64,000 bases of DNA, from assembly GCA_027923505.1 (NCBI GenBank), contig BROI01000001.1, positions 2,102,001-2,166,000 of the forward strand, read 5' to 3'. Shown piece by piece: positions 1 to 64,000 of the stretch. The notes beneath the pieces are model-generated. The model was not told where the DNA came from and ran no database searches. It was given only the letters and a program-made list of their open reading frames with translations. The stretch is from Mayamaea pseudoterrestris. Taxonomy: Eukaryota; Bacillariophyta; Bacillariophyceae; Sellaphorales; Sellaphoraceae. The position numbers were made by a program, and so were the translations under genes. Within the stretch, counting starts at the first letter, position 1; each line of letters begins with the position of its first letter.

Positions 1-323
1 GACACTTTGTAGTTCCGCAGCGTGTCAACGACAAAGTCCTCTGGAAACGAGCCGACTTTGACATGGCGCGGGCCTTTTGCGTCCATCGCTTGCAGTTTCT
101 GGCCATGAGCCAGGAGATTGAACATCTATCCCAGCCTACCGATAATCCCGCCACCCGTCAGCACATTGAAACGTCGACGGCAAGGAGGATGCATCGATCG
201 AACGCCAAGCAGCCGCGGCGGCAATCGATAGCGGCCGATATGCTCGACGACCAACACACCGAGGATGATTTGATTCAAGTGAAATTCAAACGTCCGCGGA
301 ACGATAGGCCAAGTAGTAAGTGA
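1..323 (+). CDS. C-terminal end of an unrecognised protein (5' part outside window)
   Basis: A reading frame is open from base 3 to a TAA stop at 321-323, giving about 106 residues with no in-frame stop upstream. The gene therefore most likely begins left of the window. The first in-window Met (base 63) sits inside a well-formed stretch rich in charged and hydrophobic residues, so it is probably internal. The tail is basic and polar, with Arg/Lys clusters such as KQPRRQS and KFKRPRNDRP that could serve as nuclear localisation signals. I recognise no domain. The frame could also be a chance extension, but the even composition favours a real C-terminus. Confidence 0.45.
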   Translation, partial: HFVVPQRVNDKVLWKRADFDMARAFCVHRLQFLAMSQEIEHLSQPTDNPATRQHIETSTARRMHRSNAKQPRRQSIAADMLDDQHTEDDLIQVKFKRPRNDRPSSK

Positions 324-1760
324 TACGATAGTAAGAAGTTCAATTATTATGTGCGCTACTACGCTGGACTCTCTACCGGTAACCAGCAACCTGCGTGTTG
401 ATTTCACTTCGACACCTTGTGCCCGGCTGTCTTCGGTACTGGTAATAGTATCCCATGGTTCAACTTGTAGTTGATAGATGCGAGATGCTCATGAATCAGT
501 GGACATGGCAAAGAATGCTTACAGGCATAGGATGGGATTATGTTGGATCCGACGTTAAGGTTGAAAGTGGAACATGTAGGTGGCAGGTGCTTGCTAAGAG
601 TGGCCGCAGAAGTGCAATTGCTGAACTATATCTCGCGCTAGGTTTTAGGCATGTTCATACTTAAATATAAATGGTATTTTATGCGGGACGCGAGCAACTG
701 CACCGTCGATAAGTGTACCGGTACGGTTATTGGCGCGGATAGCGACACCATATGCACCCACCGGAACGTAACAAGACATTCCGCTCCGAAGGCGCTCTCT
801 CTAGTTTTGCCATCACATGTAAGTGGCAACGGACGAGTCTAATGGATAAAAGCGACAAAGTTGTGCCAATGTGCCGTCCGCCGCATTGTAGCTAGTGGCA
901 TGGAACAGAATGGCGCAGCCCATTCTTTTGGTCGACACGTACCAATGATTGCCACATGCAAGGCGCTCCAAATAGTTTACATGCACCCACACTCCTCAAG
1001 CATCAAGCACAGGCCAGGTCATTGCTATCCCGGATGTCATGTGTTTAGTTGTTGCGAGCTTCAGAGGAAGGGCCTGGGCCTGAGCCTGGCGGGAGTCTCA
1101 TAAAGGTCACAATGGAACGATTTTAGATCCTGGGATCTTCCCGTGAACCTACCGCTCGGTAATTTCGTCGAGCCACAGCTGCTGGTCACATGAAAGACGG
1201 TCGTTTGAAGCCTTTTCAGCCTTGAGCCTCCAACCGACCAATGACCGCAACCTTTTTCTTCATCGCTCTCCGAGCCGAAAACGGCTCCACGATTACGTCG
1301 ACGTCGCTCTTCCTCCGAGCCTTGCCGCAGCAAGACTCATTCTGACGAAAAAGCCGCATGGCCTATTGGGTGACCAGCTGTTGATATTTTTCTGTCGCAG
1401 ATGGTCAATATCTGTTTGACTATTGCCCTTAGAAACCAAGCGAGGATGAAAAGTCCCGCTTGTTTATCGAATTTCAGTACCGATACGATGACGGACAATC
1501 TCCGAATGGCCCTAACCCGGAATCCGTCGTCAGTCCATGACCGAGGCCTTTCTTTTCGAGCGCGTTGTTCTTGTGGATTTTGGACCACAACCTCCGAAAC
1601 CGAAGAGGCTCTCGGCCTTCACCATTAATCTGCAAAAGACTGCATTAACCGCTCATTGCATCGTTAAATAACAATGTGCAATCCTCATCTTACTAAAACA
1701 GTTGACATGAGAGCTTACTGCCATGCTATTAACTCTGGTATCGTGCCAACGGTGACCAGT
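324..1760. other. Intergenic, no gene recognised
   Basis: Only short overlapping frames (under 95 codons) occur on both strands, with no recognisable protein, splice-consistent exon chain or tRNA-like fold. The stretch would contain the 3' region of the left-edge gene and the promoter of the next gene. The palindrome TACCGGTA occurs near 373, and a related ACCGGTAC near 716. Nothing else stands out. Confidence 0.5.
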
Positions 1761-2423
1761 ATGCCTCTGAAACCTTCTGCTGCTGCTTCACCCAAGGCCT
1801 CATTGTGCTTTGCCACGTCCCCAACGTCGCAAGCGTCCCCATCTCCTACAACTTCATCAAACAAGCGATCACTATCTCAAGTCAGTGGCACTGGCGAGTG
1901 CAGCATTGAAGCTCGATCCGCCGCAGATATTCCAGCCGTCCCACGTCAACCATCGGATGCGCCATGCACGAAACTATTCAACGCGTTCATACAGCGAGCG
2001 GTTCCTCGATTCATCACGGCCAATCCTCGAACTCGCGGCATGCTTGTCGAACTGATTATTCGCAAAGTGGAAGAAGTGTATCCAGATGCGTTTGTGGAAT
2101 ATTGCTCATCCTGCAACTGCGGACGAAGTCGCGTGGTTCCTCGAGATCGCATCCGCGCATTTGCGGCGAGCAAACTCATTGAAGCTTCCAAGAGTCAATT
2201 GGTGCAAAAACAAATAAAGGCGGAGAAACGTAAGCTCATTGCGCAAAAGGTTCAGGAAGCGAATGCGGCCTTGCGCAAGCAAGATAGTGAGGCTGCTGTT
2301 GCACTCAAGCAGCGTGTTTCGCAGGTTCAGTTCAAGCTGCCTCATGAGGAATTTGGACACGAAGATACGCATTGTAATGATGCAGGCAGCACTCAAAGAA
2401 TGCAGACGGAACTTAAAACATAG
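1761..2423 (+). CDS. Hypothetical protein, Ser/Pro-rich N-terminus and charged helical C-terminus
   Basis: The frame is open from 1674. The first Met (1674) opens a 29-residue stretch of odd composition, and the second in-frame Met at 1761 opens a Ser/Thr/Pro/Ala-rich segment, so I chose 1761 (220 aa). Residues about 70-115 form a compact region (KLFNAFIQRAVPRFI, then LVELIIRKVEEVYPDAFVEY). This is followed by a Cys-containing turn (CSSCNCGRSR) and a long Lys/Gln/Ala-rich segment (about residues 135-190) that looks like a single helix or coiled coil. The middle segment vaguely recalls the helical part of the DUF6824-type domains common in diatoms, but the family's diagnostic start is absent, so I do not assign it. 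No introns are evident. The function is unknown. Confidence 0.5.
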   Translation: MPLKPSAAASPKASLCFATSPTSQASPSPTTSSNKRSLSQVSGTGECSIEARSAADIPAVPRQPSDAPCTKLFNAFIQRAVPRFITANPRTRGMLVELIIRKVEEVYPDAFVEYCSSCNCGRSRVVPRDRIRAFAASKLIEASKSQLVQKQIKAEKRKLIAQKVQEANAALRKQDSEAAVALKQRVSQVQFKLPHEEFGHEDTHCNDAGSTQRMQTELKT

Positions 2424-2796
2424 ACTTGGCCAACCATACACTTTATAATTAATGGGATTTTTTAGCAAAGAGAAATGAACGTAGCCTGCGATCGCCGAGC
2501 GTCTCATTCTCACTTCAGTGACCAATAATGATGGCGACGTAGTTGGCTGCACGAGCCTATCATGAAGCTTTAAACACAATGAGAGACAATCGTAGTCGAT
2601 CCAAACTTTGCAACCATAAAAGGATTAGCTACCCTTTCTCTGTCCCTGTCTTACCGGTACTCTTGCTCCGGCAGACGGCGACGAAAGATCTCGTCCATGC
2701 GATGCGAGCAAAGCAGATGCGCAGCGCATTTGAAAGGAAGGAAACAAACATTAGAGAGACTTGTGAGCACCAAGTATACTTGTATTGATTTTCATC
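2424..2796. other. Intergenic between hypothetical gene and PDHB
   Basis: This 373-bp gap contains the 3' end of the upstream gene and the PDHB promoter. One ACCGGTAC palindrome-like motif lies near 2652. No RNA gene or conserved frame was seen. Confidence 0.45.
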
Positions 2797-3999
2797 ATGT
2801 TTCTCTATCGCTCTTCTGCAAGGACGGCGCGACAGCTGAGTCACGTCGTTGGAGTAAGTCATGCGCCTGCGTTTATCAATGCTGCCTCCTTCGATTGTTT
2901 TCGTCGGACAGTCGACAGCACTGCCCGTTTTGAAAGACTTTATACATATAATCTCACAAATAATCATAAATTGCAGCATAAACGCTCCATGGCTACCGTT
3001 CAAATGGCTGTCCGCGAGGCAATCAACCAAGGGATTGACGAGGAAATGGCGCGCGATCCATCCGTATGGATTTTGGGCGAGGAAGTTGCCCAATACCAAG
3101 GAGCGTACAAGGTTACCAAGGGTTTATATGAAAAGTACGGAGATGCTCGTGTTATCGACACTCCCATTACTGAAATGGGATTTACTGGATTGGCCATTGG
3201 AGCCGCCTACAAGGATACCAAACCGATTGTGGAATTCATGACGATGAATTTTAGCATGCAGGCGATTGATCAAATTGTAAACAGTGCAGCCAAGCAATTC
3301 TACATGAGCGCCGGAGACATTGCTTGTCCAATTGTCTTTCGTGGACCAAACGGTTTCTCGGCTGGAACGGCGGCCCAGCATTCGCAATGCTTTGCCGCGT
3401 GGTACTCGTCTTGCCCTGGCCTCAAGGTTGTTGCTCCCTACTCGAGTGAGGATGCCAAGGGACTCATCAAGGCTGCCATTCGTGATCCAAACCCAGTTGT
3501 TGTCTTGGAGCATGAGTTAATGTATGGCGTTAGCTTTCCCATGTCGGATGAGGCGCAGTCAGAGGACTGGGTGACTCCGATTGGCAAGGCCAAGATTGAG
3601 GTTCAAGGCAGTGACGTGACTCTCATTTCATTTTCCAAGACTGTCGGCCTATGCATTGAAGCGGCAGAAGCCATGAAGGAAAAGGGCGTTTCCGTAGAAG
3701 TGATCAACTTGCTTTCTCTGCGTCCGCTGGACCGCAAAACAATTATTGAAAGCGTCAAAAAGACTGGCCGAGTCGTCACTGTCGAACAAGGATGGCCTCA
3801 GTGTGGCATAGCCTCGGAGATTGCTGCCATTTTGATGGAAACTGATGCATTTAATTACCTTGATGCACCCATGGAGCGTGTGACTGGAGCTGATGTTCCG
3901 ACGCCCTATGCGGCCGAGTTGGAGATTGCATGCTTTCCAGTATTGGATGATGTAGTTTCCGCCATTGAACGCACCACCTATCGTCGCATGGTTGCTTAA
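2797..3999 (+). CDS. PDHB: Pyruvate dehydrogenase E1 component subunit beta, mitochondrial
   Basis: This is the beta subunit of the thiamine-diphosphate E1 enzyme that decarboxylates pyruvate in the mitochondrial matrix. The exons are 2797-2853 and 2977-3999, giving 359 aa, the same as the usual animal length. The 123-nt intron has a GTAAGT donor and TTGCAG acceptor, is phase 0 and is stop-free, so an unspliced reading frame also runs through it. Splicing joins a basic presequence ([19 protein letters not shown]) to [19 protein letters not shown], where the enzyme core begins. Visible family motifs are [17 protein letters not shown] (cofactor-proximal Glu), [41 protein letters not shown], and the C-terminal transketolase fold with [18 protein letters not shown] and DVPTPYA. 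Start 2797 was chosen over the in-frame Met at 2785 because it directly begins the amphipathic presequence. The plastid paralogue is an alternative, but the sequence reads as the mitochondrial type. Confidence 0.95.
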
Positions 4000-4473
4000 A
4001 TTTGCTAGGTCGCTGCATAAATAGTCACCGTAATTAATCTATTTGTTAATAGGACAATCTGTTTCGTTAATGCATGTCTATCTATCTGTTTCTATTTGTA
4101 TATATTTGGAGTGCATGGGAATGATGCGACTCCTGTCGAGATTTTGGAGCTTGCACAATCCTGTTGAAAATCAATGATAAGAAACAGGTAAGAAGATAAG
4201 ATGCGACAGTTCATGCTCTTCTCACAATTGTATTTCCTTCCATCTGATTGATGTTATCATCAGGTGATCATTGAATGTAGTTAAAGGTTGAATTAATCGT
4301 CATGTGGAAGGAATGCATCAAAGAGGCTGCCAATGATTTCTCAGATTTTATTTTTGTACACTTTACGTCGAATCAGCATGACCAAGAGGTCAATCTGTCC
4401 GCCCGACGATACTATCCTCATTGAAACCAGCAACCGTTGATAAAACTAAAACGACACACGGCACATACCTGAT
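4000..4473. other. Convergent intergenic region
   Basis: This lies between the 3' ends of PDHB (+) and the Misato-like gene (-). It is AT-rich just after PDHB (about 4010-4110), fitting 3' UTR sequence. No frame, RNA gene or repeat is evident. Confidence 0.4.
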
Positions 4474-6390
4474 TCATTCTTCGAAATGCAACTCGCGCTC
4501 GTCCGCTAGACCGCTCCCCTCGGGGGGTCGATACGTGTCTCGCAAGTTGTAGATCAAGGACAGAGAATGCTCCACATCCTCAAGCTCGGGCAAGATGCCA
4601 GTTTTCACATCGCGGTTGTAGAAACCCTTCATCGAAGGCCCAAACACTGACTTCATGTCAGAACAGGTCTTTTGCAAGAAACCGAACGAACGCGTTGAGT
4701 TGCCCAAGACCGAAAGCGTTGTCGTATGTGCCTTTAACTGATACATTGACTTCCAGTAGGATCCTGCCGCATATCCACCTTGCGTCAGCTGCGCCATACT
4801 CTGAGGGAGGACAGTCGCCAGCGACTGCTCGGGCTGATAGCGAACACCCATGCCTTCCATGAGGCAAAGCGTCTGCTCCGATATGGTCGTTCCGAGTGAG
4901 GCGGGTCGCATGGCTGCCGCCAAGCAAAAGTGAGTATGGTTTGACCGGTCTGTCGGAAGTGGGGAACATGCCGACAGTATGCCGTTCTCCGTAGTGTCTT
5001 TCATCCAAAGTCCAGGAAGTTCCTCTCGAGCTCGTTTGCACGACGTTTCTTGTTGGTGTTTCATGCGCAAATCGCGCTCCACACTCGTTCCTTGCTGCAG
5101 CTTGTTGATGGAAAAGTCGGTCGTTGGTAGCAAGCTATCCAATTCAAGCATTAAATGAGTGTTAGACGGCTTCATGGTTGTCAAAAATTCGGCAAACGAC
5201 AGGTACGGAACAGTTCCAAACGGAAATTCGCCTCCATACGATCCGCCGTAGTACGAGTTGAGAGCAATCCGCGCCGACTGGGCGGCTGATGGATGCAGCC
5301 TGTAGCACAAGGTGGCTGCTTCCAATGCAGCGGCAGCTTGCATGATTGAACAAGTATTGGAAAGCGGCAGAATGGCGTGCGCATGCTGAGACTGCTCCGC
5401 CAAGGCAAGACCCGTTTGTAATCGTCTTCGAACGTTCTGCACCTGCTGCGTCCGCCACGTTGGAATATCGACATGCTCCGCCTCTAAAGGCCCCATACTA
5501 GAGTCGTCTTGCTTCTGCTGCTCACTCATGCTGATCATCCACCGACTCGCCGACGGAACCTCCTGCTCCAGCTCCTGCAGCAGCTTGGTGGCCAAACCAT
5601 CGGCCCAGCTGCGACTACCTGCCACCACAACGCCTCCGCACGAGTCGCATTCCTCCAGCAGCCAGCGAAGTCGCTCCAAACAGTCATTTTCAAGCCACGC
5701 TGGCATGGTGTGTGTGTACGAATAGTAGTCGTAGTCTTGATCGAACGATGTCGTTGGTAGACTCAGCAGAGACTTGGGGTGATGGGGCGGCGCCAAGTAG
5801 TCGAACCAGCTTGTCGACGACGCAGCTTCCTTCTGTGTAGAGGTACGCCAATACTCTTCGAGTTGCGATTGTAGCAGAGGCTGCGTCTGACTCTTGAAAA
5901 GCTGTTGCTGGCGGTTGGAAATCTCTTGATCGTCCTCGTCCATCATGTCGTTTTCCTCATCCCAGTTCACTTGCCGCGACTTGCTTTGAAACGTACTCTG
6001 CGATCGATAGCGACTATGTGCATTCGTCGCCATGACTGTGGCAGAGTTTAAAAAGTCGTCAAACGCGTCGTTGACTGGTAAAGCTGCATCAGACTCCTGC
6101 TGCTGCTTCAAATCCAACCGCTCCGTTCCTCCCTTCCAGCAATCATTCACAACGTCGTCCGGTAGTAACGCACTGCTCCGCCGCCGCACCATGTTTCGTC
6201 CCTCATCGACGAACAAGACGCGAGGAACGTAAAGACTGTTGTGTAGAAGGTGCGAAAGGTTTACGTCGCAGTAAGCTTGATCATGGCTAGTCGAGGTGGC
6301 CGCCAAGCCTTGGAGGTTGATTAAATGAGTCGTCAATTCGCACGCCTCGGCGCCGAGTGCAAGATGCAGAATCTGGCGGCGATTGGACAT
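4474..6390 (-). CDS. Misato/DML1-like tubulin-related protein
   Basis: A single-exon frame of 638 aa. Misato (DML1/MSTO1) proteins combine an N-terminal segment resembling the start of tubulin/FtsZ with a tubulin-like core, and act in mitochondrial distribution and morphology. The N-terminus QILHLALGAEACELTTHLINLQ matches the Misato opening pattern of a beta strand, a glycine turn and then N-x-Q. Later motifs fit too: DVNLSHLLH, YVPRVLFVDEGRNM, WFDYLAPPHHPKSLLSLP (about 195-212), and CLERLRWLLEECDSCGGVVVAGS with a following helix (about 233-275), equivalent to the family's EECD-G-Q core. The C-terminal part (RPASLGTTISEQ, then a long tail) also aligns in character. The region at about 130-190 is Gln/Ser-rich and probably disordered. 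No intron is needed. The assignment rests on several dispersed motifs, not on a full alignment. Confidence 0.8.
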   Translation of the reverse strand: MSNRRQILHLALGAEACELTTHLINLQGLAATSTSHDQAYCDVNLSHLLHNSLYVPRVLFVDEGRNMVRRRSSALLPDDVVNDCWKGGTERLDLKQQQESDAALPVNDAFDDFLNSATVMATNAHSRYRSQSTFQSKSRQVNWDEENDMMDEDDQEISNRQQQLFKSQTQPLLQSQLEEYWRTSTQKEAASSTSWFDYLAPPHHPKSLLSLPTTSFDQDYDYYSYTHTMPAWLENDCLERLRWLLEECDSCGGVVVAGSRSWADGLATKLLQELEQEVPSASRWMISMSEQQKQDDSSMGPLEAEHVDIPTWRTQQVQNVRRRLQTGLALAEQSQHAHAILPLSNTCSIMQAAAALEAATLCYRLHPSAAQSARIALNSYYGGSYGGEFPFGTVPYLSFAEFLTTMKPSNTHLMLELDSLLPTTDFSINKLQQGTSVERDLRMKHQQETSCKRAREELPGLWMKDTTENGILSACSPLPTDRSNHTHFCLAAAMRPASLGTTISEQTLCLMEGMGVRYQPEQSLATVLPQSMAQLTQGGYAAGSYWKSMYQLKAHTTTLSVLGNSTRSFGFLQKTCSDMKSVFGPSMKGFYNRDVKTGILPELEDVEHSLSLIYNLRDTYRPPEGSGLADERELHFEE

Positions 6391-6857
6391 GGTAAAGCAT
6401 GCGTCAAATGCATATACTTAGGCTAGCAGGATCAATGCTGATACATGTTGACAAAGGACAAATCGAATGGTGTTGTGAAGAATGAGCGGCTCTGCGTGGC
6501 AAGCAACTCCTCGCGCGGGCGATGAGCGCGTACCGGTACTCAGTCATTGCGGTGAAAACTGCAGTACGTCGTAGAGTACTGGCATTAGTCATTTTGCAGT
6601 CATCAAACGCGCGAAATCGGAACCCATGCCGAACTCCAAGCACCAATCGCAAGCGCCCAAAAGTGCAGCGGTAGGAGTCGGTCGGGTGTGGCCATTCGCA
6701 AATGCGGGCAATACCGCTTCACGATCACCGCGTCGCCTATCGCTTCGCTTGCAGGAGACAATAGTAGCGCTGCTACTTCCTCCGCAGACTCGCATCTTTA
6801 GCGTGGACCTGAGTCAACGAGCCACTGTCAGAGCAACTACCGGTAGTGCAAGTGATT
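6391..6857. other. Divergent promoter region
   Basis: These 467 bp separate the start codons of the Misato-like gene (-) and the next gene (+), so both promoters lie here. It contains two ACCGGTA palindromic motifs (near 6532 and 6839). An overlapping 105-codon frame at 6626-6943 looks like a shadow of the downstream gene and its leader, and I do not call it. Confidence 0.4.
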
Positions 6858-8649
6858 ATGGAAGCGCCAGTTTCGTTGAGTCCGGCAAGTCGCGTGACGC
6901 AGCAATCCACTGCGCCGGAGGGAGAAGCGGAGCGTTTCACTGATGCAGGTCATGACACGAATAATGCATTGACCATGGCGCAGGAGGAAACGGTGCGTCG
7001 ATTCGCCGCCTTGCTCTCCAGCGACGGCAAACCCGCGCCGCTAAAGGACCTTTCGTCACTGCTGGCTTCGTCCGTGGCGGAGGATTCGGTCATTTTGACG
7101 CTGCCGCTGCTGGATCTGCGTTACGCGGAAACGGACAATAGTTCGAGTAGCAGCAGCAGTGCGTTACCAAAGATTGGAGAAAAGAAGGTGATTCATAATG
7201 CTCATTGCAATAGTAGCAGACCAAGCATGACAGCCTCCGTCTTGTCAGGAACAAACGTTGATGGTGCAGGGGGATCTCTGCAGGTGACAGACTCCACCAA
7301 GGCATCATTATCAGCTACTACAAGTCACACCAAATCCACCTCCTGGACCAAGTCCACGTTAGCGTACGCCTCCCACGCGCTCGCCACCAACGTGACGGAT
7401 TTCTTCTCCAACCTCATTGACTCGCGGGTCAAGGCCTGGACGCTGCTGTTGCTGCGGCATTCACTGTCGACGGGCGACACGGAGAGTCGGGCGCGCCTCC
7501 TGGGCATGCTGTCCACCTCCATTTTAGTGCAGCAGGCAACCACCAATCTAAAGACCTTGCCCATGCCGTCGTCGGCGGCGGGGCAGCGCAAGGAAGCCGA
7601 TGTCATTTTGCCGCTGCTGTTGGAAGTGTTTCTGCAATTGTCGATTCAGGACAAGCCGTCGACGATCAAGTTGCTGGCGCCGGGAACTATATCAGGTGCG
7701 TACTACTTGTGGTGTGTGGTATCTTTGATTTTTAACACTTTCGCTTACTACCTTCTTTACAATTGCAGCTGACTTTGAACAAGCCACATTGTCGCCAGGA
7801 GCACTCAAGAAAGTTGTTATCAATCTCGATACCGGCATTATGCTTAGTTGCATGATTGATCAGGCCAGGCTTATTGTCTTCAAGGCTGTCGCCAACGTCA
7901 CCAAAGCCAAGCTACCCTCGTCCATGTCAACCGTCGGGGTCGGATCAACGGAAGACCATGCAAACACGGACAGCAGTAGTAAGGAAAAGCCTGCAAAGCA
8001 AGGAAACTTGTTTCATCAAGCAGAGCCGTCACCAGCTCCCACAAGATTGACGACAGGCTTTAAAAGCTCTCTCGGCTTGTCCACCCTGCCAGTGGCAAGC
8101 GCAGCATCACCAACCTTGCAAAAGGCCAGGAACAGTGCTCTGCGCCTAAACTCCATCTTGCTCGGCAAGCCCGACAGTCAGAGCAAGCCCGCGCAGCTTG
8201 GCATGCGCAAAGGTCGGTCCGTGCAATGGGGCAGTCCTGCACAAATACCAACCATTGCAGCTCCTTTGGCAACCAAGAAACAACGAATGATTGAAAACGC
8301 CGCCAAACTGACCAGCATCAAGTCGTTTGGTCGTCCACACGGTGGGGACTTTGGTAGTGGGCCGCGCAACGCCACGTTTGGAGAGTACGGCCAAGGGGTG
8401 CGCATGTGGGGACGGGACGGACGCATGGCCCACCATCCGCTTCCCATGCAGTGCGCCGTCATGGATGATCAAGTTGGTTTGACTGGCATTGTGGAGCGGA
8501 ATGCAACGTTTGATTGCTCCTCCGCGAAAACTATACCGGCGATGGTTGCGCCAAGAATGGGAATGGGAACTGCGTCGGCGCTTCCAAGGACTGCGACTGG
8601 TCTTGAGAATTGGTTGTTAAAGACCTCCACCGCCAGTCACAAGTGTTAA
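6858..8649 (+). CDS. Hypothetical protein with helical N-terminal domain and basic low-complexity C-terminus
   Basis: The exons are 6858-7695 and 7769-8649, giving 572 aa. The 73-nt intron has a GTGCGT donor and TTGCAG acceptor, and joins codon G|CT. The continuous frame either side and the intron's stop codon support it. ATG 6858 is the first in-frame ATG; ATG 6975 (MAQEETVRRF) is an alternative start. Residues about 40-75 and 170-310 are predicted helical and hydrophobic (FFSNLIDSRVKAWTLLLLRH; VILPLLLEVFLQLSIQDKP; LDTGIMLSCMIDQARLIVFKAVANVTKAK), perhaps a helical-repeat domain. A Ser run interrupts it near 100. The C-terminal 250 residues are basic, Ser/Pro/Gly-rich and probably disordered, ending in short Arg-Met-Gly motifs. 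I do not recognise the family. A distant likeness to the layout of NELF-A-type proteins was considered but is too weak to claim. Confidence 0.65.
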
Positions 8650-8921
8650 ACAAAAAGCGCACGTTCAAACTCTGATACCAATAAATAGGATGGTAATCTT
8701 GCATATTTACATATCGTCCTATTCGAAGAGTAGGTGGCACGACGCTGTGGTGCGTTTAAAGTCGCACCATTTGTTTGCTCAGCAACAGCTACGAGTAAGC
8801 ACGAGATAATTTGCTGCTTTGCGGACATGCACAGCTTAGGTGTTCAATACCAGCCGGTTCGAGCCCAACAACCTGAATATACTGTATACTCACGTCGTCT
8901 AGATATAAAGCAACAGTTTAT

Positions 8922-10304
8922 TTAACTGCTTACAGCTGTCTCTTCCTCCTCCGTACTTGCAATTGCCGACCAGCAAAAGCGATCCAGGATTCGCTGACAC
9001 AAATCCAAACTCTTGCCGTAAACTCCAATCGTCATCTTGGTAAAGCCCGACTTGAGCTCGACAAACGAGAACAAGACAACTTTGCTATTCTTGGCCTTGG
9101 CATTGTGACGAGAAACTTGCTCCAAGAGCTCCGAAGCCGTTCCTTCATAGCGGACCGAGTCCTTGCCATGTTTATATAAGCAATACTCCATCCCCAGCCA
9201 CTGCAGCATCATGACGGCTGGTAACGTCGCCGTCACGCGCGGATAAACATGTGTCAAGTATCCCTGCGTGTTCTTTTTGAACAAAACATCCATTCCGACA
9301 TTGCCCCAGTAACCCAGCGATCGACAATAGTGGACAACATCGCGACAGAATAAAAGCTGTAAATCTCTCAAATAATCTTGCGACGACAAAGTCAATATAG
9401 ATGTTTCACCTTGGCAGATCTCATTTGATCCCAACCAAATAACAGATCCATTGGGATGAATGAAAAAGTGTCCACTGACGGCAAGTTCCGCTTGGAAGTA
9501 TTCCGTGACAATGTAGCTTGACTGTCCACTATCCACCAAGTATTGCGCAAACTTTTCTTCATCCAGCGTCGACTTGATGACAAAGGTTCCCTTGTCATTC
9601 GATAGCGCATGCGTCACCTTGACGATGCAGGGGCGCTCCACCGTTGCGAGCAGTCGTGGTGTTCGTTTCGTTAGCAAATGCAAACTGTCAAGCCCCGACA
9701 AGTGGAAATGCATAAATGGATCATTGATATGCGTCGGAATGCTTTCGCAGGGTGCATAGGCATAGACGCGCGCGTTCACGTCAATCTCCGACACAAACTT
9801 GGGCTCGACAAAGACACTCGGCAAAACGTCCCTCCAATGTTCAAGCAAACCAGCTGGCGGCCGGCCATGCTGCAGGTACATGGGAAAGGCAGTTCCATGG
9901 ACAAGGGCGTACCGACAAGGACCAAGGACGGTACGTGCCAACGGTGTATCGGGTGGGTAGTCGCAAATCCGATAGACTTGATGGTTGAAAAACCGCGCCG
10001 TCCGACTAGCCGATGATGGACTCTCGTAGAGCGCCACAACGTTTGCCGTATCTTGCTGCAAATAATCTAGTCCCTCTAGAATCATGTTTGATACCAGCGT
10101 CTTTTTATCCCACGCCACGACCGAAAATCCGCTGTAGCGTTGCTGCGAATGAAAGGGCCGAGGCAGCGACACAAAATCCGAAAGGCTCGAAAGGGTGCTC
10201 GAGTGGCTGCTTTCGTCGTCGTTGGCGTCATCGTCAATGTCATCATTGCTTTCGCCTCCACTGCTTCCACCAATGTGAATGACCGTCGGTACCTTGACAG
10301 TCAT
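8922..10304 (-). CDS. ATP-grasp superfamily protein (carboxylate-amine ligase-like)
   Basis: A single-exon frame of 460 aa starting at the first ATG (10304); upstream in-frame codons have no ATG. After an acidic Ser/Asp linker (about 10-40) comes an N-terminal Rossmann-like domain (GFSVVAWDKKTLVSNMILEGLDYL). The middle holds the typical ATP-grasp order: a substrate-lid strand with Lys (PCIVKVTHALSNDKGTFVI), a beta-hinge segment (SSYIVTEYFQAEL), a strand with HFFIHPNGSVIWLGSNE, a helix then GYWGNVGMDVLF, and the metal-binding region HVYPRVTATLP, where many relatives have N-x-R. The family usually ligates a carboxylate to an amine or thiol through an acyl-phosphate. The substrate cannot be told from sequence. 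Tyr replacing Asn in the NPR-type motif suggests divergence, and loss of activity cannot be excluded. Confidence 0.7.
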   Translation of the reverse strand: MTVKVPTVIHIGGSSGGESNDDIDDDANDDESSHSSTLSSLSDFVSLPRPFHSQQRYSGFSVVAWDKKTLVSNMILEGLDYLQQDTANVVALYESPSSASRTARFFNHQVYRICDYPPDTPLARTVLGPCRYALVHGTAFPMYLQHGRPPAGLLEHWRDVLPSVFVEPKFVSEIDVNARVYAYAPCESIPTHINDPFMHFHLSGLDSLHLLTKRTPRLLATVERPCIVKVTHALSNDKGTFVIKSTLDEEKFAQYLVDSGQSSYIVTEYFQAELAVSGHFFIHPNGSVIWLGSNEICQGETSILTLSSQDYLRDLQLLFCRDVVHYCRSLGYWGNVGMDVLFKKNTQGYLTHVYPRVTATLPAVMMLQWLGMEYCLYKHGKDSVRYEGTASELLEQVSRHNAKAKNSKVVLFSFVELKSGFTKMTIGVYGKSLDLCQRILDRFCWSAIASTEEEETAVSS

Positions 10305-10802
10305 TGTAGTCGGCGGCTCATAGAAATTGGAGTCAATAATAAAAAGAGCACCGTGGAAGGAACCAGCAAACAAATCGGAAGCTGCAAGTTGAATAAATCC
10401 TAGGGATGCGTACGCAGTCTACGAAAATTTCCTTTCTCCTCTCTGCTACTGCTTTGTGAAAGCTACTGAATTAGTAAAAGAGTAGCCATGTGCCGTCAAA
10501 GGTTAAAGAAGAATTGTGATGGTGGTTCCATCCCAGAGCTGAGCGAGAAGCGGCTCTCGTCCTTGTGAACGTGCGTGATGCGCGCATCAATGGCACGCTA
10601 CTCGCAAGCGGTCGAGAAAAGTCATTGTGCGTCACGTTTGAGTCACAAAACAGCTGACTGCAAGATCTCGTCGCGCAGACTTTGAATTCTGTGAACGATG
10701 TCGAGACGCCTGCGGGACCTGCTAGAGAGTTTGAGCAAGTCAAGGATATAGTGGTATACCATGCCGTAAGTAAGCTGTGCAAGATTTATCGATTTTAGCG
10801 TC
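10305..10802. other. Divergent promoter region
   Basis: These 498 bp lie between two divergent genes. A short upstream ORF begins at an ATG near 10699 (MSRRLRDLLE...) and stops after 17 codons, before the next gene's start. Another ATG at 10761 is followed by a possible 33-nt intron, which would keep frame with ATG 10803 but is implausibly short. No other feature was seen. Confidence 0.35.
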
Positions 10803-11741
10803 ATGAGCTTGCTGCTCACGATATTCCTCTGCTCTCGCTTTGCATTGAGCAGCTCGTTCCTTCCTCATGTAAGTCGTGGTGTATGATACACATCAAATCA
10901 GTACATTAAATCTAGCCTCATTTGATCTTGCTCATTACTCGTTCACTGCTGGCAGGGATCTCTGACATTCGTGGCCCTCTTGTTCGCTGCCGCGGCCTAC
11001 GCGTTCTCACTCTTTGGTGCCTTTGGAAACAAAACGTTCAAGCTAGAGTTTGATGACACTCAAGATAACATTGCCAATGATCGTCTTGGTTCGATAGACT
11101 TTGGATATTTTGGTTACTGTGGAATCAACGGCTGTCAAAATTACAAGGATGGCGACGAGAGTTTCATCAAGAATTACGACAATGCAATCTTGCTGACAGG
11201 CGTCAGTGTCGCCCTCATCATTGCAGTGCTCGGAGGAGTCTTTTTGTTGTTTCTGCTGTTAACACTTTGCATTCGCATGACGCGATGGATTATGGTGACA
11301 ATGGGTCTCGTCTTTGGCGTATGCCTTTCGCTGCCGGCTCTGTCGTTGGTGATTTCCGGTGTTGGTTTCGGATCACCCGATTGCTTCAACAATTTTGACG
11401 ATGACAACTTTTTGACTGCAAACTTTACGTGGAACACGACAACGGATCAGTTTTATTATTGCCGTCCGGCGATTGGTAGCATCTTGGCGTTTATATCAGC
11501 GGTTCTGTGGATAATTACCTTGAGCATGCTATGTTGCTGCATGACGTCCGATCGTGAAGAGCAGTTGCAGCCGACGCATGACATGGAGCAGCCGTATGTA
11601 GTTGATGCTCAATCAGTGTATTCCCAGTCGCCTTCCAAGATTGGAGAGGCACAATCGAACTCTTGGGCACAGCCCCAGTATGCCGGCACTGCGACGACAG
11701 GGCTCGAGGAGGATCGTAAATCTGTCGGGTCGCCTCGATGA
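10803..11741 (+). CDS. Four-pass membrane protein of unknown family
   Basis: The exons are 10803-10868 and 10956-11741 (283 aa). The 87-nt intron has a GTAAGT donor and CTGGCAG acceptor and is phase 0. Without it the frame begins in mid-helix with no ATG. Hydrophobic segments lie at about residues 3-20 (cleavable signal or anchor), 24-44, 93-122, 127-156 and 190-216. The layout is thus a short N-terminal hydrophobic leader followed by four membrane spans. The first extracellular loop has paired Cys (YCGINGCQN) and Asp/Asn-rich segments. The second has N-glycosylation sequons (NFT, NTT) and Cys. The 65-residue tail is polar with Tyr and Ser sites. The layout resembles claudin/SUR7-like or tetraspan proteins, but the tetraspanin CCG motif is absent. 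It is probably at the cell surface or in the endomembrane system; its function is unknown. Confidence 0.65.
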
Positions 11742-11820
11742 GTTCGGCTAAAATTTTACGTCACCTCCATCCATGTAATAATAGTCTTGATAGTCAAACA
11801 AGCTGGAGCTTTTCAAACTG

Positions 11821-11833
11821 TATATATATATAT
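11821..11833. repeat. Short (TA)n microsatellite
   Basis: About six TA dinucleotides lie in the AT-rich 3' flank of the four-pass membrane protein gene, probably within its 3' UTR. Nothing else supportable lies between 11742 and 11993. Confidence 0.8.
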
Positions 11834-11993
11834 CCTATCTACTGTTATATGCATCAGCTTCAACGAAATGTGTAGTTTAAGTGATATTGAGTAGCAGCGA
11901 TGCAAGTCGCATGTTGCAGATCACGCACCACCATGGATAAAAATAATACAAGGCAAAGCAAGTACATCATGGATTTCATTAACGTAATTATCT

Positions 11994-12859
11994 TTACGTC
12001 TCCATTGCTTCCATAGCCTCCTTTCCTTCCTCATCAGAATCGTGTGTCTCCTTTACCTCCAACTGATCCAAGTAAGGCTTCAGCTCATCACCTTCCAATA
12101 ACTCATATTCCTGTCCCACTCCAACAATCGCAATACTCGCATTCTCCGGCGTCAACTCATCGTCACCACTGACGCATCCGACCAGCGCTTGCAAGGCATG
12201 CACAATCAATTGTTCCTTGCTCGCCGACGCAAACCCATCAGCATGCTTCTCCAAATACGTCTTGGCACTTTGACTACGGGCTCCAATGGCCGACGCATAA
12301 AACTCGTACAAGTTTCCACTCGGACAAGTCTGATACAAGTGCGGCTGCGAATGGTACACGCTCGCTACCAGCAAGCCGACTCCAAAGGGACGTCGAACGT
12401 AGGTTTGCGTCGTGCGCTGATGCTTGTCCGCAAGGTCAGCCATGAGCTGATGCGGCGGAATGGGATTGCCGTAAACGTACTTGTGGTTGAGACATTCGCT
12501 GCGCATGTACTTGGCAAGTGTGCGAGCGTCAGCGGTGAGTCCAGCGATGCCGCAGCAAATGTGAGAGTCAATCTCGAGAATCTTCTTTTGGTGGCTTGAG
12601 AGTTCTGAAACGGACCGCTTGAGAGCACCAAGGACGCAGAACTTGTCACTGCGGATGCCGACGCAAGCAGATCCTTGCTTGACGGATTCAATGGCGTACT
12701 CGACCTGAGTAGACGAACGCAAGCGACGGAATGAGTGAGATACTTGTGCAAGTTCCGTCGCAAACCAACAATCTCACAATTTTATTGTCGGCTTACCTGC
12801 AAGAGGCGGCCTTCCGGGCTCCAGACTGTCACGTCGGTATCATATTGGTTGCGAAACAT
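11994..12859 (-). CDS. PSMA1: 20S proteasome subunit alpha type-1
   Basis: One of the seven alpha-ring subunits that gate the 20S proteasome. On the minus strand, exon 1 is 12859-12797 and exon 2 is 12704-11994, separated by a 92-nt phase-0 intron (GTAAGC donor, CTCAG acceptor). The spliced protein is 257 aa. Exon 1 encodes the diagnostic alpha-subunit signature MFRNQYDTDVTVWSPEGRLL, and splicing joins Q to VEYAIESVKQGSACVG. Further motifs identify the type-1 subunit: ALKRSVSELSSHQKKIL, IAGLTADARTLAKYMRSEC, RRPFGVGLLVAS, QTCPSGNLYEFYASAIGARSQSAKTYLE. The C-terminus is acidic, as in other PSMA1 proteins. It is catalytically inactive, as expected for an alpha subunit. It is transcribed divergently from the neighbour at 13087, sharing about 230 bp of promoter. 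Confidence 0.95.
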
Positions 12860-13086
12860 TCTTTAAAAAGCTATGCAGTAAATGAACAAGACAATACTAC
12901 GCAGCGACTGCAAGCTCATGGTTGTGCGAGGCGGTCGACCATCGATGCTCAAAGATCTGTCGTATAGGGACTCAATTCTTTTTTGTCGTATCGTGAGTCA
13001 CCCAGCCGTTGACGACCTACCCGAGCGAGCCGACCCTCATTGCTTGCTCTGCACCTCTCGCCATTGCAAACCATTCTCTCATCACC

Positions 13087-13881
13087 ATGGCCACTTCCAG
13101 CGTTCCTTCCAAGCGCAACAATAACTTTGTCGCTGAATCCGACTATCTTGCAGCTCTCGCTGCCATTGACGCCCGATTTGATACCACAAGAATTCGGCCC
13201 GTTGTGGAGGATCCTCGCGTCGCCTGGGCCCTGATCAATGCGGCCAAGCAAAGTCTTCCGGCAAACCTGGCGCGGGTCGTTCAAGTTGTAAGCGATGAAG
13301 CCTACCATGTTTATAAACATCAAATGAGTGGGGGAAATAAATCGAGGGAAAATAGTATAGATAAAGAATTACCAGCAACTGATGCAGCAGCTTCACATGA
13401 CTTTCGGTTTGACGAATCCGAACTAATCGACCCCGATACTCTCACCAAAGTACAAGCACTACGCAAGCAAGTCCGAGAGCAGTCGGCCGCCGTAACAGTT
13501 TTGCGCGCGTCGGTCTTGGACCGCAGCGTCCGCTTGGCCGAGCGACAGGTTCACCTCTGGCAGCAGCAGTACCCAGTCGACACTTCAAGCAACGACGACG
13601 AATCAAAGTCGGAACATGTTGGCGACGCAGATACCGCAGTCTACCACGAGGCCGTTCAGGAAATGGCCTCCAATTTACAAACAATGCTTGTGGCGCTGGA
13701 GGAGACCATGGCGCACGTACCAAAGTCCATTGCGAGTCTGCAGGAGACAACCTTGGCCATTCAGCAAAACCAAAAGTTAGATGCCAAAGGAGCACTACAA
13801 CCAAAGGCGACGAACGTGCAAGAGGCTACTAACATTGACACTGATCCTGAGAGCATGTTTTTGAATGGATTGGTTCGTTAG
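13087..13881 (+). CDS. Hypothetical coiled-coil protein
   Basis: A single-exon frame. ATG 13087 is the first real ATG (upstream in-frame codons lack one), giving 264 aa. Residues about 15-85 look globular and helical (DYLAALAAIDARFDTT, DPRVAWALINAAKQSLPANLARVVQ). An Asp/Ser-rich linker follows, then a long heptad-like region (about 120-160, TLTKVQALRKQVREQSAAVTVLRAS) and a second helix (about 195-235, VYHEAVQEMASNLQTMLVALEETM). The arrangement would suit a subunit of a helical complex such as a kinetochore or tethering component, but I recognise no signature. A potential internal splice pair near 13288-13390 was checked: the plausible lengths shift the frame, so it was not used. Confidence 0.6.
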   Translation: MATSSVPSKRNNNFVAESDYLAALAAIDARFDTTRIRPVVEDPRVAWALINAAKQSLPANLARVVQVVSDEAYHVYKHQMSGGNKSRENSIDKELPATDAAASHDFRFDESELIDPDTLTKVQALRKQVREQSAAVTVLRASVLDRSVRLAERQVHLWQQQYPVDTSSNDDESKSEHVGDADTAVYHEAVQEMASNLQTMLVALEETMAHVPKSIASLQETTLAIQQNQKLDAKGALQPKATNVQEATNIDTDPESMFLNGLVR

Positions 13882-13942
13882 AAGGTAACGAGTAAAAGTA
13901 GAATGAAATGCATTATAAAGTAAAGGCTGTGAAATGAATTGA

Positions 13943-14812
13943 TCAATCTCTTCGTCTCGACGCACTAGCTGGTTGCTGCTCCTCATTTCGCTTTAGCAAA
14001 GGCATTGCAAAATCGTAGATTTTTTGCAGAATGCTCAAGACGATTGAAATGCTAACATGAAGCGTTGCGACAATGACTCGTTGCGAAAACGTCATGAATT
14101 TGCTCCACAAACCTGCTGCTGCATGTTGGCTTGTCCCATGCTTTGGTAGCTGGTCCTTTTCGCTCGTTCCCATGACTAGGAGCTGCGGCTTTCCGTGAAG
14201 AGGTTGCGAGTGACTCAAAAGCAATTCATTGATTTCTTCCTCGCTTCGATTCGTTGGAGACGGAAACAGCACCTTGCCCTTGTGCAAAATCTGTCGCAAT
14301 AAGAAGACAATGTTAATATGTGAAAGTCGGAACGAAATATCTACAGAAAGGTATCCTGCAAAACTTACTTTCATGTCTGCAGCATTCAAGCCCAAGGCTT
14401 GCGCTATCCTCGCTTGAACCGTCTTGGGAGCGCTCGCGCCGGACGACGACCCCATGTGCAACCAAGAACTCGCGTGACTATTAGGCTTTGCCCCCTCATC
14501 CGGTAGAGTCAGCTCGTACGTCAATCTTCCATGCTTTAACGTTACTGTTTGAGATGCAGGATCCAGGGCTGCCTCATCTCGCACCATGGCAATGGCAAGC
14601 TCGCACGTGGGACATGTGACGGCTCCATGCGAAGCATGACTTCGACAACGATCCAAGAGCTCTTCGAATGCAAGTCTGTGCCCGCAAGTTTGGCCGTCCT
14701 TGTCATATACAAGTGCAATATCGAAAGGAGACAGCATGGATAAGCTTTCAACCTGCTGCTGACTCTTGTCTTTGGCAGCCGCTGCTGCGGTGCTGGAAGC
14801 GACGGCGGCCAT
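13943..14812 (-). CDS. Ubiquitin-like-domain protein with C-terminal membrane-like segment
   Basis: Exon 1 is 14812-14369 and exon 2 is 14290-13943, giving 263 aa. The 78-nt intron has a GTAAGT donor and GCGACAG acceptor, is phase 0 and stop-free, so unspliced transcripts stay open. Splicing joins AADMK to ILHKGKVLF and restores a ubiquitin-like fold (about residues 90-190): LKHGRLTYELTLP, TVQARIAQALGLNAADMK, ILHKGKVL, and QLLVMGT, with the Lys-x-x-x-x-Gly-Lys turn typical of UBL domains. The N-terminal part contains Cys/His (CGHRLAFEELLDRC, then CPTC) that might bind metal, but no full zinc-finger spacing is present. Near the C-terminus, residues about 215-245 are hydrophobic and helical (VIVATLHVSISIVLSILQ), probably a membrane anchor or amphipathic helix, followed by a basic tail. 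Such layouts occur in ER-associated UBL proteins; the precise role is unknown. Confidence 0.7.
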   Translation of the reverse strand: MAAVASSTAAAAAKDKSQQQVESLSMLSPFDIALVYDKDGQTCGHRLAFEELLDRCRSHASHGAVTCPTCELAIAMVRDEAALDPASQTVTLKHGRLTYELTLPDEGAKPNSHASSWLHMGSSSGASAPKTVQARIAQALGLNAADMKVSFAGYLSVDISFRLSHINIVFLLRQILHKGKVLFPSPTNRSEEEINELLLSHSQPLHGKPQLLVMGTSEKDQLPKHGTSQHAAAGLWSKFMTFSQRVIVATLHVSISIVLSILQKIYDFAMPLLKRNEEQQPASASRRRD

Positions 14813-15013
14813 GGTGACAACGAAAGAGTGATGATGGCACGGATCTCGATCATGCTCTCAAGCGGGCGCGGTCTGCGAGCGCTCGCGAGTATTCACTCGC
14901 AGCGTCGGGATCAGAGCGCGTTTCGACTTGCGCACAATGCACATCCCGCCGAGACGTTCCATCACAGCTTGCCTCCTACTTTCAATTGAAACCCATAGTC
15001 TCAATCGGTAAAC

Positions 15014-16240
15014 ATGATGAGCGACGAGCATGGCGATTTCATGCACGTTGATGTTTCGCGCGCGTTCATTCGTGCCGCCTCGGTGCCAAGTGCAGCGGCG
15101 CAAGCCATGAAGGAGTTCAAAGCTGCCTTGAAGGAGGCCGCCATCAATCCCGACGCGTCAGACACCGTGGTCGAGTTTACTCTTGAAGGAAGCGCCTATA
15201 CGCAGGAAGAGTTGGCTGTTTGCGATGAGATTGCCAAGATTTTGCTCAAGCTCAAGCCCCGTCACGTCAAGAAATTGGTGTTCACCATGCGCCATGGACG
15301 CGACTTGCAGGCGGCGGAACGCATTGTGACTGGAGCCAACATTCGGAAAATTACCTTGCGGAGAGAGGACTATCCTCCAAACTCTTTCACCGTTGCCGCG
15401 ACTGAGGATGGACATGCCATGGACCGTATGCTCTCAAACAAGGCGGTCCAAAAGATTACCTTTCGCGGGCTCGTTTTTGCAGGCGACGTTTACAACGACG
15501 GATTGGCGGCAAGCTTGGTTCAATCAAGGGCACGCTTAACATTCGACGAGTGTGCCTTCTTGGGGGACGTGGATCCGTTTGTCAAAGCTCTTGCTGCGAA
15601 TACCAAGTTGACCGTTGCCAAGTTTACCGACATGCTGCTGATTCAAGAGGCCCACGACTTTACAATCAAACTTTTGCGTACCGCCTGGTCATCCAAGCTC
15701 CAGTGTTTGACGCTATGTGTACCTGCGTGGACGAAGGAGTTGGAACTTGCACTCGCTCAGTTTTTGGAAGCAAAGAATTGCATCAGTACCTTGTCGCTCA
15801 ATGTCCCGCGCAACATGATCCAGCACATGGAGCATCCCGGCCGGCTACTTTTGCAGTCCATCAAAAAGTCATTCGCGCGCACCACTCTCAAGCTCCATGA
15901 GCATCGCGATCCATTCCAGGGCCCCTACTTGATGGAGTTTGCCTCATTGTTTGGGCGGGAAACTGGATCTCTCGTTTACATTTACTTACGTCTCAACAAG
16001 GCGGGACGGCTTCGCAGCATTTGTAGTTCCAAGTGCTTGGTACGAATAGATAGCTTTGCCACTCTTGGCTCTGTCAGTTACGAGTTGGATTGCTTGTTTG
16101 TGCATTTGAAAGAGATACCCGGCTTCTTTGGAGCGAATGCCTTGCAGCCGCGCGCAGCAGCAACTGCTGCTCTCGGTAGCAAGCCGGCGCTGGCTGGCGA
16201 CCGAAAGCGGAAAGCAAGTAGCCTTTCAATGGAACCTTGA
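15014..16240 (+). CDS. Leucine-rich-repeat-like hypothetical protein
   Basis: A single-exon frame of 408 aa beginning MMSDEHGDFM at the first ATG. Residues about 60-270 show spaced strand-like segments in an irregular ribonuclease-inhibitor-like pattern (VKKLVFTM, IRKITLRRED, VQKITFRGLVF, ARLTFDECAFLG, TKLTVAKFTDMLL, LQCLTLCVPAW, ISTLSLNVP), separated by helices of about 20 residues. This suggests a degenerate LRR solenoid rather than canonical LxxLxLxxN repeats. The C-terminus contains GDRKRKASSLS, a possible nuclear localisation signal. Large families of such proteins with no assigned function occur in diatoms. The assignment is by pattern only. Confidence 0.6.
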   Translation: MMSDEHGDFMHVDVSRAFIRAASVPSAAAQAMKEFKAALKEAAINPDASDTVVEFTLEGSAYTQEELAVCDEIAKILLKLKPRHVKKLVFTMRHGRDLQAAERIVTGANIRKITLRREDYPPNSFTVAATEDGHAMDRMLSNKAVQKITFRGLVFAGDVYNDGLAASLVQSRARLTFDECAFLGDVDPFVKALAANTKLTVAKFTDMLLIQEAHDFTIKLLRTAWSSKLQCLTLCVPAWTKELELALAQFLEAKNCISTLSLNVPRNMIQHMEHPGRLLLQSIKKSFARTTLKLHEHRDPFQGPYLMEFASLFGRETGSLVYIYLRLNKAGRLRSICSSKCLVRIDSFATLGSVSYELDCLFVHLKEIPGFFGANALQPRAAATAALGSKPALAGDRKRKASSLSMEP

Positions 16241-16801
16241 GCAATGTGAAGAACTTTGTTTGAGGATTAGGAGGAGAATAATGAGTCCATGATTCGGTCG
16301 TTGCCAGTTGCATAAGAGGGAGCTGCGATACATTATAATATGCACGAAAGACACTACATAATACACAGTTAGCTAGTGTTTTGTGAGAGCTCGCTAATTT
16401 ATGCAGGGAGGCAGAGTCAGGAAGTAGATATATTAGCGTCGTCAACGTACATTGCATGTCCGCTAGTTGCGTAGTGCAAACTGACAACTACCAACACCTT
16501 CCACCCACTTCCAGAGGCGTACATTGATCCCGAGCAAAGAGACTAAAGGATTGCCGGTGCGTGTGAATCTTCCACCACCTTTCAAAGGCGTACATGCACT
16601 CCCGAGTAAAGAGCCACATGATTGGCGTTGCTTGCGTATACGACGCAAAAACTTGATCGGCGTCGGCCGCCGTCGACAAAGGTTGCCGCAAAACGCGTTT
16701 ACCGCAATCAGCCCATGCGAGTTGGTCGCGCTCTATGAGCACCATTCTTCCGCACAAACATCACTCATCTAGTGACCCTCCTCGGACAAACAAAAGAGAT
16801 T
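16241..16801. other. Convergent intergenic region with a degenerate tandem duplication
   Basis: The gap between two convergent genes. Apart from the short direct duplication listed separately, only short frames occur and no RNA gene is recognisable. Confidence 0.4.
16497..16630. repeat. Degenerate two-copy direct repeat of about 70 bp
   Basis: Two adjacent segments (about 16497-16566 and 16567-16630) share an aligned order of CTTCCACC, then GGCGTACAT, then CCCGAG and AAAGAG, then GATTG. The similarity is obvious but imperfect, so this is an old local duplication. Confidence 0.6.
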
Positions 16802-17629
16802 CTACAGTGGAGCCATGTCGGCCAAAATGGCAAGCATCTCGTCTTCGTCCATGTCGCCGCCTTCGTCTGCCCCTGCTACCGACAATTTTACACCATCAAC
16901 CTTTTCATCTTCTACCAGTGCTGCGGTAGCAGCATAATCTTGCATCAACTCCTCCACGTTGACTGTGTTTCCATCATTGTCGCGCGGCGTCGGCGGATTC
17001 AACCAAAACGAGCCAGGCGTGGCAACGTCCTGCAGCCACACGTTTTCAAAGTCGTGTATGACGGCATCCGCCAAATTATTGTCCGTCAAACTCAGGACGC
17101 GACATCCAGTGGCTCGCGCCGCTCTCGTTTGATGAAGCGTCGTGCCAAAGACAACGACGCGTGACATTAAGGGGAAACGAGGCGGTTCCGCTCGTTGCGC
17201 GGCGGCAAAGCCGGAGGAACCTCCAAACGGCTGGGGTTGTATTTCAATGGAGTGAATCGCTTGCCATAAATCCTTTGGATTGGGAGGAGGGCTTGTTTCT
17301 TGGTGAAACATGATGCAGCTCGACTTTGTCGTCGTTGCTTGGTACCTTTGAATGGCCGTCTCGGAATATCCAATCGCAAGCACCAAGGTTTTGGTTTCGC
17401 GGCACTCGTCCAGCAAGTCGCCTAGTCCATTCGTTTCCAGTGACAGTTCCGGCCCATATATAACGATGGCTTCTGGATAGTCAATGTTTCGAACCATGCC
17501 AAGTGCGACGAAAGAATGATCATGAATGAGTCGGTGCCGTCTCGACGCAAGGAACGCATGGCAAATGTCGATGAGCATGAAAGTGAAAGCGCAAGCAACC
17601 CTTGTCATTCTCTCAGTATACATCATCAT
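16802..17629 (-). CDS. HAD-like protein with possible plastid-type presequence
   Basis: A single-exon frame of 275 aa. The first 25 residues (after MMMYTERM) are hydrophobic (VACAFTFMLIDICHA) followed by FLASRRHRL. This is a signal peptide whose likely cleavage site is followed by Phe and then basic residues, as in stramenopile bipartite plastid presequences. The body resembles HAD-superfamily phosphatase-like proteins: a strand then YGPELSLETNGLGDLLDEC, later VVVFGTTLHQTRAARATGCRVLSLTDNNLADAVIHDF, and a distinctive GSFWLNPPTPRDNDGN segment. The usual DxDxT nucleophile motif is not obvious near the N-terminus, so catalytic competence is doubtful. The C-terminus is acidic (DEGGDMDEDEM). It is transcribed divergently from PCCB with 214 bp between starts. 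Family and localisation are inferences. Confidence 0.55.
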   Translation of the reverse strand: MMMYTERMTRVACAFTFMLIDICHAFLASRRHRLIHDHSFVALGMVRNIDYPEAIVIYGPELSLETNGLGDLLDECRETKTLVLAIGYSETAIQRYQATTTKSSCIMFHQETSPPPNPKDLWQAIHSIEIQPQPFGGSSGFAAAQRAEPPRFPLMSRVVVFGTTLHQTRAARATGCRVLSLTDNNLADAVIHDFENVWLQDVATPGSFWLNPPTPRDNDGNTVNVEELMQDYAATAALVEDEKVDGVKLSVAGADEGGDMDEDEMLAILADMAPL

Positions 17630-17843
17630 CGTATTGATTATCTATATGAATGTAGTGGTAGCGTACCAGTAGCTGCATCGGCCATGGGCAAAAAATAAAT
17701 GAATGTGACCGTCTCTTTCGGTCATGTCGCATTGGGTACCGCTATGACTTCGAGTCAGTCACGAAGCGAGTTCGCTTCGACCATGATGTGAATGCGATCT
17801 TTTTCGACCACAAAACGACAGCGTGCCACGACGAAAAAGACCC

Positions 17844-19968
17844 ATGATGAACCATTCATCGACGCGTCTGCTGCTCCAGCATGGCAAGCGGTCAATGTTT
17901 GTAAGTGTAGTGTGTCGAGGGGAAGTTGGTAAGGCTGTGAATCCATCGCTCAACTCACGACATCATCGCCTTCTTTCCTCCACTCGGCTTGACGAAACAG
18001 AAGCATGTTTCAGCAACAAGTACTCGACTTCTATCTACAACAGCAACGAATCCTCCCTTATTCAATCTCGATGCCGACCCCGCCATTGTCAAAGTCCGTT
18101 TCCGAAAGCTCCTCGAGGAGGAGCGCCAGCAGGCGCTACTGGGTGGTGGTCAAGCGCGCATCACCAAGCTCCACGCTCGCGGAAGCTTGACGGCGCGGGA
18201 GCGACTCGAACTACTGTTTGATCCAGGATCGTTTCAGGAAATTGATCAGCTTAAGGCGCATCGCTGCATGGAGTTTGGAATGGATCAGCAAAAGTACCCT
18301 GGTGATGGTGTCGTGACGGTGAGTGTCAAGAGTGTACTCACTCTGCGCTTGCATACTGAAGGAGCGTCCTGTGAAATGACATCTGGTGATGGATGGCTTT
18401 ATAAGAAGCGACCATACATGTATGCGAGCGATTCATTGTATGAGTTAATTTTGATGGACGTGTCTCAATCGCCACTTTCCCATCAATCATTACAAATCTA
18501 CTGCAGGGTCACGGAACTGTCAATGGACGTATTGTTTACGCCTTTTCGCAAGATTTTACGGTACTTGGAGGGTCCTTAAGTGAGACTCACGCACAAAAGA
18601 GTAAGTTCGTTGCCTAGTGTCAGTCTTAAGTGTGATGTTTCGTCGTAAACTGCTGACATTCTTCACCTACTGTCATGCGTCACTAGTTGTCAAAACCATG
18701 AACATGGCTCTTCGCGTCAAGGCTCCAGTCATTGGCCTAAATGACTCTGGCGGCGCTCGCATTCAAGAAGGTGTCGATTCCTTGGGAGGTTATGCTGATG
18801 TGTTTCAGCTTAACGTTGATGCATCCGGAGTTATTCCACAGCTCTCGGTGATCATGGGGCCATGCGCCGGAGGAGCAGTCTACTCTCCCGCCATGACTGA
18901 CTTTATCTTCATGACAGAAAACACGAGCTATATGTTTGTCACGGGTCCGGAAGTCGTCAAGACGGTGACGAATGAAACGATTGACAAGGAAGGTCTGGGA
19001 GGTGCATCGGTTCACACGGCCAAGAGCGGCGTCGCGCACGGGTCGTTTGCCAACGACGTAATGGCGTTGCGAGCGATGCGGTCGCTTTTGGATTTTTTGC
19101 CCAGCTCCAATGACAGGTCAACTCTGCCGATCAAGGAAGTGACGGACGATCCGAACCGTCTCGTCCCCGAGGTTGAGCTTCTTGTTCCATACGATCCAAA
19201 CACACCCTATGACATGAAAGATGTCGTTCGTCGCATCGTAGATAATGGAGACTTGTTTGAAATAATGCCAGATTTTGCGCAAAACATTGTCACCGGTTTT
19301 GCGCGCATGGAAGGACGGACAGTCGGAATTGTGGGAAATGTAAGTGGGGTTTATATCTATGAGTTACTGTCACGTCTGGTTCTTGCACATAACTTGGCTA
19401 ACGTGATTATTGCTGCGTGCAGAACCCTCTTACTCTGGCGGGGTGTCTTGACATTGACTCGAGCACAAAAGCTGCCCGCTTTGTCCGCTTCTGTGATGCT
19501 TTCAATATTCCACTAGTAACATTTGTTGACGTTCCAGGCTTTTTGCCAGGCACTGATCAAGAGCATGGTGGCATCATTCGCAATGGCGCAAAGCTTCTGT
19601 TCGCGTATGCCCAAGCGAACGTTCCAAAAGTGACGGTAATTACTCGAAAGGCGTATGGCGGTGCATACGATGTCATGTCAAGCAAGCATTTGCGTGGAGA
19701 TGTCAATTACGCCTGGCCTGGTGCAGAAATTGCCGTAATGGGCGCTAAAGGTGCTGTTGAAATTATTTACGGCGGCAAGAATGCGGCGCAACATACGGTT
19801 GAGTACACGAAACGGTTCGCAAACCCGTTGGTTGGTGCTCAGCGGGGCTTTATCGACGATATCATTCACCCGAAGGACACTCGCAGACTCTTATGTAATG
19901 ATCTCCGTGTCCTCCGAACGAAAGACCTTCCAAACATTCCACGGAAGCATACGAACATGCCTTTGTAA
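17844..19968 (+). CDS. PCCB: Propionyl-CoA carboxylase beta chain, mitochondrial
   Basis: The carboxyltransferase subunit that moves CO2 from biotin to propionyl-CoA in the mitochondrial matrix (odd-chain fatty acid and branched amino acid breakdown). Five exons: 17844-17900, 18001-18318, 18507-18600, 18687-19339, 19423-19968, giving 555 aa. The introns are 100, 188, 86 and 83 nt, all GT-AG, and exon lengths sum to whole codons. Exon 1 plus the start of exon 2 gives a basic presequence ([19 protein letters not shown] joined to [12 protein letters not shown]). Motifs include [26 protein letters not shown] then [106 protein letters not shown] and [18 protein letters not shown], covering both crotonase-fold halves. 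Acetyl-CoA or methylcrotonyl-CoA carboxylase subunits are less similar. The biotin-bearing alpha gene is not in the window. Confidence 0.94.
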
Positions 19969-20107
19969 AGCACAATATACACGATGTTGAGATATAAACA
20001 TTTTTAATAGTAAGCTTGTAACCCGGAGCGAACTAGTTGATACAGCCATATAAACATCGTTTGTTACTTTTATGACGTAAGCTTTAGTGTCACACTCTGG
20101 CGACATG

Positions 20108-23031
20108 CTATTCCCATCTGTTCCAGCCGGAAGTTTTGTGCGAAGGCAAGGGGATATTCGGTAAGTCTTTTGGTACGCGGCCAGTACCAGCCAAAGTTTG
20201 AAGCCATAAGCTAATCGTCGCCAAGGCATCACATGCCATGATTCTTATATCGGTCGAAGAATCTGGATGATGCGCGAGATGGACCAGCGTCGCCACAACA
20301 TTCTTAGTATTGGTGATCGCCACTACTGCTCCTGGTTCGGTGCTGACATTGTATAGAAACGCAACCGAAGCCTCTCGCTCTTCTGCTTTGTTGCGAAGAG
20401 CACAAACAGTAATTTTGCTGAGTACTGCTTCTGTCGCCAGTAGAGCCTTGCTGGATGAGTCTGCCGACATGTTTTGAAGCGAGCGTAGAGCGAATATGCG
20501 ATCTACTTCGACTGGTGAATCAGCTGCTTCTATAAGTATCTCCACTAGGCCTGCGTAGCGAGTTAGAAAACTTGTGTTTGAAGGGAAGCGGGTCAAATTG
20601 CTGATTATTTCGAGACATTTTGAATGAAGCTGATTTTCAGTTTCACCCGCCACCTGTACCAGGGACTCGACAACCTTGGAATCCGAGCAAAGGTGACTCT
20701 GTGGTAAAAGAGGGTAATAAACGGTCAGTTGAATTGTTATTCTGCAGATCTTCACGCGTGCATGTCACACAAGCGACTTACCGAGACGGCGCAGTGCTTG
20801 GATAAGTGTAGTAGTACGGCACACGCGTTCGATCTCGCTTTTGGAAGAAATTCTGCAATTTTTTCTGCAACCTTCTGTTTGTGTGTCTTGTGTTCTTGAT
20901 CGGATAATCTTTCTTTACTTTCAATGATTCGCGACTCGTGGCCGTAAGTGGAAGCTTCAGACAAAGTCGAATTGTCGGACGATATGCTCTCATCGTCGGT
21001 TTCTCTACCGCGGCTGTCATTTTCTTCGTCGTGCTGACTATGACTGTGCTCGTTCTCGCTGTCCTCTGATTCTGATGCCGATCCTGATTTCTCGTAGCTT
21101 CCAAGGCCATTCGTAGAATGAGACAGCTCAGATTCTTTAGAAGCAAAGCTATCGAGTTTGTCGAGCGACTGATCATAGGCATCGCCTTTCAGAACACCGG
21201 CCAAAAGAGATAGAAGCCCTTCCATGCTAGCCATGGGTTCGCGACATTCGGCTGTTTTGGCGAGAAATGCAAGCGCCATGCAAGCAAGTGCACGAGCCTC
21301 GCCGCGGTCTTCGCGAATGACCTTGGCGAAGCACTCCATGTTGCCAGCATGCATGAGAACGTGGATTCGGTTGTCTCTCGGCTCACAAACATTCTTAAGG
21401 CAAGCTATGGCCCGTGTTCGTGCAGTCAAGGCAAGCTCGTGGTCATCATTTATCGGAATGTCCTGGTTGGCGGCAAAAACTAGTGCCTCCAAAAAGCTGT
21501 CAGTGCGAGCAAGCGTCAACTGATTCTTCTTTTGCCCCGTCAAGACCTTAAGTGCTCCACAAGCATTGCTGCGACGGGCGAGAGAGTTGCCCATGGCAGC
21601 GACTATGAGCTGTCGCAGATCACTCTTGGGTCTAACCCAGCGAATAGGAAAGTCTGGAGTTCCTAAGGCATGCTCGGCAATCATTTCTGCTGCCACGCGC
21701 GGGCGATTTGGAGGCTTGATCACTGGAAACGTATCGCGGAAGCGAATCCGTCTCGACTTGCGATTGATGGTTTCTTCAACCTCTTTTACTTTTGCTTCCG
21801 CCTTTGATTCAAGATTTGGTTCAGGCTGTGGCTCTTTCTTCTTTGGCGGCTTGACTACAGGCTCTGGAAGTTCCTCGATTACTGGGCAGTTCCAAGGCAC
21901 GACTAAATGCAAATTAGAATCATCTTCCTTCTTTTCATCATCCATTTCCTCGTGCAATGGAGCACCTTCGAGTAACGGAAGCTCTGGAGGTGGACTCCTG
22001 TTCAATGAGTTGGAAGTGAGAAAGACGGATTTGAAAGTTTCTCGACGCTCCTTCAATGTGTCCAATATTGCTCGTGCTCGTTGAGCATTTCGCGTCCCAC
22101 CAAGCGAAGTACCAATGGATGCAGCATCATGGTCTGAAGACGCCTTGTCGTTATTTATTTCTTCGTCGACTCGCGTCGCTGATAACGCATTCAAGCTTCT
22201 TTCGTCCAGTCTTTGCACATTTTCTTGTCCGCCTCGCCTGTCAAAACTTTCCCAGCTGCTTGATCTCGGCACTCTATGCCGCGCCGGGATAGTTTCCACT
22301 GTCGTCGCTGGTGAAATTGATCGAAGTATACCAATGTCTCTGGTTCCAACCGTCGCTAGTGATTGGTCGTCTATGCCAGTAAAATCGTTGTGTCGAATTG
22401 GTGAGACGATATGCTGCTGCTTCTGGTCCCCGCAATCTTTAAACTCATCCGCAAAGTAATCAAACGCTGAGAATTCGTCTCCTCCGCTAAACAAGCTTAT
22501 TTGATCGTCTCGATGCATGTCATTAAATTCCTTCTGGAACTCCTCGCCGACTGCTCCCGCAGTGCGACGCTCATCCGAAGCGAAACTCCGAGCACCTAAA
22601 ATTTCGTCATCAACCAATCTACTAGCCAGACTTCCAATCCTTGGAGTCGCTGCACTTGGATCAGCTGCAGTCGCAACATGAGGTTTATGAACATGCATGG
22701 CATTCGCCGCCGCAGCCAATCGAGCAGCAGCAATCTCCTGCTCGACGCGTTTAATGATCGAGTCGGCGCTTGCCTCTGATTGACAAAAGCTTCCTGATCC
22801 AATGTCTTGTTCCACGTCGGAGAAGAATCGTTCCGATAGCACCTCAGAGTCTGGCGACAAAATGTCGTCCATCATGTTGGTCGAAATGTCCGACGTGTTT
22901 GCTCGGAGCGAGGTTGGTCGATTATTCCACTGAGGATTGTTATCGGTGGTGGCATCACTAGATGATGGGCTTGGATTGTTGCGAATAGGCGGAGTGGCCT
23001 TGTGAAACTTGTTTTCCCAGGGAAATGGCAT
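20108..23031 (-). CDS. Armadillo-repeat-like protein with long disordered N-terminus
   Basis: Exon 1 is 23031-20782 and exon 2 is 20698-20108, giving 946 aa. The 83-nt intron is phase 0 (GTAAGT donor, CCACAG acceptor). Start 23031 (MPFPWENKFHK) is the first real ATG. Residues 1-400 are Ser/Asp/Asn-rich and probably disordered, with a short Pro/Lys patch (VVKPPKKKEPQPEP) and a basic patch (NRKSRRIRFRD) near 420-450. From about 480 the sequence becomes helical with armadillo-like triplets: LRQLIVAAMGNSLARRSNACGAL, ALTARTRAIACLKNVCEPRDNR, RGEARALACMALAFLAKT, and, beyond a long acidic Ser/Glu insertion (about 640-715), RSNACAVLLHLSKH, LHSKCLEIISNLTRFPSN, VDRIFALRSLQNMS, ASVAFLYNVS, IRIMACDALATISLW. 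These suggest a scaffold that binds partners. No named family is claimed. Confidence 0.75.
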
Positions 23032-23463
23032 GTTGCGGACGCGCAAGATTTTAAAGGTTGTTTAAAGTCTAAGGAGCTGGACGATTGCTTGATCGCTTGG
23101 ACACCAACAACTTCCTACCCAAGCTACTTGAGTCTAGACCTCTAAAAGTCTCTCGTTTGCACGTTGGCTCACGTTGTCCTGCCACGGTCACGATGATGGC
23201 AATGGTCGTCGCTCGTCCCTCGTGGTGGCGTCGCCAAGGCTTGTCGCCGGCCGATGTTTTGGCGATATCGAAACGCAAACTTTACTATAGTGTCAACAGT
23301 ACTTTGGATACCACTTCACTTTTGGCGCGAAAACTCGCGACGCACCTCAGCCGCCCATTCTTGGAAGGCTCGATTGACGCAAATCTTTCGACGGCGCATC
23401 TTTCGTGCGACCTCACTATTTGCATCACAACTGCTGTATTGCAATACCTCGTCTACAATTACT

Positions 23464-24396
23464 ATGCGGATATCAATAAGCATGACTCTACTCTCAAGCC
23501 TCGTTGCCTCGTCTACTAGAGCGTTTTCCCAAAGTGTGGCGTTTCGGTCGCAGCGCAGCCTTTTAACAGTGACGGCTCGCAGCCTCAGCTCACGAGGCGG
23601 TGGCAGCGAACCCATGCCGCATTCCGACGAGCAAATGCCATTCTATGCGCTCGGAATGAATTTAGCCATGCAAGTTGGTGGACAGAGTCAGCTCAAGACG
23701 TTGCTGGAGGATGATGAACTCGATCTTGTGTTGGAAGCCTTTTGCGACACGATTCGGGGAAGCAACGTTGTAGATGCTCGCACTGTATTGGAACGGTATG
23801 GACAAGATTTGAACAAGATTTTGGGGTCGCGAACGGATAACATTGTTGACCGCGTCAAGAAGGACGGAGAAGAATACATTGAAGGGTTCTTGGCGGCGAA
23901 CGATGACGCTATCAAGACGGCCAGTGGAATGGTGTACTGCGAAATGACCAAGGGAGAAGGCAAGCAACCGTCGCTTGGATCGACTGTTGAAGTCCACTAC
24001 CATGGAACCCTGACGGATGGAACCGTATTTGACAGTTCTGTGGATCGCGGACAGACTCTATCATTTCCACTTGGTGGAGTCATCAAAGGATGGTGAGTAA
24101 AGTTTAGCCATGCATGTCGGATGTCGGCACACTTCGCGGCGTATACTTAATCAAGATTCTTTATTCGCAGGCAAGAAGGTCTACAAATGATGCGAGAGGG
24201 AGGCAAGGCGACCTTGGTCATTCCTTCGGATCTTGCATATGGCGATGCTGGATCAGGCGAGGTACGATTTTTGGCTGCAAGCATTTCAATGCGCTTGGCA
24301 GCAACTCATGTTAACTGACCGCTAATCGTTTCCATACAGGTTATCCCTCCAGGCGCCACGCTAAAGTTTGAAGTCGAGCTCTTCAGCGTACAGTAA
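23464..24396 (+). CDS. FKBP-type peptidyl-prolyl cis-trans isomerase, probably organelle-targeted
   Basis: Catalyses cis-trans isomerisation of Xaa-Pro bonds. The exons are 23464-24092, 24171-24261 and 24340-24396, with two 78-nt GT-AG introns, giving 258 aa. The C-terminal FKBP domain is complete once spliced: [31 protein letters not shown] joined to [24 protein letters not shown], and E joined to [18 protein letters not shown]. The preceding region (about 55-135, [16 protein letters not shown]...) has the look of an FKBP_N dimerisation domain as in bacterial Mip/FkpA. The N-terminus ([20 protein letters not shown] then [12 protein letters not shown]) looks like a signal peptide followed by a Phe-led, Ser/Arg-rich transit region, suggesting plastid import. 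Met at 23482 is an alternative start. An upstream open stretch to 23254 lacks a good ATG context. Confidence 0.88.
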
Positions 24397-24499
24397 CTGC
24401 TGCGAAACTCCCATCTCGATTACCGAGACGATACAGCTAATCAACATTTTAAACCGGACAAGCGTCCTTGATATCAATATCTGTTTTCGATATGAACTC

Positions 24500-25048
24500 T
24501 TACATATCCCCCTGCACGTCTCCGTCATCAATCAATCCCAAATAGTTCTCCTTGATAGTGCCAATGGCCGATATCGCTCCCTGCTCCACTGTTCGCCCCT
24601 TGATACGCAACCGTACTCCTGAGCCAGAACTAATCACAACCTCTTTGTCGTCGCTCACCCACGCATCTTTTTCTCCATCAAACCCATTAAACATGTCCTC
24701 TGGCATGCTATGCTTGCTGACAAAGATTCGCAGGGGTCCGCAAAAGGCAAAGAATCCAAGCGGATTGCATTGACTTACAACAGCGTCCAAAACTTCGTTC
24801 ATAAAGGGCCGCAGCAAGAGAGCAGTGTATTTTACTGTGAATACTACATTTCCTGTATCATATTCAATGATACCTGACTTGACTTGATTCTCTGGAATGT
24901 CGATCACGTTGACAACGAATCCGTAATTGGCCAAGGCCAAGCCTTCCACTTGTTCCTTGAGTAGACGGACAATGGTCTGCCGTAGTTTGGGTCCCATGTG
25001 CACCGGCTCAAGGGTTATTTCATGATCTAGTTCTTTGACGTAAAACAT
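24500..25048 (-). CDS. RPB7: RNA polymerase II subunit RPB7
   Basis: RPB7 forms the stalk of RNA polymerase II with RPB4. A single-exon frame of 182 aa from the first ATG (25048). The N-terminal tip domain opens MFYVKELDHEITLEPVHMGP, followed by LVEGLALANYGFVVNVIDI-type sequence, GIIEYDTGNVVFTVKYTALLLRPF, and a C-terminal S1/OB domain (VVSQCNPLGFFAFCGPLRIFVSKHSMP, VRLRIKGRTVEQGAISAIGTIKENYLG). The latter is diagnostic of RPB7 rather than RPC25 or RPA43. The length is slightly above the usual 171-176 aa because of a short C-terminal tail. It converges with the FKBP gene with about 100 bp between stops. The 253 bp upstream (25049-25301) is otherwise empty. Confidence 0.93.
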   Translation of the reverse strand: MFYVKELDHEITLEPVHMGPKLRQTIVRLLKEQVEGLALANYGFVVNVIDIPENQVKSGIIEYDTGNVVFTVKYTALLLRPFMNEVLDAVVSQCNPLGFFAFCGPLRIFVSKHSMPEDMFNGFDGEKDAWVSDDKEVVISSGSGVRLRIKGRTVEQGAISAIGTIKENYLGLIDDGDVQGDM

Positions 25049-25301
25049 GATAAGCAGATTCAATGGATATGCAAATCAAGGAGATGTAAAGCCATGGTTG
25101 CAATCGGATGGAGAGAGGTGCAATTTTAGTACCGCTACGATAGATATGTTGTCTCATCTAAAGTATCTTCCCTATCGCCGCTACAAGTACTTGTACAAGT
25201 ATCACGAAAGTACCACCAGACGTACATAAACCGTTTGATGATGTTACACCTATCGGTACATTAGATAGCTTTAAGGTGAGTTTTGATGAAGACTTCTTGC
25301 A

Positions 25302-26012
25302 TCAAAGCTTGGGCGCCTTGTTCTTCCACTGCAATCGGATCAGTCGAATGTTTTCTGGCTCATCAAGCTGCAAGTAATGATCCATGATATCCTCCGAATG
25401 CGTCCCCAAGTCATGAGTTGTAAAATGATTCAACGATATTGTAGTATACTCGGAGAGACTCGAAATTCCCATCTTATCCGATGCCTTTACTAATGCTGCT
25501 GCTTCGAGCCCTCGCGAATCGTCTTCGAGCACAAAGTCAATGGCATAGCAGCTACTGAGTTCCTTCAAATGACTAGCAACTGCCACATAGTATGTCATAA
25601 TGAATGGAAGGTAGACGACTCCATCCCTTTGCAGCATTTCTTTGGTCAGTGCGATCAACGTCTTGTAGATCCAAGCGGAACGAATATTGTTCTTTAGGTA
25701 GCGATCCGGCATGTTTCTCCAGTCAAACATGACTTGATCAAAGCGAACGCCTTCCCACTTTGTGTGGAACTCCTTTTGAAGCTTGCGATTGGTGATGCTG
25801 CAGTTGATATGCCGCTCATGATGGCTGTCTTGGATGGAACATGTGTACGCTTTGAAGTGACAAAGCGCCTCCAAAAGATCCAATCGCTGCGTATCAAGGT
25901 CCTTGGGATCCCGAAAGGTCATGAGAAAGCAGAGTACATTCTTTGGGGACTTGGCGGCTCGTTTTAGTGACACTCTTTGGGGAACTATGGCCCGGTTGCT
26001 GCTGCTCGTCAT
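25302..26012 (-). CDS. Hypothetical protein, globular, unknown family
   Basis: A single-exon frame of 236 aa from ATG 26012. The composition is that of a normal globular protein. Segments such as KNVLCFLMTFRDPKDLDTQRLDLLEALCHFKAYTC, VRFDQVMFDWRNMP, and IYKTLIALTKEMLQRDGVVYLPFIMTYYVAV alternate strands and helices in a way that recalls a Rossmann-like methyltransferase core (the D-x-x-x-F-D-W motif sits where a motif IV strand would be). The glycine-rich SAM-binding loop is not visible, so I make no assignment. Confidence 0.55.
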   Translation of the reverse strand: MTSSSNRAIVPQRVSLKRAAKSPKNVLCFLMTFRDPKDLDTQRLDLLEALCHFKAYTCSIQDSHHERHINCSITNRKLQKEFHTKWEGVRFDQVMFDWRNMPDRYLKNNIRSAWIYKTLIALTKEMLQRDGVVYLPFIMTYYVAVASHLKELSSCYAIDFVLEDDSRGLEAAALVKASDKMGISSLSEYTTISLNHFTTHDLGTHSEDIMDHYLQLDEPENIRLIRLQWKNKAPKL

Positions 26013-26588
26013 GTTGGAACGAGTGCGATATCGGATCCAGGTGTATGTTTTGCTTTCAATGCAGCGTTCCCTTGTGGCTGCAAATTAAGCTCTTTGCGAT
26101 TGAGAGATGCAGGCTTCGAGAAGTTCGTTACTCTACGTCTGCCGTCCTGAATTTCAAGTGCTCGGCCAATGGTTGACAGTCGATCGTCGATCACTCCAAC
26201 GCTGCGTCTTCGCTGAAAGGCGAGCTACAGCTGCAATAGTGTTGAGGTTAACAGTATGTTGGAGTAAGTTTGACACGATCGGCTGACGTCACCCGAAGTG
26301 ATTTCAATCTTGTGTGCGTTGCACGGGAGTGCGCGCTTTTGAAATTTTCATCGAACCTCGATCAACGCCGTATGGCAACTGCAACGACCAACTCTGTCAA
26401 CGCGATTCACTCTTGTCACTTGTGCATTGTTATCGTCGAAGGCTTTTCCATTCCAGACACGAACCTCTTCTCGTTCCTGCACCAAAGTTATCGGTCTCAT
26501 CTTTAGCAGCAGTCTTCTTTGTTCAACCGGTGGTATTTTCTCGAACAATTCGCCAACGTTTGCTATCTAAATATAAACAACCGCTACC
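26013..26588. other. Divergent promoter region
   Basis: These 576 bp lie between the hypothetical gene (-) and the GH99 gene (+). Only antisense or short frames occur. No recognisable RNA gene, repeat or promoter element was identified. Confidence 0.4.
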
Positions 26589-28580
26589 ATGCGATGCATC
26601 AGATCCCTGCTCGTCCTGCAGTGGCTACTGGCAGTCGCATACATGACAGTGCACGCTAATGTCTTGGATGAGTTTGGCGCTGTTCAAGACATGGACGGAG
26701 ACGGGGATATAGACGAGTACGACGTCAAGAGTTGGGAGCAGCAAGTTCTATGGCACTCAGCGCTTGAGACTGTCAATGACTTGCCATGGTGGGTCGACGA
26801 GGAAGGTGAAACTGGGCATGATGGAGGAAGAAAGCTCAGCGATGAGGAGGAAACTAGCTTTTTACGCGAATTGGCACACAATGAGACAAGTCGTCGAACC
26901 AGGGTCAAGAGGAACAGGCTTCGTTTAAATACGAAAATAACGGAAGGATTTTGCTTACCTCCACCACGGGCTCTCTTTACGCCACAAGGTACCTGTCGTA
27001 GCAGAAAGCAGAGTTGTGGAGGTTCGAGTGGAAACTGCTGTTCAGGACTCGAATGTCGAAAAGGCAGGTGTAAAACAACGTGCATAGGTCCGGGGAGAGA
27101 GTGCGGCGCGACTACTATTTGCTGCAGTAAGCAATGCGTTAAATGCACGGAAGGTTGCGGAGACAAGTGTGGACTGGGAATTGAAAGTCCAAAGGATAAC
27201 ATCCAGGTGCGCCGATTTGGAGTGCAAATTATTTTTATTGGTGTTCATACCTGATCTCACACACTTCTTTCGCAGGCTTTCTACTATCCATGGTATTCTA
27301 ATGTCGACACGGACGGCAAATTCAGGCATTGGGCCATACCTGGCCGAGGCCAAGATGGAGGAGTATACGATCCTTTAAACAGAGATTTACCAGCCCACTA
27401 TTATCCAAGTCTCGGCGCTTACAGTCCAAACTCGCCCGACACGCTGAACCAGCATATGGAGTGGCTCAAGCGAGCTGGGATAGGTACTTTAATAATGTCG
27501 TGGTGGGGAATCAAGTCGTGGTGAGTGCTCTTAGCAGGTCGTTGCGCTCCTCCCACCGCCCAACTCATGCTCCACATGCTTGCCTTCAGGGAAGATTCAC
27601 TCACGTGGAAAATACTCAACGCCGCCGATGACCACCAGTTGAAAGTGGGTTTTTACATCGAGCCGTATGGAGGGGGCTACGTTGTGAATCCCGACTCGAA
27701 TGTGACTGCAGGGACCCGCACACCTCAGACTGCCAAAGAGGACGTCAAATACATTATCAACACGTATGGGTGTCATCGGGCCATGTACCGCCGCAAAGGT
27801 CGACCAGTCTTCATGTTCTTTGCGGCTCGTACGTATGATAACGGTAACCAAGCTGATTGGAAGCTGGCTTGGGATGAGCTGCACGCGGACGCCAGATACA
27901 ATCCCATTGTCATCGCCCACGACATAAACTTGAAGGTATGTTCGCTATCCCTTTCATAATTTTATCCAAACGTGACCTATTTCACTAAACAATTCTTCTC
28001 AGGACCGCATCATCAAGGGAGGTTGGGACGGAGGGCATGATTATGGTACAGAAGCTGCATTCAAAACGTCTGCCGGCTGGAAGACCCTGTCAGCATCCTA
28101 CGCTCTCGCGCAAAAGGTTTTCTACTTTACCGCCTCTCCCGGTTTTGACAATACCCGACTGAGTGACCCTGACAAACCTATTATCGGCCGTCAAAATGGA
28201 TTACTATATGACTATCTATGGAAGCGTGCGATTGAGTTAAGAGCCACTACGAACCCTGTCATCATCACATCATTCAACGAGGCAAGTACATTAGTCGCAT
28301 ATTGGTGTCATGACGCAAGTAATCTTGATTCTCACTCGCTGTTAATCGCTTGCCATAACCATCACAGTGGCACGAAGGAACGCACATTGAACCTGTTACT
28401 GCGACTACAATCTCTGCTTACAACTACAAGGGCCAAGATCGAAGCGAGTTTACCTATCAGGACTATGAAGGCGCGTACAGTATGACTGGCCCCAATGCAT
28501 CCTTTGCGTACATTGACGCGACGGCTTGCTACGCTAAACAGTATACAAGCATGGATGTTCCAGTTACGGCTTGCATATAG
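26589..28580 (+). CDS. Secreted GH99 family (endo-alpha-mannosidase-like) glycosidase with N-terminal Cys-rich domain
   Basis: Five exons: 26589-27206, 27276-27520, 27590-27935, 28003-28281, 28368-28580, giving 566 aa. The introns are 69, 69, 67 and 86 nt. The last uses a GC donor (GCAAGT), fixed by the family motif it restores (SFNE joined to WHEGTHIEP). GH99 enzymes cleave internal alpha-1,2 mannosidic bonds in glycans. Core motifs are AFYYPWYSN, HWAIPGRG, PSLGAYSPNSPDTLNQHMEW, GIGTLIMSWWG, KVGFYIEPYGG (acidic residue expected in the active site), YRRKGRPVFMFFAARTYD, and the terminal ITSFNEWHEGT. Ahead of the core lie a signal peptide (residues 1-24), one EF-hand-like loop (DMDGDGDIDEYD, about 34-45), a charged linker, and a region of about 18 cysteines (about 120-195, CRSRKQSCGGSSGNCC, CIGPGRECGATTICC) resembling two knottin-like modules. 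That fusion is unusual. A secretory or cell-wall location is inferred. Confidence 0.9.
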
Positions 28581-29021
28581 TGACTGCGAGGACGAATGCT
28601 TCTGCAAGTTGTGGCATTGTCCGCGGCGATCGACACCATCCGTCGTGGTCACAGCTTCTCATCCAGCAGGCAACAATGGGATACAATAATGTATCTCTTA
28701 GCATAGTTTATAACAACAAAGGAGTAGACCATCTAAATCATAGAAGGATGGGAAGCTACCCTTAGCGTGTTGTATGTTTTGCGCTGCTTCGAACTTTACT
28801 ATTAGCTCGATCCATCACGGGTAGTGCTGCGACATTGCGTGAATTGGTTTCGACATCACATTCTGTGAGAGGACGAGGACCATGGGCGCCATTTTTTGCT
28901 CTTGCAACGTTCGTACACGCCATAAACAGCATTACAACCCGTTGCATGTGTAGTTCAATGCCGTCTGAGTCAGAAGTTACGTTTGCTGACTGTGAAAGTG
29001 GTCGGAGCGTGCTAATTGACG
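28581..29021. other. Intergenic between GH99 and D2HGDH genes
   Basis: A 441-bp tandem-orientation gap holding the GH99 3' end and the D2HGDH promoter. Nothing else recognisable was seen. Confidence 0.4.
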
Positions 29022-30509
29022 ATGCATCGTCTAGCAAGTCTACGTTCGGTAGCTTCTCGCTGCGTAGGCGTTGTTCGAAACGTACATACTTCAGCCGCTG
29101 ACTACCGAATCCCGACGAAGGAAAATGTTGCAGCTTTTCGGACGCTTCTGGATGACGATGCGTCTGCCTTAATGCAAGGCAAGAGTGACCTCGAACATCG
29201 CAACGTTGATTGGACGCACCACTACAAGGGTCAGTCGGAACTTTTGCTGAAACCATCGACTGCCGCTCAAATTTCCAAGATTCTTGTCTACTGCAATGAA
29301 CATCGAATTCCGATTGTCACCCAAGCCGGCAAGACTGGCCTCGTCGGCGGAAGCGTACCGATGGGCCAAGAAGTCATTCTTTCGACGGAACGACTGAATC
29401 ATATACATGGGATTGACAGTTCTGGAATACTCAAGAGCCAAGCTGGATGCATATTGCAGGACCTTCAGACCTACTGTGCCGAACGAAGCTTCCTGTTTCC
29501 GGTCGACCTTGGTGCAAAGGGTACTTGTCAGATTGGAGGCAACGTGGCTACCAACGCGGGTGGGCAATACTACTATCGCTACGGATCCATTGCTGCTAAC
29601 TTACTGGGAATGGAAGTTGTATTGGCGGATGGTCGTATTCTGCAGTGTCGGAGCAACATTAAAGACAATACTGGCTACAAGGTCCATCAAATGTTTGTCG
29701 GTTCGGAAGGCACGTTGGGAATCATCACGGAGGTTTCCTTTCTTTGCCCACCGTTGCCCACGTCCAAGCAAGCCGTCTTTCTGGCATGCCGCACCTATTC
29801 CGACGTTTTGAAAGTCATGAAAGAGGCTAAAAGTAGCCTGGGCGAAGTCATGGCTGCGTTTGAATGGATGGACCAGGCGATTGTTCGACTCGTTGACGAA
29901 CGACACGTTCGCTGTCCACTGCCTATACATGATGAGTATCGCTACTTTTTGCTCATCGAGACGCACGGTTCCAACGAACACCATGATTTGGAAAAGATGG
30001 AAGGTTTTCTCGATAAACTCTTGTCTAACGCTGCTGTTGCGGACGGTGTGCTCGCCCAAGATTTGACGCAGATGCAATCCTTTTGGAAGTTACGCGAGTC
30101 GGCAAATCCAGTCATGGCTGGAGCTGGATATACTTACAAGTACGATGTTTCCTTGCCGATTGAGTGTTTTGAGGAGTTTGCGGAGCACATGAAGCAACAT
30201 CTCACGGCATGCTTGGTTGTTCATGGCGACTGGGGCCACATTCTTGACGGCAATCTTCATTTCAATGTCTGTACGCCGGGTGTTACAACAGTGGACGAGC
30301 AAGTCTTGGCTCGTTTAGAGCCTTACTTGTTTGAACAAGTCATGTTGCGAAATGGCTCCATTTCAGCTGAGCATGGACTCGGCCAATCCAAGAACAAATA
30401 TCTAACGATGGTGCACGATGAAGCAACACTTGTAACCATGCGTCAGGTCAAGCGTTTGTTTGATCCCAACTGCATTCTTAACCCCGGCAAGTATTTGCCT
30501 GTCGCCTAG
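29022..30509 (+). CDS. D2HGDH: D-2-hydroxyglutarate dehydrogenase, mitochondrial (FAD-linked)
   Basis: Oxidises D-2-hydroxyglutarate to 2-oxoglutarate in mitochondria, passing electrons via FAD to the electron-transfer flavoprotein. A single-exon frame of 495 aa from the first ATG (29022). The N-terminus MHRLASLRSVASRCVGVVRN is a basic amphipathic presequence. The PCMH-type FAD domain shows PIVTQAGKTGLVGGSVP, ILSTERLNHI, GGNVATNAGGQYYYRYGS and FVGSEGTLGIITEVSF. The C-terminal FAD-oxidase domain shows YKYDVSLP, HGDWGHILDGNLHFNV (metal- and substrate-binding His region), and ISAEHGLGQSKNKYL. D-lactate dehydrogenase of the same superfamily is the main alternative, but motif spacing and the mitochondrial leader fit D2HGDH better. 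Confidence 0.88.
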   Translation: MHRLASLRSVASRCVGVVRNVHTSAADYRIPTKENVAAFRTLLDDDASALMQGKSDLEHRNVDWTHHYKGQSELLLKPSTAAQISKILVYCNEHRIPIVTQAGKTGLVGGSVPMGQEVILSTERLNHIHGIDSSGILKSQAGCILQDLQTYCAERSFLFPVDLGAKGTCQIGGNVATNAGGQYYYRYGSIAANLLGMEVVLADGRILQCRSNIKDNTGYKVHQMFVGSEGTLGIITEVSFLCPPLPTSKQAVFLACRTYSDVLKVMKEAKSSLGEVMAAFEWMDQAIVRLVDERHVRCPLPIHDEYRYFLLIETHGSNEHHDLEKMEGFLDKLLSNAAVADGVLAQDLTQMQSFWKLRESANPVMAGAGYTYKYDVSLPIECFEEFAEHMKQHLTACLVVHGDWGHILDGNLHFNVCTPGVTTVDEQVLARLEPYLFEQVMLRNGSISAEHGLGQSKNKYLTMVHDEATLVTMRQVKRLFDPNCILNPGKYLPVA

Positions 30510-31080
30510 CACGTGCAATGTATCAACCAAGAACGGCAATGCAGCTTCATGATTGCTTTCAACTCATCATAGACTTTAAGTATCATCTGGTCGCAACTAT
30601 GGCTCCATAGCTGGGGCACATTAAACACATTCGCAGAGCGGGCAGAGCGGGGAGGTAGTAGAATCAAAGCTTTTTAGTGAGCAGTGGCATTCGCGCGCTT
30701 CGCGTACGCAAACACTGTCAAACATAGACAAAGTAAAATTGATACTGGCCTTCAAAGTAACAATTTGCTTATTGTAGCCAGAATCTAGGTGGATTGATGC
30801 CAACAATTCCTGTCTATTGGAACACAAGGAGAGGCGAGATATAGCAGTAATTGAGTATATAACTCTTTGAGAGCATACTCCTAAAGTAAACAATGTGTTT
30901 TGGGATAGCTAACATGGTCATTGTGAAGGGAAATTGCATGCGCGCAGCGTTTGACGTCATCTGCGTCGCAGTGGCAGCGCACGAATTAATGTCGTGAAGC
31001 ATGTTCGGATAGATCCTACGAACTGAATCAAACCAAGCGAGTCCAAGGTATCTCGCTAGTACAGGAGGTATGGAGGAAGA
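30510..31080. other. Transition from genic DNA to repeat domain
   Basis: The 3' flank of D2HGDH, with no gene, RNA or internal repeat recognised. It marks the left boundary of the repeat-rich block. Confidence 0.4.
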
Positions 31081-31442
31081 ACTGCCACAAAGCTCAAGGT
31101 ATAAGCATTTGAATAGGCATGGCAGCTGCTGGCTGAGACTGGTGACAAGTTATCACCAATCACATCGCAGTCCACGGAGACACCAGCCAGTACCTTATCT
31201 TCTAGCGAACCTGAAGAAAGGATGTAAGCACCATCTTGGCTTATTTTGGGCATACACATGGCTCAAGGCATGGGCATTTGAAAGGCATGGCAGCTGTTAC
31301 TGGCTGAGACTGGTGACAAGTTAACACCAATCACATTGCAGTTCACGTAGACACCGGCCACTTTTCTGTTGGGCACCTGAAATAAGGATGTTAGCACCAA
31401 TCTCACCGCGTGTGTGTCCCCAAGGATAGCCAGAGGAGAATT
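31081..31442. repeat. Repeat family A, left cluster (about 165-bp units)
   Basis: Two units plus a partial, marked by the shared string GGCTGAGACTGGTGACAAGT (at about 31131 and 31301) and by a following ATCAC-CA-TCACAT-GCAGT segment, the phrase GGGCATACACATGGCTCAAG, and CACCTGAAATAAGGATGTTA. The same family recurs at 53871-54830, on the other side of the central array. Confidence 0.8.
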
Positions 31443-31706
31443 CATGGAACAGACCTATTGGGGGGTAGTCTTTGAAGGCCTTACACTGGAGCAACCTGGA
31501 GCTTGTTTCTGTGTGGATCTTTGCCCTCCCAAACAACTGGTGCTACATGTGAGCCGGGAATGATTGTTATGCACCAATCTCACTGCATATAAGTCCCCAA
31601 GCATAGCCAGACCTGAAATCATGGGACAAGACTATTGGGGGTAGTCATTGAAGGCCACACACTGTAGCACCTTGTAGCTGATTACTGTGTGGATCTTTGC
31701 CCTCCA
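31443..31706. repeat. Repeat family B, left cluster (about 177-bp spacing)
   Basis: Two direct copies start at about 31443 and 31620. Each has an ATTGGGGG-TAGTC segment, a TTGAAGGCC segment and then TGTGTGGATCTTTGCCCTCC. The second copy ends exactly where the 162-bp array begins. A third related copy lies just right of the array at about 52685. Confidence 0.8.
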
Positions 31707-34700
31707 AAGTTGATCTATGTTCAAGCTCAGCGCAGTGGTCTGGCAGGCTCCAAGGCTACAGACAATCATTCCGGGAATTAAAAGATCAAACTCATGCAAC
31801 ATGAAAGTGATCTTGCAAGACTTGGGTTGCTCCTACAAGGAGCTCATGCATGCTGGAGCTATGATTTTCAAGCTCAGCGCAGTGGTCTGGCAGGCTCCAA
31901 GGCTACAGACAATCATTCCGGGAATCAAAAGATCAAACTCATGCAACATGAAAGTGACCTTGCAAGACTTGGCTGCTCCAACAAGGAGCTCATGCATGCT
32001 GTAATGCGCTCCACAAAGTTGATCTATGATCAAGCTCAGCACCTTGGTCAGACAAGCCCAAGGCTACAGATCCTCATTCCGGGAATCAAAAGATCAATCT
32101 CATGCAGCATGAAAGTAACCTTGCAAGACTTGGCTGCTGCAACAAGGAGCTCATGCATGCTGTAATGCGCTCCACAAAGTTGATCTATGATCAAGCTCAG
32201 CGCAGTGGTCTGGCAGGCTCCAAGGTTACAGACTATTATTCCGGGAATCAAAAGATCAAACTCATGCAACATGAAAGTGACCTTGCAAGACTTGGGTTGC
32301 TCCTACAAGGAGCTCATGCATGCTGTAATGCGCTCCACAAAGTTGATCTATGATCAAGCTCAGCTCAGCTCAGTGGTCTGGCAGGCTCCAAGGCTACAGA
32401 TCCTCATTCCAGGAATCAAAAGATCAATCTCATGCAACATGAAAGTGAACTTGCAAGATTTGGCTGCTCCAACAAGGAGCTCATGCATGCTGTAATGCGC
32501 TCCACAACGTTGATCTATGATCAAGCTCAGCGCAGTGGTCTGGCAGGCTCCAAGGCTACAGACAATCATTCCGGGAATCAAAAGATCAAACTCATGCAAC
32601 ATGAAAGTGACCTTGCAAGACTTGGGTTGCTCCTACAAGGAGCTCATGCATGCTGTAATGCGCTCCACAAAGTTGATCTATGATCAAGCTCAGCACCTTG
32701 GTCAGACAAGCCCAAGGCTACAGATCCTCATTCCGGGAATCAAAAGATCAATCTCATGCAACATGAAAGTGACCTTGCAAGACTTGGCTGCTCCAACAAG
32801 GAGCTCATGCATGCTGTAATGTGCTCCACAAAATTGATCTATGTTCAAGCTCAGCACCTTGGTCTGACAAGCCCAAGGCTACAGACAATCATTCCGGGAA
32901 TCATAAGATCAAACTCATGCAACATGAAAGTGACCTTGTAAGATTTGGCTGCTCCAACAAGGAGCTCGTGCATGCTGTAATGTGCTCCACAAACTTTATC
33001 TATGATCAAGCTCAGCGCAGTGGTCTGGCAGGCTCCAAGGCTACAGACAATCATTCCGGGAATCAAAGGATCAGTCTCATGCAACATGAAAGTGACCTTG
33101 TAAGACTTGGCTGCTCCAACAAGGAGCTCATGCATGCTGTTATGTGCTCCACAAAGTTGATCTATGATCAAGCTCAGCGCAGTGGTCTGGCAGGCTCCAA
33201 GGCCACAAACAATCATTCCGGGAATCAAAAGATCAAACTCATGCAACATGAAAGTGACCTTGCTGGCTGCTTCTACGAGGAGCTCATGCATGCTGTAATG
33301 TGCTCCACAAAGTTGATCTATGATCAAGCTCAGCTCAGCTCAGTGGTCTGGCAGGCTCCAAGGCTACAGACAATCATTCCGGGAAATAAAAGATCAATCT
33401 TGTGCAACATGAAAGTGACTTTGCAAAACTTAGGTTGCTCCTACAAGGAGCTCATGCATGCTGTAATGCGCTCCACAAAGTTGATCTATGATCAAGCTCA
33501 GCACCTTGGTCAGACAAGCCCAAGGCTACAGATCCTCATTCCGGGAATCAAAAGATCAATCTCATGCAACATGAAAGTGACCTTGCAAGACTTGGCTGCT
33601 CCAACAAGGAGCTCATGCATGCTGTAATGCGCTCCACATTGTTGATCTATGATCAAGCTCAGCGCAGTGGTCTGGCAGGCTCCAAGGCTACAGACAATCA
33701 TTCCGGGAATCAAAAGATCAAACTCATGCAACATGAAAGTGACCTTGCAAGACTTGGGTTGCTCCTACAAGGAGCTCATGCATGCTGTAATGCGCTCCAC
33801 AAAGTTGATCTATGATCAAGCTCAGCGCAGTGGTCTGGCAGGCTCCAAGGCTACAGACAATCATTCCGGGAATCAAAAGATCAATCTCATGCAACATGAA
33901 AGTGACCTTGCAAGACTTGGCTGCTCCAACAAGGAGCTCATGCATGCTGTAATGCGCTCCACAAAGTTGATCTATGATCAAGCTCAGCGCAGTGGTCTGG
34001 CAGGCTCCAAGGCTACAAACAATCATTCCGGGAATCAAAAGATCAATCTCATGCAACATGAAAGTGACCTTGCAAGACTTGGCTGCTCCAACAAGGAGCT
34101 CATGCATGCTGTAATGCGCTCCACAACGTTGATCTATGATCAAGCTCAGCGCAGTGGTCTGGCAGGCTCCAAGGCTACAGACAATCATTCCGGGAATCAA
34201 AAGATCAAACTCATGCAACATGGAAGTGACCTTGCAAGACTTGGCTGCTCCTACAAGGAGCTCATGCATGCTGTAATGCGCTCCACAAAGTTGATCTATG
34301 ATCAAGCTCAGCGCAGTGGTCTGGCAGGCTCCAAGGCTACAGACAATCATTCCGGGAATCAAAAGATCAATCTCATGCAACATGAAAGTGACCTTGCAAG
34401 ACTTAGATGCTCCAACAAGGAGCTCATGCATGCTGTAATGCGCTCCACAAAGTTGATCTATGATCAAGCTCAGCGCAGTGGTCTGGCAGGCTCCAAGGCT
34501 ACAGACAATCATTCCGGGAATCAAAAGATCAAACTCATGCAACATGGAAGTGACCTTGCAAGACTTGGCTGCTCCAACAAGGAGCTCATGCATGCTGTAA
34601 TGCGCTCCACAAAGTTGATCTATAATCAGATGGGCGGACGAGCCCAATGGCTACATCTAATAAAGATCAATTTCATGCAACATGAAAGTGACCTTGTAAG

Positions 34701-35090
34701 ACTTGGCTGCTCCAACAAGGAGCTCATGCATGCTGTAATGTGCTCCACAAAGTTTGATCTAAGATCAAGCTCAGCGCAGTGGTCTGGCAGGCTCCAAGGC
34801 TACAGACAACCATTCCGGGAATCAAAAGATCAAACTCATGCAACATGAAAGTGACCTTGCAAGACTTGGCTGCTCCAACAAGGAGCTCATGCATGCTGTA
34901 ATGCGCTCCACAAAGTTGATCTATGATCAAGCTCAGCGCAGTGGTCTGGCAGGCTCCAAGGCTACAGACAATCATTCCGGGAATCAAAAGATCCATCTCA
35001 TGCAACATGAAAGTGACCTTGCAAGACTTGGCTGCTCCTACAAGGAGCTCATGCATGCTGTAATGCGCTCCACAAAGTTGATCTATGATC

Positions 35091-36518
35091 AAGCTCAGCA
35101 CAGTGGTCTGGCAGGCTCCAAGGCTACAGACAATCATTCCGGGAATCAAAAGATCAAACTCATGCAACATGAAAGTGACCTTGCAAGACTTGGCTGCTCC
35201 TACAAGGAGCTCATGCATGCTGTAATGCGCTCCACAAAGTTGATCTATGATCAAGCTCAGCGCAGTGGTCTGGCAGGCTCCAAGGCTACAGACAATCATT
35301 CCGGGAATCAAAAGATCAATCTCATGCAACATGAAAGTGACCTTGCAAGACTTGGCTGCTCCAACAAGGAGCTCATGCATGCTGTAATGCGCTCCACAAA
35401 GTTGATCTATGATCAAGCTCAGTGCAGTGGTCTGGCAGGCTCCAAGGCTACAGACAATCATTCCGGGAATCAAAAGATCAACCTCATGCAACATGGAAGT
35501 GACCTTGCCAGACTTGGTTGCTCCAACAAGGAGCTCATGCATGCTGTAATGCGCTCCACAAAGTTGATCTATGATCAAGCTCAGCGCAGTGGTCTGGCAG
35601 GCTCCAAGGCTACAGACAATCATTCCGGGAATCAAAAGATCCATCTCAGGCAACATGGAAGTGACCTTGCAAGACTTGGCTGCTCCTACAAGGAGCTCAT
35701 GCATGCTGTAATGTGCTCCACAAAGTTGATCTATGATCAAGCTCAGCGCAGTGGTCTGGCAGGCTCCAAGGCTACAGACAATCATTCCGGGAAAAAAAGA
35801 TCAAAAGCTCAGCACAGTGGTCTGGCAGGCTCCAAGGCTACAGACAATCATTCCGGGAATCAAAAGATCAAACTCATGCAACATGAAAGTGACCTTGCAA
35901 GACTTGGCTGCTCCTACAAGGAGCTCATGCATGCTGTAATGCGCTCCACAAAGTTGATCTATGATCAAGCTCAGCGCAGTGGTCTGGCAGGCTCCAAGGC
36001 TACAGACAATCATTCCGGGAATCAAAAGATCAATCTCATGCAACATGAAAGTGACCTTGCAAGACTTGGCTGCTCCAACAAGGAGCTCATGCATGCTGTA
36101 ATGCGCTCCACAAAGTTGATCTATGATCAAGCTCAGTGCAGTGGTCTGGCAGGCTCCAAGGCTACAGACAATCATTCCGGGAATCAAAAGATCAACCTCA
36201 TGCAACATGGAAGTGACCTTGCCAGACTTGGTTGCTCCAACAAGGAGCTCATGCATGCTGTAATGCGCTCCACAAAGTTGATCTATGATCAAGCTCAGCG
36301 CAGTGGTCTGGCAGGCTCCAAGGCTACAGACAATCATTCCGGGAATCAAAAGATCCATCTCAGGCAACATGGAAGTGACCTTGCAAGACTTGGCTGCTCC
36401 TACAAGGAGCTCATGCATGCTGTAATGTGCTCCACAAAGTTGATCTATGATCAAGCTCAGCGCAGTGGTCTGGCAGGCTCCAAGGCTACAGACAATCATT
36501 CCGGGAAAAAAAGATCAA
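35091..36518. repeat. 714-bp tandem segmental duplication inside the 162-bp array
   Basis: 35091-35804 and 35805-36518 match with a constant 714-bp offset, including the rare variant GGGAAAAAAAGATC near the end of each copy. 714 is not a multiple of 162 (4 units plus 66), so the junction at 35804/35805 is out of register and leaves a truncated unit. Confidence 0.85.
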
Positions 36519-39500
36519 TCTTGTGCAACATGAAAGTGACTTTGCAAAACTTAGGTTGCTCCTACAAGGAGCTCATGCATGCTATAATGCACTCCACAAA
36601 GTTGATCTATGATCAAGCTCAGCGCAGTGGTCTGGCAGGCTCCAAGGCTACAGACAATCATTCCGGGAATCAAAAGATCCATCTCATGCAACATGAAAGT
36701 GACCTTGCAAGACTTGGCTGCTCCAACAAGGAGCTCATGCATGCTGTAATGCGCTCCACAAAGTTGATCTATGATCAAGCTCAGCGCAGTGGTCTGGCAG
36801 GCTCCAAGGCTACAGACAATCATTCCGGGAATCAAAAGATCAATCTCATGCAACATGGAAGTGACCTTGCAAGACTTGGCTGCTCCAACAAGGAGCTCAT
36901 GCATGCTGTAATGCGCTCCACAAAGTTGATCTATGATCAAGCTCAGCGCAGTGGTCTGGCAGGCTCCAAGGCTACAGACAATCATTCCGGGAATCAAAAG
37001 ATCCATCTCAGGCAACATGGAAGTGACCTTGCAAGACTTGGCTGCTCCTACAAGGAGCTCATGCATGCTGTAATGCGCTCCACAAAGTTGATCTATGATC
37101 AAGCTCAGTGCAGTGGTCTGGCAGGCTCCAAGGCTACAGACAATCATTCCGGGAATCAAAAGATCAACCTCATGCAACATGGAAGTGACCTTGCCAGACT
37201 TGGTTGCTCCAACAAGGAGCTCATGCATGCTGTAATGCGCTCCACAGAGTGTTCTATGATCAAACTCAGCATCTCGGTCTGACTAGCCCAAGGCTACAGA
37301 CAATCATTCCGGGAATCAAAAGATCAAACTCATGCAACATGAAAGTGACCTTGCAAGACTTGGCTGCTCCAACAAGGAGCTCATGCATGCTGTAATGCGC
37401 TCCACAAAGTTGATCTATGATCAAGCTCAGCGCAGTGGTCTGGCAGGCTCCAAGGCTACAGACAATCATTCCGGGAATCAAAAGATCAATCTCATGCAAC
37501 ATGGAAGTGACCTTGCAAGACTTGGGTGCTCCAACAAGGAGCTCATGCATGCTGTAATGCGCTCCACAAAGTTGATCTATGATCAAGCTCAGCGCAGTGG
37601 TCTGGCAGGCTCCAAGGCTACAGACAATCATTCCGGGAATCAAAAGATCAAACTCATGCAACATGAAAGTGACCTTGCAAGACTTGGCTGCTCCAACAAG
37701 GAGCTCATGCATGCTGTAATGCGCTCCACAAAGTTGATCTATGATCAAGCTCAGCGCAGTGGTCTGGCAGGCTCCAAGGCTACAGACAATCATTCCGGGA
37801 ATCAAAAGATCAAACTCATGCAACATGGAAGTGACCTTGCAAGACTTGGCTGCTCCAACAAGGAGCTCATGCATGCTGTAATGCGCTCCACAAAGTTGAT
37901 CTATGATCAAGCTCAGCGCAGTGGTCTGGCAGGCTCCAAGGCTACAGACAATCATTCCGGGAATCAAAAGATCCATCTCATGCAACATGAAAGTGACCTT
38001 GCAAGACTTGGCTGCTCCTACAAGGAGCTCATGCATGCTGTAATGCGCTCCACAAAGTTGATCTATGATCAAGCTCAGCGCAGTGGTCTGGCAGGCTCCA
38101 AGGCTACAGACAATCATTCCGGGAATCAAAAGATCAAACTCATGCAACATGGAAGTGACCTTGCAAGACTTGGGTTGCTCCTACAAGGAGCTCATGCATG
38201 CTGTAATGCGCTTTACAAAGTTGATCTATGATCAAGCTCAGCGCAGTGGTCTGGCAGGCTCCAAGGCTACAGACAATCATTCCGGGAATCAAAAGATCAA
38301 ACTCATGCAACATGAAAGTGACCTTGCAAGACTTGGCTGCTCCAACAAGGAGCTCATGCATGCTGTAATGCGCTCCACAAAGTTGATCTATGATCAAGCT
38401 CAGCGCAGTGGTCTGGCAGGCTCCAAGGCTACAGACAATCATTCCGGGAATCAAAAGATCAAACTCATGCAACATGAAAGTGACCTTGCAAGACTTGGCT
38501 GCTCCAACAAGGAGCTCATGCATGCTGTAATGCGCTCCACAAAGTTGATCTATGATCAAGCTCAGTGCAGTGGTCTGGCAGGCTCCAAGGCTACAGACAA
38601 TCATTCCGGGAATCAAAAGATCAATCTCATGCAACATGAAAGTGACCTTGCAAGACTTGGCTGCTCCAACAAGGAGCTCATGCATGCTGTAATGCGCTCC
38701 ACACCATTGATCTATAATCAAGCTCAGCATCTTGGTCTGGCAGGCTCCAAGGCTACAGACAATCATTCCGGGAATCAAAAGATCAAACTCATGCAACATG
38801 GAAGTGACCTTGCAAGACTTGGCTGCTCCTACAAGGAGCTCATGCATGCTGTAATGCGCTCCACAAAGTTGATCTATGATCAAGCTCAGCGCAGTGGTCT
38901 GGCAGGCTCCAAGGCTACAGACAATCATTCCGGGAATCAAAAGATCAAACTCATGCAACATGAAAGTGACCTTGCAAGACTTGGCTGCTCCAACAAGGAG
39001 CTCATGCATGCTGTAATGCGCTCCACAAAGTTGATCTATGATCAAGCTCAGCACCTTGGTCTGACAAGCCCAAGGCTACAGATCCTCATTCCGGGAATCA
39101 AAAGATCAAACTCATGCAACATGAAAGTGACCTTGCAAGACTTGGCTGCTCCAACAAGGAGCTCATGCATGCTGTAATGCGCTCCACAAAGTTTATCTAT
39201 GATCAAGCTCAGCATCTTGGTCTGGCAGGCTCCAAGGCTACAGACAATCATTCCGGGAATCAAAAGATCAAACTCATGCAACATGAAAGTGATCTTGCAA
39301 GACTTGGCTGCTTCTACGAGGAGCTCATGCATGCTGTAATGTGCTCCACAAAGTTGATCTATGATCAAGCTCAGCGCAGTGGTCTGGCAGGCTCCAAGGC
39401 TACAGACAATCATTCCGGGAAATAAAAGATCCATCTCATGCAACATGAAAGTGACCTTGCAAGACTTGGCTGCTCCAACAAGGAGCTCATGCATGCTGTA

Positions 39501-39779
39501 ATGCGCTCCAGAAAGTTAATCTATGAACAAGCTCAGTGCAGTGGTCTGGCAGGCTCCAAGGCTACAGACAATCATTCCGGGAATCAAAAGATCAACCTCA
39601 TGCAACATGGAAGTGACCTTGCCAGACTTGGTTGCTCCAACAAGGAGCTCATGCATGCTGTAATGCGCTCCACAAAGTTGATCTATGATCAAGCTCAGCG
39701 CAGTGGTCAGACAAGCCCAAGGCTACTGATCCTCATACCGGGAATCAAAAGATCAAACTCATGCAACATGAAAGTTTTC

Positions 39780-42700
39780 TTGCAAGACTTGGCTGCTCCA
39801 ACAAGGAGCTCATGCATGCTGTAATGCGCTCCACAAAGTGGATCTATGATCAAGCTCAGCGCAGTGGTCTGGCAGGCTCCAAGGCTACAGACAATCATTC
39901 CGGGAATCAAAAGATCAAACTCATGCAACATGGAAGTGACCTTGCAAGACTTGGCTGCTCCTACAAGGAGCTCATGCATGCTGTAATGCGCTCCACAAAG
40001 TTGATCTATGATCAAGCTCAGCGCAGTGGTCTGGCAGGCTCCAAGGCTACAGACAATCATTCCGGGAATCAAAAGATCAAACTCATGCAACATGAAAGTG
40101 ACCTTGCAAGACTTGGCTGCTCCTACAAGGAGCTCATGCATGCTGTAATGCGCTCCACAAAGTTGATCTATGATCAAGCTCAGCGCAGTGGTCTGGCAGG
40201 CTCCAAGGCTACAGACAATCATTCCGGGAATCAAAAGATCCATCTCAGGCAACATGGAAGTGACCTTGCAAGACTTGGCTGCTCCTACAAGGAGCTCATG
40301 CATGCTGTAATGCGCTCCACAAAGTTGATCTATGATCAAGCTCAGCGCAGTGGTCTGGCAGGCTCCAAGGCTACAGACAATCATTCCGGGAATCAAAAGA
40401 TCAATCTCATGCAACATGGAAGTGACCTTGCAAGACTTGGCTGCTCCAACAAGGAGCTCATGCATGCTGTAATGCGCTCCACAAAGTTGATCTATGATCA
40501 AGCTCAGCGCAGTGGTCTGGCAGGCTCCAAGGCTACAGACAATCATTCCGGGAATCAAAAGATCCATCTCATGCAACATGAAAGTGACCTTGCAAGACTT
40601 GGCTGCTCCAACAAGGAGCTCTTTGATGCTGTAATGTGCTCCACAAAGTTAATCTATGATCAAGCTGAGCGCCTTGGCCTGGCAGGCTCCATGGCTACAG
40701 ACAATCATTCCGGGAATCAAAAGATCCATCTCATGCAACATGAAAGTGACCTTGCAAGACTTGGCTGCTCCAACAAGGAGCTCATGCATGCTGTAATGCG
40801 CTCCACAAAGTTGATCTATGATCAAGCTCAGCGCAGTGGTCTGGCAGGCTCCAAGGCTACAGACAATCATTCCGGGAATCAAAAGATCAAACTCATGCAA
40901 CATGGAAGTGACCTTGCAAGACTTGGCTGCTCCAACAAGGAGCTCATGCATGCTGTAATGCGCTCCACAAAGTTGATCTATGATCAAGCTCAGCGCAGTG
41001 GTCTGGCAGGCTCCAAGGCTACAGACAATCATTCCGGGAATCAAAAGATCCATCTCAGGCAACATGAAAGTGACCTTGCAAGACTTGGCTGCGGCAACAA
41101 GGAGCTCATGCATGCTGTAATGTGCTCCACAAAGTTGATCTATGATCAAGCTCAGCGCAGTGGTCTGGCAGGCTCCAAGGCTACAGACAATCATTCCGGG
41201 AATCAAAAGATCAAACTCATGCAACATGGAAGTGACCTTGCAAGACTTGGCTGCTCCAACAAGGAGCTCATGCATGCTGTAATGCGCTCCACAAAGTTGA
41301 TCTATGATCAAGCTCAGCGCAGTGGTCTGGCAGGCTCCAAGGCTACAGACAATCATTCCGGGAATCAAAAGATCAATCTCATGCAACATGGAAGTGACCT
41401 TGCAAGACTTGGCTGCTCCAACAAGGAGCTCATGCATGCTGTAATGCGCTCCACAAAGTTGATCTATGATCAAGCTCAGCGCAGTGGTCTGGCAGGCTCC
41501 AAGGCTACAGACAATCATTCCGGGAATCAAAAGATCAAACTCATGCAACATGGAAGTGACCTTGCAAGACTTGGCTGCTCCAACAAGGAGCTCATGCATG
41601 CTGTAATGCGCTCCACCAAGTGGATCTATGATCAAGCTCAGCGCAGTGGTCTGGCAGGCTCCAAGGCTACAGACAATCATTCCGGGAATCAAAAGATCAA
41701 ACTCATGCAACATGGAAGTGACCTTGCAAGACTTGGCTGCTCCAACAAGGAGCTCATGCATGCTGTAATGCGCTCCACAAAGTTGATCTATGATCAAGCT
41801 CAGCGCAGTGGTCTGGCAGGCTCCAAGGCTACAGACAATCATTCCGGGAATCAAAAGATCAAACTCATGCAACATGGAAGTGACCTTGCAAGACTTGGCT
41901 GCTCCAACAAGGAGCTTATGCATGCTGTAATGCGCTCCACAAAGTTGATCTATGATCAAGCTCAGCGCAGTGGTCTGGCAGGCTCCAAGGCTACAGACAA
42001 TCATTCCGGGAATCAAAAGATCAAACTCATGCAACATGAAAGTGACCTTGCAAGACTTGGCTGCTGCAACAAGGAGCTCATGCATGCTGTAATGCGCTCC
42101 ACAAAGTTGATCTATGATCAAGCTCAGCGCAGTGGTCTGGCAGGCTCCAAGGCTACAGACAATCATTCCGGGAATCAAAAGATCAAACTCATGCAACATG
42201 GAAGTGACCTTGCAAGACTTGGCTGCTCCAACAAGGAGCTCATGCATGCTGTAATGCGCTCCACAAAGTTGATCTATGATCAAGCTCAGCGCAGTGGTCT
42301 GGCAGGCTCCAAGGCTACAGACAATCATTCCGGGAATCAAAAGATCCATCTCAGGCAACATGGAAGTGACCTTGCAAGACTTGGCTGCTCCTACAAGGAG
42401 CTCATGCATGCTGTAATGCGCTCCACCAAGTGGATCTATGATCAAGCTCAGCGCAGTGGTCTGGCAGGCTCCAAGGCTACAGACAATCATTCCGGGAATC
42501 AAAAGATCAAACTCATGCAACATGGAAGTGACCTTGCAAGACTTGGCTGCTCCAACAAGGAGCTCATGCATGCTGTAATGCGCTCCACAAAGTGGATCTA
42601 TGATCAAGCTCAGCGCAGTGGTCTGGCAGGCTCCAAGGCTACAGACAATCATTCCGGGAATCAAAAGATCAAACTCATGCAACATGGAAGTGACCTTGCA

Positions 42701-45700
42701 AGACTTGGCTGCTCCAACAAGGAGCTCATGCATGCTGTAATGCGCTCCACAAAGTTGATCTATGATCAAGCTCAGCGCAGTGGTCTGGCAGGCTCCAAGG
42801 CTACAGACAATCATTCCGGGAATCAAAAGATCAAACTCATGCAACATGGAAGTGACCTTGCAAGACTTGGCTGCTCCAACAAGGAGCTCATGCATGCTGT
42901 AATGCGCTCCACCAAGTTGATCTATGATCAAGCTCAGCGCAGTGGTCTGGCAGGCTCCAAGGCTACAGACAATCATTCCGGGAATCAAAAGATCCATCTC
43001 AGGCAATATGAAGGTGACCTTGCAAGACTTGGCTGCTCCAACAAGGAGCTTATGCATGCTGTAATGCGCTCCACAAAGTTGATCTATGATCAAGCTCAGC
43101 GCAGTGGTCTGGCAGGCTCCAAGGCTACAGACAATCATTCCGGGAATCAAAAGATCAAACTCATGCAACATGGAAGTGACCTTGCAAGACTTGGCTGCTC
43201 CAACAAGGAGCTCATGCATGCTGTAATGCGCTCCACCAAGTGGATCTATGATCAAGCTCAGCGCAGTGGTCTGGCAGGCTCCAAGGCTACAGACAATCAT
43301 TCCGGGAATCAAAAGATCAAACTCATGCAACATGGAAGTGACCTTGCAAGACTTGGCTGCTCCAACAAGGAGCTCATGCATGCTGTAATGCGCTCCACAA
43401 AGTTGATCTATGATCAAGCTCAGCGCAGTGGTCTGGCAGGCTCCAAGGCTACAGACAATCATTCCGGGAATCAAAAGATCAAACTCATGCAACATGGAAG
43501 TGACCTTGCAAGACTTGGCTGCTCCTACAAGGAGCTCATGCATGCTGTAATGCGCTCCACCAAGTGGATCTATGATCAAGCTCAGCGCAGTGGTCTGGCA
43601 GGCTCCAAGGCTACAGACAATCATTCCGGGAATCAAAAGATCAAACTCATGCAACATGGAAGTGACCTTGCAAGACTTGGGTGCTCCAACAAGGAGCTCA
43701 TGCATGCTGTAATGCGCTCCACCAAGTGGATCTATGATCAAGCTCAGCGCAGTGGTCTGGCAGGCTCCAAGGCTACAGACAATCATTCCGGGAATCAAAA
43801 GATCAAACTCATGCAACATGAAAGTGACCTTGCAAGACTTGGCTGCTGCAACAAGGAGCTCATGCATGCTGTAATGCGCTCCACAAAGTTGATCTATGAT
43901 CAAGCTCAGCGCAGTGGTCTGGCAGGCTCCAAGGCTACAGACAATCATTCCGGGAATCAAAAGATCAAACTCATGCAACATGGAAGTGACCTTGCAAGAC
44001 TTGGCTGCTCCTACAAGGAGCTTATGCATGCTGTAATGCGCTCCACAAAGTTGATCTATGATCAAGCTCAGCGCAGTGGTCTGGCAGGCTCCAAGGCTAC
44101 AGACAATCATTCCGGGAATCAAAAGATCAAACTCATGCAACATGAAAGTGACCTTGCAAGACTTGGCTTGCAAGACTTGGCTGCTCCAACAAGGAGCTCA
44201 TGCATGCTGTAATGCGCTCCACAAAGTGGATCTATGATCAAGCTCAGCGCAGTGGTCTGGCAGGCTCCAAGGCTACAGACAATCATTCCGGGAATCAAAA
44301 GATCAAACTCATGCAACATGGAAGTGACCTTGCAAGACTTGGCTGCTCCTACAAGGAGCTCATGCATGCTGTAATGCGCTCCACAAAGTTGATCTATGAT
44401 CAAGCTCAGCGCAGTGGTCTGGCAGGCTCCAAGGCTACAGACAATCATTCCGGGAATCAAAAGATCAAACTCATGCAACATGAAAGTGACCTTGCAAGAC
44501 TTGGCTGCTCCTACAAGGAGCTCATGCATGCTGTAATGCGCTCCACAAAGTTGATCTATGATCAAGCTCAGCGCAGTGGTCTGGCAGGCTCCAAGGCTAC
44601 AGACAATCATTCCGGGAATCAAAAGATCCATCTCAGGCAACATGGAAGTGACCTTGCAAGACTTGGCTGCTCCTACAAGGAGCTCATGCATGCTGTAATG
44701 CGCTCCACAAAGTTGATCTATGATCAAGCTCAGCGCAGTGGTCTGGCAGGCTCCAAGGCTACAGACAATCATTCCGGGAATCAAAAGATCAATCTCATGC
44801 AACATGGAAGTGACCTTGCAAGACTTGGCTGCTCCAACAAGGAGCTCATGCATGCTGTAATGCGCTCCACAAAGTTGATCTATGATCAAGCTCAGCGCAG
44901 TGGTCTGGCAGGCTCCAAGGCTACAGACAATCATTCCGGGAATCAAAAGATCCATCTCATGCAACATGAAAGTGACCTTGCAAGACTTGGCTGCTCCAAC
45001 AAGGAGCTCTTTGATGCTGTAATGTGCTCCACAAAGTTAATCTATGATCAAGCTGAGCGCCTTGGCCTGGCAGGCTCCATGGCTACAGACAATCATTCCG
45101 GGAATCAAAAGATCCATCTCATGCAACATGAAAGTGACCTTGCAAGACTTGGCTGCTCCAACAAGGAGCTCATGCATGCTGTAATGCGCTCCACAAAGTT
45201 GATCTATGATCAAGCTCAGCGCAGTGGTCTGGCAGGCTCCAAGGCTACAGACAATCATTCCGGGAATCAAAAGATCAAACTCATGCAACATGGAAGTGAC
45301 CTTGCAAGACTTGGCTGCTCCAACAAGGAGCTCATGCATGCTGTAATGCGCTCCACAAAGTTGATCTATGATCAAGCTCAGCGCAGTGGTCTGGCAGGCT
45401 CCAAGGCTACAGACAATCATTCCGGGAATCAAAAGATCCATCTCAGGCAACATGAAAGTGACCTTGCAAGACTTGGCTGCGGCAACAAGGAGCTCATGCA
45501 TGCTGTAATGTGCTCCACAAAGTTGATCTATGATCAAGCTCAGCGCAGTGGTCTGGCAGGCTCCAAGGCTACAGACAATCATTCCGGGAATCAAAAGATC
45601 AAACTCATGCAACATGGAAGTGACCTTGCAAGACTTGGCTGCTCCAACAAGGAGCTCATGCATGCTGTAATGCGCTCCACAAAGTTGATCTATGATCAAG

Positions 45701-48555
45701 CTCAGCGCAGTGGTCTGGCAGGCTCCAAGGCTACAGACAATCATTCCGGGAATCAAAAGATCAATCTCATGCAACATGGAAGTGACCTTGCAAGACTTGG
45801 CTGCTCCAACAAGGAGCTCATGCATGCTGTAATGCGCTCCACAAAGTTGATCTATGATCAAGCTCAGCGCAGTGGTCTGGCAGGCTCCAAGGCTACAGAC
45901 AATCATTCCGGGAATCAAAAGATCAAACTCATGCAACATGGAAGTGACCTTGCAAGACTTGGCTGCTCCAACAAGGAGCTCATGCATGCTGTAATGCGCT
46001 CCACCAAGTGGATCTATGATCAAGCTCAGCGCAGTGGTCTGGCAGGCTCCAAGGCTACAGACAATCATTCCGGGAATCAAAAGATCAAACTCATGCAACA
46101 TGGAAGTGACCTTGCAAGACTTGGCTGCTCCAACAAGGAGCTCATGCATGCTGTAATGCGCTCCACAAAGTTGATCTATGATCAAGCTCAGCGCAGTGGT
46201 CTGGCAGGCTCCAAGGCTACAGACAATCATTCCGGGAATCAAAAGATCAAACTCATGCAACATGGAAGTGACCTTGCAAGACTTGGCTGCTCCAACAAGG
46301 AGCTTATGCATGCTGTAATGCGCTCCACAAAGTTGATCTATGATCAAGCTCAGCGCAGTGGTCTGGCAGGCTCCAAGGCTACAGACAATCATTCCGGGAA
46401 TCAAAAGATCAAACTCATGCAACATGAAAGTGACCTTGCAAGACTTGGCTGCTGCAACAAGGAGCTCATGCATGCTGTAATGCGCTCCACAAAGTTGATC
46501 TATGATCAAGCTCAGCGCAGTGGTCTGGCAGGCTCCAAGGCTACAGACAATCATTCCGGGAATCAAAAGATCAAACTCATGCAACATGGAAGTGACCTTG
46601 CAAGACTTGGCTGCTCCAACAAGGAGCTCATGCATGCTGTAATGCGCTCCACAAAGTTGATCTATGATCAAGCTCAGCGCAGTGGTCTGGCAGGCTCCAA
46701 GGCTACAGACAATCATTCCGGGAATCAAAAGATCCATCTCAGGCAACATGGAAGTGACCTTGCAAGACTTGGCTGCTCCTACAAGGAGCTCATGCATGCT
46801 GTAATGCGCTCCACCAAGTGGATCTATGATCAAGCTCAGCGCAGTGGTCTGGCAGGCTCCAAGGCTACAGACAATCATTCCGGGAATCAAAAGATCAAAC
46901 TCATGCAACATGGAAGTGACCTTGCAAGACTTGGCTGCTCCAACAAGGAGCTCATGCATGCTGTAATGCGCTCCACAAAGTGGATCTATGATCAAGCTCA
47001 GCGCAGTGGTCTGGCAGGCTCCAAGGCTACAGACAATCATTCCGGGAATCAAAAGATCAAACTCATGCAACATGGAAGTGACCTTGCAAGACTTGGCTGC
47101 TCCAACAAGGAGCTCATGCATGCTGTAATGCGCTCCACAAAGTTGATCTATGATCAAGCTCAGCGCAGTGGTCTGGCAGGCTCCAAGGCTACAGACAATC
47201 ATTCCGGGAATCAAAAGATCAAACTCATGCAACATGGAAGTGACCTTGCAAGACTTGGCTGCTCCAACAAGGAGCTCATGCATGCTGTAATGCGCTCCAC
47301 CAAGTTGATCTATGATCAAGCTCAGCGCAGTGGTCTGGCAGGCTCCAAGGCTACAGACAATCATTCCGGGAATCAAAAGATCCATCTCAGGCAATATGAA
47401 GGTGACCTTGCAAGACTTGGCTGCTCCAACAAGGAGCTTATGCATGCTGTAATGCGCTCCACAAAGTTGATCTATGATCAAGCTCAGCGCAGTGGTCTGG
47501 CAGGCTCCAAGGCTACAGACAATCATTCCGGGAATCAAAAGATCAAACTCATGCAACATGGAAGTGACCTTGCAAGACTTGGCTGCTCCAACAAGGAGCT
47601 CATGCATGCTGTAATGCGCTCCACCAAGTGGATCTATGATCAAGCTCAGCGCAGTGGTCTGGCAGGCTCCAAGGCTACAGACAATCATTCCGGGAATCAA
47701 AAGATCAAACTCATGCAACATGGAAGTGACCTTGCAAGACTTGGCTGCTCCAACAAGGAGCTCATGCATGCTGTAATGCGCTCCACAAAGTTGATCTATG
47801 ATCAAGCTCAGCGCAGTGGTCTGGCAGGCTCCAAGGCTACAGACAATCATTCCGGGAATCAAAAGATCAAACTCATGCAACATGGAAGTGACCTTGCAAG
47901 ACTTGGCTGCTCCTACAAGGAGCTCATGCATGCTGTAATGCGCTCCACCAAGTGGATCTATGATCAAGCTCAGCGCAGTGGTCTGGCAGGCTCCAAGGCT
48001 ACAGACAATCATTCCGGGAATCAAAAGATCAAACTCATGCAACATGGAAGTGACCTTGCAAGACTTGGGTGCTCCAACAAGGAGCTCATGCATGCTGTAA
48101 TGCGCTCCACCAAGTGGATCTATGATCAAGCTCAGCGCAGTGGTCTGGCAGGCTCCAAGGCTACAGACAATCATTCCGGGAATCAAAAGATCAAACTCAT
48201 GCAACATGAAAGTGACCTTGCAAGACTTGGCTGCTGCAACAAGGAGCTCATGCATGCTGTAATGCGCTCCACAAAGTTGATCTATGATCAAGCTCAGCGC
48301 AGTGGTCTGGCAGGCTCCAAGGCTACAGACAATCATTCCGGGAATCAAAAGATCAAACTCATGCAACATGGAAGTGACCTTGCAAGACTTGGCTGCTCCT
48401 ACAAGGAGCTTATGCATGCTGTAATGCGCTCCACAAAGTTGATCTATGATCAAGCTCAGCGCAGTGGTCTGGCAGGCTCCAAGGCTACAGACAATCATTC
48501 CGGGAATCAAAAGATCAAACTCATGCAACATGAAAGTGACCTTGCAAGACTTGGC
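39780..48555. repeat. 4388-bp tandem segmental duplication inside the 162-bp array
   Basis: 39780-44167 and 44168-48555 match with a constant offset of 4388 bp (27 units plus 14 bp). Shared rare markers prove common origin: the GGAGCTCTTTGATGCTG variant (40615 and 45003), the GGCAACAAGG variant (41093 and 45481), the AGGCAATATGAAGGTGACC variant, and a silent GAGCTT variant. The extra 14 bp is a repeated TTGCAAGACTTGGC at the junction. Confidence 0.88.
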
Positions 48556-51242
48556 TGCTGCAACAAGGAGCTCATGCATGCTGTAATGCGCTCCACAAAG
48601 TTGATCTATGATCAAGCTCAGCGCAGTGGTCTGGCAGGCTCCAAGGCTACAGACAATCATTCCGGGAATCAAAAGATCAAACTCATGCAACATGGAAGTG
48701 ACCTTGCAAGACTTGGCTGCTCCTACAAGGAGCTCATGCATGCTGTAATGCGCTCCACAAAGTGGATCTATGATCAAGCTCAGCGCAGTGGTCTGGCAGG
48801 CTCCAAGGCTACAGACAATCATTCCGGGAATCAAAAGATCAAACTCATGCAACATGGAAGTGACCTTGCAAGACTTGGCTGCTCCTACAAGGAGCTCATG
48901 CATGCTGTAATGCGCTCCACAAAGTGGATCTATGATCAAGCTCAGCGCAGTGGTCTGGCAGGCTCCAAGGCTACAGACAATCATTCCGGGAATCAAAAGA
49001 TCAAACTCATGCAACATGGAAGTGACCTTGCAAGACTTGGCTGCTCCTACAAGGAGCTTATGCATGCTGTAATGCGCTCCACAAAGTGGATCTATGATCA
49101 AGCTCAGCGCAGTGGTCTGGCAGGCTCCAAGGCTACAGACAATCATTCCGGGAATCAAAAGATCAAACTCATGCAACATGAAAGTGACCTTGCAAGACTT
49201 GGCTGCTGCAACAAGGAGCTCATGCATGCTGTAATGCGCTCCACAAAGTTGATCTATGATCAAGCTCAGCGCAGTGGTCTGGCAGGCTCCAAGGCTACAG
49301 ACAATCATTCCGGGAATCAAAAGATCAAACTCATGCAACATGGAAGTGACCTTGCAAGACTTGGCTGCTGCAACAAGGAGCTCATGCATGCTGTAATGCG
49401 CTCCACAAAGTTGATCTATGATCAAGCTCAGCGCAGTGGTCTGGCAGGCTCCAAGGCTACAGACAATTATTCTGGGAATCAAAAGATCAAACTCATGCAA
49501 CATGGAAGTGACCTTGCAAGACTTGGCTGCTGCAACAAGGAGCTCATGCATGCTGTAATGCGCTCCACAAAGTTGATCTATGATCAAGCTCAGCGCAGTG
49601 GTCTGGCAGGCTCCAAGGCTACAGACAATCATTCCGGGAATCAAAAGATCAAACTCATGCAACATGGAAGTGACCTTGCAAGACTTGGCTGCTCCAACAA
49701 GGAGCTCATGCATGCTGTAATGCGCTCCACAAAGTTGATCTATGATCAAGCTCAGCGCAGTGGTATGGCAGGCTCCAAGGCTACAGACAATCATTCCGGG
49801 AATCAAAAGATCCATCTCAGGCAACATGGAAGTGACCTTGCAAGACTTGGCTGCTCCTACAAGGAGCTCATGCATGCTGTAATGCGCTCCACAAAGTTGA
49901 TCTATGATCAAGCTCAGCGCAGTGGTCTGGCAGGCTCCAAGGCTACAGACAATCATTCCGGGAATCAAAAGATCAATCTCATGCAACATGGAAGTGACCT
50001 TGCAAGACTTGGCTGCTCCTACAAGGAGCTTATGCATGCTGTAATGCTCCACAAAGTGATCTTGATCTATGATCAAGCTCACGCAGTGGTCTGGCAGGCT
50101 CCAAGGCTACAGACAATCATTCCGGAAATCAAAAGATCAAACTCATGCAACATGAAAGTGACCTTGCAAGACTTGGCTGCCACAACCAGGAGCTAATGCA
50201 TGCTGTAATGCGCTCCACAAAGTTGATCTATGATCAAGCTCAGCGCAGTGGTCTGGCAGGCTCCAAGGCTACAGACAATCATTCCGGGAATCAAAAGATC
50301 AAACTCATGCAACATGGAAGTGACCTTGCAAGACTTGGCTGCTCCAACAAGGAGCTTATGCATGCTGTAATGCGCTCCACAAAGTTGATCTATGATCAAG
50401 CTCAGCGCAGTGGTCTGGCAGGCTCCAAGGCTACAGACAATCATTCCGGGAATCAAAAGATCAATCTCATGCAACATGAAAGTGACCTTGCAAGACTTGG
50501 CTGCTCCTACAAGGAGCTGCACGTAATGTAATCGCTCCACCAAAGTGGATCAATGATCAAGCTCAGCGCAGTGGTCTGGCAGGCTCCAAGGCTACAGACA
50601 ATCATTCCGGGAATCAAAAGATCAAACTCATGCAACATGGAAGTGACCTTGCAAGACTTGGCTGCTCCAACAAGGAGCTCATGCATGCTGTAATGCGCTC
50701 CACAAAGTTGATCTATGATCAAGCTCAGCGCAGTGGTCTGACAAGCCCCAAGGCTACTCAGACACATTCGGATCAAAAGCATCAAACTCATGCAACATGG
50801 GAATTAGTGACCTTGCAAGACTTGGCTGCTCCAACAAGGAGCTCATGCATGCTGTAATGCGCTCCACAAAGTTGATCTATGATCAAGCTCAGCGCAGTGG
50901 TCTGGCAGGCTCCAAGGCTACAGACAATCATTCCGGGAATCAAAAGATCAAACTCATGCAACATGAAAGTGACCTTGCAAGACTTGGCTGCTCCAACAAG
51001 GAGCGCCCCTGGAAAGCGATGCATGATCGAGCTCAGCGGGCGCTCCGACAAAGTCAAGATCAAACAACAAACAAGCTGGCTAGACAACAGGGTTGGCAAG
51101 CAGCAGCAAGAGGTGGAGGCATGGATGGGGTCGGCAGCTCGGTCTGGTGCGTCCTACAGACGATCATTCGGGGAATCAAAAGATCAATCTCATAAGGCAA
51201 CTATGAAAGTGACCTTGCAAGACTTGGCTGCTCCAAGCATCA

Positions 51243-52684
51243 GCGAGAGCTCATGCATGCTGTAATGTGCTCCACAAAGTTGATCTATGATCAAGCTCAG
51301 CGCAGTGGTCTGGCAGGCTCCAAGGCTACAGACAATCATTCCGGGAATCAAAAGATCAATCTCATGCAACATGAAAGTGACCTTGCAAGACTTGGGTTGC
51401 TCCTACAAGGAGCTCATGCATGCTGTAATGCGCTCCACAAAGTTGATCTATGATCAAGCTCAGCACCTTGGTCAGACAAGCCCAAGGCAACAGATACTCA
51501 TTCCGGGAATCAAAAGATCAATCTCATGAAACATGAAAGTGACCTTGTAAGATTTGGCTGCTCCAACAAGGAGCTCATGCATGCTGTAATGCGCTCCACA
51601 AAGTTTATCTATGATCAAGCTCAGCACCTTGGTCGGACAAGCCCAAGGCTACCGACAATCATTCCGGGAATAAAAAGATCAAACTCATGCAACATGAAAG
51701 TGACCTTGCAAGACTTTGGTTGCTCCAACAAGGAGCTCATGCATGCTGTAATGCGCTCCACAAAGTTGATCTATGATCAAGCTCAGCACCTTGGTCAGAC
51801 AAGCCCAAGGCTACAGATCCTCATTCCGGGAATCAAAAGATCAATCTCATGCAACATGAAAGTGACCTTGCAAGACTTGGCTGCTCCAACAAGGAGCTCA
51901 TGCATGCTGTAATGCGCTCCACACCGTTGATCTATGATCAAGCTCAGCGCAGTGGTCTGGCAGGCGAGAGCTCATGCATGCTGTAATGTGCTCCACAAAG
52001 TTGATCTATGATCAAGCTCAGCGCAGTGGTCTGGCAGGCTCCAAGGCTACAGACAATCATTCCGGGAATCAAAAGATCAATCTCATGCAACATGAAAGTG
52101 ACCTTGCAAGACTTGGGTTGCTCCTACAAGGAGCTCATGCATGCTGTAATGCGCTCCACAAAGTTGATCTATGATCAAGCTCAGCACCTTGGTCAGACAA
52201 GCCCAAGGCAACAGATACTCATTCCGGGAATCAAAAGATCAATCTCATGAAACATGAAAGTGACCTTGTAAGATTTGGCTGCTCCAACAAGGAGCTCATG
52301 CATGCTGTAATGCGCTCCACAAAGTTTATCTATGATCAAGCTCAGCACCTTGGTCGGACAAGCCCAAGGCTACCGACAATCATTCCGGGAATAAAAAGAT
52401 CAAACTCATGCAACATGAAAGTGACCTTGCAAGACTTTGGTTGCTCCAACAAGGAGCTCATGCATGCTGTAATGCGCTCCACAAAGTTGATCTATGATCA
52501 AGCTCAGCACCTTGGTCAGACAAGCCCAAGGCTACAGATCCTCATTCCGGGAATCAAAAGATCAATCTCATGCAACATGAAAGTGACCTTGCAAGACTTG
52601 GCTGCTCCAACAAGGAGCTCATGCATGCTGTAATGCGCTCCACACCGTTGATCTATGATCAAGCTCAGCGCAGTAGTCTGGCAG
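51243..52684. repeat. 721-bp tandem segmental duplication at the right end of the array
   Basis: 51243-51963 and 51964-52684 correspond at a constant 721-bp offset (4 units plus 73 bp). Both contain the same subtype order and the same private changes, such as AGACTTTGGTTGCTCC and CTCATGAAACATG. The second copy runs directly into family B sequence. Confidence 0.85.
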
Positions 52685-52825
52685 GCACACTGTAGCAAAA
52701 TGGAGATGGTTACTGTGTGGATCTTTGCCCTCCCAAACAACTGATGCTACACGTGAGCTGGAAATGATTGCTATGCACCAAGCTCACCGCATGTGTCCGC
52801 AACCATAGCCAGAACAGAATTTATG
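52685..52825. repeat. Repeat family B, right copy
   Basis: Contains CACTGTAGCA, ACTGTGTGGATCTTTGCCCT, a TGATGCTACACGTGAGCTGG segment and AACCATAGCCAGA. All match, in the same order and orientation, the family B copies left of the array. Confidence 0.75.
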
Positions 52826-53290
52826 AAATTAAGAATCTAAAACTTGCAGTGTTGGCCATACCCACAGTGGAGGCCATACCCATGGTGTCAGTCTCCAGGC
52901 AATCCCATTTGCATTATTTGAAACTCTGCCCTCTGTCAATGGCATACCCTGGACAGGTTTTGCGTGACCCATTGGGTTGTTGGGTGGCCAGGGCATGGGG
53001 CATCTGACAGGTAAGAATCTAAAACTTGTGGTGTTAGCCATAGCCACAGCGGAGGCCGTATAAGAATCTAAAACTTGTGGTGTTAGCCATAGCCACAGCG
53101 GAGGCCGTATCCATTGTGTCAGCCTCCAGGCAGTCCTTTTTGCGCCATTTGAGACTCTGCACCTGTCAATGACATACCCTGGACAGGTCTTGCCTGACTC
53201 ATTGGGTTGTAGGGTGGCCAGGGCATGTGGCATTTGACAGGTAAAAATCTAAAACTTATGGTGTTGGCCATACCCACAGTGGAGGTCGTA
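52826..53290. repeat. Repeat family D (about 180-bp units)
   Basis: Units begin with AAGAATCTAAAACTTG (at about 52832, 53013, 53062, and a variant at 53246). They continue through GTGTTGGCCATACCCACAG, a TCTCCAGGCA segment and CATACCCTGGACAGG, to GGTGGCCAGGGCATG. No coding potential was recognised. Confidence 0.75.
53012..53109. repeat. Perfect 49-bp tandem duplication
   Basis: 53012-53060 and 53061-53109 are identical, duplicating the start of a family D unit. Perfect identity suggests a recent event. Confidence 0.85.
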
Positions 53291-53870
53291 CGACTTGTTG
53301 GATCTACTAGTGGTGCACCTCAAGTGGCAAGTGAGACTTCCAAAATGGCCTGCAGACCCCATAATACAACCAATATGGACTTGAACAACGAATGGGAGTC
53401 ATAGACTTGTCCATTTGGGTGTAGAAGCCATTACTATGCCCTGAGACTCTGCACATTCAACCAATGGTTGAATGTGCCAGCCCTGCTCCCTTTTTGGCTG
53501 CAGGGATCATCAGCATTTCCTGCTGAGCCCTCCAATTTCTTTCAAATCATGCTTGTTGTAAATGATGGGCCATAAGTTGGTCAGTTGCACCTCAGCATCC
53601 ATCACCATGTATGCCACAGTGAGACTGAACAGATCCAACAACTTGATGGATCTTGTAGTGGTGCACCTCAAGTGGCAAGTGAGACTTCCACAATGGCCAG
53701 CAGACCCCATAATACAGCCAATATGGTCTTGAACAATGAATGGGACTCATAGACATGTCCATTTGGGCGTGGAAGCCATCACCATGGCCTGAGACTCCGC
53801 ACATTCAACCAATTGGCTGCAGGGATCATCAGCATTGCCCACTGAGCCCTCCAATTTCTTACAAATCATG
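53291..53870. repeat. Repeat family E (338-bp direct repeat, two copies)
   Basis: Two copies at an offset of about 338 bp share GTGCACCTCAAGTGGCAAGT, CAGACCCCATAATAC, CATAGAC-TGTCCATTTGGG, GAGACTC-GCACATTCAACC, GGGATCATCAGCATT and GAGCCCTCCAATTTCTT. Between them is a short unshared segment (about 53515-53635). No gene was recognised. Confidence 0.75.
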
Positions 53871-54830
53871 TTAAATGACAGCATCTGCTGGCTGAGACTG
53901 GTGACAAATTGTCAGCAGTCACATTGCAGTCTACCAAGGGACCAGCAAGGCAATCCATCTTGTAGCGCACCTGAAATAAGGATGTTAGCACCATTCTGGC
54001 TTGATTTGGGCATACACAAGGCTATGGGCATTTGAAAATGATGGCATCTGCTGGCTGAGACTGGTGACAAGTTGTCAGCAGTCACATTGCAGTCCTCAAA
54101 GACACTAGCCCATCAACTTGTAGCGCACCTGAAATAAGGATGTTAGAACCATTCTGGCTTGATTTGGGCATACACAAGGCTATGGGCATTTGAAAATGAT
54201 GGCATCTGCTGGCTGAGACTGGTGACAAGTTGTCAGCAGTCACATTGCAGTCCTCAAAGACACTAGCCCATCAACTTGTAGCGCACCTGAAATAAGGATG
54301 TTAGAACCATTCTGGCTTGATTTGGGCATACACATGGCTATGGGCATTTGAAAATGATGGCATCTGCTGGCTGAGACTGGTGACAAGTTGTCAGCAGTCA
54401 CATTGCAGTCCTCATAGACACTAGCCCATCAACTTGTAGCGCACCTGAAATAAGGATGTTAGAACCATTCTGGCTTGAATTGGGCATACACATGGCTCAA
54501 GGTATGGGCATTTGAAAATCACGGCATCTGCTGGCTGAGACTGGTGACAAGTTGTCACCAATCACATTGCAGTCTACCAAGGGACCAGCCAGGCAATCCA
54601 TCTTGTAGCGCACCTGAAATATGGATGTTAGCACCATTCTGGCTTGATTTGGGCATACACATGGCTCAAGGTATGGGCATTTGAAAGTCAGGGCATCTGC
54701 TGGCTGAGATTGGTGAGAACTTCCCACCAGTCACATTGCAGTCCTCGACACACTAGCCCGTCAATCCATCTTGTAGCGCACCTGAAATTAGGATTTTAGC
54801 ACCATTCTGGCTTGATTTGGACACGGCTCT
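53871..54830. repeat. Repeat family A, right cluster (six units, 158-169 bp)
   Basis: CTGCTGGCTGAGACTGGTGA recurs at about 53885, 54048, 54206, 54364, 54528 and 54697. Two successive spacings are exactly 158 bp and those units are nearly identical. One unit (54538-54554) carries a perfect GGTGACA-AGT-TGTCACC dyad that is degenerate in the others. Same family and orientation as the cluster at 31081-31442. From 54831 to 55085 no further repeat is seen; that stretch is the promoter side of the next gene. Confidence 0.85.
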
Positions 54831-55085
54831 GTGTGACCTGCTACTGCTGTTAGACCTAGTCTGACTGGTACTCAGGGAAGAACAATAACGCTTCCACACA
54901 ATCCGTTTCGACGAGGCTGCGCCGAGCAGCATCAATCGTCCATGATTTTATATCTAGATATTGTTCCTACATCAAATAGAAAAGGAGTAGTCTCACTGGA
55001 GTGCAGCAGCTGTAAAGGTAGAATTGGCCTCTTTTTCAAACTCGATTCGTGGCCGTCGGCATTCGTCACTTGACACTCGACAAGG

Positions 55086-56096
55086 ATGATTCAATGCCGA
55101 AGAACGCGAGGAGTGGAAATCACTATTCTGTTATGGCTCGTCTACATCCTTCCAGCCGAGCCATTTCAACAAAAGAAACAACCCTCGTGTTATAACCTTG
55201 AGAGCCATTTGCTCCTACGGCAGCAGCATGTTGCAGCTATCCAACAAGAAGACGATAACACATCGGCAGTTGGCGTTCGACTCAACAAGGTCTTCAAGGC
55301 GACGCACAGTCGACGTCAAGCGGACGATTTGATTGCAAGTGGACGCGTCACGGTGAATGGAGCAGTGGTATCCGCCGGTCAACGAGTGGTTCCCTTTCGG
55401 GACGTGGTGCAGCTGGATGGCAAACGCATCGAAAATTGGGAAGCGTTGAATGCCATGTCGCGCCCAAACGTTGAAGACACCAGAATGCCACGAGCAGTGT
55501 TTGAATACACGAAATACTGGAAGCCGACGGGTGTCGTTTGCACCACGGACCAAAGGATACGCGACAATATCATTGACGTTTTGCGCCAAGATGGCTACTC
55601 GCCCGAACATCGCGTCTATCCGGTGGGACGCTTGGACCGCGACACGTCCGGTCTCATTCTGCTGACTTCGGACGGTCGGCTACCGAACGCCGCGCTGCGT
55701 GGCGAGCACAAGCAGCCAAAGACCTATCATGTTGGCGTCGACCGTTTCATTTCAAATCACCGCCTTGACGAGCTTCGAAGCGGCGTTGTCATTACCACTG
55801 TGGCGCAGCGGGACGGCAATCGCGCTCCACCACTCACCGCCAAAACGAACCCTTGCATCATAAAACGCATTGACGAACGATCCATGTACATGACCATTAC
55901 CGAAGGTCGCAACCGCCAGATTCGAAAAATGCTCGACGCCGTTGGTCATTCGGTCGTGTGGCTGGAACGTATTTCCTTTGCCGGCTTGGAGCTTGATCCT
56001 TTAGAAGGGCCAGGAGATTGGAGGCGACTGGACGAGAAGGAAATGCAAATGATACGAGGTATCATAGAACATGCTGATGCTGACAATGGTGGTTGA
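55086..56096 (+). CDS. RsuA/RluB-family pseudouridine synthase, probably organellar
   Basis: Isomerises a specific uridine in rRNA to pseudouridine. A single-exon frame of 336 aa from ATG 55086. After a hydrophobic leader (VEITILLWLVYILPAEP then FQQKKQ) comes an S4 RNA-binding domain (about 62-115, VRLNKVFKATHSRRQADDLIASGRVTVNG, VVQLDGKRI). The catalytic domain follows: KPTGVVCTTD, the active-site motif YPVGRLDRDTSGLILLTSDG (catalytic Asp in GRLDRDTSG), KTYHVGVDR, and the closing EGRNRQIRKMLDAVGHSV. The S4 plus catalytic order is that of RsuA/RluB/E/F. The leader followed by Phe suggests import into the plastid, whose rRNA would be the substrate; mitochondria are the alternative. Confidence 0.9.
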   Translation: MIQCRRTRGVEITILLWLVYILPAEPFQQKKQPSCYNLESHLLLRQQHVAAIQQEDDNTSAVGVRLNKVFKATHSRRQADDLIASGRVTVNGAVVSAGQRVVPFRDVVQLDGKRIENWEALNAMSRPNVEDTRMPRAVFEYTKYWKPTGVVCTTDQRIRDNIIDVLRQDGYSPEHRVYPVGRLDRDTSGLILLTSDGRLPNAALRGEHKQPKTYHVGVDRFISNHRLDELRSGVVITTVAQRDGNRAPPLTAKTNPCIIKRIDERSMYMTITEGRNRQIRKMLDAVGHSVVWLERISFAGLELDPLEGPGDWRRLDEKEMQMIRGIIEHADADNGG

Positions 56097-56325
56097 TGGG
56101 AGGATTGCTTTGCCTGCCTTGCTCGAGCGTTGCAGCACCAACCGCCAATGCAATTCCCACTTGCCAGCTACGATGCACGCTGGAACAAGTACTACTGAGT
56201 AGAACTATACAGCATATAGTAACAGCACTGCAACCTATTCGGTCTATATGTATTAGTCGTCGCTATTTGATTAACTTGACGATTCTTTGCTTCATACATG
56301 TATCAGCAGCTCATACTTATGCTCT

Positions 56326-57180
56326 TCAACTGGGAGTGACAGCCGACTTGTACGTCGTGGTGAGCTCCGGATTCTCCGCCTTGCTCTTGACGAGTCCAAT
56401 CGGCTTGAGCACCGCCATAATGACTGGCTTGACCATATCCTCCGTCTTTTGCATGGCACCAAAGACAATCTTGACAATCGTCTCAATGGCGGGGTTGAGA
56501 ATATTGTCATCCACCTTGGTCAAGTTGCTCGTGACAGCACCATCCAAATCGGACATGCTAGATCCAACGACCGACACCATCTTGCCGGCAACGCCTTCGT
56601 CAATCCCGAGAAAGGGCTTGAAGACCATGACAGACTTGCCCCAGCTCCAAACATCCTTGGCGGTCACGTACGCCTTTTCGGCAGGGTTGATTTCGTAGCT
56701 AGTGCGAGCGGGAGAAGTCGGAGAGGAAGTCATGTTGGAGTCGTGGAATTGAGGGCTTGGAGGAGAGTCTGATTCAAAGGATCTGGAAAAGGTCAACGCG
56801 TCTTTCATGGGAGAATCAAAATTAGAGTGTGAGAAATTCATCGAGAGAGGATCCGCAATCGCCGTCATGAAATCCTCTTGGTCAGCCGCCGTGACAAAGT
56901 CGTCCACTGTATTCGTCGCCGTTGATCTTGCTCGCATGGTCAAGTAGAGCTGCTCCGAGAGAACCGTGGCCGAAACCGTTTGCGTATCAATTTCGCCACC
57001 GAAAAAGAATTCCTCGCCGCTACTCTTGGGAGAAATCGGAGGATGGAGATCCTCAACGTTCATTCCAGGAGTATTACTGCCGGCGCGAGGCGTCGGATTG
57101 TCCGTGTAAGGACTGCTGACGGCAACGCTGGTAGTCGTAGCGTGGACTTCAATCTGCGATCCAACGAGGCTCCGTCTCAT
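56326..57180 (-). CDS. Hypothetical protein with helical C-terminal domain
   Basis: A single-exon frame of 284 aa from ATG 57180. The first 170 residues are Ser/Thr/Pro-rich and likely disordered, with many SP/TP sites (SPKSS, SPPSPQF, SPTSPARTS) that could be phosphorylated. The last 110 residues are a run of hydrophobic helices (AYVTAKDVWSWGKSVMVFKPFLGI, NPAIETIVKIVFGAMQKTEDMVKPVIMAVLKPIGLV) of amphipathic rather than transmembrane character. I recognise no family. It converges on the pseudouridine synthase gene, with 229 bp between stops. Confidence 0.6.
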   Translation of the reverse strand: MRRSLVGSQIEVHATTTSVAVSSPYTDNPTPRAGSNTPGMNVEDLHPPISPKSSGEEFFFGGEIDTQTVSATVLSEQLYLTMRARSTATNTVDDFVTAADQEDFMTAIADPLSMNFSHSNFDSPMKDALTFSRSFESDSPPSPQFHDSNMTSSPTSPARTSYEINPAEKAYVTAKDVWSWGKSVMVFKPFLGIDEGVAGKMVSVVGSSMSDLDGAVTSNLTKVDDNILNPAIETIVKIVFGAMQKTEDMVKPVIMAVLKPIGLVKSKAENPELTTTYKSAVTPS

Positions 57181-58310
57181 CTTGCTCCTGGCAGCTTTAT
57201 AATGTTTCGTTCGTTGACAAAATTCAATCTTTCGACAATCTAAATGGTACTATAGTCAAATAGAATGCAATAGGAGCAGCAGCGTGTAAGAGGATTGATA
57301 TGATCCTGTTCAGAAAGATGAAGCAACGAAACGAAGAAAGCGCCTTGAGAACGCAAATCCATCCGCTCGCGCAAAACCGCAAGCGGCCGACGACGTGTTC
57401 GTGACGTCACGCTTTCGAAGGATGTCGACGTCGTCGAGTGGCGAAAAGGCGCGCTCACCATGGCGAACCCATGCGCCGCAAGCAACCAGCAAGACATGGA
57501 TTCGCAAGCAAATAACGCATGCTATATACACTGACATCTTCTAATTGTCTCATGAAACAAAACGCAAAAGCAAACGACCGAAAAACGACTCCGATATCCC
57601 GTCGGAACGCTTTTTCGAAAGCCAGCGTGCCTCATTAAATCTTTCCTCGCTCGCAACGCCAAAAACTGCACGCACGCAATCCATGCATTCACATACCTCA
57701 CCGGTGCTGCTAGTAGTTTCTGTTGGGCTAGAGTTGTAAATGTTCTTGGTAGGAGTCCACGGCCAGGATTTTGGAGATAGAAACTGCGGTGACATCAAGT
57801 TTTGTGAGGATGGGGGTTCGGCCAGTTTGGGCCTTGGCGGAGGACAAAAGAGGGCCTGGCAGAACATGCTGGTGCTGCAAATAAATGCGGTTGCCACGTC
57901 GATTTCGAACCAATGAGCGTGGAGTGAAAACGGAGCAAAGGTGAATGACGTCATGCGACGAGCCAATGGGACGCGTCGATGGAGTAAATTAGCCAATGGA
58001 AAGCATCCAATCCTTGGTGACGCTATATCTTTGAGTGCAGCGCGATTGAAAGGACTTTTCATTAGAAAGGATCGCGGTGGATGCACCCGCATCTTCTTTC
58101 GACGCCCATAGCTAACTTGTTTAGCTAAACTAGTAGCAAAAAGACAGCTTGCACATGCAGAGCTATGTCGAACTATCATATGTATCGACAGATGAACCTC
58201 ACCTCTGCAGGGAGTTTATTTCATCACTGCTTTGAACTATGCCAGTAGCCATCATCAAAAGTTTGAAGCATACCAGTAACCGGATTGACAAAGAAGATTT
58301 TCACGCCTCA
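57181..58310. other. Intergenic; one weak minus-strand frame
   Basis: Contains the promoter of the minus-strand gene ending at 57180. A 209-codon minus-strand frame (58179-57550) starts at an ATG but has odd composition (Cys, Phe, Pro-rich), no recognisable domain and overlaps other short frames. I regard it as probably non-coding but cannot exclude a lineage-specific gene. Confidence 0.3.
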
Positions 58311-61300
58311 AGTAGCAAAAACCCATGCTGAACCCAACCCCGGTCATTTTCCTGGAGGGATTGTAGGTCAAAATTTGAATGGATTGCACATCTTGCATCT
58401 TTAAACCGTGCCTAGCAACCGCAGAGACTCATATTGAAGCAGGCTGGCCCGTGGCTATGGCTACTGAGTGTGTTTGTGTTTTAAAAGTTGAAACCCATGC
58501 TGAAACTAACCCCAGTCATTTTCCTGGAGGGTTTGTAGGTATAAATTTGAATAGATTGCACATCCTGCATCTTTAAACATGCCTAGCAACCGCAGAGACT
58601 CATATTGAAGCAGGCTGGCTCATGACCATGGCTATTGAGTGTGTTTGTATTTGAGTAGCTGAAACCATTGTTGAACCCAACCCCAGTTATTTAACTGGAG
58701 GGTTTGAAATGGATTGCACATCCTGCATCCTCTATGCATGCCTAGCAACCGCAGAAGCTCAGATTGAAGCTGGCTGGCACATGGCTATGGCTATTGAGTG
58801 TGTAAATATTTGAGTAGCTGGACCCATGCCAAACCCAACCCTGGTCATTTTACTGGAGGAGTTGTAGGTATACCATGGAATGGATTGCACATCCTGCATC
58901 CTTTATGCATGCCTAGCAACCGCAGTGACTCATTTTGAAGCTGGATGGCCTATGGCTATGGCTATTGACTTTGAGTGTGTTTGAGTAGCTGGACCCATGC
59001 CGAACCCAACCCTGGTCATTTTACTGGAGGGTTTGATGGTAAACCATGGAATGGATTGCACATCCTGCATCCTTAATCCACGCCTAGCAACCGCAGAGAC
59101 TCATATTGAAGCTGGATGGCCCATGGCTATGGCTATTGAGTGTGTTTTTGAATAGCTGAAACCCATGTGCCTGCCAGCAACCACCAAACCCCACCCAACC
59201 CCGGTCATTTTACTGGAGGGTTTGTAGGTATACCATTGAATGGATTGCACATCCTACATTCTATATGCATGCCTAGCAACCGCAGAGACTTATATTGAAG
59301 CAGGCTGGCCCATGGCTATGGCTATTGACTGTGAGTGTGTTTGAGTAGCTGATGCCAGCCACCACAAACCCCACCCAACCCCGGTCATTTTACTGGAGGG
59401 TGTGAAGGTACATCGTTGAAGAAATTGCACATCCTACAACATTATGCATGCCTAGCAACCGCAGAGACTCATATTGAAGCGGGCTGGCCCGTGGCTGTGG
59501 ATATTGAGTTTGTTTGTATTTGAGAAGCTGAAACCCATGCTGAACCCAACCCCGGTTATTTTGCTGAAGGGTCTGTAGGTATAAATTTGAATGGATTGCA
59601 CATCCTGCAGTTTTTATGCATGCCTTACAACTGCAGAGACTCATATTGAAGCAGGCTGGCTCATGGCTATGGCTATTGAGTGTGTTTGTATTTGAGTAGC
59701 TGGACCCATGCCAAACCCAACCCCAGTCATTTTACTGGAGGGTTAGTAGGTATAAATGTTAATGGATTGCACATCCTGCATCCATAATCCACGCCCAGCA
59801 GCCGCAGAGACTCATATTGAAGCAGGCTGGCTCATGGCTATGGCTATTGAGTGTGTCTGTGTTTTAAAAGTTAAAACCCATGCTGAAACTAACCCTGGTC
59901 ATTTTCCTGGAGGGTTTGTAGGTATGCCATTGAATAAATTGCACATCCTGCATCTTTAAACCATGCCTAGCAACCGCAGAGACATATATTGAAGCAGGCT
60001 GGCCCATGGCTATGGCTATTGACTGTGAGTGTGTTTGAGTAGCTGAAACCATTGCTTAACCCAACCCCGGTCATTTTACTGGAGGGTTTGAAGGTATACC
60101 ATTGAATGGATTGCACATCCTGCATCCTTTATGCATGCCTAGCAACCGCAGAGACTCATATTGAAGCTGGCTCGCCCATGACTCTGGCTATTGAGTGTGA
60201 TTATATTTGAGTAGCTGGACCCATGCCGAACCCATCCCTGGTCATTTTACTGGAGGGTGTGAAGGTATACCATTGAATGGATTGCTCATCATGGATCCTT
60301 TATGCATGCCTAGCAACCGCAGAGACTCATATTGAAGCTGGATGGCCCATGGCCGTGGCTATCGAGTGTGTTTGTATTGGAGTAGCTGAAACCATTGCTG
60401 AACCCAACCCCGGTCATTTTACTGGAGGGTGTGAAGGTATACCATTGAACGAATTGCTCTTCTTGATCCTTTTTGCATGCCTAGCAACCGCAGAGACTCA
60501 TATTGAAGCTAGATGGCCCTTGGCTGTGGCTATTGAGTGTGTTTGTATTTGAGTAGCTGGACCCATGCCGAACCCAACCCCGGTCAATTTACTGGAGGGT
60601 GTGAAGGTATACCGTTGAAGAAATTGCACATCCTACATCCTTTATGCATGCCTAGCAACCGCAGAGACTCGTATTGAAGCGGGCTGGCCCATGGCTATGG
60701 CTATTGACTTTGAGTGTGTTTGAGTAGCTGGACCCATGCCAAACCCAACCCCGGTCATTTTACTGGAGGGTTTGAAGGTCCATTGAATGGATTGCCCATC
60801 CTGCATCGTTTATGCATGCCTAGCAGCCGCAGAGACTCATATTGAAGCAGGCTGGCACATGCCTATGGCTATTGAGTGTGTTTATATTTGAGTAGCTGGA
60901 CCCATGCCGAACCCAACCCCGGTCATTCCTCAAGGGTTTGAAGGTATACTATGGAATGGATTGCACATCCTACATTCTTTATGCATGCCTAGCAACCGCA
61001 GAGACTCTGATTAAAGCTGGCTGGCCCGTGGCTAGTGCTATATAGTGTGTTTATATTTGAGTAGCTGGACCCATGCTGAAACTAACCCCGGTCATTTTCC
61101 TGTAGGGGTTGTAGGTATACCATTGAATGGATTGCACATCCTGCATCTTTAAACCATGCCTAGCAACCGCAGAGACTTATATTGAAGCAGGGTGGCCCAT
61201 GGCTATGGCTATTGACTGTGAGTGTGTTTGAGTAGCTGATGCCAGAACCCCACCTAACCCCGGTCATTTTACTGGAGGGTGTGAAGGTATACTGTTGAAG

Positions 61301-64000
61301 AATTGCACATCCTACATCCTTTATGCATGCCTAGCAACCGCAGAGACTCATATTGAAGCAGGCTGGCCCGTGGCTGTGGATATTGAGTTAGTTTGTATTT
61401 GAGAAGCTGAAACCCATGCTGAATCCAACCCCGGTTTTTTTTTTGCTGGAGGGTCTGTAGGTATAAATTTGAATGGATTGCACATCCTGCATCATGTATG
61501 CACGCGTAGCAACTCCAGAGACTCATATTGAAGCTAGATGGCCCATGGCTGTGGCTATTGAGTGTGTTTGTATTTGAGTAGCTGGACCCATGCCGAACCC
61601 AACCCCGGTCATTTTACTGGAGGGTTTGATGGTATACCATGGAATGGATTGCGCATCCTGCATCTATTTTTGGTAATGCCTAGCAACCGCAGTGACTCAT
61701 ATTAAAGCAGGCTGGCTCGAGGCTATGGCTATTGAGTGTGTTTGTATTTGAGTAGCTGGACCCATGCTGAACCCAACCCCGGTCATTTTACTGGAGGGTT
61801 TGAAGGTATACCATGGAATGGATTGCACATCCTGCATCCTTTATGCATGCCTAGCAACCGCAGAGACTCATATTGAAGCAGGCTGGCTCATGGCTATGGC
61901 TATTGAGTGTGTTTGTATTTGAATAGCTGAAACCATTGCTGAACCCAACCCCAGTCATTTTACTGGAGGGTTTGAAGGTATACCATTGAATGGATTGCAC
62001 ATCCTGCATCCTTTATGCATGCCTAGCAACCGCAGAGACTCATATTGAAGCAGGCTGGCTCATGGCTATGGCTATTGAGTGTGTTTGTATTTGAATAACT
62101 GAAACCATTGCTTAACCCAACCCCGGTCATTTTACTGGAGGGTTTGAAGGTATACCATTGAATGGATTGCACATCCTGCATCCTTTATGCATGCCTAGCA
62201 CCCGCAGAGACTCATATTAAAGCTGGCTGGCTCATGGCTATGGCTATTGAGTGTGTTTAGATTTGAATAGCTTGACCCATGCCGAACCCAACCCCGGTCA
62301 TTTTACTGGAGGGTGAAGGTATACCATTGAATGGATTGCACATCCTGCATCCTTTATGCATGCCTAGCAACCGCAGAGACTCATATTGAAGCAGGCTGGC
62401 TCATGGCTATGGCTATTGAGTGTGTTTGTATTTGAATAACTGAAACCATTGCTGAACCCAACCCCGGTCATTTTACTGGAGGGTTTGAAGGTATACCATT
62501 GAATGGATTGCACATCCTGCATCCTTTATGCATGCCTAGCAACCGCAGAGACTCATATTGAAGCAGGCTGGCTCATGGCTATGGCTATTGAGTGTGTTTG
62601 TATTTGAATAGCTGGACCCATTGCTGAACCCAACCCCGGTCATTTTACTGGAGGGTTTGAAGGTATACCATTGAATGGATTGCACATCCTGCATCCTTTA
62701 TGCATGCCTAGCAACCGCAGAGACTCATATTGAAGCAGGCTGGCTCATGGCTATGGCTATTGAGTGTGTTTGTATTTGAATAGCTGAAACCATTGCTGAA
62801 CCCAACCCCGGTCATTTTACTGGAGGGTTTGAAGGTATACCATTGAATGGATTGCACATCCTGCATCCTTTATGCATGCCTAGCAACCGCAGAGACTCAT
62901 ATTGAAGCAGGCTGGCTCATGGCTATGGCTATTGAGTGTGTTTGTATTTGAATAGCTGAAACCATTGCCGAACCCAACCCCGAGTCATTTTACTGGAGGG
63001 TTTGAAGGTATACCATTGAATGGATTGCACATCCTGCATCCTTTATGCATGCCTAGCAACCGCAGAGACTCATATTGAAGCAGGCTGGCTCATGGCTATG
63101 GCTATTGAGTGTGTTTGTATTTGAATAGCTGAAACCATTGCTGAACCCAACCCTGGTCATTTTACTGGAGGGTGTGAAGGTATACCATTGAATGGATTGC
63201 ACATCCTACATCCTTTATGCATGCCTAGCAACCGCAGAGACTCGTATTGAAGCAGGCTGGCTCATGGCTATGGCTATTGAGTGTGTTTGTATTTGAATAG
63301 CTGAAACCATTGCTGAACCCAACCCCGGTCATTTTACTGGAGGGTGTGAAGGTATACCATTGAATGGATTGCACATCCTGCATCCTTTATGCATGCCTAG
63401 CAACCGCAGAGACTCATATTGAAGCAGGCTGGCTCATGGCTATGGCTATTGAGTGTGTTTGTATTTGAGTAGCTGGACCCATGCCGAACCCAACCCCGGT
63501 CATTTTACTGGAGGGTTTGAAGGTATACCATTGAATGGATTGCACATCCTGCATCCTTTATGCATGCCTAGCAACCGCAGAGACTCATATTGAAGCAGGC
63601 TGGCTCATGGCTATGGCTATTGAGTGTGTTTGTATTTGAATAGCTGAAACCATTGCTGAACCCAACCCCGGTCATTTTACTGGAGGGTTTGAAGGTATAC
63701 CATTGAATGGATTGCACATCCTGCATCCTTTATGCATGCCTAGCAACCGCAGAGACTCATATTGAAGCAGGCTGGCTCATGGCTATGGCTATTGAGTGTG
63801 TTTATATTTAATAGCTGAAACCATGCTGCTGAACCACCCAACCCCGGTCATTTTACTGGAGGGTGTGAAGGTATACCATTGAATGGATTGCACATCCTGC
63901 ATCCTTTATGCATGCCTAGCAACCGCAGAGACTCATATTGAAGCAGGCTGGCTCATGGCTATGGCTATTGAGTGTGTTTGTATTTGAATAACTGTAACCA
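58311..64000. repeat. Tandem array of a 172-bp unit (at least 33 copies, runs off window)
   Basis: Head-to-tail units contain, in order, TTTACTGGAGGGTTTGAAGG, TATACCATTGAATGGATTGC, ACATCCTGCATCCTTTATGC, ATGCCTAGCAACCGCAGAGA, CTCATATTGAAGCAGGCTGG, CTCATGGCTATGGCTATTGA, GTGTGTTTGTATTTGAATAG and CTGAACCCAACCCCGGTC. TGCATGCC recurs at 62529, 62701 and 62873, fixing the 172-bp period. Copies from about 61.75 kb rightward are almost identical. Those from 58.3 to 61.7 kb carry many substitutions and small indels. 172 is not a multiple of three and stops occur in all frames, so there are no long frames. The sequence is unrelated to the 162-bp unit apart from an ATGCATGC core. Confidence 0.93.

Follow-up and report, generated by a model that had tools for sequence, protein, structure and literature searches.

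Centromere arrays of the alpha-satellite type combine a unit of near-nucleosomal length with a homogenised core and older, diverged layers outside; they are of megabase size, lie in a gene-poor setting and carry CENH3.

Among stramenopiles, a satellite with gene-rich surroundings is described in the oomycete Phytophthora parasitica. According to the portion of that account used here, PpSat2 has a unit of 143 bp and forms head-to-tail arrays of 18-78 units (8-11 where scaffold ends cut the arrays), whose unit sequences are mostly unique or low-copy (PMC7290008). For diatoms, the cited passages report repeat blocks of up to ~30 kb in Cyclotella cryptica, which are methylated mainly at CpG and alternate with unmethylated gene-rich DNA (PMC5124317), and isolated CG-methylated islands in P. 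tricornutum and other diatoms (PMC9998398). The stramenopile centromeres covered by such excerpts are short and AT-rich in P. tricornutum, transposon-rich in P. sojae (PMC7082073) and in Ectocarpus (PMC11541908), and low in GC with no gain of repeats in Pelagomonas (PMC9481584).

The 64-kb stretch of DNA analysed here (the window) contains a 162-bp satellite array which, in our reading, very probably is non-coding and belongs to a silenced chromatin island that has long been CG-methylated and has active-type genes on both sides. With the alpha-satellite type it shares the near-nucleosomal unit, the homogenised core and the older outer layers, whereas it measures only ~21 kb and lies among genes instead of forming a megabase array in gene-poor DNA. 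It resembles PpSat2 as a head-to-tail satellite of similar unit size embedded among genes; compared by description, PpSat2 differs in being GC-rich (~58%) and in that several of its arrays are interrupted by an insert of ~2.7-2.9 kb, as stated in the part of the source cited (PMC7290008). The CpG map of the window has the same on/off shape as the hypermethylated repeat islands of diatoms. In the cited passages those islands were demonstrated by bisulfite sequencing and concern transposons and repeats in general (PMC5124317, PMC9998398), whereas here the repeats are satellites and base composition is what methylation is deduced from.

Structure of the 162-bp array

TRF was applied to the window and the main array was cut into units at one conserved anchor. 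The array and its internal features are the following:

31705-52684 (+), main array of ~130 head-to-tail units of 162 bp, ~21 kb
39779-44168 (+), copy 1 of a tandem duplication inside the main array, identical 4390-bp run at offset 4388
44167-48556 (+), copy 2 of the same duplication, identical 4390-bp run at offset 4388
51005-51163 (+), degenerate interruption, gap between two 162-bp TRF rows

With the single period, TRF placed the array at 31868-51004 (117.8 copies, score 29019), and with the triple period at 31705-51004 (score 32321); further 162-bp rows were obtained at 51154-51948 and 51968-52669. These scores leave no room for chance. The 130 anchors define 129 intervals, 97 of which are exactly 162 bp long, while 14 measure 161 bp and six 163 bp. 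Orientation is uniform, with no reverse-orientation 14-mers of the unit inside the array, and a search with the 14-mers on both strands found none elsewhere in the 64-kb window. The array contains no N. The stretch 51000-51170 gave no match elsewhere in the window at E 1e-4 with the settings used.

The earlier note had described about 130 head-to-tail copies over some 21 kb with a homogenised middle and diverging margins, and both descriptions were confirmed by these measurements. Taken in bins of ten units, mean pairwise identity is 0.903 in the first bin and 0.938-0.978 in the ten inner ones; the last full bin has 0.913 and the final bin, which holds two units, 0.932. This analysis used 122 of the 130 pieces, the eight pieces outside 155-170 bp being left out, and these 122 full units comprise 62 distinct sequences. 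As in satellite DNA, many similar units within the ~100-500 bp range stand head to tail, and the edges are more diverged than the middle, as under concerted evolution.

An exact duplication lies inside the array. Its offset of 4388 bp corresponds to 27 units plus 14 bp; the register thus shifts by 14 bp at the joint, which produces one unit of 176 bp, and the two copies overlap there by 2 bp. Since falsely overlapped repeats would be expected to keep the register, we take the tandem duplication to be genuine. Given such an exact duplication, the length of the array is to be taken with caution.

Further order within the array was sought at several levels. Ungapped identity between units declines steadily with lag and has no peak at lag 3. 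This speaks weakly, as indels blur the measure, against a regular trimer as higher-order repeat, for which the slightly higher triple-period TRF score could be cited. At the edges of the array, 161-bp and 163-bp units adjoin, perhaps the trace of an older dimer. Three dyads of the unit, ATTCCGGGAAT, GAGCTCATGCATGC and TTGATCTATGATC, were considered as functional elements and discarded: of the 162 windows, 22, 13 and 53, respectively, vary less, so that the conservation of the dyads does not clearly exceed that of windows taken by chance. A 10-bp dinucleotide period computed on the repeated consensus is uninformative, as unit repetition makes its own peaks.

Relatives were searched among plasmids, viral contigs and bacterial and archaeal genomes, a coverage which says little on eukaryotes. 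A 487-bp query had no match among plasmids in distant mode, and a search of viral contigs with a 378-residue translation gave two stretches that matched a pattern, none of which was confirmed. An exact 21-base pattern occurred 0 times in viral contigs and 0 times in bacterial and archaeal genomes. Rfam gave no match at gathering level, and a tRNA scan with a bacterial-code scanner gave none. The literature searches, which do not work by sequence, turned up no description of the 162-bp unit.

Gene surroundings and flanking repeat layers

On the left, the main array is separated by 1.2 kb from an ORF for a FAD-oxidase ending at 30509; on the right, an ORF for a pseudouridine synthase starts at 55086, 2.4 kb away. 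The array had been noted before as lying between single-copy genes at these distances. The embedding among genes and the distances are right, but the gaps themselves hold other tandem families, so that ~0.58 kb separates the left ORF from the first repeats and ~0.26 kb the last repeats from the right ORF. The following features were delimited on both sides:

31086-31403 (+), ~2 diverged units of a 158-bp family, outer left layer, 77-80% identity over ~300 bp with several sites within 53864-54823
31404-31710 (+), ~1.8 units of a ~176-bp family, inner left layer, 81% self-match at 176-bp offset
52673-52825 (+), unit of the ~176-bp family, inner right layer, 82% match to 31465-31623
52830-53290 (+), two units of a 230-bp family, from TRF
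53283-53870 (+), ~1.7 units of a ~348-bp family, self-match (76%) between the stretches from 53631 and from 53283
53873-54820 (+), 5.8 units of the 158-bp family, outer right layer, from TRF and the match to the left copies
58311-64000 (+), second, unrelated array of at least 33 units of 171/172 bp, from TRF, running off the window

Together with the main array, the tandem families span ~31086-54823. Since the 158-bp family lies outside and the ~176-bp family inside on both sides of the array, with the 230-bp and ~348-bp pairs added on the right, the block is layered, and the most homogeneous array, in its middle, appears to be the youngest. The flanking tandem families are older than the main array. 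In a local alignment, a segment of ~50 bp from the ~176-bp family recurs in direct orientation on either side of the main array (31657-31708 and 52686-52737). It looks as if the array had opened the ~176-bp family, or as if two ~176-bp units had stayed on either side.

The second array starts 5.6 kb to the right of the main array and probably extends well past the end of the window. Its units match their consensus at 82-95% up to 61504 and at 93-99% from 61678 on; the main and second arrays thus both decay toward the gene island between them. This island is 3.5 kb wide and includes the pseudouridine synthase. Two further ORFs of the island, 56326-57180 (-) and 57550-58179 (-), had no Pfam match at E 1.

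A shared origin of the six repeat units was considered and rejected on shuffling tests, the ~176-bp family (period 176 bp) being represented by a 178-bp slice here and in the CpG counts per unit. For 13 of the 15 pairs, at least 6 of 100 shuffles reached the score of the pair. The lowest counts were those of the 158/230 pair (2/100), the 162/230 and 172/348 pairs (6/100 each) and the 158/348 pair (11/100). There may be a weak relationship between the 158-bp and the 230-bp unit, in which case the six units would not be fully independent.

The region to the left (1-30509) is a compact gene region. Its ORFs matched FAD-linked oxidase, FKBP, a proteasome subunit, a transketolase-type (E1-beta-like) protein, carboxyl transferase and an Rpb7-type protein, and GH99 below its cut-off. 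A few ORFs have short starts with an A-F or similar motif which, judged by eye, we take to be presequence-like. Together with the density of genes, these starts hint that the DNA may come from a photosynthetic stramenopile, for instance a diatom. A 71-bp tandem pair at 16498-16631 in this region gives no sign of spread.

CpG depletion of the repeats

The ratio of observed to expected CpG, which is 1.07 for the gene DNA left of the array (30.5 kb), amounts to 0.30 in the main array, 0.22 in the left layer, 0.19 in the right layer and 0.28 in the second array. All of the 61 500-bp windows in 1-30500 have a ratio of at least 0.76, and all 58 tested inside the repeats one of at most 0.43. Border windows, kept outside this tally, are intermediate (0.37 at 31001, 0.46 at 54501 and 0.64 at 58001). 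The change coincides with the repeat edges, and housekeeping genes follow within a few hundred bases. As non-coding controls, four single-copy spacers nearby gave ratios of 0.91, 0.94, 1.52 and 1.02. Because an array is one unit repeated, CpG was also counted per unit. Six repeat units pooled contain 14 CpG against 72.3 expected (Poisson 6e-17, with the units treated as independent) and 251 TpG+CpA against 155.8 expected.

The TpG/CpA ratio is raised to 1.64, 1.54, 1.68 and 1.49 in the main array, left layer, right layer and second array, respectively, against 1.19 in the genes, while TpA is not raised (0.34-0.84 in the repeats against 0.61 in the genes). This combination fits the decay of methylated cytosine and not repeat-induced point mutation as in fungi (RIP), which was rejected: RIP entails a loss of CpA and a gain of TpA, whereas the main array has 1.64 for CpA and 0.34 for TpA against 1.19 and 0.61 in the genes. 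As in a methylated heterochromatin island, CpG loss and TpG/CpA gain are limited to the repeats. Such a pattern is the usual scar of long-term CG methylation; as evidence it is indirect and a historic average.

Variants among the units were also considered. In the 162-bp units, C>T or G>A variants occur at all six C/G positions within CpG and at 29 of the 72 others (Fisher 0.006 (0.0063), occurrence ratio 4.0); a single change at position 10, common to many edge units, accounts for 16 of the 35 CpG transitions, and these are not independent. The same test was not significant in the 172-bp array (3/4 vs 28/75, P 0.16) and gave nothing in the seven units of the 158-bp family (0/2 vs 12/74). Nearly all copies of the 162-bp unit share the same three CpG.

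Alternative readings and origin of the array

The length of 162 bp is divisible by three and both strands of the array hold long open frames, with ORFs of 1998 and 1483 aa on the + strand and 1681 and 1174 aa on the - strand, so that the array had to be considered as a possible exon for a very long protein made of 54-residue repeats. Among the 97 exact 162-bp units, the open + frame is interrupted by a stop in only one and open in 96, and one - frame is open in 91. Such frames follow from a length that is a multiple of three together with one stop-free frame per strand, and the variants speak against coding: the synonymous share of distinct variants is 0.240 in the + open frame against a neutral expectation of 0.242, and 0.231 in the - open frame against 0.248. 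No purifying selection on the unit was detected in any of the six frames (97 exact 162-bp units), and the 14 intervals of 161 bp and six of 163 bp disrupt the reading frame. The ORFs of the array matched many unrelated protein families, but 32 of the 33 rows had no stretch passing alone and the sole exception had an E of 0.86; these matches look like sums over repeated weak matches. With a neutral synonymous share in six frames and frame-breaking units, the array behaves as non-coding, like satellite DNA, and we regard the exon as extremely improbable. It is also very unlikely that the array or its length was created by assembly. A 100% identical tandem duplication of 4388 bp is the kind of thing that repeat assembly can create, but its joint, with a 14-bp shift and a 2-bp overlap, is not what would be expected from a mis-overlap of repeats, and the number of distinct sequences (62 among 122 full units), the diverged ends passing into other repeats and the lack of N all argue for a genuine array.

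A centromere was one of the possibilities raised by the earlier note. Read in this way, the array would be the centromere or core pericentromere of its chromosome, its unit length would follow nucleosome spacing, and the older satellites would have been displaced to the outside. This would account for the homogenised core with its diverged margins and older layers, for the near-nucleosomal unit sizes of four families (158, 162, 172 and ~176 bp) and for the strong scar of silencing in the block; moreover, tandem repeats are given as the usual centromere DNA of animals and plants, with no fixed length or GC, in the passage cited (PMC4053949). The setting, however, argues in the other direction. 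Instead of one large array in gene-poor DNA, the 64 kb viewed shows an array of only ~21 kb with genes at most 0.6 kb from either end of the block, another array of comparable unit size but unrelated sequence 5.6 kb away, a 3.5-kb gene island separating the two arrays, and at least three more tandem families in the flanks. A GC trough is absent: GC is 0.483 in the main array and 0.497 in the 30-kb gene region on its left, and the lowest 500-bp value of the array (0.454) lies above that of the whole window (0.384), which falls in the gene region. If the DNA belongs to a stramenopile, the centromeres described for its relatives, as far as the cited excerpts go, differ in kind from this array. 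The centromere is therefore not supported, and we consider it an unlikely reading. The other proposal made before, a lineage-specific satellite or heterochromatin island, gains support from the homogenisation gradient, the missing coding signal and the confinement of CpG loss to the repeats.

For the silenced satellite island, which is the reading we prefer, the following course is proposed. Unequal exchange and segmental tandem duplication would amplify and homogenise the middle of the array, and cytosine (CG) methylation would keep the block silent and turn CpG into TpG/CpA. As nearly all copies have their three CpG in common, the unit seems to have been poor in CpG by the time it spread or while it was spreading. 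Probably the 162-bp seed had this composition already when spreading, and probably it arose within DNA that was already methylated. The genes on both sides would lie outside the methylated domain and would escape silencing because this domain ends at the repeat edges. The array would carry no evident cellular function beyond being silenced. A more far-reaching version, which we think unlikely, is a self-renewing methylated compartment: a fixed site would stay CG-methylated, and unrelated satellites (158, 162, 172 and ~176 bp) would arise there successively from CpG-decayed DNA, each splitting the older ones, with a unit length set by nucleosome spacing.

The array is real, well bounded and ordinary in kind, and it overturns nothing known. 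What appears to be new here is the CpG depletion, which points to a sharply bounded satellite island, silenced and methylated, among genes. If this reading is right, sequence alone gives a base-level map of silenced versus open chromatin, and the nested satellites of different age are a small natural record of satellite birth, homogenisation and decay beside genes.
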